Below, piece by piece: positions 1 to 44,269 of a DNA stretch of 44,269 nucleotides. Within the stretch, counting starts at the first letter, position 1. Each line of letters begins with the position of its first letter. The stretch spans positions 1 through 44,269 of the forward strand of contig JAGVOW010000108.1 in NCBI GenBank assembly GCA_020052515.1. The letters run 5' to 3'. Both the position numbers and the translations under genes were made by a program. The notes below the pieces were generated by a model. It was not told the origin of the DNA. It made no database searches and was given only the letters and a program-made list of their open reading frames with translations. Origin of the DNA: Brevinematales bacterium. GTDB taxonomy: Bacteria; Spirochaetota; Brevinematia; Brevinematales; JAOACQ01.

Positions 1-353
1 ACCCTCCGTTATTATTATTCTATATAACTTCAGTATCTGACCTGTCTTGCCACTCTCCAGTGGCTCTTGCATCGGACACTCACCTTAGTCCTATAAACTG
101 ATACTTTCAAAAATCTATAGAGCAGTAGTATAGCTCATTCGAAATATTTAGTCAACTATTCACCAGCAAAGAAGTGTCGCACTGACGCATAACAACAGTT
201 CAGCTTTCATTCATTTGCACTGGATCAGTATTATAAACTAAAAAAAAAATCTCGTCAAATTTTCAAAAAATTATTTCGTTGAGAGAGGGTATCGAAGCTT
301 GTCCAATCCGTTTTATTGATTTATCTTTTCTTCCCTTTCGATATAAAATCAAG

Positions 354-425
354 CTAACAATCAATAATATATACCCAACTGACAACCGCCAGGACACTCA
401 GTATAATCCTTAAAATCTCATTCAT
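354..425 (-). CDS. possible small single-pass membrane protein (23 aa)
   Basis: A short reading frame encodes 23 residues, MNEILRII followed by a run of hydrophobic residues and a final IIDC. This would be one membrane-spanning helix with hardly any soluble part. A purine-rich GAAGGG lies a few bases upstream of the ATG, and a plausible promoter sits just before that. The rest of bases 1-492 shows no other supportable gene. The frame is too short for its coding status to be settled from sequence alone, and no family is recognised. Confidence 0.33.
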   Translation of the reverse strand: MNEILRIILSVLAVVSWVYIIDC

Positions 426-444
426 GAAACCCTTCTTTCTTTGA

Positions 445-473
445 ATTATAACATGGGCAGAAGTTCCTAATAA
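445..473 (-). promoter_or_regulatory. possible promoter of the 23-aa membrane peptide
   Basis: Read on the minus strand: TTATTA, a 17-bp spacer and a perfect TATAAT, ending about 20 bp before the ATG at 425. The -35 box is weak (three of six consensus bases). Confidence 0.3.
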
Positions 474-492
474 GAAAAATAATCCAACCTGC

Positions 493-1830
493 TTAAACCT
501 TTAACTTCTCATTGACTATTTTAATAAATTCATCCCCGGAAACCACAAACACCTTCTTATAATCAAAATCGCTGCCTTCTTCACGCGCAACTCCATATAA
601 AGAATAAACCGTCATACAGGGCGGCGCGAAAAATTCGCCCAGAGCTAAATCATGCATTTCCCTCAATTCCAGCAAAGGTATCTGAGAAGGGACTTTATAT
701 AAAACATAAACGCTATCCTCAAATTTAAACTCCCAATAAGACGGCTTCTTGGCCAGTTTTGCTATACTGCTCGGCGCCGCCAGGCTATTAATCAAAAGCT
801 GCGTCTTTTCGTCCTCATGAGAAAAAACATATTCCATCTTGGGATTTCTGATAACATGAAGGTACTCATTGTTAATATGGCTTAAATCCCTGTAGCTGGG
901 ATTTATTTTAAAAGCCTCTTCCCAGGATTTGATAGCCGGATAATATTTATGAATAGAAAAATATGCCTTGCCGGATAAATAAAGCAGCTCGCACCGTTTT
1001 TCCTTAGAAACTTTTTGAATGTTTTTATTGATCATTTCCAGCGCTTCTTCCGTCTTGCTCTGTAAAATAAGCGCGTTTACTATTTTTACTACCGCCTCTT
1101 CAAAGTAATCAGATTCCGTCAGCAGAGTGCTTAACGTATCTATCACCTTTTGAAAATCTTTTATTTCCATACAAACATCAGACAGCATAAAAGAGACAGA
1201 AGATTTAAAAACCTTATCTATTTTCACCCTTTCATCCAAAAGGACCATCTCCAATTGCTTCGCGGCATCCGCGAACAAATGAATCTGAAAATAAATCCAG
1301 CCCAGTTTATTCCTGGCATTAATATTATCCGGATTGATATCAATGAGCCTTTCAAAATAGTTTTTCGCTTTTTGATAATTCTTCGCTTCTAAAAAAATCT
1401 CACCTGAAGCCAGAAGGGCTTTTGTATTTCTTCGCTGGCGATCCAGCACCAGGGCATAGTAGCTTAATGCCACTTCATAATTAAGCTGTTTTCGATTGAG
1501 CTCCGCTATCCTCAAATAGAGCTGTGTTTTAATATTTTCCTCGCCGGGCGCAAAAGAAAAAAGCGCCGCCTTTTCATAATAATGAAGGGCCTCCCCATAT
1601 TTTTTCAATCCTTCATACGCCTCGCCGATATAATACCGGATCAGATAATCCTGAGGCCTGGAATCAATTTTTTTAAGGCAAAGGCTCAATGCCTTCTGAT
1701 AATCCCCCGCTTTCAGCCATTCATCCGCCTTTAAATAAAAATTGTCTTTTTTCATATAGAAAAAGACAACTCCTATCAATCCAGCCATAGTCAATATAAA
1801 TAAAGTAATAACGATAGAAACTGTATTCAT
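493..1830 (-). CDS. membrane-anchored TPR protein with conserved C-terminal domain
   Basis: 445 aa. Residues about 5-27 form one N-terminal membrane segment with little before it, so the protein is probably anchored with a long soluble domain. Residues about 35-320 are tandem TPR-like helical pairs (patterns such as YYIGEAYEGLKKYGEALHYY), typical protein-binding scaffolds. The last about 110 residues are not TPR. They carry a strand-like YVLYKV stretch, a MTVYSLYG motif and a final DEFIKIV helix, and match the C-terminus of the protein at 41723-43072, which also shares the layout. The two are paralogues. The gene runs divergently from the SpoIIE operon. A weak -10 (TATAAT at 1880-1875) lies upstream; the -35 is poor. 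Function unknown; a scaffold in a signalling pathway is my inference. Confidence 0.85.
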   Translation of the reverse strand: MNTVSIVITLFILTMAGLIGVVFFYMKKDNFYLKADEWLKAGDYQKALSLCLKKIDSRPQDYLIRYYIGEAYEGLKKYGEALHYYEKAALFSFAPGEENIKTQLYLRIAELNRKQLNYEVALSYYALVLDRQRRNTKALLASGEIFLEAKNYQKAKNYFERLIDINPDNINARNKLGWIYFQIHLFADAAKQLEMVLLDERVKIDKVFKSSVSFMLSDVCMEIKDFQKVIDTLSTLLTESDYFEEAVVKIVNALILQSKTEEALEMINKNIQKVSKEKRCELLYLSGKAYFSIHKYYPAIKSWEEAFKINPSYRDLSHINNEYLHVIRNPKMEYVFSHEDEKTQLLINSLAAPSSIAKLAKKPSYWEFKFEDSVYVLYKVPSQIPLLELREMHDLALGEFFAPPCMTVYSLYGVAREEGSDFDYKKVFVVSGDEFIKIVNEKLKV

Positions 1831-2020
1831 AAATTACACCGGCCTACAGTTTTTTGGTTTTTAAAACTTTCCTTATTATAAATCACTTTATTTTTTTAAT
1901 CCACCAAAAATTAGTTATCAGCGAGCCTGTTTTAAGATAGCGGGCTCATAAACCGAGAATATAAAGAATAAAAGTAACTAGTCGGCTGATCAAAAATTTT
2001 CCATTTTGGGAGACGTTGGA

Positions 2021-2149
2021 GGTTCCCTCGATAGTGCGGCAAAGCAAGAAGCCGTAAACTCGGGAACCGGTCGTCGAGTCTACCGCTTCTTTGTTCTTCT
2101 TTGCTACCGAGACGACCCGCCCCCAACTCCTCCCAAGAGGGGAGATTGG
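2021..2149. repeat. intergenic element of two adjoining hairpins plus GC-rich repeat
   Basis: The gap 1831-2176 holds no convincing gene. Inside it, GGTTCCC (2021-2027) pairs with GGGAACC (2062-2068). Immediately after it, GGTCGTC (2069-2075) pairs with GACGACC (2111-2117). Next comes a C-rich then G-rich segment (2116-2149, CCCCAACTCCTCCC...GGGGAG), the same kind of short repeat found at 5974-6005 and 14206-14235. The base composition is clearly richer in GC than the flanks. It could be a dispersed repeat or a structured RNA; the sequence does not decide. Confidence 0.5.
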
Positions 2150-2176
2150 CTGAATAGTCACTAATTGAGATGGTTT

Positions 2177-3700
2177 ATGAAAAAAGTCAGAGTATCCTTG
2201 AGAGTAAAGTTTTCTATCATTATTATCTTATTCAGCTCTGTTATATTGCTGTATAATTTCATTGTAACGGGATATTCCATTCTAAACAAGAATCAGGCGT
2301 TTTTGGCAAAAGTGCTCCTGCAGGACGCGGTAAAATCCCTGGAATATTTTTCCTCAACCGTTAACGATGGGCTTGTTCTGGATGACGATATCCTCCTTAT
2401 TAATACTTTTGACAAAATCAAGAAAATGGATAATATCGACTATGCCATTTTGTTTGATAAAGACAAAAACATCCGGTTACATTCCGAAACCTTTGCGAAA
2501 CAGGAACTGGATAAAAACAATGAGATTTTTAATAACCTGGAAAATGCCACTAATATTACCATTTATCCAGCCTTTAATGCAAAAGACATCAAGAATTCTT
2601 ATGTCATCTTAAAAGTATTCACCGACAATAAAAATCAGTTCAATGGAATGCTTCTCGTAAAATACTCCACCGCTACCCTCAGTCAATTGATCGGCCAGAT
2701 TCGAGACAGTTTCATTTTCAATATGAGGGTCATATTAATAACAGGAATAATTTTCGCGGTTTTAATCGGTATTTTAATGGCTACCATAACGCTCTTGCCG
2801 ATTAAAACGATGGTAAAAGGAATGGAAATAGTGGGTAAAGGCAACCTGGATTATGTCCTTCCTGTGAAGCGCAACGATGAGCTGGGTTTTCTGTCAAATA
2901 GTTTTAACGAGATGACTCAAAAGATTAAAGAAGGACAAAAATTTCAAATTGAACAGAAGAAGAATGAAGAACAGATGCTGATAGCCAAAGGCATCCAGGA
3001 ATCCATCTTTCCTGAGAAACCTCTCATAGAATCAAACTATGAAATAGCCTCCTTCACAGTCGCTGCCAAAATAATCGGCGGAGATTACAATTATTTCAAA
3101 AAAATTGACTCCCGCTATTCATATTTTACTGTCGCGGACATATCTGGAAAAGGCGTACCGGCGGCTCTGATTACATTTATGCTGTCTACCGTTTTACATG
3201 CAATAATTGGGAAAGAAAAGAATTATGACGCCGGCTTTCTCTTGACTGAAACAAATAAAATAGCTTTTCCAGAGCTCGTTAAAATGGAACGTTATGCTAC
3301 CGCGATGCTCTGTTTCTTTGACGATCAGGATAAAACTTTAAATTTCGCTTCCGCCGGCCATGGAGACCTTTATGTATTCCGCGGTAATACAAACAATTTC
3401 ATGAAATCGACAAACACCTTTCTGCCGCTTGGAGTTCTGGAAGAAACCGAATACAAGTCGGGGAAAATAAAACTCTATCCGAATGACATTGTGGTGATTA
3501 TCACAGACGGCATTACCGACGCGAAAAACGAAGAGAAAAAAGACTATGGAATAAACCGCTTTCTAAACAACAAATCTTTTTACGAAAATCTTCCGCTAGA
3601 AGAACTCCTTCACAGGCTCAAAGAGGATGTCTTTAATTTTATTAGCAAAGCGGAACAGTTTGACGATATGACCCTGCTTCTTTTTAAATTGAAAGCATGA
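2177..3700 (+). CDS. HAMP-domain SpoIIE/PP2C-type serine phosphatase
   Basis: A membrane sensor phosphatase expected to dephosphorylate a STAS-type anti-sigma antagonist. From the N-terminus: a membrane helix (about residues 10-30), an extracytoplasmic sensing region of about 150 residues, a second helix (about 180-205), a HAMP linker with the typical DELGFLSNSFNEM, a short coiled coil, and a SpoIIE/PP2C domain. Expected metal-binding acidic positions are visible in GGDYNYF, VADISGKG, TDGITDA and the final FDDMTLL. A TTG at 2165 would add four residues, but I prefer ATG 2177 because it gives a normal basic N-terminus. First gene of a run to 8722 with an 11-bp gap to the next gene. A STAS protein that could be the substrate is encoded at 33757-34125; that pairing is inference. 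Confidence 0.9.
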   Translation: MKKVRVSLRVKFSIIIILFSSVILLYNFIVTGYSILNKNQAFLAKVLLQDAVKSLEYFSSTVNDGLVLDDDILLINTFDKIKKMDNIDYAILFDKDKNIRLHSETFAKQELDKNNEIFNNLENATNITIYPAFNAKDIKNSYVILKVFTDNKNQFNGMLLVKYSTATLSQLIGQIRDSFIFNMRVILITGIIFAVLIGILMATITLLPIKTMVKGMEIVGKGNLDYVLPVKRNDELGFLSNSFNEMTQKIKEGQKFQIEQKKNEEQMLIAKGIQESIFPEKPLIESNYEIASFTVAAKIIGGDYNYFKKIDSRYSYFTVADISGKGVPAALITFMLSTVLHAIIGKEKNYDAGFLLTETNKIAFPELVKMERYATAMLCFFDDQDKTLNFASAGHGDLYVFRGNTNNFMKSTNTFLPLGVLEETEYKSGKIKLYPNDIVVIITDGITDAKNEEKKDYGINRFLNNKSFYENLPLEELLHRLKEDVFNFISKAEQFDDMTLLLFKLKA

Positions 3701-3710
3701 GGGTAAATAA

Positions 3711-5522
3711 ATGAGATTTTTCCTCCTCTCTCTCCTTTTTCTTTTCTTCGAAAATTCTTTGTTCTCCTCTCAATTTACCCTGAAAGGCTGGGAATATGAA
3801 ACAAAACTTTCTCATCAGGGGCATCCTATTACTGCAGATGACATCTATTTTTTAAAAACGGCCGTATTAAACGGAAAAATTTTTCTGTTTTACAAAAACC
3901 ACGACAGCTTAATGGCTTTGCAATTTGAGAATAACAAAGTAGCCGCTGTCCGGGAAATCCAGAAAATTGATAAATTTACACTGCCTGTCATTAAAGCAAA
4001 CAGCAACATTTTAAGCATACTTTTTTATTTAAATGGGTATTATCAATTAATGATGGGCGAGTCAGGGCAGCTGGATAAAATGCGCACCATTTATTCCTTT
4101 CCCTACCCGATGAATTACAATTCTGATTTATTTGTTCAAAACCATGACATTGTCATTTCTTTGCCGGTCATTATCAATGAAAAACCGGCAATAAAAATTA
4201 AAGCCCTTGAAAAAAAACAAGGGAACTACACCAGCAGAGACTGGGATATCTCGGCGCCGGATGAACGCGACAAAGGCATTTTCTTTTTTAGAATGTTTAA
4301 AGAAAATGATAAATATTTCAGTTATTTTATCAAACGTTTTTATGACAGTTCCTTAAAGCAGATCAGGGACTCTCTTTGCTATTTCCAGACTTCAGATTTT
4401 TCACAGATAAAAAACGCAAAACCAAATTTACTCATCCCATTTGGATGGAGCGATCACCCGCCCGATATTTTATCTTATCAAGGGAACATCACTATTTTAA
4501 TATCCAGAAAGAGAGATTCTGCCTATTTGCTCCGGCTGCTTTCGGACAAAAATAAAATCGAATATCCGATCAGTCAGGAATATATCAACGCCTACAGCCC
4601 GGTTTATTTATTTGAAAATGGAATCCTGGATTTGTTTTACCTGGGAAACTTAGGGGGGAAATCTCAAATTTACCACCGAAAAATTGATTTAAACCGGATC
4701 GATCAAATTGACAGCCTCTCCTCTGATTTTAGTAATATCGCGGCAACAAAACCAGATAATAATGTATACGCCCTATCTCTGTGCAAAAAAGGATCGGAAT
4801 CTTACATCTTCTATATCTGCTCAAATGATGGAGCTATCTATTACTCGAAAACAGACCGCAGCGTTCAAGGCCTTCAAATAGAAAAAGAATTAAAAATAGA
4901 AAATAATGAAGAATACTACGATTTCGCATGGAAAATACCAGATGACCCATCCGGTATTTCCGGATATTCTTACATCATTGACGACAAACCGGACACCCTG
5001 CCTGTGATTGTAAATCTTTCCGCTCAGGAACGGTTTGTAAGTACAAAGCACTTAAAAAAAGAAGGAGATTACTTCCTGCACATCAAAGTAATAGACGGTA
5101 TTGGAAATTCTGGGCCAGTAGAGCACATTGTCTTTTCAACCGGAAAAGTAAGTGAAAAAACTATCTTTGCCCGGATCAATGAAAGTACCTCTCAGTCAAA
5201 AATCAACAAGGCCATTGAGTTTATAAATTCGGAACTCTCGCTATCCAATGATTATGAAAAAGGTTCCTACCTGGCTTTGCTGAATTATTATAAAGAAGTG
5301 GAAAAAAATATAATGGAAAAAAATTATTCTTTGGCCAGGAAAAATTTAAACCGATGCATACTGATTGATCCATTTCGCATGGAAACAGCGCTCTATCTTC
5401 AGTTAATAAAAAAAGAAGAAGAAAACCCCTTTTATAAATACCAGATGCTCTTGAATATTTTCTTATTTCTCGCTTTAATTTTATTATTATCATTATTGTA
5501 TGGAGTGTTTGCAAAATTATGA
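3711..5522 (+). CDS. exported protein with Ig-like domain and C-terminal membrane anchor
   Basis: 603 aa, not assigned to a named family. It starts with a signal peptide (MRFFLLSLLFLFF, cleavage probably after the SLFSS region). A long beta-rich body (about residues 20-385) follows, with repeated YLNG/FYL strand patterns that may form a propeller. Next is a fibronectin III or Ig-like segment (about 395-475: FAWKIPDDPSGISGYSY, then YFLHIKVIDGIGNSG). After a helical TPR-like stretch, one strongly hydrophobic helix closes the protein at about 580-600. This suggests an extracytoplasmic domain anchored at its C-terminus. It follows the SpoIIE gene by 10 bp and overlaps the next gene by 4 bp, so all are probably co-transcribed. 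A sensing or envelope role is inference. Confidence 0.75.
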   Translation: MRFFLLSLLFLFFENSLFSSQFTLKGWEYETKLSHQGHPITADDIYFLKTAVLNGKIFLFYKNHDSLMALQFENNKVAAVREIQKIDKFTLPVIKANSNILSILFYLNGYYQLMMGESGQLDKMRTIYSFPYPMNYNSDLFVQNHDIVISLPVIINEKPAIKIKALEKKQGNYTSRDWDISAPDERDKGIFFFRMFKENDKYFSYFIKRFYDSSLKQIRDSLCYFQTSDFSQIKNAKPNLLIPFGWSDHPPDILSYQGNITILISRKRDSAYLLRLLSDKNKIEYPISQEYINAYSPVYLFENGILDLFYLGNLGGKSQIYHRKIDLNRIDQIDSLSSDFSNIAATKPDNNVYALSLCKKGSESYIFYICSNDGAIYYSKTDRSVQGLQIEKELKIENNEEYYDFAWKIPDDPSGISGYSYIIDDKPDTLPVIVNLSAQERFVSTKHLKKEGDYFLHIKVIDGIGNSGPVEHIVFSTGKVSEKTIFARINESTSQSKINKAIEFINSELSLSNDYEKGSYLALLNYYKEVEKNIMEKNYSLARKNLNRCILIDPFRMETALYLQLIKKEEENPFYKYQMLLNIFLFLALILLLSLLYGVFAKL

Positions 5523-6007
5523 AACCATTAATTCTGACCGCGTTCTGGATCTTTTTTTTGGCCACTTCACTATGGCCAGATATCACTGTTGCCTATTATA
5601 AGAATTTTAAACTGTTTCCCGACATGGATGAAAAAGATATTCAGGAGTACAAAAAGTTTCAGTTGACCGGCTATTCAGAATCTGATATTCTCGAAAGATT
5701 GCAGAATAAATACTTCTTTTCCATACCCGCTTTTGACACTTCACTTTCAAATTATCAATATGGGTGCGTTCGGGCCACCGAAGACAAAGAGAAGAACAGC
5801 ATCACAATAGAAGAACCGGTAACAGGTTTTTCCATTGAAATGATTTTTGCTCTGTTTGAAAATAAAAAGATAATTCGAAGCAAAACCATTAAACATCTTG
5901 GAAAAGTGATTGATATTGTTAATTATGGTTACGACAAAAAAGGGGGAATGATTTCGATTAAATCTAGATTGTACCCACCCCCGGCCCCTCCCAAAAGGGG
6001 AGATTAA
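5519..6007 (+). CDS. small exported protein of unknown function, C-terminus made by a repeat
   Basis: 162 aa. The ATG overlaps the previous stop codon in an ATGA arrangement, so translation is probably coupled. An N-terminal signal peptide (about residues 1-20) is followed by an alpha/beta region with no recognised motif. The last eleven or so residues (YPPPAPPKRGD) are encoded by the palindromic repeat at 5974-6005, which also lies just upstream of the stop. The native C-terminus was therefore probably replaced when this repeat arrived. I cannot name a function. Confidence 0.7.
   Translation: MKPLILTAFWIFFLATSLWPDITVAYYKNFKLFPDMDEKDIQEYKKFQLTGYSESDILERLQNKYFFSIPAFDTSLSNYQYGCVRATEDKEKNSITIEEPVTGFSIEMIFALFENKKIIRSKTIKHLGKVIDIVNYGYDKKGGMISIKSRLYPPPAPPKRGD
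5974..6005. repeat. short GC-rich dispersed repeat (copy 2)
   Basis: CCCCTCCC and AGGGGAGATT face each other around AAA. Related copies lie at 2116-2149 and 14206-14235. This copy supplies the end of the preceding reading frame and lies close to the start of the following gene. Confidence 0.6.
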
Positions 6008-6067
6008 TAACAAAGGACTTGGAGGTCTCCTATTATATTACGCTGGCTTAAATTAGCGATAATAACA

Positions 6068-8722
6068 TTGTTCTTCATAGCTGTCTTTTCAATGAGCTGG
6101 AGCAGGACTTTAAATGAAATTAAAAGTTCCGGCTACCTTGCCTTCGCTGTAAGCGACCATTTTTTCCATTATACACTGGCTCAGAAATTCGCGGAATCCA
6201 TCGGTGTCAAGCCAAAATTTGTCTGGGTTTATCCGGGGGATTACTTTAAAAAAGATATTGTCGGAAATCCTTTGCTTTTATCAGATGTGGATATTTATGC
6301 CGGCCACATTTTACTTCCGGCTGGATTTAAAAACAGGGTTTTATTTGCCCCTCTTTTTCCTACAATCAAAGTCTGTGTCTATAGAGCTAGAACGTCTATA
6401 AACGCGCTGGACGTGACAAAAATCAAAGCCGGCCTTCTGGAAGAAGAAGACAAACAAGCTTCGGATTGTGAAAATCAGATCCGTAATCTTCAAATCGGAT
6501 CTATTGATTTTATTATAATGGATAGTGACCTCGCCCTTTATTATTCAAAAAAGAATATGGGTTTATCAGTTAACATAGATATTCTAAAAGATCTCGCTTT
6601 GATCCATGAAGCAGGATGGGTATTTCCCAGAGAGAATATTGACTTGAAGAAGGTTTTCCTCGATTTTGTAAAATCAGAAAAAACAAATCATGCATTTTAT
6701 ACTTTGTGGGAGCATAACTATGAAATACCTTACAAAGAGTACGAAGATACTCTAAACATTATTTCACAAAGAGGAGACGACCTATTTAGGAAAAGCCTGG
6801 ACTATGCATTCAACAAACAATACTCGAACTCACTTACCCTTCTTCAAAGCGTAAAAAAAATGAATTTAGCATCCGAAAGAATAGAGCGTCTCTACGACAC
6901 AATTTATATAAATTGGCTCAAAGACACAAAAGGTATTCAAAACCAGATCTCTATATTAGACAGCTATATGAAATCAGATTTTTCAGATTATTTTATCCGT
7001 TATTTAAAAGAAAAACATCCCGGCTTACTCAGGCAGTATCTTGCCAGCTTAAAGAAAGAAAGAGAACAAAGTTTAAAAAATCGCCGAATTTCAGAAGCGA
7101 TTGCCGCACAGGCTATTATCTCTTCATTTAATCCAGACACTGCTGTTGAAAAACAGATATATGATGATATTTATCTGGTTATGCTCGAATCCAGCGAAGA
7201 GTCCAATAGCCAGAACTCTCTGGAATTGCTGGAGAATTATGTAAAAGAAAAGCCTTCTACCTACTTCTTCAGAAAACTCAAGAAAAAATTGCCTTCTCTA
7301 TACAATGATTACCTCAATAGTCTTCAAACAGAGCAAAATAACGCTCTTAGAATAAAGGATTTAGACCGCGCGGAAAAACTCCAGGAAACTATTTTTTCTA
7401 TGAACCCGGATTCTTTTGAAGAAATGAATAAACTGGCCATTTTAAGAAATAAAAATAAAATTTTAAAATTGTCTGCCAATCAGGAAAAAGAAATGCCGGA
7501 AGAAGAAACATTGAATTTTATCCAGCTCCAATCAAACAATCTCTACGAAATAAAAACCCTTCCCAATGAAAACCAGGTCAATATTGAAAAAATAATAAAT
7601 GAAGGCGAAAAAGCTATAGAAAATTACGAAGGAGAAAGATACTACAGGCTTGGAATACTGTATTTTGAAGAAAAAAATTACACAGAAGCTCTGAGTGCCT
7701 TTCAAAGCGCAAAGAGCATGAGTTATAGAACCAACGAAAGCTTTGATTATATTAATAAGATCATCGCTATCTTAGAACAAAAAGAAAAGGAAAAAAACGA
7801 AGCTAAACTGAAGAATTTCAATGAGTTTTTCGGCAAAGCCATTTCCTATTTTTTGAAAGAAGATTATTCTCAGGCTCTGGAAAGTATTCTTGCCTGCCTG
7901 AATCTGTTTCCGGAGAACCAGGAGGCAAAAAAATACAGCCGGATCATTTCGGACAATCTTTATCTGGAAGGCGAAAAAACTATCGCTTCCTCTTCTCCTT
8001 ATTATTACTTTTATTTAAACAGAATGAATACCGCGGAAGTTCTTATAACAGAAAGAAAATACGGTGACGCAAAAAAGATTTTAGAGGAAATCCTTTCTGT
8101 TTTCCCCAATCATGAAATCACGAAACAGAAATTGATCTTCTGCCTTTTGAAGTTAGACCCTTCTGTTTTGAACAAAATTCAGAAAGACTACTTTGAAGAA
8201 GCAAAAATCCTGATAAAACAGGAAAAATTGAAAGAAGCTAATATTAAATTTTCTCTTATAAAAAAACTTAATTCGGATTTTCCCGAAATTGATAAATATT
8301 TAGACGCAACAAAAACCGTAAGGGAAGAGCTCCCAAGAAGAGAAAAAACTTCTGAATTCAAATACGAAGAAACCCTAAATCAAGCAAATAAACTTTATGA
8401 AAAAGGAAATCTAACTGAATCATTACGGTTATATAAAAGAATTTTAGATTTTATGCCGGATGATTATAAAGCCATTGTCAATTCCAGCAGAATTGAGAAC
8501 CAGATCATGCTCCAAAAAAATCAGGGAAATACGAAGTATACCGCCTCCCCCATTCGAGAAAAAGCGGAAAACTTTTACTTGAAAGGCCAATTCTATTTTC
8601 GGATTAAAGAATACAAGAAAGCTCTCGAAATGTGGGAAGAATCCTGCCGGATTGATTCTTCTTATAGAAAAGCGTTTATTGATATCAAGAGAGTAAAAAA
8701 AATATTGGCCTATTTGGAATAA
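6068..8722 (+). CDS. periplasmic solute-binding-like domain fused to TPR repeats
   Basis: At least 884 aa. The N-terminal part (about 1-220) looks like a family 3 periplasmic solute-binding domain: SGYLAFAVSDHF, AQKFAESIGVKPKFVW and a DVDIYAG loop, then a second lobe with IDFIIMDSDLA. The rest is long, highly charged TPR/coiled-coil helix, ending in a clear TPR (FYFRIKEYKKALEMWEES). The first conventional start is TTG 6068. However, a strong GGAGGT at 6021-6026 points to an ATT codon at 6032 in the same open frame, which would add RWLK and give a proper signal peptide. It closes the operon that begins at 2177. Ligand unknown; a sensor or scaffold feeding the SpoIIE phosphatase is inference. 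Confidence 0.8.
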   Translation: MFFIAVFSMSWSRTLNEIKSSGYLAFAVSDHFFHYTLAQKFAESIGVKPKFVWVYPGDYFKKDIVGNPLLLSDVDIYAGHILLPAGFKNRVLFAPLFPTIKVCVYRARTSINALDVTKIKAGLLEEEDKQASDCENQIRNLQIGSIDFIIMDSDLALYYSKKNMGLSVNIDILKDLALIHEAGWVFPRENIDLKKVFLDFVKSEKTNHAFYTLWEHNYEIPYKEYEDTLNIISQRGDDLFRKSLDYAFNKQYSNSLTLLQSVKKMNLASERIERLYDTIYINWLKDTKGIQNQISILDSYMKSDFSDYFIRYLKEKHPGLLRQYLASLKKEREQSLKNRRISEAIAAQAIISSFNPDTAVEKQIYDDIYLVMLESSEESNSQNSLELLENYVKEKPSTYFFRKLKKKLPSLYNDYLNSLQTEQNNALRIKDLDRAEKLQETIFSMNPDSFEEMNKLAILRNKNKILKLSANQEKEMPEEETLNFIQLQSNNLYEIKTLPNENQVNIEKIINEGEKAIENYEGERYYRLGILYFEEKNYTEALSAFQSAKSMSYRTNESFDYINKIIAILEQKEKEKNEAKLKNFNEFFGKAISYFLKEDYSQALESILACLNLFPENQEAKKYSRIISDNLYLEGEKTIASSSPYYYFYLNRMNTAEVLITERKYGDAKKILEEILSVFPNHEITKQKLIFCLLKLDPSVLNKIQKDYFEEAKILIKQEKLKEANIKFSLIKKLNSDFPEIDKYLDATKTVREELPRREKTSEFKYEETLNQANKLYEKGNLTESLRLYKRILDFMPDDYKAIVNSSRIENQIMLQKNQGNTKYTASPIREKAENFYLKGQFYFRIKEYKKALEMWEESCRIDSSYRKAFIDIKRVKKILAYLE

Positions 8723-8792
8723 TGCCCTGTGCAATATGGTGCAAAACGCAAATTATCAAAGATTTTTATTTTGCAATAGTTTTTATTTTTTA

Positions 8793-8817
8793 TCATTTCG
8801 AGCGGAGCGAGAAATCT
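8793..8817. repeat. short imperfect palindrome, probable dispersed repeat
   Basis: ATTTCGAGCGGAGCGAGAAAT is an imperfect palindrome in the 267-bp gap after the solute-binding/TPR gene. Very similar text recurs between genes in many bacterial genomes, from general knowledge. Only one copy is seen in this window. Confidence 0.4.
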
Positions 8818-8909
8818 ATCAACTCTATACCCTGAAGAAAAATCCATCACTTTATTCAAAATGGTTCGCCATCTGAAAACACTTCCATTGAAATTCCTTC
8901 TGAATTATG

Positions 8910-8950
8910 GCATTAAAAATGCTATAATATTATTACCAAACCTCGGTTTG
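8910..8950 (+). promoter_or_regulatory. hairpins and -10 box upstream of the LamG lipoprotein
   Basis: GCATT-AAA-AATGC (8910-8922) is a perfect small hairpin that directly abuts TATAAT (8923-8928). CAAACC-TC-GGTTTG (8937-8950) is a second hairpin in the likely 5' leader. The -35 box is not convincing. A ribosome binding site, AGAGGGGG, precedes the ATG at 8990. Confidence 0.4.
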
Positions 8951-8989
8951 TAGCATGAAGCTTCCATTTCTTTAATAAGAGGGGGCGTT

Positions 8990-9745
8990 ATGAAGCTTTT
9001 ATTTTATTTGCTGGTTTTATTTATTACTTCCTGTTCTTCCATTATAGATCTGGAAAATAAAGTTTTTCCTAAAAATGAAAACCCCTTTTCATCCCCTTTC
9101 AATATATGGGAACTACTGCCGGTAGAAAATTTAAAAGGGTATTGGAATTTTAACTCGGGAAACGCAGACGATTTAAGTGGAAACAGTAATAACGGAACCC
9201 CAGCAAATGGAGCGGTTTTAACAGCGAGCGGTTATAAAGGAAGCTATGCTTATCAGTTTTCATATTCCACTCAAGCTTATATCAGCATCCCCTACGCCCT
9301 CTCTCAAGACGCCATGAATGAGCTGACATTGATGGCCTGGGTCTATCCAACCTCATGGGATAACACTGCCTGGCATTACAATCGAATTATTTCCAAGCAG
9401 CCTGTATACATACTCAGAACAGCTAATGACGGGATACCGGAATTTGTTATTCAGACAACTTCTCATGGCTACCAATCTGTCGCGGACAGCGAAAAGATCA
9501 GCTTGAGTAACTGGCATTTTATCGCGGGGACCTTCGATGGAAAAATTTTAAGTCTTTATGTCGATGGAGTATTAAAAGCGAGCAATGGCCTGGGAGTGAC
9601 AGATACAATTCAGACAAATGCAGCTTCTATACGCATTGGAGATAATCCCGCTTTAATGGAAGGTTTTACAGGAAAGATCGACGAGATAACCGTCTGGAAT
9701 AAAGCTATTTCCAACGTTTTAGTACAAACGTTATATAATCAATAA
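8990..9745 (+). CDS. lipoprotein with LamG (concanavalin-like) domain
   Basis: 251 aa. The signal peptide ends in a lipobox with the modified cysteine at residue 15 (FITSC). After it comes a short linker, IIDLENKVFP, whose pattern is shared with the lipoproteins at 9847 and 11813. Residues about 45-250 form a LamG/jelly-roll lectin-like domain: LKGYWNFNSGNADDLSGNSNNG, then LTLMAWVYP, WHFIAGTFDGKILSLYVDG and GKIDEITVWNKA are the hallmark strands. Such domains usually bind carbohydrate or protein ligands on the surface. Unlike the next two lipoproteins, it is not followed by a barrel gene. A surface location is inferred. Confidence 0.88.
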   Translation: MKLLFYLLVLFITSCSSIIDLENKVFPKNENPFSSPFNIWELLPVENLKGYWNFNSGNADDLSGNSNNGTPANGAVLTASGYKGSYAYQFSYSTQAYISIPYALSQDAMNELTLMAWVYPTSWDNTAWHYNRIISKQPVYILRTANDGIPEFVIQTTSHGYQSVADSEKISLSNWHFIAGTFDGKILSLYVDGVLKASNGLGVTDTIQTNAASIRIGDNPALMEGFTGKIDEITVWNKAISNVLVQTLYNQ

Positions 9746-9747
9746 AT

Positions 9748-9816
9748 ATCCTACCAAAGGTAGGATAAAAACAGTACTCAAGGCAGCTTGTTTAAATCGG
9801 ATTTTTATAATAAAAT
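9748..9816 (+). promoter_or_regulatory. hairpin plus promoter leader of the Kelch lipoprotein
   Basis: A perfect hairpin ATCCTACC-AAA-GGTAGGAT (9748-9766) follows the LamG stop codon. It is followed by a segment (AAGGCAGCTTGTTT) that recurs before the lipoprotein at 11813, and then by TTGTTT (9788-9793), a 17-bp spacer and TAAAAT (9811-9816). The equivalent elements at 11715-11783 have the same order and spacer length. Confidence 0.65.
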
Positions 9817-9846
9817 AAATAGAACACAAGAGAATGGAGGTCACTT

Positions 9847-10863
9847 ATGAAAAGCCCTAATAGCTTTTTAAAGACGATTTTGATTTTAGGCGCTTTGACT
9901 TATATTTCTTCCTGCGGAAATATAAATGATTTAGAAAAAAGTATTTTTCCTGATTCACAAAACACATCTCCCAACGGATCTACCAACAGGGGCGCGGATT
10001 GGGTTCAGGCTACAGCCTCCGCGGCTTTTCAAACCCGCTACAATCACCAGGCATTAGTGTTTAACAACAACATGTGGGTAATCGCCGGAGGATCAGGCTC
10101 TGGCGGCTTTGGAGACGTTTGGCACTCTGCCAATGGCATCAATTGGTTTCAAGCTACAAACTCCGCTTTTTATCCTCGGAGAGAACACCAAGCACTTGTG
10201 TTTTCAAATCAGATATGGGTTATCGGAGGCGCTCGTCCATATACTAACTATGCGACAGATGTGTGGTGTTCCTCAAATGGTACAAACTGGTCTTTAGCCG
10301 CAGGCTCAGCCGAATTTTCCCCTCGCGCCTGCCATAGGGTAGTCGCATACAATGGAAAAATGTGGGTCATTGGCGGCGCCATACAAGGAATCACTAACAC
10401 AAACGATGTATGGACATCCTTCAATGGTATTAGCTGGACTAATGTCACTCCAGCGGCCGCTTTTTCCCCCCGTTATGATCATGCGGCAGTTGTTTTTAAT
10501 AGCAATATGTGGGTTATCGGCGGGCATACTTCTTCAGGTGAAACTAATGACATATGGTATTCCAGCGACGGTTTTACCTGGAATTGCGCCATACAAGCCG
10601 CTAATTTTTCCCCTCGTTACGGCCATTCAGCCGTTGTTTTTGAAAATAAAATCTGGATTATGGGGGGACAATGGAGCGGAGGTTATACAAATGACGTTTG
10701 GAGCTCAGTTGATGGCACCAATTGGACACAAGAATCTCCCGCGGCGGCTTTTACTCCTCGTTACGGCCATTCAGCCGTTGTTTTTGACAGCAGAATGTGG
10801 GTCATTGGCGGCGTGGCATCTCCTCTATGGGGCGGCAACAACGACGTATGGTATGAGCAATAA
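9847..10863 (+). CDS. Kelch-repeat lipoprotein
   Basis: 338 aa. Signal peptide with lipobox cysteine at residue 23 (TYISSC), then the linker INDLEKSIFP shared with neighbouring lipoproteins. The rest is six tandem Kelch blades of about 48-50 residues, each with a PRxxHxAVVF strand, a WVIGG core and a DVWxSxDGxxW strand. They would close as a six-bladed beta-propeller, a fold that usually binds other proteins or glycans. Two blades share a 32-bp stretch of identical DNA (10612-10643 and 10756-10787), 144 bp apart, so at least one blade was duplicated recently. A good GGAGG precedes the ATG. Paired with the barrel gene 31 bp downstream. Confidence 0.9.
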   Translation: MKSPNSFLKTILILGALTYISSCGNINDLEKSIFPDSQNTSPNGSTNRGADWVQATASAAFQTRYNHQALVFNNNMWVIAGGSGSGGFGDVWHSANGINWFQATNSAFYPRREHQALVFSNQIWVIGGARPYTNYATDVWCSSNGTNWSLAAGSAEFSPRACHRVVAYNGKMWVIGGAIQGITNTNDVWTSFNGISWTNVTPAAAFSPRYDHAAVVFNSNMWVIGGHTSSGETNDIWYSSDGFTWNCAIQAANFSPRYGHSAVVFENKIWIMGGQWSGGYTNDVWSSVDGTNWTQESPAAAFTPRYGHSAVVFDSRMWVIGGVASPLWGGNNDVWYEQ

Positions 10864-10894
10864 GCTCATATCCCAAATTTTAGAGGTGTAATTC

Positions 10895-11707
10895 ATGAAA
10901 AAAATTCTCCTGGCTTTTCTGTGTTTTCTTTGTGCTAATCTTTCTTTTGGAAATGTACAGTTGTTTGTTAAGCCAGGAGCCAATTTTTACGGAGACTCTA
11001 TAGGCTATCAGGTTCAACTAGGAGCTCAGGCAAATTTAAATTCATTACTCTCTTTTGTTCCCACAGGCCTTTTTGGCGGAGTTACAATCGGAATGCTGGG
11101 AGCTTCTCTTTCGAACTTTTCTCTCCTTGGTGAAAGCGCAACTTTAGGTCTGGGTTATCGCTTCCCCATTACAAAAATTTTTATTATTTCCCCCTGTTTC
11201 AGCGCGGGAGGAGGGCATATGGGTTTCAGAAAAGACCCCTTTTTTGCTGAAAAGTGGTTTCTCTCTTTTATGACTTCTGTAGAGTTTGAAATTTTATTAA
11301 ATAAAAATTTCTCCCTGGGAATGGATGTGGGCTACAATTTCTTTACACTGGATGTATACAATGGAGGCTTATTCAATCTTTCTCTGAAACTTTCTTACCT
11401 CTTTTCCGGCTCTTCGGACAATATTACAAAAGACAATGAAACAAACATCCAAACAAACACCATAAAAGAAATAAGCATGGAAACCAATTCATCAGTAATA
11501 ATAAATTTAGTAAAAAAACCGACCCGGAAATACCCGGCCGCCGAAATACAACAAATGACTGTCTCTGAAATTACAGCACTCGCTAAATGGGCAATGCAGG
11601 AAAATGAAAGTGAACACGCAAAGCTTTTAGTAAAAGAAGGATTGGTCAAAGAGCCGGATAACAATGAGTTGCTATCACTGCTGACCAAATTGATGACTGA
11701 TAAATAA
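10895..11707 (+). CDS. outer-membrane barrel-like protein with TPR-like tail (copy A)
   Basis: 270 aa. A cleavable signal peptide (ending near NLSFG) is followed by about 165 residues of alternating, glycine- and aromatic-rich strands (FVKPGANFYGD, ATLGLGYRFPI, FSLGMDVGYNFFTLD), as in small eight-stranded outer-membrane barrels. After a polar linker, the last about 60 residues are helical and TPR-like (ITALAKWAMQENESEHAKLL). They are almost identical in protein and DNA to the end of the gene at 13361, whereas the barrel parts differ much more. RBS AGAGGTG. It follows the Kelch lipoprotein and is probably co-transcribed. A partner or anchor role for that lipoprotein is inference. Confidence 0.8.
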   Translation: MKKILLAFLCFLCANLSFGNVQLFVKPGANFYGDSIGYQVQLGAQANLNSLLSFVPTGLFGGVTIGMLGASLSNFSLLGESATLGLGYRFPITKIFIISPCFSAGGGHMGFRKDPFFAEKWFLSFMTSVEFEILLNKNFSLGMDVGYNFFTLDVYNGGLFNLSLKLSYLFSGSSDNITKDNETNIQTNTIKEISMETNSSVIINLVKKPTRKYPAAEIQQMTVSEITALAKWAMQENESEHAKLLVKEGLVKEPDNNELLSLLTKLMTDK

Positions 11708-11714
11708 TTGGAAA

Positions 11715-11783
11715 ACCCTCCCCAGGGTATGATAAAAACCATCCTTAAGGTAGCTTGTTTTCAATTGAATTGTACAGTAAAAT
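11715..11783 (+). promoter_or_regulatory. hairpin plus promoter leader of the beta-helix lipoprotein
   Basis: Hairpin ACCCT-CCCC-AGGGT (11715-11728), then GATAAAAACC and AAGGTAGCTTGTTT, then TTGTTT (11755-11760), a 17-bp spacer and TAAAAT (11778-11783). The order and several blocks of sequence match the leader at 9748-9816. Confidence 0.65.
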
Positions 11784-11812
11784 GAATAAAATAGTAAAAA
11801 AAGGAGATGTTT

Positions 11813-13348
11813 ATGAAATTTTGTAAAATAATTTTAACTCTTGGTGCTTTGAGCTACTTTTTTTCCTGCAGTGGGGTAGCGGATCTAAAAAACCAGATTT
11901 TTCCGAATGAAAAGACATCTTACCCCTCGTCTTCAGCCCTTATAATCTATGTGGCTACAAATGGGAATGACTTAAACAACGGCACCAACGCAAACGCCCC
12001 ATTATTAAACATTCAAACAGCTATAGACAGAACAAGCGTAAGCGGGACAATGATTCGCATCGGCGCCGGGACTTATACCCCTGGAGCAGGCTTGAACTTT
12101 TTGTCAAACGGCATTAGTATTAATGGAAAGCATAATTTAACATTGTCAGGCGGTTATAACCCTGATTTTACAGCAAATACCGGCTTGGCTATTTTAGATG
12201 GCTCCAGCACTCTTTACCATGTTGTCAACGCGAAATACCTGGCCAATTTAACAATAGAAGGGATGATTATTCAGGGAGGCAATGCTTCTGTTAATGATGG
12301 GGAAAATAGCTTTGGAGCGGGAATTTACTTAAAAGGCGTCTCAAATAGTATTTTTTCAAATTGTGTAATAAATAATAATGTGGCAACCAACAATGGCATA
12401 GGAGGCGGTTTATACGCGGAAGATTCCAGCTATAATACATTCTCTTTGACTATTTCAAACAACTTTGCGTTGATCAGCGGGAATGCCGGAGGCCTTTACA
12501 TCACTAACGGCAATAGCAACAGTATATTGGGGCGTATTTCTGAGAATAAGATTCAGAGCGGATTGGCCACGGGATGTTTTATTCAGGGAAACTCCAATTA
12601 TATCAACACGGTGATCAGCAATAATATTTCAATAGTCTCAGCCGCCGGAAACGGTATTTACCTATCAGGAGACTATAATCTCCTTATGGGTTATATCCAA
12701 AACGCGGCAATGGGCAGCCAGGGCGCTTTTATAATCGGCAGCCGCAATTCATTCTCGGGGTTAATCGCCAATTCTGGCGGAACGAGAGGCCTGAGCCTTC
12801 AGGGTGACAGCAATATTATATCAGGCAATATAAGTAATTGCAGTTTTTCTATTACACCTCAAGAAGTTAAAGGAGCCGGGATTTCGGCCATTGGAAATTA
12901 TAACACCATTACCGCAAACGTGATGGACTGCAATATTAATAACAATGGCAATCCGCCAAAAGGCATCGGGTTATTTATATCAGGTAATAATAATATTGTC
13001 AGCAATAACAGGATAACAAGGAACAATATATCGACCGGGGGAGCATTTCACACTAACTCATACGGCGGCGGGATTTATTTAAGCGGCACAAACAATTATA
13101 TCAATAGTATTATTACGGGAAATGACTCGAAGGGATACTATACTAACGACACTTTGTCATATATGGGCTTCGGAGGCGGAATTTACCTGGATTCCCTCTG
13201 TTTAAACAATGTCATCGCCGGCATCATAAGCAACAATACAGCTTCCGGTTTTGGCGGCGGCCAGGGCGGCGGGATTTACAATGCCGGAGGCGCCGTGACT
13301 ATAACCGCTCTCGTAACAAACAATTTCCCGGATAACATAAAACCATAG
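11813..13348 (+). CDS. lipoprotein with right-handed parallel beta-helix
   Basis: 511 aa from ATG 11813. An ATG at 11807 is in frame but directly abuts the ribosome binding site AAGGAG (11801-11806), so the second ATG, six bases further on, is preferred. Signal peptide with lipobox cysteine at residue 19, very similar to that of the Kelch lipoprotein (ILTLGALSYFFSC), then the linker VADLKNQIFP. From about residue 40 a DUF1565-type start (IYVATNGNDLNNGTNANAP) leads into a long series of short repeats rich in N, G, I and S (such as YNTF, NIVSNN, GGGIYL), the signature of a parallel beta-helix. Such folds occur in surface adhesins and polysaccharide-acting enzymes; no catalytic residues are recognisable. 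Paired with the barrel gene 12 bp downstream. Confidence 0.88.
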   Translation: MKFCKIILTLGALSYFFSCSGVADLKNQIFPNEKTSYPSSSALIIYVATNGNDLNNGTNANAPLLNIQTAIDRTSVSGTMIRIGAGTYTPGAGLNFLSNGISINGKHNLTLSGGYNPDFTANTGLAILDGSSTLYHVVNAKYLANLTIEGMIIQGGNASVNDGENSFGAGIYLKGVSNSIFSNCVINNNVATNNGIGGGLYAEDSSYNTFSLTISNNFALISGNAGGLYITNGNSNSILGRISENKIQSGLATGCFIQGNSNYINTVISNNISIVSAAGNGIYLSGDYNLLMGYIQNAAMGSQGAFIIGSRNSFSGLIANSGGTRGLSLQGDSNIISGNISNCSFSITPQEVKGAGISAIGNYNTITANVMDCNINNNGNPPKGIGLFISGNNNIVSNNRITRNNISTGGAFHTNSYGGGIYLSGTNNYINSIITGNDSKGYYTNDTLSYMGFGGGIYLDSLCLNNVIAGIISNNTASGFGGGQGGGIYNAGGAVTITALVTNNFPDNIKP

Positions 13349-13360
13349 GGTGAAGCTAAG

Positions 13361-14146
13361 ATGAAAAAAGTTATTTTAATTTTATTATTCTTTTACGCTA
13401 ATTTTTCGTTTGGGAATATGCAGGTATTTTTGAAGCCGGGAATCGATTTTTACTCAGATAAAATCGGCTATAACGGCGAATTCGGCCTTCAGGCAGATTT
13501 GAACCCGCTGCTTTTTTTTGTGCCTTCGGGTTTTTTCGCAGGCTTTACGGTGGGCATCTTTGGCTCTTCTCTTTCCAATTTTTACTTTTTGGGAGAAAAC
13601 CTGAATTTGAATATTGGTTATCATTTTAATATCGCAAAGAATTTTACTATTTCTCCTTATTTATCAGGAGGCGGCGGACACATCGACTTCTGGGAAGAAC
13701 CAAAGCATGCCGATAAGTGGCTTCTTTCTATTGCCCCTTCCATTGAGTTTCAAATCTTATTAAACGACAATTTCTCCGTCGGAATAGACAGCGGCTATCG
13801 CTTTTTTACATTAGACATCGGTAATGGCGGTGTACTAACTACTTCCCTGAGATTTACTTATCTTTTTTCTGATCCGCAAAATCATTCTAAAAAAACGAAC
13901 TCCAATCAGATGAATCTTCAAACCAATTCATCAACAATAATAAATTTAGTAAAAAAACCGATCCGGAAATATCCGGCCGCCGAAATACAACAAATGACTG
14001 TCTCTGAAATTACAGCACTCGCAAAATGGGCAATACAGGAAAACGAGAGCGAATACGCAAAGCTTTTAGTAAAAGAAGGTTTGGTCAAAGAACCGGATAA
14101 CCCGGAATTATTGTCCATTTTGACAAATTTAATGAATAAGAAGTGA
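13361..14146 (+). CDS. outer-membrane barrel-like protein with TPR-like tail (copy B)
   Basis: 261 aa and a paralogue of the protein at 10895-11707. It has a signal peptide (ending near NFSFG), a barrel-like region with the same strand order (FLKPGIDFYSD, LNLNIGYHFNI, SVGIDSGYRFFTLD), a shorter polar linker, and the same helical tail (KYPAAEIQQMTVSEITALAKW). It starts 12 bp after the beta-helix lipoprotein, the same lipoprotein-then-barrel order as in the first pair. The tail-coding DNA (from about 13920 to 14100) is nearly identical to the other copy, which suggests gene conversion or strong constraint on this part. Confidence 0.8.
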   Translation: MKKVILILLFFYANFSFGNMQVFLKPGIDFYSDKIGYNGEFGLQADLNPLLFFVPSGFFAGFTVGIFGSSLSNFYFLGENLNLNIGYHFNIAKNFTISPYLSGGGGHIDFWEEPKHADKWLLSIAPSIEFQILLNDNFSVGIDSGYRFFTLDIGNGGVLTTSLRFTYLFSDPQNHSKKTNSNQMNLQTNSSTIINLVKKPIRKYPAAEIQQMTVSEITALAKWAIQENESEYAKLLVKEGLVKEPDNPELLSILTNLMNKK

Positions 14147-14205
14147 GAATTTCCCAGAAGCCGCGAAGTATTATTCCAACAGCGACGCGCGCTCTTGCGC
14201 ATAAA

Positions 14206-14235
14206 TCCCCCTAACCCCCTTTAGAAAGGGGGAAT
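14206..14235. repeat. short GC-rich dispersed repeat (copy 3)
   Basis: Complementary C-rich and G-rich arms (CCCCCT and AGGGGG) around TTAGAA. It resembles the repeats at 2116-2149 and 5974-6005, and lies between the barrel gene and the MoxR promoter. Confidence 0.5.
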
Positions 14236-14257
14236 TCACAAGAAAACAAAAAAAACC

Positions 14258-14285
14258 TTGATTTAATTAAAACTTGGTGTATAAT
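14258..14285 (+). promoter_or_regulatory. promoter of the MoxR operon
   Basis: TTGATT (14258-14263), a 16-bp spacer and a perfect TATAAT (14280-14285), about 30 bp before the ATG at 14315. A GGGGGAG ribosome binding site lies between. Confidence 0.65.
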
Positions 14286-14314
14286 CATAACTAAATGCTT
14301 TTACGGGGGAGTTT

Positions 14315-15289
14315 ATGGATTTTGCTGAAATTCAGGTCTATTCAGAAAAATTAATTGCCAATATTGAAAAAGTCATTGTTGGAAAGAGAACGGTGATTGA
14401 GAAAGCGCTCACCTCTTTTTTCTGTAGAGGCCATATTCTGATAGAAGACGTTCCAGGTGTCGGTAAAACCATGCTGGCTCGCGCTATCGCAAAATCGATA
14501 GACGCGAATTTTAGAAGAATCCAGGGAACTCCGGACTTATTGCCGGCGGATATTCTAGGAGTCTCTATTTATAACCCGGATACAAAAAAATTCGAATACC
14601 GCAAAGGCCCTATTTTCTCACAGATTGTTCTTGTAGATGAAATCAACCGCGCGACGCCAAAGACCCAATCCGCTCTATTGGAAGCTATGGGTGAAACACA
14701 AATTTCCGTAGAAGGTGTTTCCATCCCTTTGCCGGAACCTTTTTTCGTGATCGCTACAGAAAACCCTATTGAATTTGAGGGAACTTTTCCCCTTCCAGAA
14801 GCACAGATGGATCGTTTTTTTGTCAGCATTTCGCTGGGTTACCCTTCCGCGAAACAAGAAGAAGAAATCATCATGATGCAGAACCAGGCCCATCCTATTC
14901 ATTCTCTTTGCCCTGTTGCTAAAACAGAAGAAATTATTAACATTCAGAATTTGATTCATAAGGTACATGTCGATAATACATTACGCGAGTACATAGTATC
15001 AATTGTAGGGAATACCCGTCAGGATCCCAACCTTCTTCTTGGTTCTTCACCAAGAGGAAGCCTTTGCCTTTACAAAGCATCACAGGCTTATGCCGCGATT
15101 CAGGGAAGGGATTATGTGATTCCGGAGGATATAAAAAATCTGGCGGTAGAAGTGTTAAAGCACAGAATTATCCTTCGCTCTGAAGCAAAACTCAAAAACT
15201 TAAAACCGGAAAATGTGATTGAGCGGATCCTGGCCAGCCTGCCGGTTCCATTAAAAGAAACCGATTCTAAAACAGCCCCGCAGCAGTAG
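14315..15289 (+). CDS. MoxR-family AAA+ ATPase
   Basis: 324 aa, the normal length for the family. Walker A is seen in DVPGVGKTMLARA (about residues 47-59), Walker B in ILVDEINRATPKTQSALLEAM (positions about 106-126), and sensor 1 in FFVIATENPIEFEGTFPLPEAQMDRF. The C-terminal helical lid contains GSSPRGSL. MoxR ATPases act as chaperone-like remodelling enzymes that work with VWA-domain proteins and are usually encoded beside DUF58 and VWA genes, as here: DUF58 follows 12 bp later and a VWA protein lies at 18685-20373. The client is unknown. Confidence 0.95.
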   Translation: MDFAEIQVYSEKLIANIEKVIVGKRTVIEKALTSFFCRGHILIEDVPGVGKTMLARAIAKSIDANFRRIQGTPDLLPADILGVSIYNPDTKKFEYRKGPIFSQIVLVDEINRATPKTQSALLEAMGETQISVEGVSIPLPEPFFVIATENPIEFEGTFPLPEAQMDRFFVSISLGYPSAKQEEEIIMMQNQAHPIHSLCPVAKTEEIINIQNLIHKVHVDNTLREYIVSIVGNTRQDPNLLLGSSPRGSLCLYKASQAYAAIQGRDYVIPEDIKNLAVEVLKHRIILRSEAKLKNLKPENVIERILASLPVPLKETDSKTAPQQ

Positions 15290-15301
15290 GAATATTGTTT
15301 T

Positions 15302-16483
15302 ATGGGAATTTCAAGGTTTGTTTTGCTGCTATTCCTTCTCTTGCTGAATTTCTTGTTTATTGATTTTCCCGGAGCGAAGATCGCGTTCTATGGAGTGTTG
15401 GCCGCGTTGTTTTCCAATTACTTATACAAAAGATTGATCGCAAAAAACTTTCAAATACGGCGGGATTCTGAAACTTATAAGATATTCGCCGGCATCCGCG
15501 AAGTCAACACATTGGTAGTTTCCAATCCAACCCTCTTTCCGGTCCATGCCCTGAGTGTAATCGACTATACGGATCTCAACATATCCACTGAACAAAGCCA
15601 CCCATCCTTGATATCCGTGCCTTCTTATGGAGAAAAAAGGTTTGACTATCTCATTAATGGAAGAAAAAGAGGGAAATACAAAACAGGCCCCTCTATTGTA
15701 AAATTCAAAGACTTGATGGGGCTTTTTTCCTTTGAATACGAATTTGATACGATAAAGGAAATTATTGTTTATCCAGATATTATCAAAACCGTAAACATTC
15801 CCTTTAAAAGCATGCAGCCGCTGGGCGCAATCAAAAACAGAGTGCCTATTTTTGAGGACCCTTCGATTATCACCGGATTAAGGGAATACCAACTGGGAGA
15901 TGAAATCAAAAGGATCAACTGGAAGATTTCCGCGAAATATGACAAATTTTTAGTCAACACCTATCAGCCGACTATTTCATCAGGAAGCCTTATTTTCCTC
16001 AATCTGCTTGAGACAGATTACGATTACAAAAATAAAGAATACTATATAGAACGGGGAATAGAAACCGCGGCCTCTTTAGTCAGTCAGTTTTTTCTTCTCC
16101 GCCAGGATATAGCTTTTGTCTCAAATTGCCGTATTGACAATGAAGACAATGTCTTATCCACACCTTTAGGAAAAGGGAAAGAGCATTTCTCTGATATTTT
16201 AACCCAGATGGCAATTATGGAGCCGGCCAGGAAAATGCGGGTCAGTGAAGCTATCGGCATAGCGGAATTAAGCATCCCATGGGGCGTTAGTATCTATGTA
16301 CTGACTCCCAGATTATCCGAAGCGGATTTATTTCAATTGGTAACTTTTCAGAAATCCGGGCACACGATCGTTATTATCAACATTGGGCCGGAAATCAGAA
16401 GAGACTTAAGCTTATGGAATGTAGGTTTTTTAAGTTACTACGCGGAAATACAAAACGGCTTTGTCAGCCTTATGAAAATCTAA
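15302..16483 (+). CDS. DUF58 membrane protein
   Basis: 393 aa. Two membrane helices near the N-terminus (about 5-40) are followed by a beta-rich region and the DUF58 signature around residues 198-222: GLREYQLGDEIKRINWKISA, then FLVNTYQP. The C-terminal half has a VWA-like alternating fold. The conserved G-x-R-x-Y-x-x-GD-x-x-R-x-I-x-W pattern is intact. DUF58 proteins are standard companions of MoxR ATPases. The gene lies 12 bp after moxR and 10 bp before the next gene, so the three are co-transcribed. Confidence 0.93.
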   Translation: MGISRFVLLLFLLLLNFLFIDFPGAKIAFYGVLAALFSNYLYKRLIAKNFQIRRDSETYKIFAGIREVNTLVVSNPTLFPVHALSVIDYTDLNISTEQSHPSLISVPSYGEKRFDYLINGRKRGKYKTGPSIVKFKDLMGLFSFEYEFDTIKEIIVYPDIIKTVNIPFKSMQPLGAIKNRVPIFEDPSIITGLREYQLGDEIKRINWKISAKYDKFLVNTYQPTISSGSLIFLNLLETDYDYKNKEYYIERGIETAASLVSQFFLLRQDIAFVSNCRIDNEDNVLSTPLGKGKEHFSDILTQMAIMEPARKMRVSEAIGIAELSIPWGVSIYVLTPRLSEADLFQLVTFQKSGHTIVIINIGPEIRRDLSLWNVGFLSYYAEIQNGFVSLMKI

Positions 16484-16493
16484 GGGGTTTAAG

Positions 16494-18035
16494 ATGAACA
16501 CAGCGCGTAAAGAAAGCGCAAGAATTTTCAATATCTTTCTCTGGCTGACCGCTTCCTCGGCAACCGGCATTGTTTTCTACAGCACCGCTTTATTCTTCCC
16601 GGATTCAGGCGATTCCCTGCTCTGGATCAATTTACTCATTTATCTCATAGTTCTAATTATTCTAGCTCTTTTTTCGGCCCAAAAACTGGGCGGATTTTGG
16701 AAGGGCCTTTTCGGCCTATCCATTTCATTAGCTTTCATTTTTGCCGGGAAATACATATCCACTTTTTTTAGCTCACCAGAAAGCCAGAACAACCTTTCTG
16801 TATTATGGACTTTCATAATCGGCGCCGGAATTTTTGTAATTGCGGGCTCCATTGTTGGGTTTTTGAAGAAAAAGCGGGAAAGCGCGCTACAGATCCTTGA
16901 AGAAAGTAATCTTTCTATCGCGCAGGAGAATTATTCCAGATTGATTAAAAAAGAAGGAGAACATCAGGAAAACGCGGAAAAGACTATGCCGAAAGTTATT
17001 GGTAAAGGCCTGTCTTCTCTGGCATTTCTTGTCCTGACATTGACCTTTATCTCAATCATTAAAAACCCTTCGGCAAAGTATTTTCATTCCATTTTTCTCT
17101 TCGGTTTTGCCCTGGGCGGATTTGGCGTTTACTTAATCTTTTATCAATTTTCTTCTCTGGTACAATGGAAATTTCTGGGCTATACCGTAAAAGAAGACGT
17201 TATTCTCAATTGGAACCGCTTGATTAAGCTGCTTTATATTCCCTTAATTCTAGTTCCGCTTTTCATTCCATGGAATTTTAGTGTTTTAAAAACTCAAAGT
17301 TTTACGGATTTTGCGAATAAACAGGCTTTAAAACTGGAAGTGTTTATCTATCCTGATATGGCAACTAATGCCAATGTTCTGGCAAAGCAAAAAGCCTATG
17401 AAAATCAGGCAGGGGCTTCACTTCAGATCAGGAATTTTCTGAGGACTACTATGAATTATTTCTTTTTCATCCTGATATTTCTGCTTTCGATATACTTACT
17501 GCTATCGATCATTGGGTTTTTCTTTTATGTCCGTTACAAGAACAAAGAAAAATCCGTTGTCGCCCTGTTTTTCATTAACCGGTACCAGGCATTGCTGACT
17601 TTCCTCAACATCACAGGAGAAGTATTGGTTACTATTATTACCGGCCTGCTAAAACTTTTTGGATTTTTAAAAGAGAAAAAAGAGGTCGATGACAAAAAGA
17701 ACAAGCAGATTGAAAAAGAGCTATATTCTCTCTTTGATGAATTTCAAAATCTTCCCGACGCGAAAAAGAAAGAAATCAAAACCATTATCAATCTTTTTGT
17801 CCGCTTTATAGAAATCGCTAACCGCTTTCTTACTCCTTATTATTTCTTTTACGGGCCGACGGAATATATTTACAAAATCATTACTCTGCTGCCTTCTTAT
17901 AAAAATGAATTGCAAGAGATAGCTGCTGTTTTTAACGAAAGCCGGTACAGCCTTCATCTCATCAGCGACGAAAGAATAGAGAAATTCCGGTCTAATATTG
18001 AAATGATGACTACCGTCATCAGCAAAGGCCCTTAA
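16494..18035 (+). CDS. polytopic membrane protein with DUF4129-like C-terminus
   Basis: 513 aa. About eight or nine hydrophobic helices (four before residue about 125, then more between about 170 and 380) separated by basic loops. The C-terminal cytoplasmic segment from about residue 405 (YSLFDEFQNL) to the end contains GPTEYIYKI and, further on, NESRYSLHLIS. This resembles the TP-x-E-F ... RY pattern of DUF4129, a domain usually found after transglutaminase domains in MoxR-DUF58 operons. No transglutaminase Cys-His-Asp is visible. The assignment is moderate. Its stop is 4 bp from the stop of the convergent leucine-rich repeat gene. Confidence 0.75.
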   Translation: MNTARKESARIFNIFLWLTASSATGIVFYSTALFFPDSGDSLLWINLLIYLIVLIILALFSAQKLGGFWKGLFGLSISLAFIFAGKYISTFFSSPESQNNLSVLWTFIIGAGIFVIAGSIVGFLKKKRESALQILEESNLSIAQENYSRLIKKEGEHQENAEKTMPKVIGKGLSSLAFLVLTLTFISIIKNPSAKYFHSIFLFGFALGGFGVYLIFYQFSSLVQWKFLGYTVKEDVILNWNRLIKLLYIPLILVPLFIPWNFSVLKTQSFTDFANKQALKLEVFIYPDMATNANVLAKQKAYENQAGASLQIRNFLRTTMNYFFFILIFLLSIYLLLSIIGFFFYVRYKNKEKSVVALFFINRYQALLTFLNITGEVLVTIITGLLKLFGFLKEKKEVDDKKNKQIEKELYSLFDEFQNLPDAKKKEIKTIINLFVRFIEIANRFLTPYYFFYGPTEYIYKIITLLPSYKNELQEIAAVFNESRYSLHLISDERIEKFRSNIEMMTTVISKGP

Positions 18036-18039
18036 GAAC

Positions 18040-18624
18040 CTATCGGCGGCCCACCGGCAATAATTCCCCATTTAATAGATACCATTTTTCTTTTTCTTCC
18101 TGGGGAATCTCATAAAATTTTCCACCCCGGTCATAAATCTGAAGTTTGTCTGTAAATTTCCAATACTTGAAACTATCCACACTGACAGCAACGCCCAGAA
18201 GGATCAATTCCTTTAGACTGGTTAAATTATCTATCCCCGCCAGAGAACGAATCGGATTTTTACTGAGATCCAGGACACTTAATTCCGGAAGATTGCTAAG
18301 GGAAGAAATATCAGAGACAAAATTGTCCGCTATCGAAAGCTTACGTAAATTACTGAGTTGAGATAGAGACGCGATGTTACTGATGCGATTGTTAAAAAGG
18401 TCCAAGCTCACCAGCTTACTCAGTTTGCCCAAATCCGATATGTCATAAATCCGGCTGCCCGTTAATGAGAGATTGGTAATTTGCGCAAGATCTGACTTTG
18501 TATAGGCACTCAAAGTTATACGAAGACTCTTGTCCTTAATATCCCTTAAAGAAAATTCTTGAGAAAACAAGCTCCCCATTAAAACAAAGCCCAGAATTAA
18601 AACAAAACTAATAGACCGCTTCAT
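18040..18624 (-). CDS. exported leucine-rich repeat protein
   Basis: 194 aa. A signal peptide (about 1-20, ending near GSLFS) precedes about five 22-residue leucine-rich repeats of the SDS22/internalin type (LTGSRIYDISDLGKLSKL, LDLFNNRISNIASLSQL, LDLSKNPIRSLAGIDNL). There is no lipobox cysteine at the cleavage site. A short C-terminal extension ends the protein. Such proteins bind other proteins; the partner is unknown. Strong RBS AAGGAGGG just upstream of the ATG. It lies downstream of the VWA gene on the same strand but is separated from it by a likely terminator. Confidence 0.88.
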   Translation of the reverse strand: MKRSISFVLILGFVLMGSLFSQEFSLRDIKDKSLRITLSAYTKSDLAQITNLSLTGSRIYDISDLGKLSKLVSLDLFNNRISNIASLSQLSNLRKLSIADNFVSDISSLSNLPELSVLDLSKNPIRSLAGIDNLTSLKELILLGVAVSVDSFKYWKFTDKLQIYDRGGKFYEIPQEEKEKWYLLNGELLPVGRR

Positions 18625-18656
18625 ATTGCCCTCCTTACCGCATTATTTTAAAACAG

Positions 18657-18686
18657 AAAAATAAAAGCGCAATGCTTTTTTATTTT
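18657..18686 (-). terminator. AT-rich hairpin terminator after the VWA gene
   Basis: On the minus strand AAAATAAAAAAGC pairs with GCTTTTATTTT across an ATTGC loop, ending in a T-rich run. It begins at the stop codon of the VWA-TPR gene and lies before the leucine-rich repeat gene. The stem has a two-base bulge and few GC pairs. Confidence 0.5.
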
Positions 18687-20373
18687 ACCATTCATTTTTT
18701 GGATAAACCCGGATGGTTTTATCGCGCTGTTTCTTTCTCAGATGCTTCTTTTCATCTTCCTCTATCAGGTTTAATAGATTTTGTACATCATTTTGCGTGA
18801 GGGGTTTTGTTGATTTCTGCTGATCTTCGTTCTGCGGTTTCTGCTTTTGAGAGTTGCTCTGATTTTTTTGATCCGCTTTATTTTTATCTTGCTTCTGGCC
18901 GTTCTTCTTTTGATCATTTTTCGAATCACTCTGATTCTGCTGTTCTCTTTGCTGCTGCTTTGCGTAAAGAAGATTCTGCAAAGCCTTTTTGTATAAAACA
19001 TTTCCCTCTTTTTCATTCGAGAGAACATCACGATATGCCGATGCCGCGCCTCCAAAATCCTTCCTTTCCAGAAAAGCATTCCCCAGATTATAAAGCGATT
19101 TTTGTCTGAGATTCTGATCTGAAGAATTGGTAAGCCCTGAGTAAGAATTGGCCGCCTCATCATAATTTTTCAGCTGATAGAAAGCGTTGCCTTCATTGAA
19201 AATGAGTTTTTTATCCTCAGGGGATTTAACTACTGATTTTTGAAAATGTTTCAACGCCTCTTCGTAATTGCCTTTTTTATATTCCCTTACCCCTTCTGAT
19301 GCATCCGAAGAAAAAGATCTATTTGCCAGACAAAAAAACGTAAAGAAAATGACCAGGCTCAAAGCAGTTTTTTTTGTAAAGACAAGGCGTCTTTCCGGAA
19401 GGAAAAGAAAAATAAAAAGAAATAATACTCCTATCAGCAAGAAATATTGATACTGCGGCTCCATAAATTCAAACACATTGTTGCCGAAGCGGGATTTTTT
19501 GATCTCGTTTAATTTTTTTGAAAGCGCAACAATTGAATCCTCATTGCCGCTAAAGTACAATCCCCTTGTTTCTTCCGCCATCCTCTTAAGCAGATTTTCA
19601 TTCAATTTTGAAATCACAATTTTGTTATCCTTCTTCAAATAGTCTAAGAAATTTCCTTTTTCATCAAAAAGCGGAATAGAAGCGCCGTTAGGTGTGCCTA
19701 ACCCCACTGTAAAAAGGGAAACCCCCATTTCCTTCGCGATTTTCACCTGATCTCGCGGCGAAAATTCATAATCCTCTCCGTCCGTAAAAAGCACAATCGC
19801 TTTATGAGTCAGAGCGTCTTTCTCAAAAAGGCCCAGAGCTTTCCTCAGGGAATCTTCCAGATTCGAACCCGCTACATCTATCATATCAAAGGAAAGTTCA
19901 TTTAAGAAAACCATTGCCGCATCGATATCCGCAGTGAGGGGAATCACATTGAAAGCAAACCCTGAAAATGCCGTCATCCCTACCCTGTTGCCCGCGAGAA
20001 GGCTTAAGAGTTGAACAGAAAGCTTTTTAGCCAGATCCAGCCGGGAAGGCACAACGTCTTTTGTCGCCATACTTCTGGAAATATCCATTACAAACACAAC
20101 ATCAATTCCCTCTATTTCCGCCTGCAGGTTTTTTGTGCCCCAGCGCGGGTCCAGAACCGCGAAAGAAACAAAAAAGAATGCTAGAATCAAAGAAACAAAA
20201 CGCGCCAGCCTGAAATTTTCATTCAAATTTGAAAAAACGAGTTTCTGCTGGCTTTTTGAAAAGAGGCTCTTTCTAAAAAGACCCCTTAAATAATAAGAAA
20301 AAATAACCAGGAAAGAAAAGATAATAAAAACAATTGAAACGAAGAGTACCAGGCTTTCATTCGCCAGACGCAT
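18685..20373 (-). CDS. BatB/BatC-like VWA-domain and TPR fusion protein
   Basis: 562 aa. Two membrane helices (about 7-30 and 60-78) are followed by a VWA domain (about 88-290) with an intact metal-ion site: DISRS (DxSxS), a downstream threonine in VGMTAFSG, and LFTDGED. A further membrane segment (about 308-350) leads to three TPRs (YKKGNYEEALKHFQKS, then NAFYQLKNYDEAANSY). The tail is Q/K/N-rich and ends with LLNLIEEDEKKHLR, typical of BatC. BatB and BatC are separate in many bacteria and fused in others. These proteins are encoded with MoxR/DUF58 and linked to envelope integrity or stress, though the mechanism is unresolved. It follows the GGDEF-EAL gene by 15 bp. Confidence 0.9.
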   Translation of the reverse strand: MRLANESLVLFVSIVFIIFSFLVIFSYYLRGLFRKSLFSKSQQKLVFSNLNENFRLARFVSLILAFFFVSFAVLDPRWGTKNLQAEIEGIDVVFVMDISRSMATKDVVPSRLDLAKKLSVQLLSLLAGNRVGMTAFSGFAFNVIPLTADIDAAMVFLNELSFDMIDVAGSNLEDSLRKALGLFEKDALTHKAIVLFTDGEDYEFSPRDQVKIAKEMGVSLFTVGLGTPNGASIPLFDEKGNFLDYLKKDNKIVISKLNENLLKRMAEETRGLYFSGNEDSIVALSKKLNEIKKSRFGNNVFEFMEPQYQYFLLIGVLFLFIFLFLPERRLVFTKKTALSLVIFFTFFCLANRSFSSDASEGVREYKKGNYEEALKHFQKSVVKSPEDKKLIFNEGNAFYQLKNYDEAANSYSGLTNSSDQNLRQKSLYNLGNAFLERKDFGGAASAYRDVLSNEKEGNVLYKKALQNLLYAKQQQREQQNQSDSKNDQKKNGQKQDKNKADQKNQSNSQKQKPQNEDQQKSTKPLTQNDVQNLLNLIEEDEKKHLRKKQRDKTIRVYPKNEW

Positions 20374-20388
20374 GCATTACTCCATTTT

Positions 20389-22071
20389 CTAAAGGATCTC
20401 CATCTCTGAAACTGAGGACAGAATGGTTTCGCGCGGCTCCCCAAAATAATAACCCTGAGAAAAATCAATGCCTAATTCCAGGGATTTCTCATAAATTTCT
20501 TTTGAGTGGACATACTCGGTAATTGTTTTGAGCCCCAGTTCCTTAGCAAAATTCGCAATCGTTTTGATAATAACCTGGGCGTTTTTGTCCTTATCCAGAT
20601 TCCTCACTAATGAGGCGTCAATTTTAATGTAATTCACGCTTAAACGGAGAATGTGCTCAAAATTTGAGTAACCGGCCCCGAAATCGTCTATGGCTATTTT
20701 GCATCCCATATCCTTCACTTCTTCTATAAATATAACCACTTCTTTATAATTTTCTATACCCTCAGACTCCAATATTTCAAAGACCATCCTGGAAGCAATC
20801 TCCTGATTCCCCTTGATGCTTTTCTTGATAAACGCGTTCATATTTTCATTCATAATATCCTGCACCGTAAGGTTGATCGAAAACTCGTAGGGCGTATTTC
20901 TAAAAACGTCCACCGATCTTTCTAAAACGGCTTTGGTTATTTCATGGTACAGGTGAGATTTTTTGGCTATATCCAAAAAATAATGCGGAGTAATGATATT
21001 GCCCCTATTATCTATAATCCGCACCAGACTCTCGTATTTCTCCACTTTGCCATTCGCATTATTAATGATTGGTTGAAAAAACGGAATGATTTTCCGGTCC
21101 CTGATCGCCTCTTTGAGTCTCTGCTTCCAGATAATATTATTTTCATATTCTTTCTGAAGCTTCATAGTGCTATCATAAATGATATAGCTCTTCTGCATCT
21201 TTTTTGCTTTTTTAAGCGCCATATCCGCATGGATTGCCAGATTCTTCCACTTTCCTTCCTCGCTTTCAACTTTTTCCAGATCCTTTCCTCTCACAGCGCC
21301 AAAGCTAACCCGGACAACAATTTCATTTTCACCCAGCATAAAATGATTGTCGCTGATGGCTTCATCCAATTCTAATATCACCTTCTCCAATTCTCTCAGG
21401 CTCTTCTCTCCATCCAACAAAAGGGCAAACTCATCCGCTGCCATCTTGTAAATACGATAACCGTTTCTCGATTCAAAAAGTTTCAAACGCCGGGCTAACT
21501 CTTTCAAAACCTGGTCTCCAACTCTATTGCCATAAAAATCGTTGATTTCTTTAAAAAAATCAATATTAGTGAGAATTAAAGTAGGGCTATGAGTATCTTC
21601 TATGTCTACCAGAATTTTATGCCTATTAGGAAGGTTGGTGAGAGGGTCCGTGTACAATTGTTTGAGGATCTCTTCATGGTAATCCTGCATCGAACTGGCA
21701 AGCAGATTGAAGTTTTTAGAAAGATTGCCAATCTCATCATTCGATGAAATTTTTGCCTTTATCATAAGGTTTTTATCTGTAATACTCTTCACGGTTTCAT
21801 TTAAAGCTAAAATAGGGTCAATTATAATTTTCTTTAAGGAAAGGAAAATTAAAACCAGGACAAATAAAGAAGCGCCCAGGCTAAACAAGATAAATTGAAG
21901 GAGGCGGTTAAAAAGAGTGCCGGCCTCGAATTTTACCGTAAAATAATAGAAACAACTCATCATTAAAGCCAACAAAACCATATTAGCCATAATAACAAAG
22001 GCAATTTTAACTGAAATCGATATACTCCAGCCCCGAGCTCTATTCTTCAGCCGTTTAAAAAAACTGCCCAT
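20389..22071 (-). CDS. membrane HAMP-GGDEF-EAL protein with degenerate GGDEF
   Basis: 560 aa. Two membrane helices (about 22-45 and 58-80) enclose only a very short outer loop. A HAMP linker (about 82-135), a GGDEF domain (about 138-300) and an EAL domain (about 315-555) follow. The GGDEF motif reads AADEF (211-215), so diguanylate cyclase activity is unlikely. The EAL motif is ESL (347-349), but other key residues are present: SINLTVQD, EILES, DDFGAGYS, KIDASLV, a loop Glu in TEYV and QGYYFGEP. The likely activity is c-di-GMP phosphodiesterase or receptor. Whether the ESL variant cuts c-di-GMP cannot be told from sequence. RBS GGCGGTGG. Probably co-transcribed with the VWA gene. Confidence 0.9.
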   Translation of the reverse strand: MGSFFKRLKNRARGWSISISVKIAFVIMANMVLLALMMSCFYYFTVKFEAGTLFNRLLQFILFSLGASLFVLVLIFLSLKKIIIDPILALNETVKSITDKNLMIKAKISSNDEIGNLSKNFNLLASSMQDYHEEILKQLYTDPLTNLPNRHKILVDIEDTHSPTLILTNIDFFKEINDFYGNRVGDQVLKELARRLKLFESRNGYRIYKMAADEFALLLDGEKSLRELEKVILELDEAISDNHFMLGENEIVVRVSFGAVRGKDLEKVESEEGKWKNLAIHADMALKKAKKMQKSYIIYDSTMKLQKEYENNIIWKQRLKEAIRDRKIIPFFQPIINNANGKVEKYESLVRIIDNRGNIITPHYFLDIAKKSHLYHEITKAVLERSVDVFRNTPYEFSINLTVQDIMNENMNAFIKKSIKGNQEIASRMVFEILESEGIENYKEVVIFIEEVKDMGCKIAIDDFGAGYSNFEHILRLSVNYIKIDASLVRNLDKDKNAQVIIKTIANFAKELGLKTITEYVHSKEIYEKSLELGIDFSQGYYFGEPRETILSSVSEMEIL

Positions 22072-22107
22072 AAATCCACCGCCTTTCGTACCTCACCCTC
22101 TGCTATT

Positions 22108-22137
22108 ATTTTAACACAAGACAAGGTATTATGGCAA
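22108..22137 (-). promoter_or_regulatory. promoter of the GGDEF-EAL and VWA genes
   Basis: Read on the minus strand: TTGCCA (22137-22132), an 18-bp spacer and TAAAAT (22113-22108), about 36 bp before the ATG at 22071. Confidence 0.6.
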
Positions 22138-22203
22138 GATTTTGCCTGTTTTCTTTTAGTGAGAAATTTATGACTATTTCGCCTTACCCACCATTCGAAA
22201 ATA

Positions 22204-22232
22204 TTTACAACAATTCGATTTTTGTTTATAAT
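22204..22232 (+). promoter_or_regulatory. promoter reading towards the nucleotidyltransferase-thiD-thiC genes
   Basis: TTTACA (22204-22209), a 17-bp spacer and a perfect TATAAT (22227-22232). The large palindromic element (22251-22387) lies between this promoter and the ATG at 22410, so it would be transcribed into the 5' leader. Confidence 0.6.
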
Positions 22233-22250
22233 GAATGAAGTAATATTCAG

Positions 22251-22387
22251 CGCCTCATCCCCCCGCAGGTTGTCGCTAAATTGAAAAATGTAGCCGCAAG
22301 CTTTAGCTTGGGCTTAATTTACGCGGGCTAAAGCCCGCGGCTACATTAGAATTATTAATTTAGCGACAACCTCTAGGGGGTGAGGCG
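22251..22387. repeat. 137-bp nested palindromic element
   Basis: The ends CGCCTCATCCCCC and GGGGGTGAGGCG are near-perfect inverted repeats. Next inside, AGGTTGTCGCTAAATT (left) and AATTTAGCGACAACCT (right) match exactly over 16 bp. Inside these, ATGTAGCCGC and GCGGCTACAT pair, and the centre holds GCGGGCTAAAGCCCGC. The whole could fold into one long hairpin or cruciform and carries no gene. It ends 12 bp before the GGAGG of the next gene, so it lies inside the probable leader. It looks like a miniature mobile or REP-type element. Confidence 0.8.
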
Positions 22388-22409
22388 GAAAATAAGTTGG
22401 AGGCAGAGC

Positions 22410-23393
22410 ATGAAGATTATTATGCCCATCGCGGGAAAAGGAACTCGCCTGCGGCCGCACACACACACCACGCCGAAGTCCCTGATCCGGGTCGCTGGAA
22501 AGCCTATTATTTGCTACATTATGGAACAAATACAAACTATTGATTTTAGCGAAATCATTTTCATCGTAGGCCATCTGGAAGAACAGATTATGAGCTTTAT
22601 GAAAAGCGAATATAAACACCGAATGAAATTTGTCCGGCAGGATGAATACCACGGCCTGGGTCATGCCATTGACCAGGCAAAAGGGGAATTTAAAAAAGAT
22701 GATTCTGTTTTGATACTGCTGGGCGATATTATATTTACCGCGGATATCGCTAAAGTGGTGGGAAGCGAAACCAACAAGATCGGCGTTATGGAAGTAGAAG
22801 ACCCCAGAAGATTCGGAGTGGTTACAGTAGATAAAAAGAATATTGTGACACATATGATTGAGAAGCCGGAAAATCCAGCCACCAATCTAGCTATTGCGGG
22901 CATTTACTATTTTAAAAGCGCACACAAACTTTTTGACGCCATTCATCACATTATCATGGAAAAAATAAAAACGCGTAATGAGTACCAATTGACGGACGCG
23001 ATGAAGGAAATGATGGCGAAAGGCGAAAAGTTTGAGACATTCCGTGTACCGGAATGGTATGACTGCGGAGAGAAAGAATCCCTATTAGACACCAACAAAG
23101 TAATGCTCTCGCGTTATGCCACACACAATGATGTCAAAGGAAGCATCATCATTCCGCCGGTTTTTATCGGAAAAAATGTAAAAATCAAAAACGCCATTAT
23201 CGGCCCTAATGTTTCCATTTCGGCAGATTCTATTGTGAAAAATTCGATTGTCAAAAACACCATACTGGGCACAGACACAGTAGTAGAAAACACGGTGCTG
23301 AACAGCTCCCTCATCGGTGATCATTGCGCTCTTTCGGAAGCTCCCCGGGAATTTAACATCGGCCCGGATTCCGAAATTATTTTTACAAAATAG
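22410..23393 (+). CDS. sugar-phosphate nucleotidyltransferase with beta-helix tail
   Basis: 328 aa from ATG 22410; a GTG at 22380 is in frame but lies in the palindromic element and has no good ribosome binding site, while GGAGG (22399-22403) fits this ATG. The N-terminal domain begins MKIIMPIAGKGTRLRPHT, the glycine-rich nucleotide-binding signature, then TPKSLIRVAGKPI. LLGDIIF and EKPENPA are further family motifs. The C-terminal part (about 230-300) has hexapeptide strands (IGKNVKIKNAIIGPNVSI) of a left-handed beta-helix. The layout matches long RmlA-like glucose-1-phosphate nucleotidyltransferases, which make dTDP- or UDP-sugars for surface glycans. The exact substrates are not deducible. 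It is followed 7 bp later by thiD. Confidence 0.88.
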   Translation: MKIIMPIAGKGTRLRPHTHTTPKSLIRVAGKPIICYIMEQIQTIDFSEIIFIVGHLEEQIMSFMKSEYKHRMKFVRQDEYHGLGHAIDQAKGEFKKDDSVLILLGDIIFTADIAKVVGSETNKIGVMEVEDPRRFGVVTVDKKNIVTHMIEKPENPATNLAIAGIYYFKSAHKLFDAIHHIIMEKIKTRNEYQLTDAMKEMMAKGEKFETFRVPEWYDCGEKESLLDTNKVMLSRYATHNDVKGSIIIPPVFIGKNVKIKNAIIGPNVSISADSIVKNSIVKNTILGTDTVVENTVLNSSLIGDHCALSEAPREFNIGPDSEIIFTK

Positions 23394-23400
23394 GCAAAGA

Positions 23401-24204
23401 ATGAGAGAAAAGAACGTTTTATCCATCGCCGGCTCAGACCCATCGGGAGGCGCCGGGATCCAGGCGGATTTGAAAACATTTACCACTCTGGGCGTTTATG
23501 GAACGGCGGTTGTTACGTGCGTGACAGCACAAAACACTCAACAATTCAGTGAAATCCATTTTGTAAAAGCAAATATGATGAAGGCCCAGATCAAGGCTGT
23601 TCTGGAAGATATTAATATTTCTTTTATCAAAGTCGGTATGGTGGGGAATGCTTCCATCGCGAAGACAATAGGAGAAATGGTAGAAGGCTATAAAGTAATC
23701 TTTGATCCGGTTATGGTTTCTAAAACAGGCCGCCCTCTTATGAAAAAAAGAGCTGGAAAAGCTGTTGAAAAGTGGATCCTTCCAAAAACTTTTCTTCTCA
23801 CTCCAAATTTTCCAGAACTCCAATCTTTATCAGGAAAAGACATAAAGACCGCCATTGAGGCAGCGGAAGCGGTTATGCAAAAATTTTCGAATTTAGAAGC
23901 GCTTTTAGTGAAAGGCGGGCACATTGAAGAAGATAAAAACGAAATAACCGACACACTCTTGATAAGAACAAAAAGTGGATTTGAAAGACATATTTTCACT
24001 CATCCCCGATTCGCGGTAAAAAGCACTCACGGCACTGGCTGCACCTTATCCTCGGCCATTACCGCTTTCTTAGCCAGAGGCAAACCTCTGCCCGAAGCGG
24101 TAGAATCGGCCATAAAATATCTAACCGATTTAATCCAGATTACCTCAAAAGAACCGTCTGTAGGCAAAGGAAATGGGGCTCTCCTGCATTATTTGATGAA
24201 ATAA
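23401..24204 (+). CDS. thiD: hydroxymethylpyrimidine/phosphomethylpyrimidine kinase
   Basis: 267 aa, the normal size for ThiD. It phosphorylates hydroxymethylpyrimidine (phosphate) to the pyrophosphate in thiamine biosynthesis, in the cytosol. The start LSIAGSDPSGGAGIQADLKT is the family signature. Further on, VFDPVMVSKTGRPLM and the ATP/anion-hole motif HGTGCTLSSAITAFLA (near residue 215-230) are intact. I use ATG 23401, whose purine-rich upstream and 7-bp gap from the previous stop suit co-transcription. An in-frame upstream extension overlaps the previous gene and is unnecessary. thiC follows 51 bp later. Confidence 0.95.
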   Translation: MREKNVLSIAGSDPSGGAGIQADLKTFTTLGVYGTAVVTCVTAQNTQQFSEIHFVKANMMKAQIKAVLEDINISFIKVGMVGNASIAKTIGEMVEGYKVIFDPVMVSKTGRPLMKKRAGKAVEKWILPKTFLLTPNFPELQSLSGKDIKTAIEAAEAVMQKFSNLEALLVKGGHIEEDKNEITDTLLIRTKSGFERHIFTHPRFAVKSTHGTGCTLSSAITAFLARGKPLPEAVESAIKYLTDLIQITSKEPSVGKGNGALLHYLMK

Positions 24205-24255
24205 GTGGGATTTGCTTTTTTCCCCTAATTATTGTAAACTAGGTGGGGAGTGATT

Positions 24256-25536
24256 ATGACTCAAATAGAATCTGCGAAAAAGGGAATCTTAACCCCGGAA
24301 ATGAAAACAGTAGCGGAAAAAGAAGGAATACCCATTGAAAAACTGCTGAAGAATATTATTTCCGGCAAAGCCGTAATATTAAAAAATAGGGTGCATCCTA
24401 TCCAGCCTGTCGGAATTGGGAAAGGGCTTTCCACAAAAGTCAACGCGAATATTGGGACTTCCCCGGAAAAAATGAATCTTGAAGAAGAACTGGAAAAACT
24501 TTCCGTCTGCGAAAAATATGGCGCCGACACAGTTATGGATTTAAGCCTGGGAGCGATACTCAACAAGGTACGCCAGGAAATTTTAAAGAAATCTAACATC
24601 CCTATAGGTACAGTTCCCCTTTATCAAGTAGGCTTCGAATTGTCCAGAAAAAAGAAGCATATTACGGAAATGACCATAGAAGATTATCTTACGGTGCTCG
24701 AACAGCAGGGAAAAGAAGGCGTGGACTTTGTCACTATTCACTCCGGAGTAACGCTCAAAGCCTGGTCATGGATTAAACAGAAAAAAAGAATTCTGGATGT
24801 AGTGAGCCGGGGAGGATCGCTCCTCTGCCTCTGGATGGAAAACAACCAGCAGGAAAATCCCCTTTATACCCACTTTGACAAAATATTAGAAATTGCTCAC
24901 GAGTACGATATAACTTTAAGCCTGGGAGACGGCATGCGGCCCGGAGCGACAGCGGACGCGAGCGACAGGGCACAGATAGAAGAGCTCATTACCCTGGGCG
25001 AACTGGGAAGGCGGGCTCGTGACGCCAATGTTCAAGTAATGATCGAAGGGCCCGGACATGTGCCTTTAGACCAGATCGAATCAAACATTCAAATGGAGAA
25101 GCGCCTTTGTGACGGTGCGCCCTTTTACATCTTAGGGCCCTTGGTTACAGATATCGCTGCAGGATATGACCACATTGCCGGCGCTATCGGCGGGGCATTA
25201 GCGGCCTCTGTCGGCGCGGATTTTCTCTGCTACGTCACTCCGGCTGAGCACCTTTGCCTTCCCGGGCCCGAAGACGTAAAACAGGGCATCATTGCCTCAA
25301 AAATTGCCGCCCATGCGGCCGACATGGTCAAATATGGAAAAAGATCCAGAAAGATAGATAATGAAATGTCCTTAGCCAGAAAAAATCTAGATTGGGAAAA
25401 GATGATCGCCCTTTCAATTGATCCTATTAATGCTGGAAAACGCCGCGAAGAAAGCGGAGTAGGTAATAAAGAATACTGCTCAATGTGCGGAGAGTTTTGC
25501 AGTGTTAAAGCGTTGCGCGAATTGGACAAAAGTTGA
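24256..25536 (+). CDS. thiC: phosphomethylpyrimidine synthase
   Basis: 426 aa, the short type of ThiC common in anaerobes. A radical SAM enzyme converting aminoimidazole ribotide to hydroxymethylpyrimidine phosphate. GTG 24250 lies inside the GGGGAG ribosome binding site, so ATG 24256 is used. Characteristic segments are SLGDGMRPGATADASDRAQ, EGPGHVPLDQIESN, LGPLVTDIAAGYDHI and the final cysteine cluster CSMCGEFC. That cluster is CX2CX3C, one residue shorter than the CX2CX4C of the long enzymes. The same short type includes 5-hydroxybenzimidazole synthase (BzaF), a vitamin B12 enzyme, but the adjacent thiD favours ThiC. I see no TPP riboswitch upstream. Confidence 0.93.
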   Translation: MTQIESAKKGILTPEMKTVAEKEGIPIEKLLKNIISGKAVILKNRVHPIQPVGIGKGLSTKVNANIGTSPEKMNLEEELEKLSVCEKYGADTVMDLSLGAILNKVRQEILKKSNIPIGTVPLYQVGFELSRKKKHITEMTIEDYLTVLEQQGKEGVDFVTIHSGVTLKAWSWIKQKKRILDVVSRGGSLLCLWMENNQQENPLYTHFDKILEIAHEYDITLSLGDGMRPGATADASDRAQIEELITLGELGRRARDANVQVMIEGPGHVPLDQIESNIQMEKRLCDGAPFYILGPLVTDIAAGYDHIAGAIGGALAASVGADFLCYVTPAEHLCLPGPEDVKQGIIASKIAAHAADMVKYGKRSRKIDNEMSLARKNLDWEKMIALSIDPINAGKRREESGVGNKEYCSMCGEFCSVKALRELDKS

Positions 25537-25561
25537 CGAATTTGAAAAAAAAAGATAAAAT
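25533..25561 (+). promoter_or_regulatory. promoter of the tRNA pair
   Basis: TTGACG (25533-25538), a 17-bp spacer and TAAAAT (25556-25561). It overlaps the stop codon of thiC. The first tRNA begins 22 bp after the -10 box. Confidence 0.65.
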
Positions 25562-25583
25562 ATTGCCCTTGTTTATTCAAAAC

Positions 25584-25658
25584 GGGCGTTTAGCTCAGCT
25601 GGTTTAGAGCATCTGCCTTACAAGCAGAGGGTCATAGGTTCGATCCCTATAACGCCCA
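25584..25658 (+). tRNA. tRNA-Val (anticodon TAC)
   Basis: 75-nt cloverleaf. The acceptor GGGCGTT pairs with AACGCCC, the anticodon stem CTGCC...GGCAG-type loop contains TTACAA, and the T loop is TTCGATC. Discriminator A. No CCA is encoded. The anticodon reads TAC, for valine. Confidence 0.95.
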
Positions 25659-25673
25659 AATTTTAAAGTCAAT

Positions 25674-25749
25674 CGGGGTGTAGCGCAGTTTGGTTTAGCG
25701 CACTACCTTGGGGTGGTAGGGGCCGGCAGTTCGAATCTGCCCACCCCGA
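25674..25749 (+). tRNA. tRNA-Pro (anticodon GGG)
   Basis: Cloverleaf with acceptor CGGGGTG pairing with CACCCCG, anticodon stem CTACC/GGTAG around TTGGGGT and T loop TTCGAAT. Discriminator A. No CCA is encoded. It lies 15 bp after the valine tRNA and converges on tsaB. Confidence 0.95.
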
Positions 25750-25757
25750 ATAAAAAA

Positions 25758-26459
25758 TCAGTTTTTCTTGTTCCATTGGGATTCTGCCTCGCTTTTACGA
25801 AGGTAAACAGGTTCCAAATCCTGGGTATTTGAGAAGTTTTTAGCATCATTGCTCCGCGAAAGGGCTTCTTTACAAATCGTTAGTCCGGATATCGCGAAAT
25901 CCGGAAGCAAAGTCATTTTCTTCTCTTCTCTATTCTGAAAATGATACCCGTATCGAATGAGCCCATCCCCTATTAAAAATATTTTTTCTTCTTCGCGTTT
26001 CAGCAAGGCCTGTAAAAGTTCTTCAGGTGCAATATCCTGATCACCCGAAATTCTTTCCCTGCCTTTAAAGAGGGCTGTAAAAACTTTGTTCATCCGGGCG
26101 TCCACTATCGGCACAATCAGGGCTTCAGGGGAATAAAAAACATCCGGAAGCGACAGGGCCAAAAGATCCAGGGAAGAAATTCCCATTATTTTTTTATTCA
26201 AACTAAAAGCAAGGGACTTTGCCGCCGAAAGCCCGATACGCAGGCCTGTGAAAGAACCAGGCCCTATTCCCACAGCTATCAAATCAATATCTTCTATCTT
26301 TTTTTTCAAAACACTAAAGCCGTTATCTATACAACTGAAGAGCTTTTCCTCCTGGCTAAAGGGGGCTTTTAGAAGCATTTCCAGCTGCAGGCTTTCAGAA
26401 AAATTATAACCAATGGATGTGTACGTAGTAAAAGAAGTGTCTACTCCCAGAATATTCAT
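25758..26459 (-). CDS. tsaB: tRNA threonylcarbamoyladenosine biosynthesis protein TsaB
   Basis: 233 aa. TsaB is the ASKHA-fold partner of TsaD in making the t6A modification at position 37 of ANN-decoding tRNAs, in the cytosol. The N-terminal ILGVDTSFTTYT, the VGIGPGSFTGLRIGLSAAKSLA loop (in two parts near residues 66-87) and VDARMNKVFTALF are family signatures. I take ATG 26459, which has AGGAG seven bases upstream. An upstream TTG (26477) would add six residues without improving the match. It is last in a minus-strand run that starts at rpsB. The 87-bp gap to rsmD holds a perfect inverted repeat. Confidence 0.92.
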   Translation of the reverse strand: MNILGVDTSFTTYTSIGYNFSESLQLEMLLKAPFSQEEKLFSCIDNGFSVLKKKIEDIDLIAVGIGPGSFTGLRIGLSAAKSLAFSLNKKIMGISSLDLLALSLPDVFYSPEALIVPIVDARMNKVFTALFKGRERISGDQDIAPEELLQALLKREEEKIFLIGDGLIRYGYHFQNREEKKMTLLPDFAISGLTICKEALSRSNDAKNFSNTQDLEPVYLRKSEAESQWNKKN

Positions 26460-26475
26460 CCAATTACTCCTTTGC

Positions 26476-26542
26476 AACCACGAAAAACACTAAACCACAC
26501 AAATTTTCGTGCAGTTGCCGAACCATCGTGTTTTTCGTGGTT
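26476..26542. repeat. 15-bp perfect inverted repeat between rsmD and tsaB
   Basis: AACCACGAAAAACAC (26476-26490) and GTGTTTTTCGTGGTT (26528-26542) are exact inverted copies around 37 bases. CACGAAAA-type words also occur at 43860-43880. It fills the gap upstream of the tsaB ribosome binding site and may be a REP-like repeat or a transcript hairpin. Confidence 0.65.
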
Positions 26543-26546
26543 TGTC

Positions 26547-27092
26547 TCAAGTCTTCCGAAAAAGCGAGAGGACGGTATCGCCATAAAATTTTTGAGACAA
26601 TAGGCCGGGATAATTTTTAAAATTCTCTTTGCTACCATGTTCCAGCACAAAAACTCCGCCCTCTTTCAGAAGGGAGAAGGCCGTCTCATGAAGATCATCA
26701 AGGCTTCTGGATGAATCTTGATAAAAAGGGTCGGCAAAAACAATATCATACGAGTCCCATTCTTCCTTCGGCAGAATATCCAGAATCTGCAAGGCATTAT
26801 GCTTGATCGTCCTGTATTTTGACTTATCCCCTACGATTATTTCCAGATTGCTTTTCAGAATGCTGTAAACCCTGCCGGAATGCTCTACAAAAACAACAAA
26901 ACCGGCCCCACGGCTGAGAGCCTCTATACCGACCCCGCCCGTACCGGCGTACAAATCCATAAATTTTGAACCCGCAATAAAATCCTGAAGAATATTCATA
27001 ATAGCTTGCCGGGTTTTTTCAGAAGTGGGTTTTACACCGGATTTCGGAACAGTCAAAGTCTTGCCTTTATAAACACCAGACGAAATTTTCAT
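26547..27092 (-). CDS. rsmD: 16S rRNA (guanine966-N2)-methyltransferase
   Basis: 181 aa, the usual RsmD length. It methylates G966 of 16S rRNA using SAM. The family start MKISSGVYKGKTL, then PTSEKTRQAIMNIL, the SAM-binding LYAGTGGVGIEALSRGA, and motif IV as ADPFYQ (usually DPPY) are visible. The Pro-to-Phe change in motif IV is a modest variation. The start codon overlaps the pyrH stop by 4 bp, so the two are translationally coupled. Confidence 0.93.
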   Translation of the reverse strand: MKISSGVYKGKTLTVPKSGVKPTSEKTRQAIMNILQDFIAGSKFMDLYAGTGGVGIEALSRGAGFVVFVEHSGRVYSILKSNLEIIVGDKSKYRTIKHNALQILDILPKEEWDSYDIVFADPFYQDSSRSLDDLHETAFSLLKEGGVFVLEHGSKENFKNYPGLLSQKFYGDTVLSLFRKT

Positions 27093-27799
27093 TTCCCTGC
27101 CCGAATGAGCGTTCCGACTTTTTTACCAAGAATAGCGTTTTTGATATTGCTTTGATTAAAGATATCCAATACCATAATAGGCAGATGGTTTTCCATACAA
27201 AGAGTAATAGCGGTAGAATCCATCACTTTCAACCGTTTTTTCAGGACTTCATCGTAGCTGACTTCATCGTATTTCACCGCGTCTTTATGCTTCTTTGGAT
27301 CCTTATCGTATACACCATCGACTTTCGTAGCCTTTAACATCATGTCCGCATTGATCTCAATCGCCCGCAACACAGCCGCTGTATCTGTCGAAAAGTAAGG
27401 ATTGCCTGTTCCGCCGGCAAAAATCACGACCCTTCCTTTTTCTAAGTGCCGGACAGCACGCCTTCGAATGAAATTTTCCGCTACCGAAGAAACAGCTATA
27501 GCGGATTGTATCCTGGTTTGAAGATGAAATTTTTCTTCCAGAACCGATTGGAGAGCTAGAGAATTGATCACTGTAGCCGGCATGCCCATATAATCCGCTG
27601 TAGTACGAAGAACACCAAAACTGTCTGCCTCAGCCCCGCGGATAATGTTCCCCCCGCCTACCACAACACCTAAATTTACATCTAATTCATAAGCTTCGGC
27701 GATTTGTCTGGCCACTTCACCAATAGCATTGTAGTCCAAACCGCCCTTTTGCCCACCGAAGACTTCTCCGCTGACCTTTAACAGGACACGCTTAAACAT
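27089..27799 (-). CDS. pyrH: UMP kinase
   Basis: 236 aa. Phosphorylates UMP to UDP in pyrimidine nucleotide synthesis. Typical segments are KRVLLKVSGE at the start, GVVVGGGNIIRG, ADYMGMPATVINSLALQ, and FAGGTGNPYFSTDTAAVLRA in the middle, with KVDGVYDKDPKKH later. All match the bacterial hexameric UMP kinase. It lies 12 bp after tsf and overlaps rsmD by 4 bp. In most bacteria frr follows pyrH; here rsmD does. Confidence 0.96.
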   Translation of the reverse strand: MFKRVLLKVSGEVFGGQKGGLDYNAIGEVARQIAEAYELDVNLGVVVGGGNIIRGAEADSFGVLRTTADYMGMPATVINSLALQSVLEEKFHLQTRIQSAIAVSSVAENFIRRRAVRHLEKGRVVIFAGGTGNPYFSTDTAAVLRAIEINADMMLKATKVDGVYDKDPKKHKDAVKYDEVSYDEVLKKRLKVMDSTAITLCMENHLPIMVLDIFNQSNIKNAILGKKVGTLIRAGK

Positions 27800-27811
27800 A
27801 ACAAACCTCTT

Positions 27812-28630
27812 TTATAATGAAACCCTTACAAAAGACGAAATTTTTAGCGGCTTTTCTTTTCCTTTGTTGAATTCTTCCAGAACCGCTTTCACTTTCTTTT
27901 CTTCATCCAGAATAAAAAGCTGTTCCATCAAAACCGATTCATTATAAAACTTTTCAAATTTACCTTTTATAATATTTTCTATGACCTTTTCTGGTTTCCC
28001 TGTTGCCTTTGCTTCTTCCGTAAAAGTTTTCTTTAACTCTTCCACTTTTTCCGCAGGAACAGAAGACGCTTCCACGGCAACCGGATTCATAGCCGTAATC
28101 TGCATGCTTAAATTCTTCATCATCTGCTTTTCTTCTTCCCTATTCACTTCGCCTTGAAAATCAGCGACTACAGCCACTTTATTCAAGTGCATATAAGGGA
28201 AAAGCTCGCCCTTTCCATCAATAAACTTCCACTCAGAAACCAGAATATTTTCACCCAGCTTCGCGATGACGTCCTTACGCATCATTTCTATTTCTTCCGG
28301 AAGTGTTTTTGAAAAAGCATAACTCTTTTTAAAAATCGCCTCTTTCACTTCCTCAACAAAATTTTTGAAAGCATCTGTTTTAGCCACAAAATCCGTCTCA
28401 CAATTCACTTTCACCAGAAAACCTTTCTTGCCTTCTAGTTTATAGGACACAAGCCCTTCATTTGCTTCCCTACCGGATTTTTTATCCGCTTTACTCAGGC
28501 CTTTTTTCCGAAGAATTTCTATAGACTTATTCATGTCACCGCCTGTTTCCTGTAAAATTTGCTTACAGTCTACAATACCGGCGCCGGTTTTTTCTTTTAA
28601 TTCTTTTATCATTCCCGCGGTTACTTCCAT
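27812..28630 (-). CDS. tsf: elongation factor Ts
   Basis: 272 aa. The nucleotide exchange factor of EF-Tu. The N-terminal UBA-like helix bundle reads AGMIKELKEKTGAGIVDCKQ. The core has GKKGFLVKVNCETDFVAKTD and the dimerisation-type helices with MQITAMNPVAV. Length and motifs fit a normal EF-Ts. The gene lies 11 bp after rpsB, the standard neighbour. Confidence 0.96.
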   Translation of the reverse strand: MEVTAGMIKELKEKTGAGIVDCKQILQETGGDMNKSIEILRKKGLSKADKKSGREANEGLVSYKLEGKKGFLVKVNCETDFVAKTDAFKNFVEEVKEAIFKKSYAFSKTLPEEIEMMRKDVIAKLGENILVSEWKFIDGKGELFPYMHLNKVAVVADFQGEVNREEEKQMMKNLSMQITAMNPVAVEASSVPAEKVEELKKTFTEEAKATGKPEKVIENIIKGKFEKFYNESVLMEQLFILDEEKKVKAVLEEFNKGKEKPLKISSFVRVSL

Positions 28631-28641
28631 AAAACTTCCCC

Positions 28642-29466
28642 TTATATCTTCTTGATCAATTCTTCTTCAATCATCTCTTCCGACTCATCGTATTCAGCGG
28701 GAACAGTTGCTTCCTCAGCATTCCCTTCCTGAGCCGCTTCCAGTTCCTGCTCAGCACCTCTTTTCGCCGCGTAGGTAGACCCTTCTATCACAGCATCCGC
28801 CATAACCGTATTCAAAAGCTTAACAGAGCGGATAGCATCATCGTTGCCGGGAACCACATAATCCAATAAATCCGGGTCACAATTGGTATCAGCCACACCA
28901 AATACTTTCACCCCTAAGGCTTTAGCTTCCATAATAGCGTTCATTTCACGCTTCACATCCACTACCCACATAGCCTCGGGAATCTTTTTTATTTCCCTTA
29001 ATCCTTCATAAAAAGATTTCATTTTAGTAATTTCGCGCTCAATTTCCAGGGCATCTTTTTTGGAAATGGTTTCTCTTTCCGTCTCTAATTTTTTTTCTAA
29101 ACGCTTCATTTTATCAATGCTTTTTTTAATCGTGGAATAATTAGTCAGTGTCCCGCCCAGCCACCTTTTTGTGACATAAGGCATACCGCACCTTGCAGCT
29201 TCTTCAAAAACGGAGGTCTGTGCCTGCTTTTTCGTTCCCACAAACAGAACAACACCATCATGAGAAACAATCTCTTTCATAGCCCGATAAGCTTCTTTGA
29301 GCTTGTCCATAGTATGGCGCAAATCTATTATATAAATACCATTTCTCTTCATAAAAATATACTGCTTCATCTTTGGGTTCCATCTTTTAGTTTGATGGCC
29401 AAAATGAACCCCAGCCTCTAGCAGTCCGCTCATCAACGCCTTTTCATCATAAATAATACTCGGCAT
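28642..29466 (-). CDS. rpsB: 30S ribosomal protein S2
   Basis: 274 aa. The family signature LLEAGVHFGHQTKRWNPKMK is at residues about 15-34, followed by YIIDLRHTMDKL, FVGTKKQAQ and RWLGGTLTNYSTI. The coiled-coil insertion and PEAMWVVDV are also present. The acidic tail (EEATVPAEYDESEEMIEEE) is longer than in E. coli. First gene of the rpsB-tsf-pyrH-rsmD-tsaB run. The GGAGG is an unusual 13 bases before the ATG. Confidence 0.97.
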   Translation of the reverse strand: MPSIIYDEKALMSGLLEAGVHFGHQTKRWNPKMKQYIFMKRNGIYIIDLRHTMDKLKEAYRAMKEIVSHDGVVLFVGTKKQAQTSVFEEAARCGMPYVTKRWLGGTLTNYSTIKKSIDKMKRLEKKLETERETISKKDALEIEREITKMKSFYEGLREIKKIPEAMWVVDVKREMNAIMEAKALGVKVFGVADTNCDPDLLDYVVPGNDDAIRSVKLLNTVMADAVIEGSTYAAKRGAEQELEAAQEGNAEEATVPAEYDESEEMIEEELIKKI

Positions 29467-29503
29467 AAATAAACACTAACCTCCGCATTAAATTTTTCCA
29501 ATT

Positions 29504-29532
29504 ACTTTAAAAGAAATATCCGTTTCTGTCAA
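29504..29532 (-). promoter_or_regulatory. promoter of the rpsB operon
   Basis: Read on the minus strand: a perfect TTGACA (29532-29527), a 17-bp spacer and TAAAGT (29509-29504), about 37 bp before the rpsB ATG. It is divergent from the aldolase promoter. Confidence 0.75.
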
Positions 29533-29553
29533 ATTTTGTTATGGTATTTGTAG

Positions 29554-29604
29554 TTGCGATTTTTTTTAGCCTATATTATAATAGACACCTCAATTCTAAT
29601 TGAG
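29554..29604 (+). promoter_or_regulatory. promoter and leader hairpin of the aldolase-like gene
   Basis: TTGCGA (29554-29559), a 17-bp spacer and a perfect TATAAT (29577-29582). Just downstream, CTCAATT and AATTGAG (29589-29604) form a perfect hairpin that touches the AGAGGAG ribosome binding site of the gene at 29616. The palindrome may be an operator or an RBS-sequestering hairpin; which is not visible. Confidence 0.6.
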
Positions 29605-29615
29605 AGGAGCGGATT

Positions 29616-30581
29616 ATGTATAGGCCTGAAATTAAAGTTTTAGATTGTTCCATTAGAGACGGTGGTTTGATCAATAAATGGCAGTTTAGCGACGAGTTTG
29701 TAAGAGCTACCTACAGGGCGGCTTCTGAAGCCGGAGTGGATTATATGGAAATAGGATACAAAGCTTCTAAAGACCAATTTGACTCTAAAGAATTCGGCAA
29801 ATGGCGTTTCTGCGAAGATAGCGATGTCAGAAAAATTATCGAGGGAATAGAATCCAGCACAAAACTGGCCTGCATGGTCGATATCGGCCGTGTGGAGGAA
29901 AAAGATATTCTCCCCAAAAACGAATCCCCTTTCGATATGATCCGTGTGGCATGTTATACTAAAGATGTTGACAAAGCGATTGATCTCTGCAACATGATCA
30001 TGGATAAAGGTTACGAAACCACTGTCAACATTATGGCTGTTTCCACAAATCTGGAAAGGGAAATAGACGAAGCTTTGAATGATCTGTCCAAAACAAAAGT
30101 ACCCACTGTTTACGTAGTAGACTCTTATGGGGCAATGTACTGCGAAGATGTAACATTTCTGATAAAAAAATACAAAGAAGCTCTGCCGAAAAAAACGATC
30201 GGCATCCATACCCACAACAACAGACAGCTAGCTTTCGGCAACACGATCCAGGCCATAATCGATGGGGCAAATATGCTGGACGCTTCGGTTTACGGAATTG
30301 GCCGGGGCCCTGGGAACTGCTGTCTGGAACTTTTGCTCTCTTTCCTGCAGAACCCAAAGTATAAACTAAGGCCTATATTGGGATTGATTCAAGAACATTA
30401 TCTCCCTTTGAGAGAAAAGATCGAATGGGGCTATATTATCCCTTATATGATCACAGGAGCACTTAATGAACACCCGCGAATTGCCATAGCCTACCGGGAT
30501 TCAGTAGAAAAAGATAATTTTGTTAAGTTTTTTGATACGCTTACTACTCCAGAACCGGAATCTTTGATAAAGAAAGGCTGA
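29616..30581 (+). CDS. HMGL-like (DRE-TIM) aldolase-domain protein
   Basis: 321 aa. An alpha/beta barrel of the HMG-CoA lyase / hydroxy-oxovalerate aldolase superfamily. The metal- and substrate-site motif near the N-terminus reads LDCSIRDGG (DRE-type), and the second metal-ligand motif is GIHTHNN (near residue 197-203). VDSYGAMY and GIGRGPGNC are typical of the subgroup annotated simply as aldolase catalytic domain proteins. It lacks the length and C-terminal regulatory domain of isopropylmalate synthase. These relatives often lie among surface-polysaccharide genes and their reaction is uncertain. No obvious pathway partner is beside it here. It is transcribed alone and converges on the CHAT gene. 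Confidence 0.85.
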   Translation: MYRPEIKVLDCSIRDGGLINKWQFSDEFVRATYRAASEAGVDYMEIGYKASKDQFDSKEFGKWRFCEDSDVRKIIEGIESSTKLACMVDIGRVEEKDILPKNESPFDMIRVACYTKDVDKAIDLCNMIMDKGYETTVNIMAVSTNLEREIDEALNDLSKTKVPTVYVVDSYGAMYCEDVTFLIKKYKEALPKKTIGIHTHNNRQLAFGNTIQAIIDGANMLDASVYGIGRGPGNCCLELLLSFLQNPKYKLRPILGLIQEHYLPLREKIEWGYIIPYMITGALNEHPRIAIAYRDSVEKDNFVKFFDTLTTPEPESLIKKG

Positions 30582-30599
30582 GTAGTTACGATTGAAGGA

Positions 30600-31637
30600 C
30601 TAAATAAAATTCCTATATTTGCCGAAAATCCGGTAAAAGATTCCCTCTTCAGGGTTTTTGAGCCTTGCCAGATGAAAAGACAGAGCCGGATTTTCGGGGC
30701 AAAAAAAATGATAGAAATCACGCCAGAAAGAATTTGCAGCCGCGTAAAATTCATCTTTCAGTTCATAAGGAGAAGCAATCACCCATTGAGCGTTTTCATT
30801 TAAAAACGAAGAAACAATGCCTTCCGCGTAAGCGCCGGAAAAGCAGCTGTTTAAAACCGCTAATTCCGTATTTCTGCAAAAAGATGCTTCCTCCAGAGTT
30901 TCCTCATTCAAAATTATCTTTCCTTTTTTCTCCTCAATTCTTCCATGCCCGGCAAAATGAAAATACCGGGAAGAGGACATATTAGCCTGATAATCCTTCC
31001 AGAGTTCATCGGAAAAACATTCCAGCTCAAAACGTTCTTTTAACAATTCCTTCAAATGACAAATTTCTGTCAAGGCCCCTTTCAATTGTGGAGAATAGAC
31101 AAAGGTAAATCCCCTGCCCGAAGGCAAAACTGCTCCTTTCTTATCTGGAATCAAATACTCTATGAGCAGACTGTCCGATAAAATTTCTAATGGCAGAAAA
31201 AAGCTCCTTCCTTCCCAGACAACCTGAAGCTGGGTCACTTCATCATCCGAAAAAAATTCCGGCATTTTCAATTTGTGAAGCAGCCGGTTTAAAATATCTC
31301 TTTGCGCCAGAAGATTTTGCTTTATAGGCCTTTGATTCTTAACGGAAAAATCCATTTCTTTTTTAGCACAGAGCAAATGATTCTCAAGTTTCTCAAAATC
31401 AGGCCAATCTAAATATCTTTCACCAAAAAAATCTTTATTCTGATCAGAATAAAAAAAACGGACATAGATGCCTTCTTTTATTTTGATGCTCAAGATTGTC
31501 TTCGGTTTTTTCCTGCAAGCGCTAAAAAGATCAAGCTTTGAAAGAAAAGAGCCTTCTAAATTTGTCGATGGGTTGGAAGAAAAAAAAAGATTTTTGATTT
31601 TCGGATCAAAATCAGCCTTTTGCAAAAATTCAGGCAT
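30600..31637 (-). CDS. CHAT-domain (caspase-like) protein
   Basis: 345 aa. The C-terminal half (about 170-325) is a CHAT caspase-like domain. The catalytic dyad is visible: His231 in YFHFAGHGRIE and Cys265 in LAVLNSCFSGAYAEGI, with a beta strand before each, as in the peptidase family. The N-terminal half is unlike known domains and may be a regulatory or substrate-binding region. CHAT proteins include effectors of toxin and defence systems and a range of other proteases; a target is not visible. The gene sits 8 bp after an exported LPP20-like protein gene and is probably co-transcribed with it. There is no signal peptide, so the protein is probably cytosolic. Confidence 0.88.
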   Translation of the reverse strand: MPEFLQKADFDPKIKNLFFSSNPSTNLEGSFLSKLDLFSACRKKPKTILSIKIKEGIYVRFFYSDQNKDFFGERYLDWPDFEKLENHLLCAKKEMDFSVKNQRPIKQNLLAQRDILNRLLHKLKMPEFFSDDEVTQLQVVWEGRSFFLPLEILSDSLLIEYLIPDKKGAVLPSGRGFTFVYSPQLKGALTEICHLKELLKERFELECFSDELWKDYQANMSSSRYFHFAGHGRIEEKKGKIILNEETLEEASFCRNTELAVLNSCFSGAYAEGIVSSFLNENAQWVIASPYELKDEFYAAANSFWRDFYHFFCPENPALSFHLARLKNPEEGIFYRIFGKYRNFI

Positions 31638-31645
31638 ATCGTATC

Positions 31646-32533
31646 CTAAGGAGATTTTACAACAATGACTTTTCCATGCCGTAGAAATTTCTGCGTCCTT
31701 GGGCTGGCCAGCAGACGCGAAGCATCCTTGTTATGCAATACCAGATCTGTTTTCATAATTCCCTTGATAGCATAGGGAAATGTATAGAAGACGCGGTTGC
31801 CGCTTCTCGAAGAGTTGAAAGCATGGGTTAACGTTGTAGTATATTCGCACACTCCATGCTTTTTCAAGATCTCTCTATCGATGGTTTCGGGGCCATACAA
31901 TTGCACACCGTCCTCATCATAAACACGCATAAATAAACTGGGATTAAATTCTTTATAAATGAGGGTGTCTACCACCAGGCTGTCAAAGTATTCCAGCTCT
32001 TTTGATTCTTTTAAGATATAATTCGTAACTTCTACCTCTTCCAGACTGTCGTAAAAAAGATTCGCCACGCCGTCTTTCCCATAAAGTTCGAGTTCAACCA
32101 TCCCCAGAAACCTATCCTTTTTCTGTACTGGCGGCAAATAAAAAGCCCTGTCCGCAAAAGAGATGATTTCGTAGCGCAACTGATTTTTCATTGAATAATA
32201 ATCTTTAATTAAAAATAAATCTGATACTCGCACATAACCCATAACTTTGATTAGCTTCTGCTTAAGTTCATCTTTCATATAAGTAAAATTGTTATTTAAG
32301 TATTTCCCAAGATTCGGGATTGCCTTATCTGCCGGCATATCCATACTGCATTGCACTTTTCCGCTGGTCCAATTAATAAACCCATCATATTCGGGAACCT
32401 CTTCGATAAGCTCAAATTTTTCTTTATCTTTCTTATCCCAGATAAAACGCCTGCTTTCCGAAAACAAAGAAAACCATCCAAAAAAAAGCAAGATAAGACT
32501 ATAAAATAGCAGTTTCTTCAAGAAAACCCCCAT
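31646..32533 (-). CDS. exported LPP20-like protein
   Basis: 295 aa. The signal peptide (KKLLFYSLILLFFGWFSLFS) is clear. The body carries the family-type pattern: INWTSGKVQC near the start, later SLVVDTLIY, PSLFMRVYDEDGVQLYG and the final LVLHNKDASRLLA ... HGKVIVV, which resembles the LPP20/FlgO-like group of envelope proteins. ATG 32533 lies only 12 bp after the -10 box and has no ribosome binding site. TTG 32521 has a G-run just upstream and gives the same signal peptide, so the real start may be that TTG. It is followed 8 bp later by the CHAT gene. The family match is moderate. Confidence 0.75.
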   Translation of the reverse strand: MGVFLKKLLFYSLILLFFGWFSLFSESRRFIWDKKDKEKFELIEEVPEYDGFINWTSGKVQCSMDMPADKAIPNLGKYLNNNFTYMKDELKQKLIKVMGYVRVSDLFLIKDYYSMKNQLRYEIISFADRAFYLPPVQKKDRFLGMVELELYGKDGVANLFYDSLEEVEVTNYILKESKELEYFDSLVVDTLIYKEFNPSLFMRVYDEDGVQLYGPETIDREILKKHGVCEYTTTLTHAFNSSRSGNRVFYTFPYAIKGIMKTDLVLHNKDASRLLASPRTQKFLRHGKVIVVKSP

Positions 32534-32545
32534 TTATCGAGATAA

Positions 32546-32574
32546 AGTATAATAATCCAGATGAAAACAGTCAA
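32546..32574 (-). promoter_or_regulatory. promoter of the LPP20-like/CHAT pair
   Basis: Read on the minus strand: TTGACT (32574-32569), a 17-bp spacer and TATACT (32551-32546). The likely transcript start is only a few bases before ATG 32533. Confidence 0.7.
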
Positions 32575-32608
32575 GTAATAAAAGGCTTTTCTGTTTTCTT
32601 TACGTCTC

Positions 32609-32637
32609 TTGCGTAATTACCAATTTTGACTTAAAAT
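32609..32637 (+). promoter_or_regulatory. promoter of the thioredoxin-like gene and thyX
   Basis: TTGCGT (32609-32614), a 17-bp spacer and TAAAAT (32632-32637), about 32 bp before the ATG at 32670. Confidence 0.55.
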
Positions 32638-32669
32638 ACACTCAATAACATTTTCAAGGTACCCAAATT

Positions 32670-33017
32670 ATGCTAAAAATAATTACTAAAGAACAAGCCA
32701 TTTACGCTATCCAGCACAAAGAATTTGAGAAATGCATTATTCACTCTAAAGATAAAGTAGCTGTATTGATGACGCAGGATTGGTGCCCTCAATGGTCCAG
32801 AATGCAGGGCTGGCTAGCCAATCTGAATGAAAGTTCTGGAATAGACGCTTACTTGCTCATTTACAACGGACAGGATTTCTTTGAAGACTTTCTAAACTTC
32901 AAGGAGAATCATTGGAACAATAGTTTTATTCCTTATATCCGTTATTATTACAAAGGTAATTTAAAAACTCAGACCAATGCCGTATCAAAAGAAGTTTTTT
33001 TATCTCTCTGGGAGTAA
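32670..33017 (+). CDS. small thioredoxin-fold protein with single active-site cysteine
   Basis: 115 aa, about the size of a thioredoxin. The active-site position reads WCPQW (residues 38-42). The second cysteine of the usual CxxC is a tryptophan, so it cannot make the normal dithiol cycle. It could work as a monothiol or be non-catalytic. The flanking VAVLMTQDWCPQW and IPYIRYYYKGNLKTQ fit strands of the fold. No signal peptide is visible. It starts a run with thyX 3 bp later. A partner role for ThyX is not implied. Confidence 0.75.
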   Translation: MLKIITKEQAIYAIQHKEFEKCIIHSKDKVAVLMTQDWCPQWSRMQGWLANLNESSGIDAYLLIYNGQDFFEDFLNFKENHWNNSFIPYIRYYYKGNLKTQTNAVSKEVFLSLWE

Positions 33018-33020
33018 AGA

Positions 33021-33671
33021 ATGATTGTAAAACTGATTTCCATTACGCCGGAAGCTGAAAAGCATGTGGAATACAACGCGAGAATGTGTTATGAATCTAT
33101 GGATAAGATGACAGCGGATTCCCACATGCAGTTTTTACCAAATCTTTTGAAGAATGGACATCTTTCTATATTTGAGCATGGCAGTGCCTCATTCTTCATT
33201 GACGAAATATCCAGAGCATGTTCTCATCAGCTGGTCCGCCAGAGGCTCTCCAGTTTTACTCAAAAATCCCAGCGTTATGTCAGGGAAAAAGATTTTACTT
33301 ACACCATTCCCCTTGAAATTCAAAAGAATCCAGAAGCGCTGAAAATCTACCAGAGCACAATAAACACTATCCAGAATTCATACAATCAATTAACCGAATT
33401 GGGTATCCGAAAAGAAGATGCCCGTTTTTTATTGCCTAATGCCGTTCACACAACTTTAACTATGACGGCAAATTTTAGAGAATGGCTTCATGTCATCGAT
33501 TTAAGAGTAAGTCTTCATGCACAATGGGAAATCAGAGAACTATTGACTTTAATCTGGAAAGAACTTTATCAGAAAGTACCTTCAATTTTTGACCTAACTT
33601 ATTTCCTGCACTGGAGTAAAGACCTGGAATTTAAAAAAGAAGCTTTTGAAAAATATATCAGAAATACTTGA
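33021..33671 (+). CDS. thyX: flavin-dependent thymidylate synthase
   Basis: 216 aa. Converts dUMP to dTMP using FAD, NADPH and methylene-tetrahydrofolate. The ThyX signature is present as RQRLSSFTQKSQR (residues 73-85), against RHRxxSxNxxSxR, so the His and Asn are Gln and Thr. The serine and the final arginine are kept. FEHGSASFFI and SLHAQWEIREL also match. The Q and T substitutions occur in other members of the family. The window holds no thyA. It begins 3 bp after the thioredoxin-like gene. Confidence 0.93.
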   Translation: MIVKLISITPEAEKHVEYNARMCYESMDKMTADSHMQFLPNLLKNGHLSIFEHGSASFFIDEISRACSHQLVRQRLSSFTQKSQRYVREKDFTYTIPLEIQKNPEALKIYQSTINTIQNSYNQLTELGIRKEDARFLLPNAVHTTLTMTANFREWLHVIDLRVSLHAQWEIRELLTLIWKELYQKVPSIFDLTYFLHWSKDLEFKKEAFEKYIRNT

Positions 33672-33756
33672 CAGGAATTATTTTTATTTTAATATATTAA
33701 AGGGGTGGAGGGGATCCAGGACACCAGCTAGTGTTTACTTCTTGAAAGGAGTCAGT

Positions 33757-34125
33757 ATGAAGAAGGTTGAGTTCTACCACACGGACGATGTTTGTGTTAT
33801 AAAGCCCTCCGGAGAAATGACCTTCTTTTTTTTAGAAGAGGTCAACAACCACCTAAAAGAGCAAATCAAAGGAAATCGCAGTTCTTATGTTTATGACATG
33901 TCTTCCGTAACATGGATTGATTCCATTGGATTGGGCCTCATTGCTATGACCGTTCGTTTTGCTATGCTGAATCAAAGAAAAGTCTGCATAGTCAACCCCC
34001 GTGAAAATGTAGTTCAGCTTCTTCGATTAAGCTCTCTGCTGGATTTAGTAGAAGTCTGTACTAATGTTGAAGAAGCGGTAAATTTCTTTAAAACGAAATA
34101 CCCACCACAGACATCTAAAGAATAA
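33757..34125 (+). CDS. STAS-domain anti-sigma factor antagonist
   Basis: 122 aa from ATG 33757, which has AAGGAG four bases upstream. A single STAS domain: VCVIKPSGEMTFF at the start, then the conserved phosphorylation-site loop VTWIDSIGLGLI, with the serine in DSIGLG. This is the family that is phosphorylated by an anti-sigma kinase and dephosphorylated by a SpoIIE-type phosphatase. Such a phosphatase is encoded at 2177-3700, but the link between them is inference because no anti-sigma factor or sigma factor is in the window. It is last on the plus strand before the minus-strand operon. Confidence 0.92.
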   Translation: MKKVEFYHTDDVCVIKPSGEMTFFFLEEVNNHLKEQIKGNRSSYVYDMSSVTWIDSIGLGLIAMTVRFAMLNQRKVCIVNPRENVVQLLRLSSLLDLVEVCTNVEEAVNFFKTKYPPQTSKE

Positions 34126-34136
34126 CATTTTTACTA

Positions 34137-35024
34137 TTAATAAAGATCAAAGTCTTTTCCGGCATTTTCCAGATAATAGCAAACTCCGACTTGAAAAAGA
34201 TTGTTCCCAATAAAAGAAGGAGAAAAGGAAGCCCGGCATTCAAAATCACCGATTTTTTTCCGCAGGCTGAAAGTAAAATTGTCATAAACCATGCAGATCA
34301 ATCCCTGTTTGAAAGTAATTCCAATACGCAGGCTCTTTCCGGAAGTCTCTATAAAAGAAGATAATTTAACGACAGAGTTCTGGACATTTTGCTGATAAGA
34401 AAGAAAAAAGCAAAGAAATAGTTTTTGATAAAACCAGCCATAAACGCCCGTGCATTCCGTGCTAAAAAAACCTTCCTGAATTTTCGCTTGAACGCTCAAC
34501 TCGCCCTGTCCACATTCCCATGCGCAGAAAAAAGAGGGGTTTAACCAGCTCTGCTGATAAAGTACCCCTACTTCTTCCTTCCTAAAAGCACCCGAAAAAC
34601 CAAACAGAAAAGGCTTTACAAATAGTCCAAATTGGCCTTCCGCCCCAAGCTCATTACCCGAAACGGCATAAATGCCGCGGTAAGCCATTTGTTCTGATTC
34701 CACAAAATCAAAATCTCCCAGCGATCGATAATAAAATTCTCCGCCGTAATAAAAACGCAGACTCATCCAATCCGAGCAAAAATGAAGCCCGGAAGAAATC
34801 TTCCACATATCGGCTAAGGATTTTTCAAAATTGACAGCCGCTCTATTTTCTTCAGAAAAAAATTCCTCCAGAGAAAAAAAAGCATACGCCGCACCTGATT
34901 CATTGACAATAAAAATAAGCCATAAAACAAGAATTATCTTACCAAAAGTTTTTTGAAGATTGTTAAAAACTTTTCGCGGAGAAAAAAAGCAGTATAAATA
35001 CCCTTTCTCAGGCTGGTTTTCCAT
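34137..35024 (-). CDS. possible outer-membrane barrel protein, start uncertain
   Basis: 295 aa as read from ATG 35024. Residues about 27-48 form a signal-peptide-like hydrophobic segment (IILVLWLIFIV, ending ESGAAYA). The rest alternates short hydrophobic and polar stretches with many aromatic and glycine residues (SLRFYYGGEFYYRS, FGFSGAFRKEEVGVLYQQ), as in beta-barrel proteins, but I cannot name the family. This start would overlap the upstream gene by 91 bp, so a later ATA or ATT start at the stop codon of that gene (near 34937) is possible. It is downstream of the lamin-tail-domain gene in the same operon. Confidence 0.6.
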   Translation of the reverse strand: MENQPEKGYLYCFFSPRKVFNNLQKTFGKIILVLWLIFIVNESGAAYAFFSLEEFFSEENRAAVNFEKSLADMWKISSGLHFCSDWMSLRFYYGGEFYYRSLGDFDFVESEQMAYRGIYAVSGNELGAEGQFGLFVKPFLFGFSGAFRKEEVGVLYQQSWLNPSFFCAWECGQGELSVQAKIQEGFFSTECTGVYGWFYQKLFLCFFLSYQQNVQNSVVKLSSFIETSGKSLRIGITFKQGLICMVYDNFTFSLRKKIGDFECRASFSPSFIGNNLFQVGVCYYLENAGKDFDLY

Positions 35025-36826
35025 AAAACCGCTCCATTATCAGATGACGCAAAGCTTCCTATCACATTACCCTTTTCATCCACTACAAAAATTCGCGTTT
35101 GATCAGGCAGATTCGCAAATACAACCGTGTTTTCAGAATCCGAAGAAAGGGGATTTGGATAGACAACTAGTTTAGAAAAATCCAGGGATGGGGAAGGCAA
35201 TACCCAACCATCCCGACAGCACACAAATTCAATAACAATATTTCCTTCTGGATTTTCATCATGATAAAGTACAAAATTTTTCTCCCCATTCTTGACATTC
35301 AAAATCCTGTCCCGCTTGATTCCCTTCTCAAAAGAAATAGGAAGAGAACCGTAAAAATGGTTTATCAAATTGGTTAAAGAAACCTTTTCCTCATCGTTAT
35401 CATTGTAAACAAGGAGTTCAGCATCGAAACCAGGATAGTTTGTATCTACTAGAAAAATTTCCTTAATGTTTGAAACCGCCGCAGAATTCATCCATAGAAA
35501 ACCTCTTTCCGTCCCATTGTTTCCGCAAAAACTGGCCTCCTGTTTCCGAAAAGGCGCAGGCGGCGCGCCATTCGGCATTCTGGAAAAAGCCTCATCCCCT
35601 CCGGAAGAAGAATCACCATTTTCTATTGACACTTCGTCTAAAATTTTTCCATTTAAGTAGGGATAACCATCATATAGTGATAGTTTTGCTTGATTGGCAA
35701 TTCCGCCCTCAGGGCTGATTACCACATAACCGTAGTTTGAAACCACACCGGACCGATTGCCGGAAGAAGAATTTGTCCTGAAGCTGATAGACTTGATACT
35801 CTCGGAATTTCCCGTTTCATAAAGAAAAGTGCAGTTAGATAGATTAAAAGGTTCGTTCGCTGTATTAACAAGCTCTACCCAATCATCCGTACTGTCAATT
35901 TTTCCACCGCCATCATTTCCCGTCCAGCCACCGCCGCTATAATCCGTCTTTGGATCAGAAACGATTTCATTAAAAAGAACCTTTTGATAATAAATAGAAA
36001 GCGGACGTTCTTCTAAAAAACGCAGTACACAGGTGTTTTCTCCACTTTTAAAAACAATATCTTCCCCATGTTTCAAGGCAGGTCCGGGGTAAAAGGAAGT
36101 TCCAAATAAACTTCCATTTTCGCGAATTAACTGCATCTCCCGGCTTTCTCCTTGAAACTCAACCTTCATTGTGATTGCATTAGAAGGGCAAAAAGGATTT
36201 CTGCACCAGACGTGTCTGTTTTTAAAGCCGCGGACTAGAATTTCTTCAGTATAAAGGTAAATACTATTATTGATCCCTGGGGAAAGAGGCGCTGAAGAAT
36301 AAATCCCATCCACAAGATGCAGTGATTCCTGAGATAAAACCGCGTCATCGGCAGGCAGAGAATAGCTGGCGCAGTCAAAGATTACATTTCCGTTTGTTTT
36401 AAGTTTCAGAAGGCTGATTCTATCTGCCCAGGAATAGCCGGAAAAACTTTTGTTTACCGGCTTTAAAAGAGTTGTATTGGAAGCAAACCGTAGAAGCCGT
36501 GCGTAACGATTGTAATCCTCGGTAATAATAACAGCGTAAGAATAAGGCGGCAGCGTCATAGAATTGGTTAAAATGTCTTTCTGCAACCCCTCAAACCTGC
36601 CCAGCTCGACACTCAGATCAATCGTTACTGAATCACTGCGAGGCACAGAAATCACCAGATTAGAAAGGGGGAAAGACATGGCACTGTCATTATAAATTTC
36701 AATAAAGCGCTCTTCCGAACGGACAAATGGCCCGCCTTTATAAAAAATTTCCGTAATCTGAATAGAAAAAGCAGAGTAAAAAAAACAGAATTGGAATAAT
36801 ATGATCCGCATTAATTGCCTGACCAT
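34934..36826 (-). CDS. exported protein with two lamin-tail domains and a T9SS/FlgD Ig-like end
   Basis: 630 aa. Signal peptide in about 1-22. Two lamin-tail domains are visible: one at the start (ITEIFYKGGPFVRSEERFIEIYNDSA) in residues about 24-150, and one from about 275 (VLFNEIVSDPK, DDWVELVNTANEPFNLSN). The C-terminus (about 545-630) begins YPNPLSS and ends with LRKGIYTAFFLREKFLTIFKK, the pattern of the type IX secretion sorting domain and of the related FlgD Ig-like domain. I cannot separate these two here. No T9SS machinery is in the window. The start codon directly follows the TAA of the upstream TPR gene. A secreted surface protein is likely. Confidence 0.8.
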   Translation of the reverse strand: MVRQLMRIILFQFCFFYSAFSIQITEIFYKGGPFVRSEERFIEIYNDSAMSFPLSNLVISVPRSDSVTIDLSVELGRFEGLQKDILTNSMTLPPYSYAVIITEDYNRYARLLRFASNTTLLKPVNKSFSGYSWADRISLLKLKTNGNVIFDCASYSLPADDAVLSQESLHLVDGIYSSAPLSPGINNSIYLYTEEILVRGFKNRHVWCRNPFCPSNAITMKVEFQGESREMQLIRENGSLFGTSFYPGPALKHGEDIVFKSGENTCVLRFLEERPLSIYYQKVLFNEIVSDPKTDYSGGGWTGNDGGGKIDSTDDWVELVNTANEPFNLSNCTFLYETGNSESIKSISFRTNSSSGNRSGVVSNYGYVVISPEGGIANQAKLSLYDGYPYLNGKILDEVSIENGDSSSGGDEAFSRMPNGAPPAPFRKQEASFCGNNGTERGFLWMNSAAVSNIKEIFLVDTNYPGFDAELLVYNDNDEEKVSLTNLINHFYGSLPISFEKGIKRDRILNVKNGEKNFVLYHDENPEGNIVIEFVCCRDGWVLPSPSLDFSKLVVYPNPLSSDSENTVVFANLPDQTRIFVVDEKGNVIGSFASSDNGAVLWKTSLRKGIYTAFFLREKFLTIFKKLLVR

Positions 36827-37660
36827 TTATAGCCTCTTTACCCAGAATTCCGCCTTCTCACCAAAAGAAGTTTGCGACAGTTCCTTGTCTTTTATCAGCT
36901 TTATCCATATTTCGCGGGCTTTTTCTTTTTCCCCCTTGTTTTTCATGCTCATTCCATAAGCATAATAAATCGAGGCTTTTTTGCGGATTAAAATTTCTTT
37001 CACCGAATCCTCTTTTCCCTGCAAAAGAAGTTCCGCCTTCGAAACGGCCCATAAAGCGCTTTCGTATTCTTTCAAAAGCGAGAGTAATTTTGAGTATTCA
37101 TAATAAATCCAAAAATCCTTCTCTATTTGAAGGGCCTTTCTGAAAAAAACACGAGACTTTTCATATTCTCCTAACTCTCGATAAGACTTAGCAATACCCT
37201 GATAATAAAACGCTTCGTTTTTTTGAGCGCCAATTGAAAGCGCTTTTTGATAATAAGAAATGGATTTCCGAAAATTCCCTTTCTTATATTCGAGCCCGCC
37301 AAGGCCGCTACAAATATATTGATTGTTGCGGAAATCTAATTCCGCGTCCGCGAGCACTTCCCACGAGAGGTCTACGCGGCCTATTTTCTCATAAGCCCTG
37401 GCAAGCCGAATATAATGAAACGATTCTTCCGGTTCTAATTCGATACACCGCCGAAGCATTTTCAAAGCCCCCCGGTAATCTTTTCTTTTTTCATGCACCC
37501 ATGCCAAACGCGAAAGAACATTGGCGTTCGATGGATTTGTTTCTAACTCAGCTTTTAGTTTTTTTTCATCATAATTTTCTTTTTCATTTAAAAAATTTTC
37601 ATTACCATAAAGAACTGAAAAAAACAAAAACAAAGATAAAATATAAATTTTAAAAACCAT
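36827..37660 (-). CDS. exported TPR protein
   Basis: 277 aa. A signal peptide (about 1-20) precedes about six TPRs (LSRLAWVHEKRKDYRGALKMLRR and later ones), ending in a helical tail. First gene of the operon with the lamin-tail-domain protein, which starts at the base after its stop codon. Its promoter lies in 37689-37718. Such proteins are usually periplasmic scaffolds. No specific partner can be given. Confidence 0.85.
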   Translation of the reverse strand: MVFKIYILSLFLFFSVLYGNENFLNEKENYDEKKLKAELETNPSNANVLSRLAWVHEKRKDYRGALKMLRRCIELEPEESFHYIRLARAYEKIGRVDLSWEVLADAELDFRNNQYICSGLGGLEYKKGNFRKSISYYQKALSIGAQKNEAFYYQGIAKSYRELGEYEKSRVFFRKALQIEKDFWIYYEYSKLLSLLKEYESALWAVSKAELLLQGKEDSVKEILIRKKASIYYAYGMSMKNKGEKEKAREIWIKLIKDKELSQTSFGEKAEFWVKRL

Positions 37661-37688
37661 GCCTGTCCGTCCATTTTCTTATGACTAT

Positions 37689-37718
37689 ATTTTAAGTCTT
37701 TTGAAAGGTGATTGTCAA
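37689..37718 (-). promoter_or_regulatory. promoter of the TPR/lamin-tail operon
   Basis: Read on the minus strand: perfect TTGACA (37718-37713), an 18-bp spacer and TAAAAT (37694-37689), about 28 bp before the ATG at 37660. The direct repeat described next ends four bases upstream of the -35 box. Confidence 0.65.
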
Positions 37719-37722
37719 TATG

Positions 37723-37761
37723 ACTTTGGGTACATTTTTCTGTTACTTTGGGTACATTTTT
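37723..37761. repeat. pair of 17-bp direct repeats, 22 bp apart
   Basis: ACTTTGGGTACATTTTT occurs at 37723-37739 and again at 37745-37761, a spacing of two helical turns. It lies directly upstream of the -35 box of the TPR operon and just downstream of the LuxR regulator gene. This is a typical activator position. It also resembles the repeated TGTACCC words at the ends of IS21-type insertion sequences, so it may be a remnant instead. Confidence 0.6.
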
Positions 37762-37773
37762 TGCTTTTTTCTT

Positions 37774-38715
37774 TCAAATTGAGAAGTTTTTGATCAGATA
37801 AGATAATCCTATTCTATTTTTGATGCCTGTTTTATCATAAACATGGTGCATGTGATTTTTGACTGTTCCTTCTGAAATATGGATCCTTTTCGCTATTTCT
37901 TTATTCCCCAAACCGGACAAAGCCAGAAAAAGAATTTTTCTCTCCTGGCCTGAGATCTGATAAAACTCAAAAAAGACCGGATTTATTTCAGAAGCCGAAA
38001 ATTGAATCTCATTCCCCTGAAGTAAATATTTTGCAGCATAAATGACACTGAAGCCATTCCAGAAAAGATAAAAAAGCGGAATAAAATTAAAACTGCGCGG
38101 GATAATGTGAAGTTTTTCCTGAAAAAAATTCCAGTTTCCGTCAATAATAAAGCCAGGAAAAAACACTACAAACAAAGTAAAAGCGGTTTTAAGAATTTTT
38201 TTAAATTCGCCTCCCGCTCTTTTTATCCCCTGAAACAAAATAATCAGAGAGTACAAGATCACTCCATACATTATATAGAGATAGAGCGAATAAAATTGAA
38301 AGTAAAGAAGGTCAAGTAATATTTTTTCATTTTTAAAAAACGCGTGCGGCCAGAGCATCATAAAAATCGACAGAAAAGAAAGCAAAATAAAAAATCTTCT
38401 TTTACTATGAGAGAAAACCTTGCCGGCCAAAAAATGAACAAAAAAAGGAAGAAAATAAACCAGCAGGCCGATACAAAGGAAGAAGACCTGAGTAAACAGA
38501 AGGTGCACAGAAAAATCTTGATATTGTGCCACCACAGCGAAATAGTAATAAAAAGTATTATTGACAACAAAAACGGTAAGCAGAAAAAGAAAAAAGAGAT
38601 AATAACGAATCGTAAGATTTTTGGTTTTAAGATAAATCAGCAGAAACAGAACAAAGCCCGCAAAGCCGCTTGACAAAGAAAAGATGTAATAAAATGTCAT
38701 ACAATGCTTTAACAT
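37774..38715 (-). CDS. seven-helix membrane LuxR-family transcription regulator
   Basis: 313 aa. Residues about 10-230 contain about seven membrane helices (for example FVLFLLIYL, FFLFLLTVFVV, FFLCIGLLVYFLPFFVHFL and LYIMYGVILYSLIILF). The C-terminal 65 residues are a LuxR/GerE helix-turn-helix: ERKILFLALSGLGNKEIAKRIHISEGTVKNHMHHVYDKTGI. There is no receiver or kinase domain, so this appears to be a one-component regulator that binds DNA while held in the membrane. It is just upstream of the operon at 34137-37660 and the direct repeat at 37723-37761, which makes that operon its likely target (inference). Confidence 0.88.
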   Translation of the reverse strand: MLKHCMTFYYIFSLSSGFAGFVLFLLIYLKTKNLTIRYYLFFLFLLTVFVVNNTFYYYFAVVAQYQDFSVHLLFTQVFFLCIGLLVYFLPFFVHFLAGKVFSHSKRRFFILLSFLSIFMMLWPHAFFKNEKILLDLLYFQFYSLYLYIMYGVILYSLIILFQGIKRAGGEFKKILKTAFTLFVVFFPGFIIDGNWNFFQEKLHIIPRSFNFIPLFYLFWNGFSVIYAAKYLLQGNEIQFSASEINPVFFEFYQISGQERKILFLALSGLGNKEIAKRIHISEGTVKNHMHHVYDKTGIKNRIGLSYLIKNFSI

Positions 38716-38825
38716 CGCATTACCCTAAGGTATATTTTTCATTCAGCCAAAATTATAATTAAAAGCATGCAAAATATCAAATAATTGTTTATAATATATA
38801 TAAATATATTTTATAGCAGGAAATC

Positions 38826-39863
38826 ATGCCTAAAACGATCGAAGCATTACAGGATCTCGCGGATTGGTTTGAAAAACAAAAACGGGTTTTTCCCTGGCGG
38901 GAAGATCCGTCCATCTATAAAGTATGGATATCGGAAATTATGCTTCAGCAAACTCAGGCCGCGACAGTCATTCCATATTTTGATAGATTCATTAAACACT
39001 TCCCTTCTGTGAACGAATTGGCAACGGCTCCTTTAGACGAGGTCCTTTTCTTCTGGGCAGGACTGGGATACTACCAGCGCGCGAGAAATATGCACAGAGC
39101 CGCGCGCCTGATTGTCGAAAAAGGCTCATTCCCAGCAACAAAAGAAGAATGGCTTTCAATGCCTGGCGTAGGCGAATACACAGCCGGAGCTATTCTTTCT
39201 ATCGCACTGAATCATGTAATCCCGATTCTGGATGCCAATGTAAAGCGAGTCCTCGTCCGGCTGCGCCGATACAAAACAATCGATAAAAAAATACTCTGGA
39301 AATGGTCAGAGTTTTTTGTAAAAACTGCCGCTCAGAATAAAATTCCTCCCCGCGTTTTGAATCAAGCCTTGATGGAATTAGGAGCGCTTCTTTGCCTGCC
39401 GAAAAAACCTTTGTGCGGATCATGCCCATTTGCGACCCTCTGTAAAGCGAAAAAAGCCGGCGACATGGAAAAATTCCCTTTTCAAGAAAAGAAAAAATGG
39501 GTCTCTGTCTCTGAGAAAGTTTTTGGCATTCTGGATTCTTCTAACAAAATCCTGATGGCAAAAAACACCGACTCTAAAGGCTGGAGGCAGGGACTCTGGG
39601 ATTTCCCGAAAGAGAAACCCTCTTTTTTAAAGGAAACAGAACTAAAAACAATGGGAATGATCCACTCTCATTATATTGTAACAAATCATAAAGTCAGCCG
39701 TTCCATTCTTTTCTACCAGATAAAAGACAACAAAAAAAGAATAAATCTTCCGGCGGATTTTCAGTTCATTCTTCTGGAAAACCTGAAATCCCTTTCTATC
39801 CCGATTGGTTCCCCAACCAGGAAAACGCTCTTTCAGATAACATCTTTAGGCGCGGTTAATTAA
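38826..39863 (+). CDS. mutY: A/G-specific adenine DNA glycosylase
   Basis: 345 aa. Removes adenine mispaired with 8-oxoguanine. Signature features are the catalytic Glu in ISEIMLQQTQ, the helix-hairpin-helix SMPGVGEYTAGAIL, the catalytic Asp in ILDANVKRV, and the four-cysteine iron-sulfur motif CLPKKPLCGSCPFATLC (C-X6-C-X2-C-X5-C). The C-terminal about 110 residues form the expected NUDIX-like mismatch-sensing domain. The stop codon is embedded in a perfect palindrome, so the last residues are encoded by that repeat. AGGA ribosome binding site in front of the ATG. Confidence 0.96.
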   Translation: MPKTIEALQDLADWFEKQKRVFPWREDPSIYKVWISEIMLQQTQAATVIPYFDRFIKHFPSVNELATAPLDEVLFFWAGLGYYQRARNMHRAARLIVEKGSFPATKEEWLSMPGVGEYTAGAILSIALNHVIPILDANVKRVLVRLRRYKTIDKKILWKWSEFFVKTAAQNKIPPRVLNQALMELGALLCLPKKPLCGSCPFATLCKAKKAGDMEKFPFQEKKKWVSVSEKVFGILDSSNKILMAKNTDSKGWRQGLWDFPKEKPSFLKETELKTMGMIHSHYIVTNHKVSRSILFYQIKDNKKRINLPADFQFILLENLKSLSIPIGSPTRKTLFQITSLGAVN

Positions 39864-39870
39864 CCGCGCC
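39849..39870. repeat. 22-bp perfect palindrome at the end of mutY (copy 1)
   Basis: GGCGCGGTTAA-TTAACCGCGCC is a perfect 22-bp palindrome followed by TATA. It contains the mutY stop codon. A near-copy is at 43828-43854. No T-run follows, so it is not an obvious terminator. Confidence 0.65.
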
Positions 39871-39992
39871 TATACTCCGATAAAAAAATCTCTCTGCTCC
39901 AGCAAAAAATTGTTTAGTTTGAATGACATAACTTCCGATTATTAAATTTAACTGATAAGATTTTGACAATTTTACTTTCCCCCGGAGTTTAT

Positions 39993-41711
39993 ATGGATTT
40001 TAAGTCCATTTCTTACGAAGTTTTATTTCACCAGGCAAACTTTGCGACTGCTATTGTTGATAGCGAAGGGAAAATTCTGGAAAGAAATGTTTATTTTCAG
40101 AAGGTTTTCCCGGAAAATTTTTCCGATTTAAAAGAATACATCCCTGCAGATTTGCATTTTGCTTTATCAAAATTATTTGCCGAAACTGCCATGGGAGAGA
40201 AAGGGGAGCTCGAGGTTATTAACCGGTTCGGCCAAGAATTTCAGAATAGTTTTCGAATAGAAATCAACCCTTTGAAAGCCGAAGAATCTACAATTTTTTT
40301 AGCGGTCATTTCAGACATTTCACGTTATAAAAAGACTGAAAACATTCTCATTCAAGCTTCCTCTGAATGGCGCCACATTTTTGACTCCATTCTAAATCCA
40401 ATCTGCTTAACCAATTCGCAAGGACAAATTGCCCGTGGGAACACCGCCTTTTCCAGAATGGTCCAGAAAAATTTTTTGGAAATTGTCGGGGAAAATTTTT
40501 TGGATTTATTTCCCGATCTGGCTAATATCCAAAAAGAATTTCTGTCATCCCAGCCAAATTTAAGCTGGATCGAGTACGAATTTAATTGGAATGGCCAGGA
40601 CTACCGAATTACGATTGATCCTTATAATGAGATAGAAAAAGGTGTTGGAATCATATACATCTTCGAAAATATTACTCAGCAGAAAAAAATAGAGAAAGAA
40701 CTTTCCGAAGCTGAGTTCCGGCTTTCTGAAATTATAGATTCCATGGTTAATCCGGTGTATTATAAAAATTCAAAGAATTTATACACCGGCTGCAATCGCG
40801 CTTTCTGCGAATTCCTGGGCTTACCAAGGGAGAAAATCATTAGCTCAAGTACTCAAGACTTAATTTTACCCGAAATTGCCCAGATATACGAAAACAAAGA
40901 CATGGAATTGTTGAAAGATGGCGGCAAACAGGTCTACGAATCCTGCCTCCGCCATGCAGACGGCACCTTTCATGACGTAATGTTTCATAAATCACTTATA
41001 CTCAGCCGGGAAAATTTACCACAAGGCATTGTCGGCGTCATTATTGATATAACCGATCGGAAAAAAGCGGAAATTTTAGTCCGGACAAGCCTTCAGGAAA
41101 AAGAAGTGCTTTTAAAGGAGATTCATCACCGGGTGAAAAACAATCTCAACATCATTAGTTCTCTCTTAAATCTCAAACGCAATGAAGTTAAAAATATAGA
41201 AACGTGGGAAGTACTGTCTGAAAGCATCAGCCGCATCCAATCCATGGCATTGATTCATGAAAGGCTTTACCGGTCAGATGACCTGTCAAACATTAAGATT
41301 AGTGATTATGTTAAGAACCTGAGCTCGGCCCTCCTTTCAAATTATAACATTGAATTTCCTATTGATATTAAAATAGGCTGTGACGATATTTTTCTGGGCA
41401 TCAACCAGATGATCCCTGTCGGATTAATGCTCAATGAAATGATCACCAATTCGATTAAATACGCTTTCAAAGACAAAAAACTTGGCACGATTTCTATAGC
41501 TGTCCTGCAAAGCAGCCCCGCCTGGGTTGAAATTTCTTACTCTGACGATGGGCCGGGAATACCGGGATCAGTCGATCTGGAAAACCCAAAAACCCTGGGG
41601 GTCCAAATAATAAAAGATTTAACGCGGCAATTGGATGGAACGGTAGAATTAGTCCGCGAGAAAGGGGCGTTTTATAAAATCCGCTTCCCCTTTCAGCAAA
41701 ATTCCGCTTAA
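39993..41711 (+). CDS. soluble PAS-domain histidine kinase of the HisKA_2 type
   Basis: 572 aa from ATG 39993, with GGAG six bases upstream. No membrane segments. Three PAS domains are recognisable (about 5-115, 118-230 and 235-355; for example SEIIDSMVNPVYYKNSKN and then HADGTFHDVM). The HisKA_2 helix pair follows with the phospho-accepting histidine in LLKEIHHRVKNNLNIISSLL. The HATPase domain shows the N box (NEMITNSIKYAF) and the G1 box (SDDGPGIPG). The likely role is a cytoplasmic sensor kinase, with ligand unknown. It is followed 11 bp later by a TPR protein gene and then by a response regulator, a complete signalling set. Confidence 0.93.
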   Translation: MDFKSISYEVLFHQANFATAIVDSEGKILERNVYFQKVFPENFSDLKEYIPADLHFALSKLFAETAMGEKGELEVINRFGQEFQNSFRIEINPLKAEESTIFLAVISDISRYKKTENILIQASSEWRHIFDSILNPICLTNSQGQIARGNTAFSRMVQKNFLEIVGENFLDLFPDLANIQKEFLSSQPNLSWIEYEFNWNGQDYRITIDPYNEIEKGVGIIYIFENITQQKKIEKELSEAEFRLSEIIDSMVNPVYYKNSKNLYTGCNRAFCEFLGLPREKIISSSTQDLILPEIAQIYENKDMELLKDGGKQVYESCLRHADGTFHDVMFHKSLILSRENLPQGIVGVIIDITDRKKAEILVRTSLQEKEVLLKEIHHRVKNNLNIISSLLNLKRNEVKNIETWEVLSESISRIQSMALIHERLYRSDDLSNIKISDYVKNLSSALLSNYNIEFPIDIKIGCDDIFLGINQMIPVGLMLNEMITNSIKYAFKDKKLGTISIAVLQSSPAWVEISYSDDGPGIPGSVDLENPKTLGVQIIKDLTRQLDGTVELVREKGAFYKIRFPFQQNSA

Positions 41712-41722
41712 GGTGATTGATT

Positions 41723-43072
41723 ATGGAAGTTTACATTATTATCTTCTTTCTTGTATTCATTGCTCTAAATGTTGTCATATTCGGCAGTAAATGGCTTCTT
41801 TCATTGGTCCATACTGATTTTACATTTGAGAAAATGGAAAAATTATTAAAAGAAAAAAAGTTTCGCGAGGTGGTTGATTTAGGCCTGAAATACATGGGCT
41901 CTCACAGTTCTTCTTTTATCATTGTTTATTATATCGCTCAGTCTTATGAAGGCTTATTCCAGTTCCGGCACGCGATCGAAAGTTATGAAAAAAGCCTGGT
42001 CCTTTTGGCCCAGGAAAACAAAGGAGCTCTTCGGTTAGAAATCTATAACAAACTCGGGGATTTGTACGCCAAAATCCATGACAATGAAAGCGCTATCGGC
42101 TATTTCAATCTGGTTTTACAGGAAAACAGCCGCAACCTGAAGGCGCTTTATCTTTCCGCCAAACTGCTTTTTGAGCTCAAACGCTATCAAAAAGCGCAGG
42201 AACGCCTGGAAACTTATGTCAATTTTAAACCAAAAGAAGTCGCGCCATTGATGCTTCTCGCCAGAATCTATTACGAAACCAAAGAGCACCAGAAATCCAG
42301 CGCCTTACTTGACCGGCTGTTATTATCCGGCGAAGATGCCTTGATCGCCGCGAATGAAGATGCCATTTTACTTCTGGCAAAAAACCACTTCGCGTTAAAA
42401 AACTATGATAAAGCCGTTCCTTACCTGAAAAACCTCTTGAATAAACGCCAGATGATAGATGAAACAATTCCTCTTCTGATACTAAGCTTGATCCACGATA
42501 AAAAAATCAATGAGGCGCAATTAATTTGCCGCGACAATATTGTGCTCATTCCTATGGACAAACGAAGCGAGGCGCTTTATCAAACCGCCCGGGCTCTTTT
42601 TGAAGAGCATGAAATATACGAAGCCGCGAGAACATGGAAACAGGTTTTTGAAATCAACTCAAAGTATTTAGACGTAAAGGATATTATGGCCCGTTTCCAG
42701 ATATTCCTGGACAATCCAATCCTGGAAAATTATTTCACAACAGACGAAGCCCTTTTTATCGATTTTATATCAAAAAGATTTAGCCTGATTGCCGAAAACT
42801 TTGTTTTCAAAGAAAAAGATTTCTGGATAGTGAAAACCAGCCGGGATTTATTTGTATTGTACCGGAAAGCCGATTTAATTTCATCTCACACTCTGGATGA
42901 AATTGACGCCCGTGTTAAGGATTATTTCCAGGTGGGAACCAACATCAGCGTTTATTCCTTGTTTGGGATGGAACAAAACTGTAAGGAGTATTCTTTTTAC
43001 AAAAGAATCGAGGATATATCACTGGAAGCGTTTGTAAACTTTTTTTCAAAGCCAGATAGTTCAGAGGAATAA
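41723..43072 (+). CDS. membrane-anchored TPR protein with conserved C-terminal domain
   Basis: 449 aa from ATG 41723; a TTG at 41717 directly follows the AGGTG ribosome binding site and is not preferred. The N-terminal membrane helix (about 3-25) is followed by several TPRs (YYIAQSYEGLFQFRHAIESYEKS and later ones). The last about 110 residues show the same pattern as in 493-1830: FWIVKTSRDLFVLYRKADL, then a VYSLFGM motif and a final phenylalanine-rich helix. The two proteins are clear paralogues. It sits between the kinase and the response regulator genes, so a role in that pathway is likely but unproven. Confidence 0.88.
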   Translation: MEVYIIIFFLVFIALNVVIFGSKWLLSLVHTDFTFEKMEKLLKEKKFREVVDLGLKYMGSHSSSFIIVYYIAQSYEGLFQFRHAIESYEKSLVLLAQENKGALRLEIYNKLGDLYAKIHDNESAIGYFNLVLQENSRNLKALYLSAKLLFELKRYQKAQERLETYVNFKPKEVAPLMLLARIYYETKEHQKSSALLDRLLLSGEDALIAANEDAILLLAKNHFALKNYDKAVPYLKNLLNKRQMIDETIPLLILSLIHDKKINEAQLICRDNIVLIPMDKRSEALYQTARALFEEHEIYEAARTWKQVFEINSKYLDVKDIMARFQIFLDNPILENYFTTDEALFIDFISKRFSLIAENFVFKEKDFWIVKTSRDLFVLYRKADLISSHTLDEIDARVKDYFQVGTNISVYSLFGMEQNCKEYSFYKRIEDISLEAFVNFFSKPDSSEE

Positions 43073-43089
43073 TTTAAGGGGGAAACCTT

Positions 43090-43824
43090 ATGGAAAAAGA
43101 AAAAATTTTGATCGTCGAAGACGAAATTCTGATTGCCAGAGACACGGAATCAAAATTGAAAAAGATGGGATACATTGTAACCGGTATAGCCGCGTCTCAT
43201 GACGAAGCCATAGCGGCGATCAATCTGAACAAGCCTGATCTCATCCTGATGGATATCCGCATTAAAGGCCAGATGGACGGCATCGATACCGCCCTGGAGG
43301 TTCAGGAAAAATACCGTATACCCGTTGTTTTCCAGACCGCGCATGCCGATGACGCGACAGTGGCGCGCGCGCGGGTTACAGGCTCTTACGGCTACCTGGT
43401 GAAGCCAATTAAGGACACAGAGTTCAAAATCGCCGTCGAGAACGCTTTATACAAAGCCTGTGACCAATCTACACAAGACCTTTCAGCGAAAATCCTAAAA
43501 GCTATTTTAGAAAGCCTGCCTTCAGGCATTCTCGCCGCCGACAGGGATGGTTTCCTGATCTATGCCAATCAAGTGGCCCTCCAGATTCTTGAAATAAACG
43601 AAGCCCCGATGGGCCAGCCTTTAACGGAAGTCTTTCAAAAGACCGAAGTATCCCTCCCCAATTCTTCCGGATCCGAAGCCGCTATACAATCCGCTTCCCG
43701 GCTGAATAAAACCGCTGAAATCGTACTGAAAAACAATAAAAAGATCGAAGTGGCCTACAACGCGTTCGCGATGCTCGGAAAAGATGGGCCTATGGGCATG
43801 GTAATACAATTCGCCCTAAAATAA
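43090..43824 (+). CDS. response regulator with receiver and PAS output domain
   Basis: 244 aa. The receiver domain (about 1-122) has the acidic pocket VEDEI, the phospho-acceptor Asp in LILMDIRIKG, a Thr in VVFQTAHAD and the Lys in YLVKPIKD. The C-terminal part (about 130-244) is a PAS domain (SLPSGILAADRDGFLIYANQVALQIL) rather than a DNA-binding or enzymatic output. It may therefore act by protein interaction or as a phosphorelay/signal integrator. It has a good AAGGGGG ribosome binding site and ends the operon with the HisKA_2 kinase, its expected partner. Confidence 0.93.
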   Translation: MEKEKILIVEDEILIARDTESKLKKMGYIVTGIAASHDEAIAAINLNKPDLILMDIRIKGQMDGIDTALEVQEKYRIPVVFQTAHADDATVARARVTGSYGYLVKPIKDTEFKIAVENALYKACDQSTQDLSAKILKAILESLPSGILAADRDGFLIYANQVALQILEINEAPMGQPLTEVFQKTEVSLPNSSGSEAAIQSASRLNKTAEIVLKNNKKIEVAYNAFAMLGKDGPMGMVIQFALK

Positions 43825-43827
43825 ATA

Positions 43828-43854
43828 GGCGCAAGTTAATTAACCGCGCCTATA
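43828..43854. repeat. palindromic repeat (copy 2 of the mutY-end repeat)
   Basis: GGCGCAAGTTAATTAACCGCGCC plus TATA matches the repeat at 39849-39870 except for a slightly altered left arm. It begins four bases after the response regulator stop codon and precedes the tandem array. No gene is supported between 43825 and 44147. Confidence 0.6.
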
Positions 43855-43919
43855 CCATGAAACACACGAAAAGGCACGAAGGAGTAAAAGAATGGGCTGT
43901 AGAAATGGAAGAACAGGCT

Positions 43920-44108
43920 GTCCGTCCCAATGAAAAGGTCATCCGCCTTGATAAATGGATTGTCCGCCCGCTAGAATGACACCCACGCTTCAAACAATGA
44001 CGTGTCCGCCTCGTAGAACGGATCGTCCGCCTGAAGGAAACGCCTGTCCGCCCGGGCAAATTGGTTGTCCGCCTCATAGAATGGCATGTCCGCCCGGGGA
44101 AAACGGTT
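43920..44108. repeat. nine-unit 21-bp tandem array
   Basis: Nine units of exactly 21 bp, starting at 43920, 43941, 43962 and so on. Most begin with GTCCGCC; GAA or AAA recurs at positions 13-15 of the unit and the remaining bases vary. Units 1, 2 and 4 depart from the GTCCGCC core, to GTCCGTC, ATCCGCC and CCACGCT. The two 21-bp stretches before 43920 keep part of the pattern and may be decayed units. Since 21 bp is seven codons, every frame gives a heptad, such as CPPxxxx or VRLxExx on the plus strand and ADxPFxx on the minus strand. In-frame stops interrupt all of these, so coding is not established. Confidence 0.85.
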
Positions 44109-44147
44109 GAACAGTTGTGATAAAATTATAATTTAAGGAGGTGTAAA

Positions 44148-44269
44148 ATGAGCGGGAAAAGTCATGGAGTAAGCCTGGACAGCTTCCTATTGTCGGCGCA
44201 GATCGCGATCGAGAATACGATCAGCGATACGGAAATCGCCGGGGCAATGGCGAAGTTCGGCTACAGCGC
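44148..44269 (+). CDS. start of a helical protein of unknown function (cut by window edge)
   Basis: Forty codons are visible before the end of the window. A perfect AAGGAGGT (44135-44142) lies five bases before the ATG. The protein begins MSGKSHGVSLDSFLL, then IAIENTISDTEIAGAMAKFGYS, which is amphipathic helix. The codons are markedly richer in G and C (GCG, CTG, TCG, ATC) than in neighbouring genes, so the gene may have been acquired. I do not recognise a named family with confidence. It follows the 21-bp array directly. Confidence 0.7.
   Translation, partial: MSGKSHGVSLDSFLLSAQIAIENTISDTEIAGAMAKFGYS

Follow-up and report, generated by a model that had tools for sequence, protein, structure and literature searches.

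Our data indicate that the window, which is the whole of contig 11 (C11; 44,269 bases) of the Brevinematales genome G000 (2.6 Mb, 99.6% complete), probably encodes a modular outer-membrane system of lipoproteins and small barrels, in which the outer domain is exchangeable and which evolved by duplication and passenger replacement. The ancestral unit, as read from the sequence, comprised a promoter, signal peptide, lipid cysteine, D-L-x3-[IV]-F-P anchor and passenger, with an OmpA-type barrel gene 12–31 bp downstream. It was duplicated in tandem, and one copy received a different passenger behind the anchor (Kelch versus beta-helix). Part of the two barrel tails later became alike, probably through gene conversion. 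Immediately upstream stands another lipoprotein, the third to have this anchor, with LamG as its passenger. We infer that each lipoprotein is co-transcribed with its barrel, that the barrel folds in the outer membrane, and that the lipoprotein is anchored there and probably displayed outwards. The anchor might contact the barrel and so hold the passenger close to it. By analogy with an alpha-amylase/CBM26 operon in f3, a sister family of the order, the passengers may be polysaccharide- or surface-binding modules. A small barrel family beside lipoproteins of unlike folds, together with a retained anchor, offers, for an order of uncultured spirochaetes, a concrete candidate pair that can be put to the test. 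The case further shows how lipoprotein surfaces diversify, with anchor and partner retained and the outer domain replaced.

Table 1. Features of the lipoprotein and barrel units in the window.
Feature	Position	Strand	Description
Lipoprotein 1	8990..9745	+	Signal peptide, Cys aa 15, anchor CSSIIDLENKVFP, LamG/concanavalin-like passenger (Laminin_G_3)
Lipoprotein 1 anchor-coding segment (C-x4-DL-x3-VFP)	9032..9070	+	Exact pattern match
Unit 1 upstream (promoter/RBS) region	9745..9839	+	71% identical to 11712-11806
Lipoprotein 2	9847..10863	+	Anchor CGNINDLEKSIFP, six-repeat Kelch propeller passenger
Lipoprotein 2 anchor-coding segment	9913..9951	+	Exact pattern match
Barrel 1	10895..11707	+	Signal peptide; predicted 8-stranded OMP barrel at aa 21-170; C-terminal tail modelled as helical with low confidence
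Barrel 1 tail tract	11481..11662	+	93.4% identical to 13920-14101; probable gene-conversion tract
Unit 2 upstream (promoter/RBS) region	11712..11806	+	Homologous to 9745-9839
Lipoprotein 3	11807..13348	+	Anchor CSGVADLKNQIFP, right-handed parallel beta-helix passenger
Lipoprotein 3 anchor-coding segment	11867..11905	+	Exact pattern match
Barrel 2	13361..14146	+	63% identical to barrel 1, same layout
Barrel 2 tail tract	13920..14101	+	Partner of 11481-11662

All five open reading frames lie at the positions in Table 1 and run in one direction. The three lipoproteins have ITSC, ISSC and FFSC after hydrophobic segments, with a basic n-region; FFSC does not fit the strict lipobox, and spirochaetes are known to be loose in this respect. 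The pattern C-x4-D-L-x3-[IV]-F-P occurs in all three at identical spacing from the lipid cysteine, which confirms the linker that the original prediction had described in three consecutive lipoproteins. Two signal peptides had been called almost the same. They are similar but not to that degree. Signal and anchor of the Kelch and beta-helix lipoproteins align at 46% (E 4.5e-8); for LamG and Kelch the value is 41% (E 2.8e-5, protein level). The passengers matched LamG_3 (Pfam E 2e-24) in lipoprotein 1 and Kelch_1 (Pfam E 5e-28, with six MWVIGG-type repeats) in lipoprotein 2. Lipoprotein 3 matched Beta_helix at only E 0.004 (Pfam), under the cut-off, and homologues of it that are also lipoproteins in G000 reach E 3e-17. 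A PDB sequence search found no relative of this protein, and its single-sequence fold prediction was of a quality below usable. In NCBIfam the Kelch domain also matched BamI weakly, which we take to reflect no more than a propeller likeness. No homology was found between the Kelch passenger and the LamG and beta-helix passengers, and the full-length alignment of the latter two is weak (24%, E 0.002) and anchored in the common N-terminus. The passengers are unrelated, as had been claimed.

The organisation of the two downstream units argues for duplication. Comparison of the DNA of 9744-11730 with that of 11712-14146 showed 71-72% identity upstream, 68% in the signal and anchor coding region and 71% in the barrel gene, and no homology in the passenger regions. 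The break in homology falls soon after the FP of the anchor. Shared promoter, signal, anchor and barrel with an unshared passenger identify the Kelch and beta-helix units, on sequence comparison, as tandem duplicates whose passenger was exchanged. The predicted repeated cassette with a swapped exposed domain is upheld in this form: a unit of promoter, signal, anchor, passenger and barrel was duplicated in tandem, and its passenger was swapped. The gap between lipoprotein and barrel is 31 bp in the Kelch unit and 12 bp in the beta-helix unit, and GC content is 47% in the Kelch lipoprotein gene compared with 38% in the barrel gene. The LamG gene has no adjoining barrel of its own and no clearly similar promoter; only signal and anchor are common at the protein level. 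Contig 55 (C55) carries a third Kelch-lipoprotein/barrel unit, with the Kelch protein 45-52% and the barrel 26% identical. Going by this one outgroup locus, the Kelch passenger may be the original one and the beta-helix the newcomer.

AlphaFold (AF2) models aa 21-170 of the barrel protein as exactly eight strands, with a block pLDDT of mostly 70-88, and the tail that follows as helical at low confidence. The best PDB matches by Foldseek were Ail, OprF, NspA and the OmpA membrane domain, with TMt 0.67-0.69 for the OmpA TM domain, NspA and OprF. The predicted protein is thus an 8-stranded barrel of the OmpA/NspA type with a signal peptide. PF13505 (OMP_b-brl) matched the C11 barrels only under its Pfam cut-off, and a PDB sequence search returned no relative of them. 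The C11 barrels share their fold with OmpA and OprF, and the C55 member has the OmpA peptidoglycan-binding domain at its C-terminus. However, Pfam found no such domain in either C11 barrel; these have instead a unique helical tail and are coupled to lipoproteins. Relatives of the tail were not found outside the two C11 copies. Its origin as an OmpA remnant was rejected because similarity was at chance level only, and a phage origin of the barrel was likewise rejected for want of a match. The barrel at G011:C183 aligns with that of C55 over the OmpA region, and the f3 members have no C-terminal part. The predicted periplasmic end of the barrel is therefore exchangeable too, being a helical tail (C11), an OmpA domain (C55, C183) or nothing (f3).

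The helical tails of the C11 barrels had been described as nearly identical. This holds for a 182-nt tract of 93.4% identity, but the tract is best explained as gene-conversion-like and not by protein constraint alone. The synonymous difference fraction is about 0.25 inside it, whereas the barrel body gives 0.75 and the final 21 codons 0.85 (Fisher p 6e-8). Low synonymous divergence between saturated flanks points to a probably recent gene conversion, which is the simplest reading; nucleotide-level constraint is an alternative that we do not prefer. Saturation of the barrel bodies at synonymous sites indicates that the duplication itself is old. The claim that the barrels match their lipoproteins would imply partner specificity and was not supported: the identity of the tails is best explained by gene conversion, and the bodies are synonymously saturated. 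In addition, the paralogous pair at C55 joins this Kelch fold with another anchor and with an OmpA-tailed barrel.

A full-length barrel alignment searched against the phylum returned mostly OmpA domains, and the search was therefore redone with barrels only. This barrel-only profile, run against 296 spirochaete genomes, found the family only in Brevinematales, in G000 and four genomes of family f3, besides two weak matches to different proteins. The order was sampled by 13 genomes in four families, from f1 (that of G000) to f4. The loci were C11 (twice), C55, G011:C183, an amylase operon of f3 (four genomes), G003:C29, G006:C8 and G003:C45. A same-strand lipoprotein adjoins the barrel at every one of them, and the outcome that would have refuted the original prediction, a family not standing beside such lipoproteins elsewhere, did not arise. 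At G003:C29 and G006:C8 the lipoprotein lies 13-15 bp downstream of the barrel, and at G003:C45 a barrel fragment lies between two lipoproteins. The f3 operon encodes several large alpha-amylase/CBM26/Ig lipoproteins, then the barrel, then an Ig-like lipoprotein. Other OMP_b-brl proteins from Brevinematales served as a control and had no recognisable lipoprotein neighbours. The members have diverged to about 21-28% identity with the lipoprotein adjacency kept. The family is, judged by its genomic neighbourhood, a lipoprotein-associated outer-membrane protein of Brevinematales.

It is possible, if less probable, that the units arose by tandem duplication and domain shuffling with no functional coupling at all. 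The barrel would then be a passive neighbour, signal peptide and anchor would be inherited 5' ends, and recombination within or beyond the linker would bring in new passengers. The tandem homology does include the promoter, and where lipoproteins stand side by side elsewhere in the order, they have both the anchor and a homologous passenger in common, which indicates descent. The same passengers also occur behind other anchors in G000, Kelch at C55 and C33 and beta-helix at C58, C66 and C26. A second anchor of G000, MRKxLFLLPAAFLxLxxC[GE]LFYPPAFYE or a close variant, carries in turn different passengers: at C7 a BNR-propeller-like and an unassigned domain, at C26 a beta-helix and at C108 an F5/8-type domain. 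Weaker relatives of it occur in another genus (G001, with a beta-helix) and in f3. These exchanges fit the modular reading as well and make the C11 cassette one case of a broader habit. However, adjacency kept at all loci despite barrel identities of only about 21-28% is unexpected of passive neighbours, and we therefore favour a coupled lipoprotein/barrel module.

The anchor could instead be a sorting, surface-export or barrel-docking signal of the form C-x4-[DE]-[LIVMF], read by the barrel or by a general flippase, and would then correspond in spirochaetes to the lipoprotein export signal (LES) of Bacteroidota; we regard this as rather unlikely. In its favour, the distance from the cysteine is fixed across three unrelated passengers. 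As to the linker itself, a degenerate-DNA search of the 2.6 Mb genome for C-x4-D-L-x3-[IV]-F-P gave three exact matches, all in the C11 trio, and the reversed pattern gave none. None of the 11 one-mismatch matches in G000 was an in-frame lipoprotein, and no exact match in the remaining 12 genomes of the order reads as a lipoprotein. The linker is therefore not common in unrelated lipoproteins, as the original prediction required. Of 200,000 random triples of other G000 lipoproteins, 63 reached the summed anchor similarity of these three. Among 37 predicted lipoproteins in 832 kb of G000, just one other had C-x4-[DE]-[LIVMF]. At the level of these searches the exact linker is confined to the C11 locus, and elsewhere only the looser anchor recurs.

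Across the lipoproteomes sampled in two families, which covered 832 kb in G000 and about 518 kb in genomes of the sister family, the looser motif was found in 8 of 15 barrel-linked lipoproteins and in 5 of 87 others (p 3e-5), a contrast inflated by the shared descent of the barrel-linked proteins. Collapsed to loci, the excess is weak (p about 0.03). The C55 Kelch lipoprotein and those beside the C29 and C8 barrels lack the anchor, which shows that it is not obligatory for barrel linkage and argues against a general signal. The Bacteroidota LES is C-x-K-(D/E)2 or Q-A-(D/E)2 just after the cysteine (PMC5080379). That signal and the C11 anchor are both short acidic motifs at a fixed distance after the lipid cysteine, but here D stands five residues past the cysteine and is followed by a hydrophobic residue and [IV]FP, and the C11 proteins read CSSIID, CGNIND and CSGVAD, which is a chemistry unlike that of the LES. 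Thus, the data are only suggestive of a barrel-docking or sorting role for the linker. That the small 8-stranded barrels might be generic docking partners reading a C-x4-[DE]-[hydrophobic] anchor, so that any passenger behind it becomes a surface module, is a doubtful extension. If true, docking of the anchor on the barrel would amount to surface display on a plug-in principle, which neither Sus nor Slam nor LES resembles.

The Sus/PUL utilisomes of Bacteroidota join SusCD to glycan-binding lipoproteins and glycanases at the cell surface (PMC7618045). The module described here resembles them in that an outer-membrane barrel is encoded with several lipoproteins of unlike folds, and the f3 operon even includes alpha-amylase and CBM26 lipoproteins; at C11 the LamG, Kelch and beta-helix passengers are at most candidate glycan binders. 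However, the barrel is of the 8-stranded OmpA type and not a large SusC transporter, and the likeness is one of working only. Neither a SusC TonB-dependent barrel nor SusD was found among the proteins scanned in the window neighbourhood and the amylase operon.

It is an open question how, in the absence of Slam, surface lipoproteins of spirochaetes are sorted and displayed (PMC7857515). It is conceivable, though very improbable, that the barrel itself translocates its neighbour through the outer membrane as a small Slam-like or RcsF/OmpA-like device. In Slam, a TPR domain at the N-terminus precedes a DUF560 barrel of 14 strands, and a TbpB-like barrel domain is common to the substrates (PMC5449769). 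The C11 barrel genes likewise adjoin those of their lipoproteins, which is the same genomic argument as was made for Slam (PMC5449769), and spirochaetes do have surface lipoproteins with no known Slam (PMC7857515). Unlike Slam, the C11 barrels have a C-terminal tail, no N-terminal TPR or other domain, unrelated passengers and no Slam/DUF560 match in Pfam. Their predicted eight strands leave no lumen for a folded protein, and in the amylase operon a single barrel would have up to four large lipoproteins to handle. The tandem layout and the gene-conversion-like tract might also recall an antigenic or phase-variation array in which passenger exchange is an ongoing switch, but this is most improbable, since no long inverted repeats or silent cassettes were found around the C11 units, the tract lies in the predicted periplasmic tail and not in the exposed part, and saturated barrel bodies mark an old duplication.

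In front of the second-anchor copies at C7 and in G001 there is in each case a secreted protein whose C-terminus resembles a barrel. A paralogue of this protein at C59 has no lipoprotein neighbour. The C7 and G001 proteins are 37% identical between the two genera, and with their second-anchor lipoproteins they form a possible second pairing.

In two genera, the gene directly 5' of lipoproteins with an anchor of the second, LFYPP type encodes a secreted protein with a barrel-like C-terminus and no Pfam family. The passengers of these lipoproteins differ between the two loci. The two genes together may represent a second lipoprotein–barrel pairing. In the sister family f3, one operon encodes giant alpha-amylases that are lipoproteins and carry CBM26 and Ig-like domains, together with a barrel of eight strands and a lipoprotein of choice-of-anchor-D-like type. 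This operon is a starch locus similar to Sus, with no SusC/SusD among the proteins scanned. In a genome of another family, a 375-aa protein joins a TPR-like N-terminal part to a C-terminal barrel with distant similarity to the window's barrel family, and its locus holds no lipoprotein neighbour. Tandem giant lipoproteins with a common CxxRDF..NPVL anchor lie near genes resembling those of an anti-sigma ATPase and a phosphatase of the SpoIIE type.

Compared loci (G, genome; C, contig; L, DNA stretch; coordinates within the stretch)
Feature	Genome	Stretch	Coordinates
Secreted protein + LFYPP-type lipoprotein	G000:C7	L208	75-1475 with 1501-3095
Secreted protein + LFYPP-type lipoprotein	G001:C16	L210	3-2727
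Alpha-amylase/CBM26/barrel operon	f3 genomes	L029-L032 and L121	
TPR-like/barrel protein	G048	L237	865-1992
Tandem giant lipoproteins	G011, G003, G009	L127, L128, L131	

In the window, the genes ahead of the lipoprotein cluster (2165-8722) encode a SpoIIE/HAMP phosphatase, two proteins without assignment and a TPR-repeat protein of 884 aa. The lipoprotein–barrel genes are immediately followed by MoxR ATPase, DUF58, VWA/TPR and GGDEF-EAL genes (14315-22071), in partial likeness to a Bat-type locus. Two Kelch repeats share a 39-nt stretch with 95% identity (10605-10643 and 10749-10787), which suggests their recent homogenisation.
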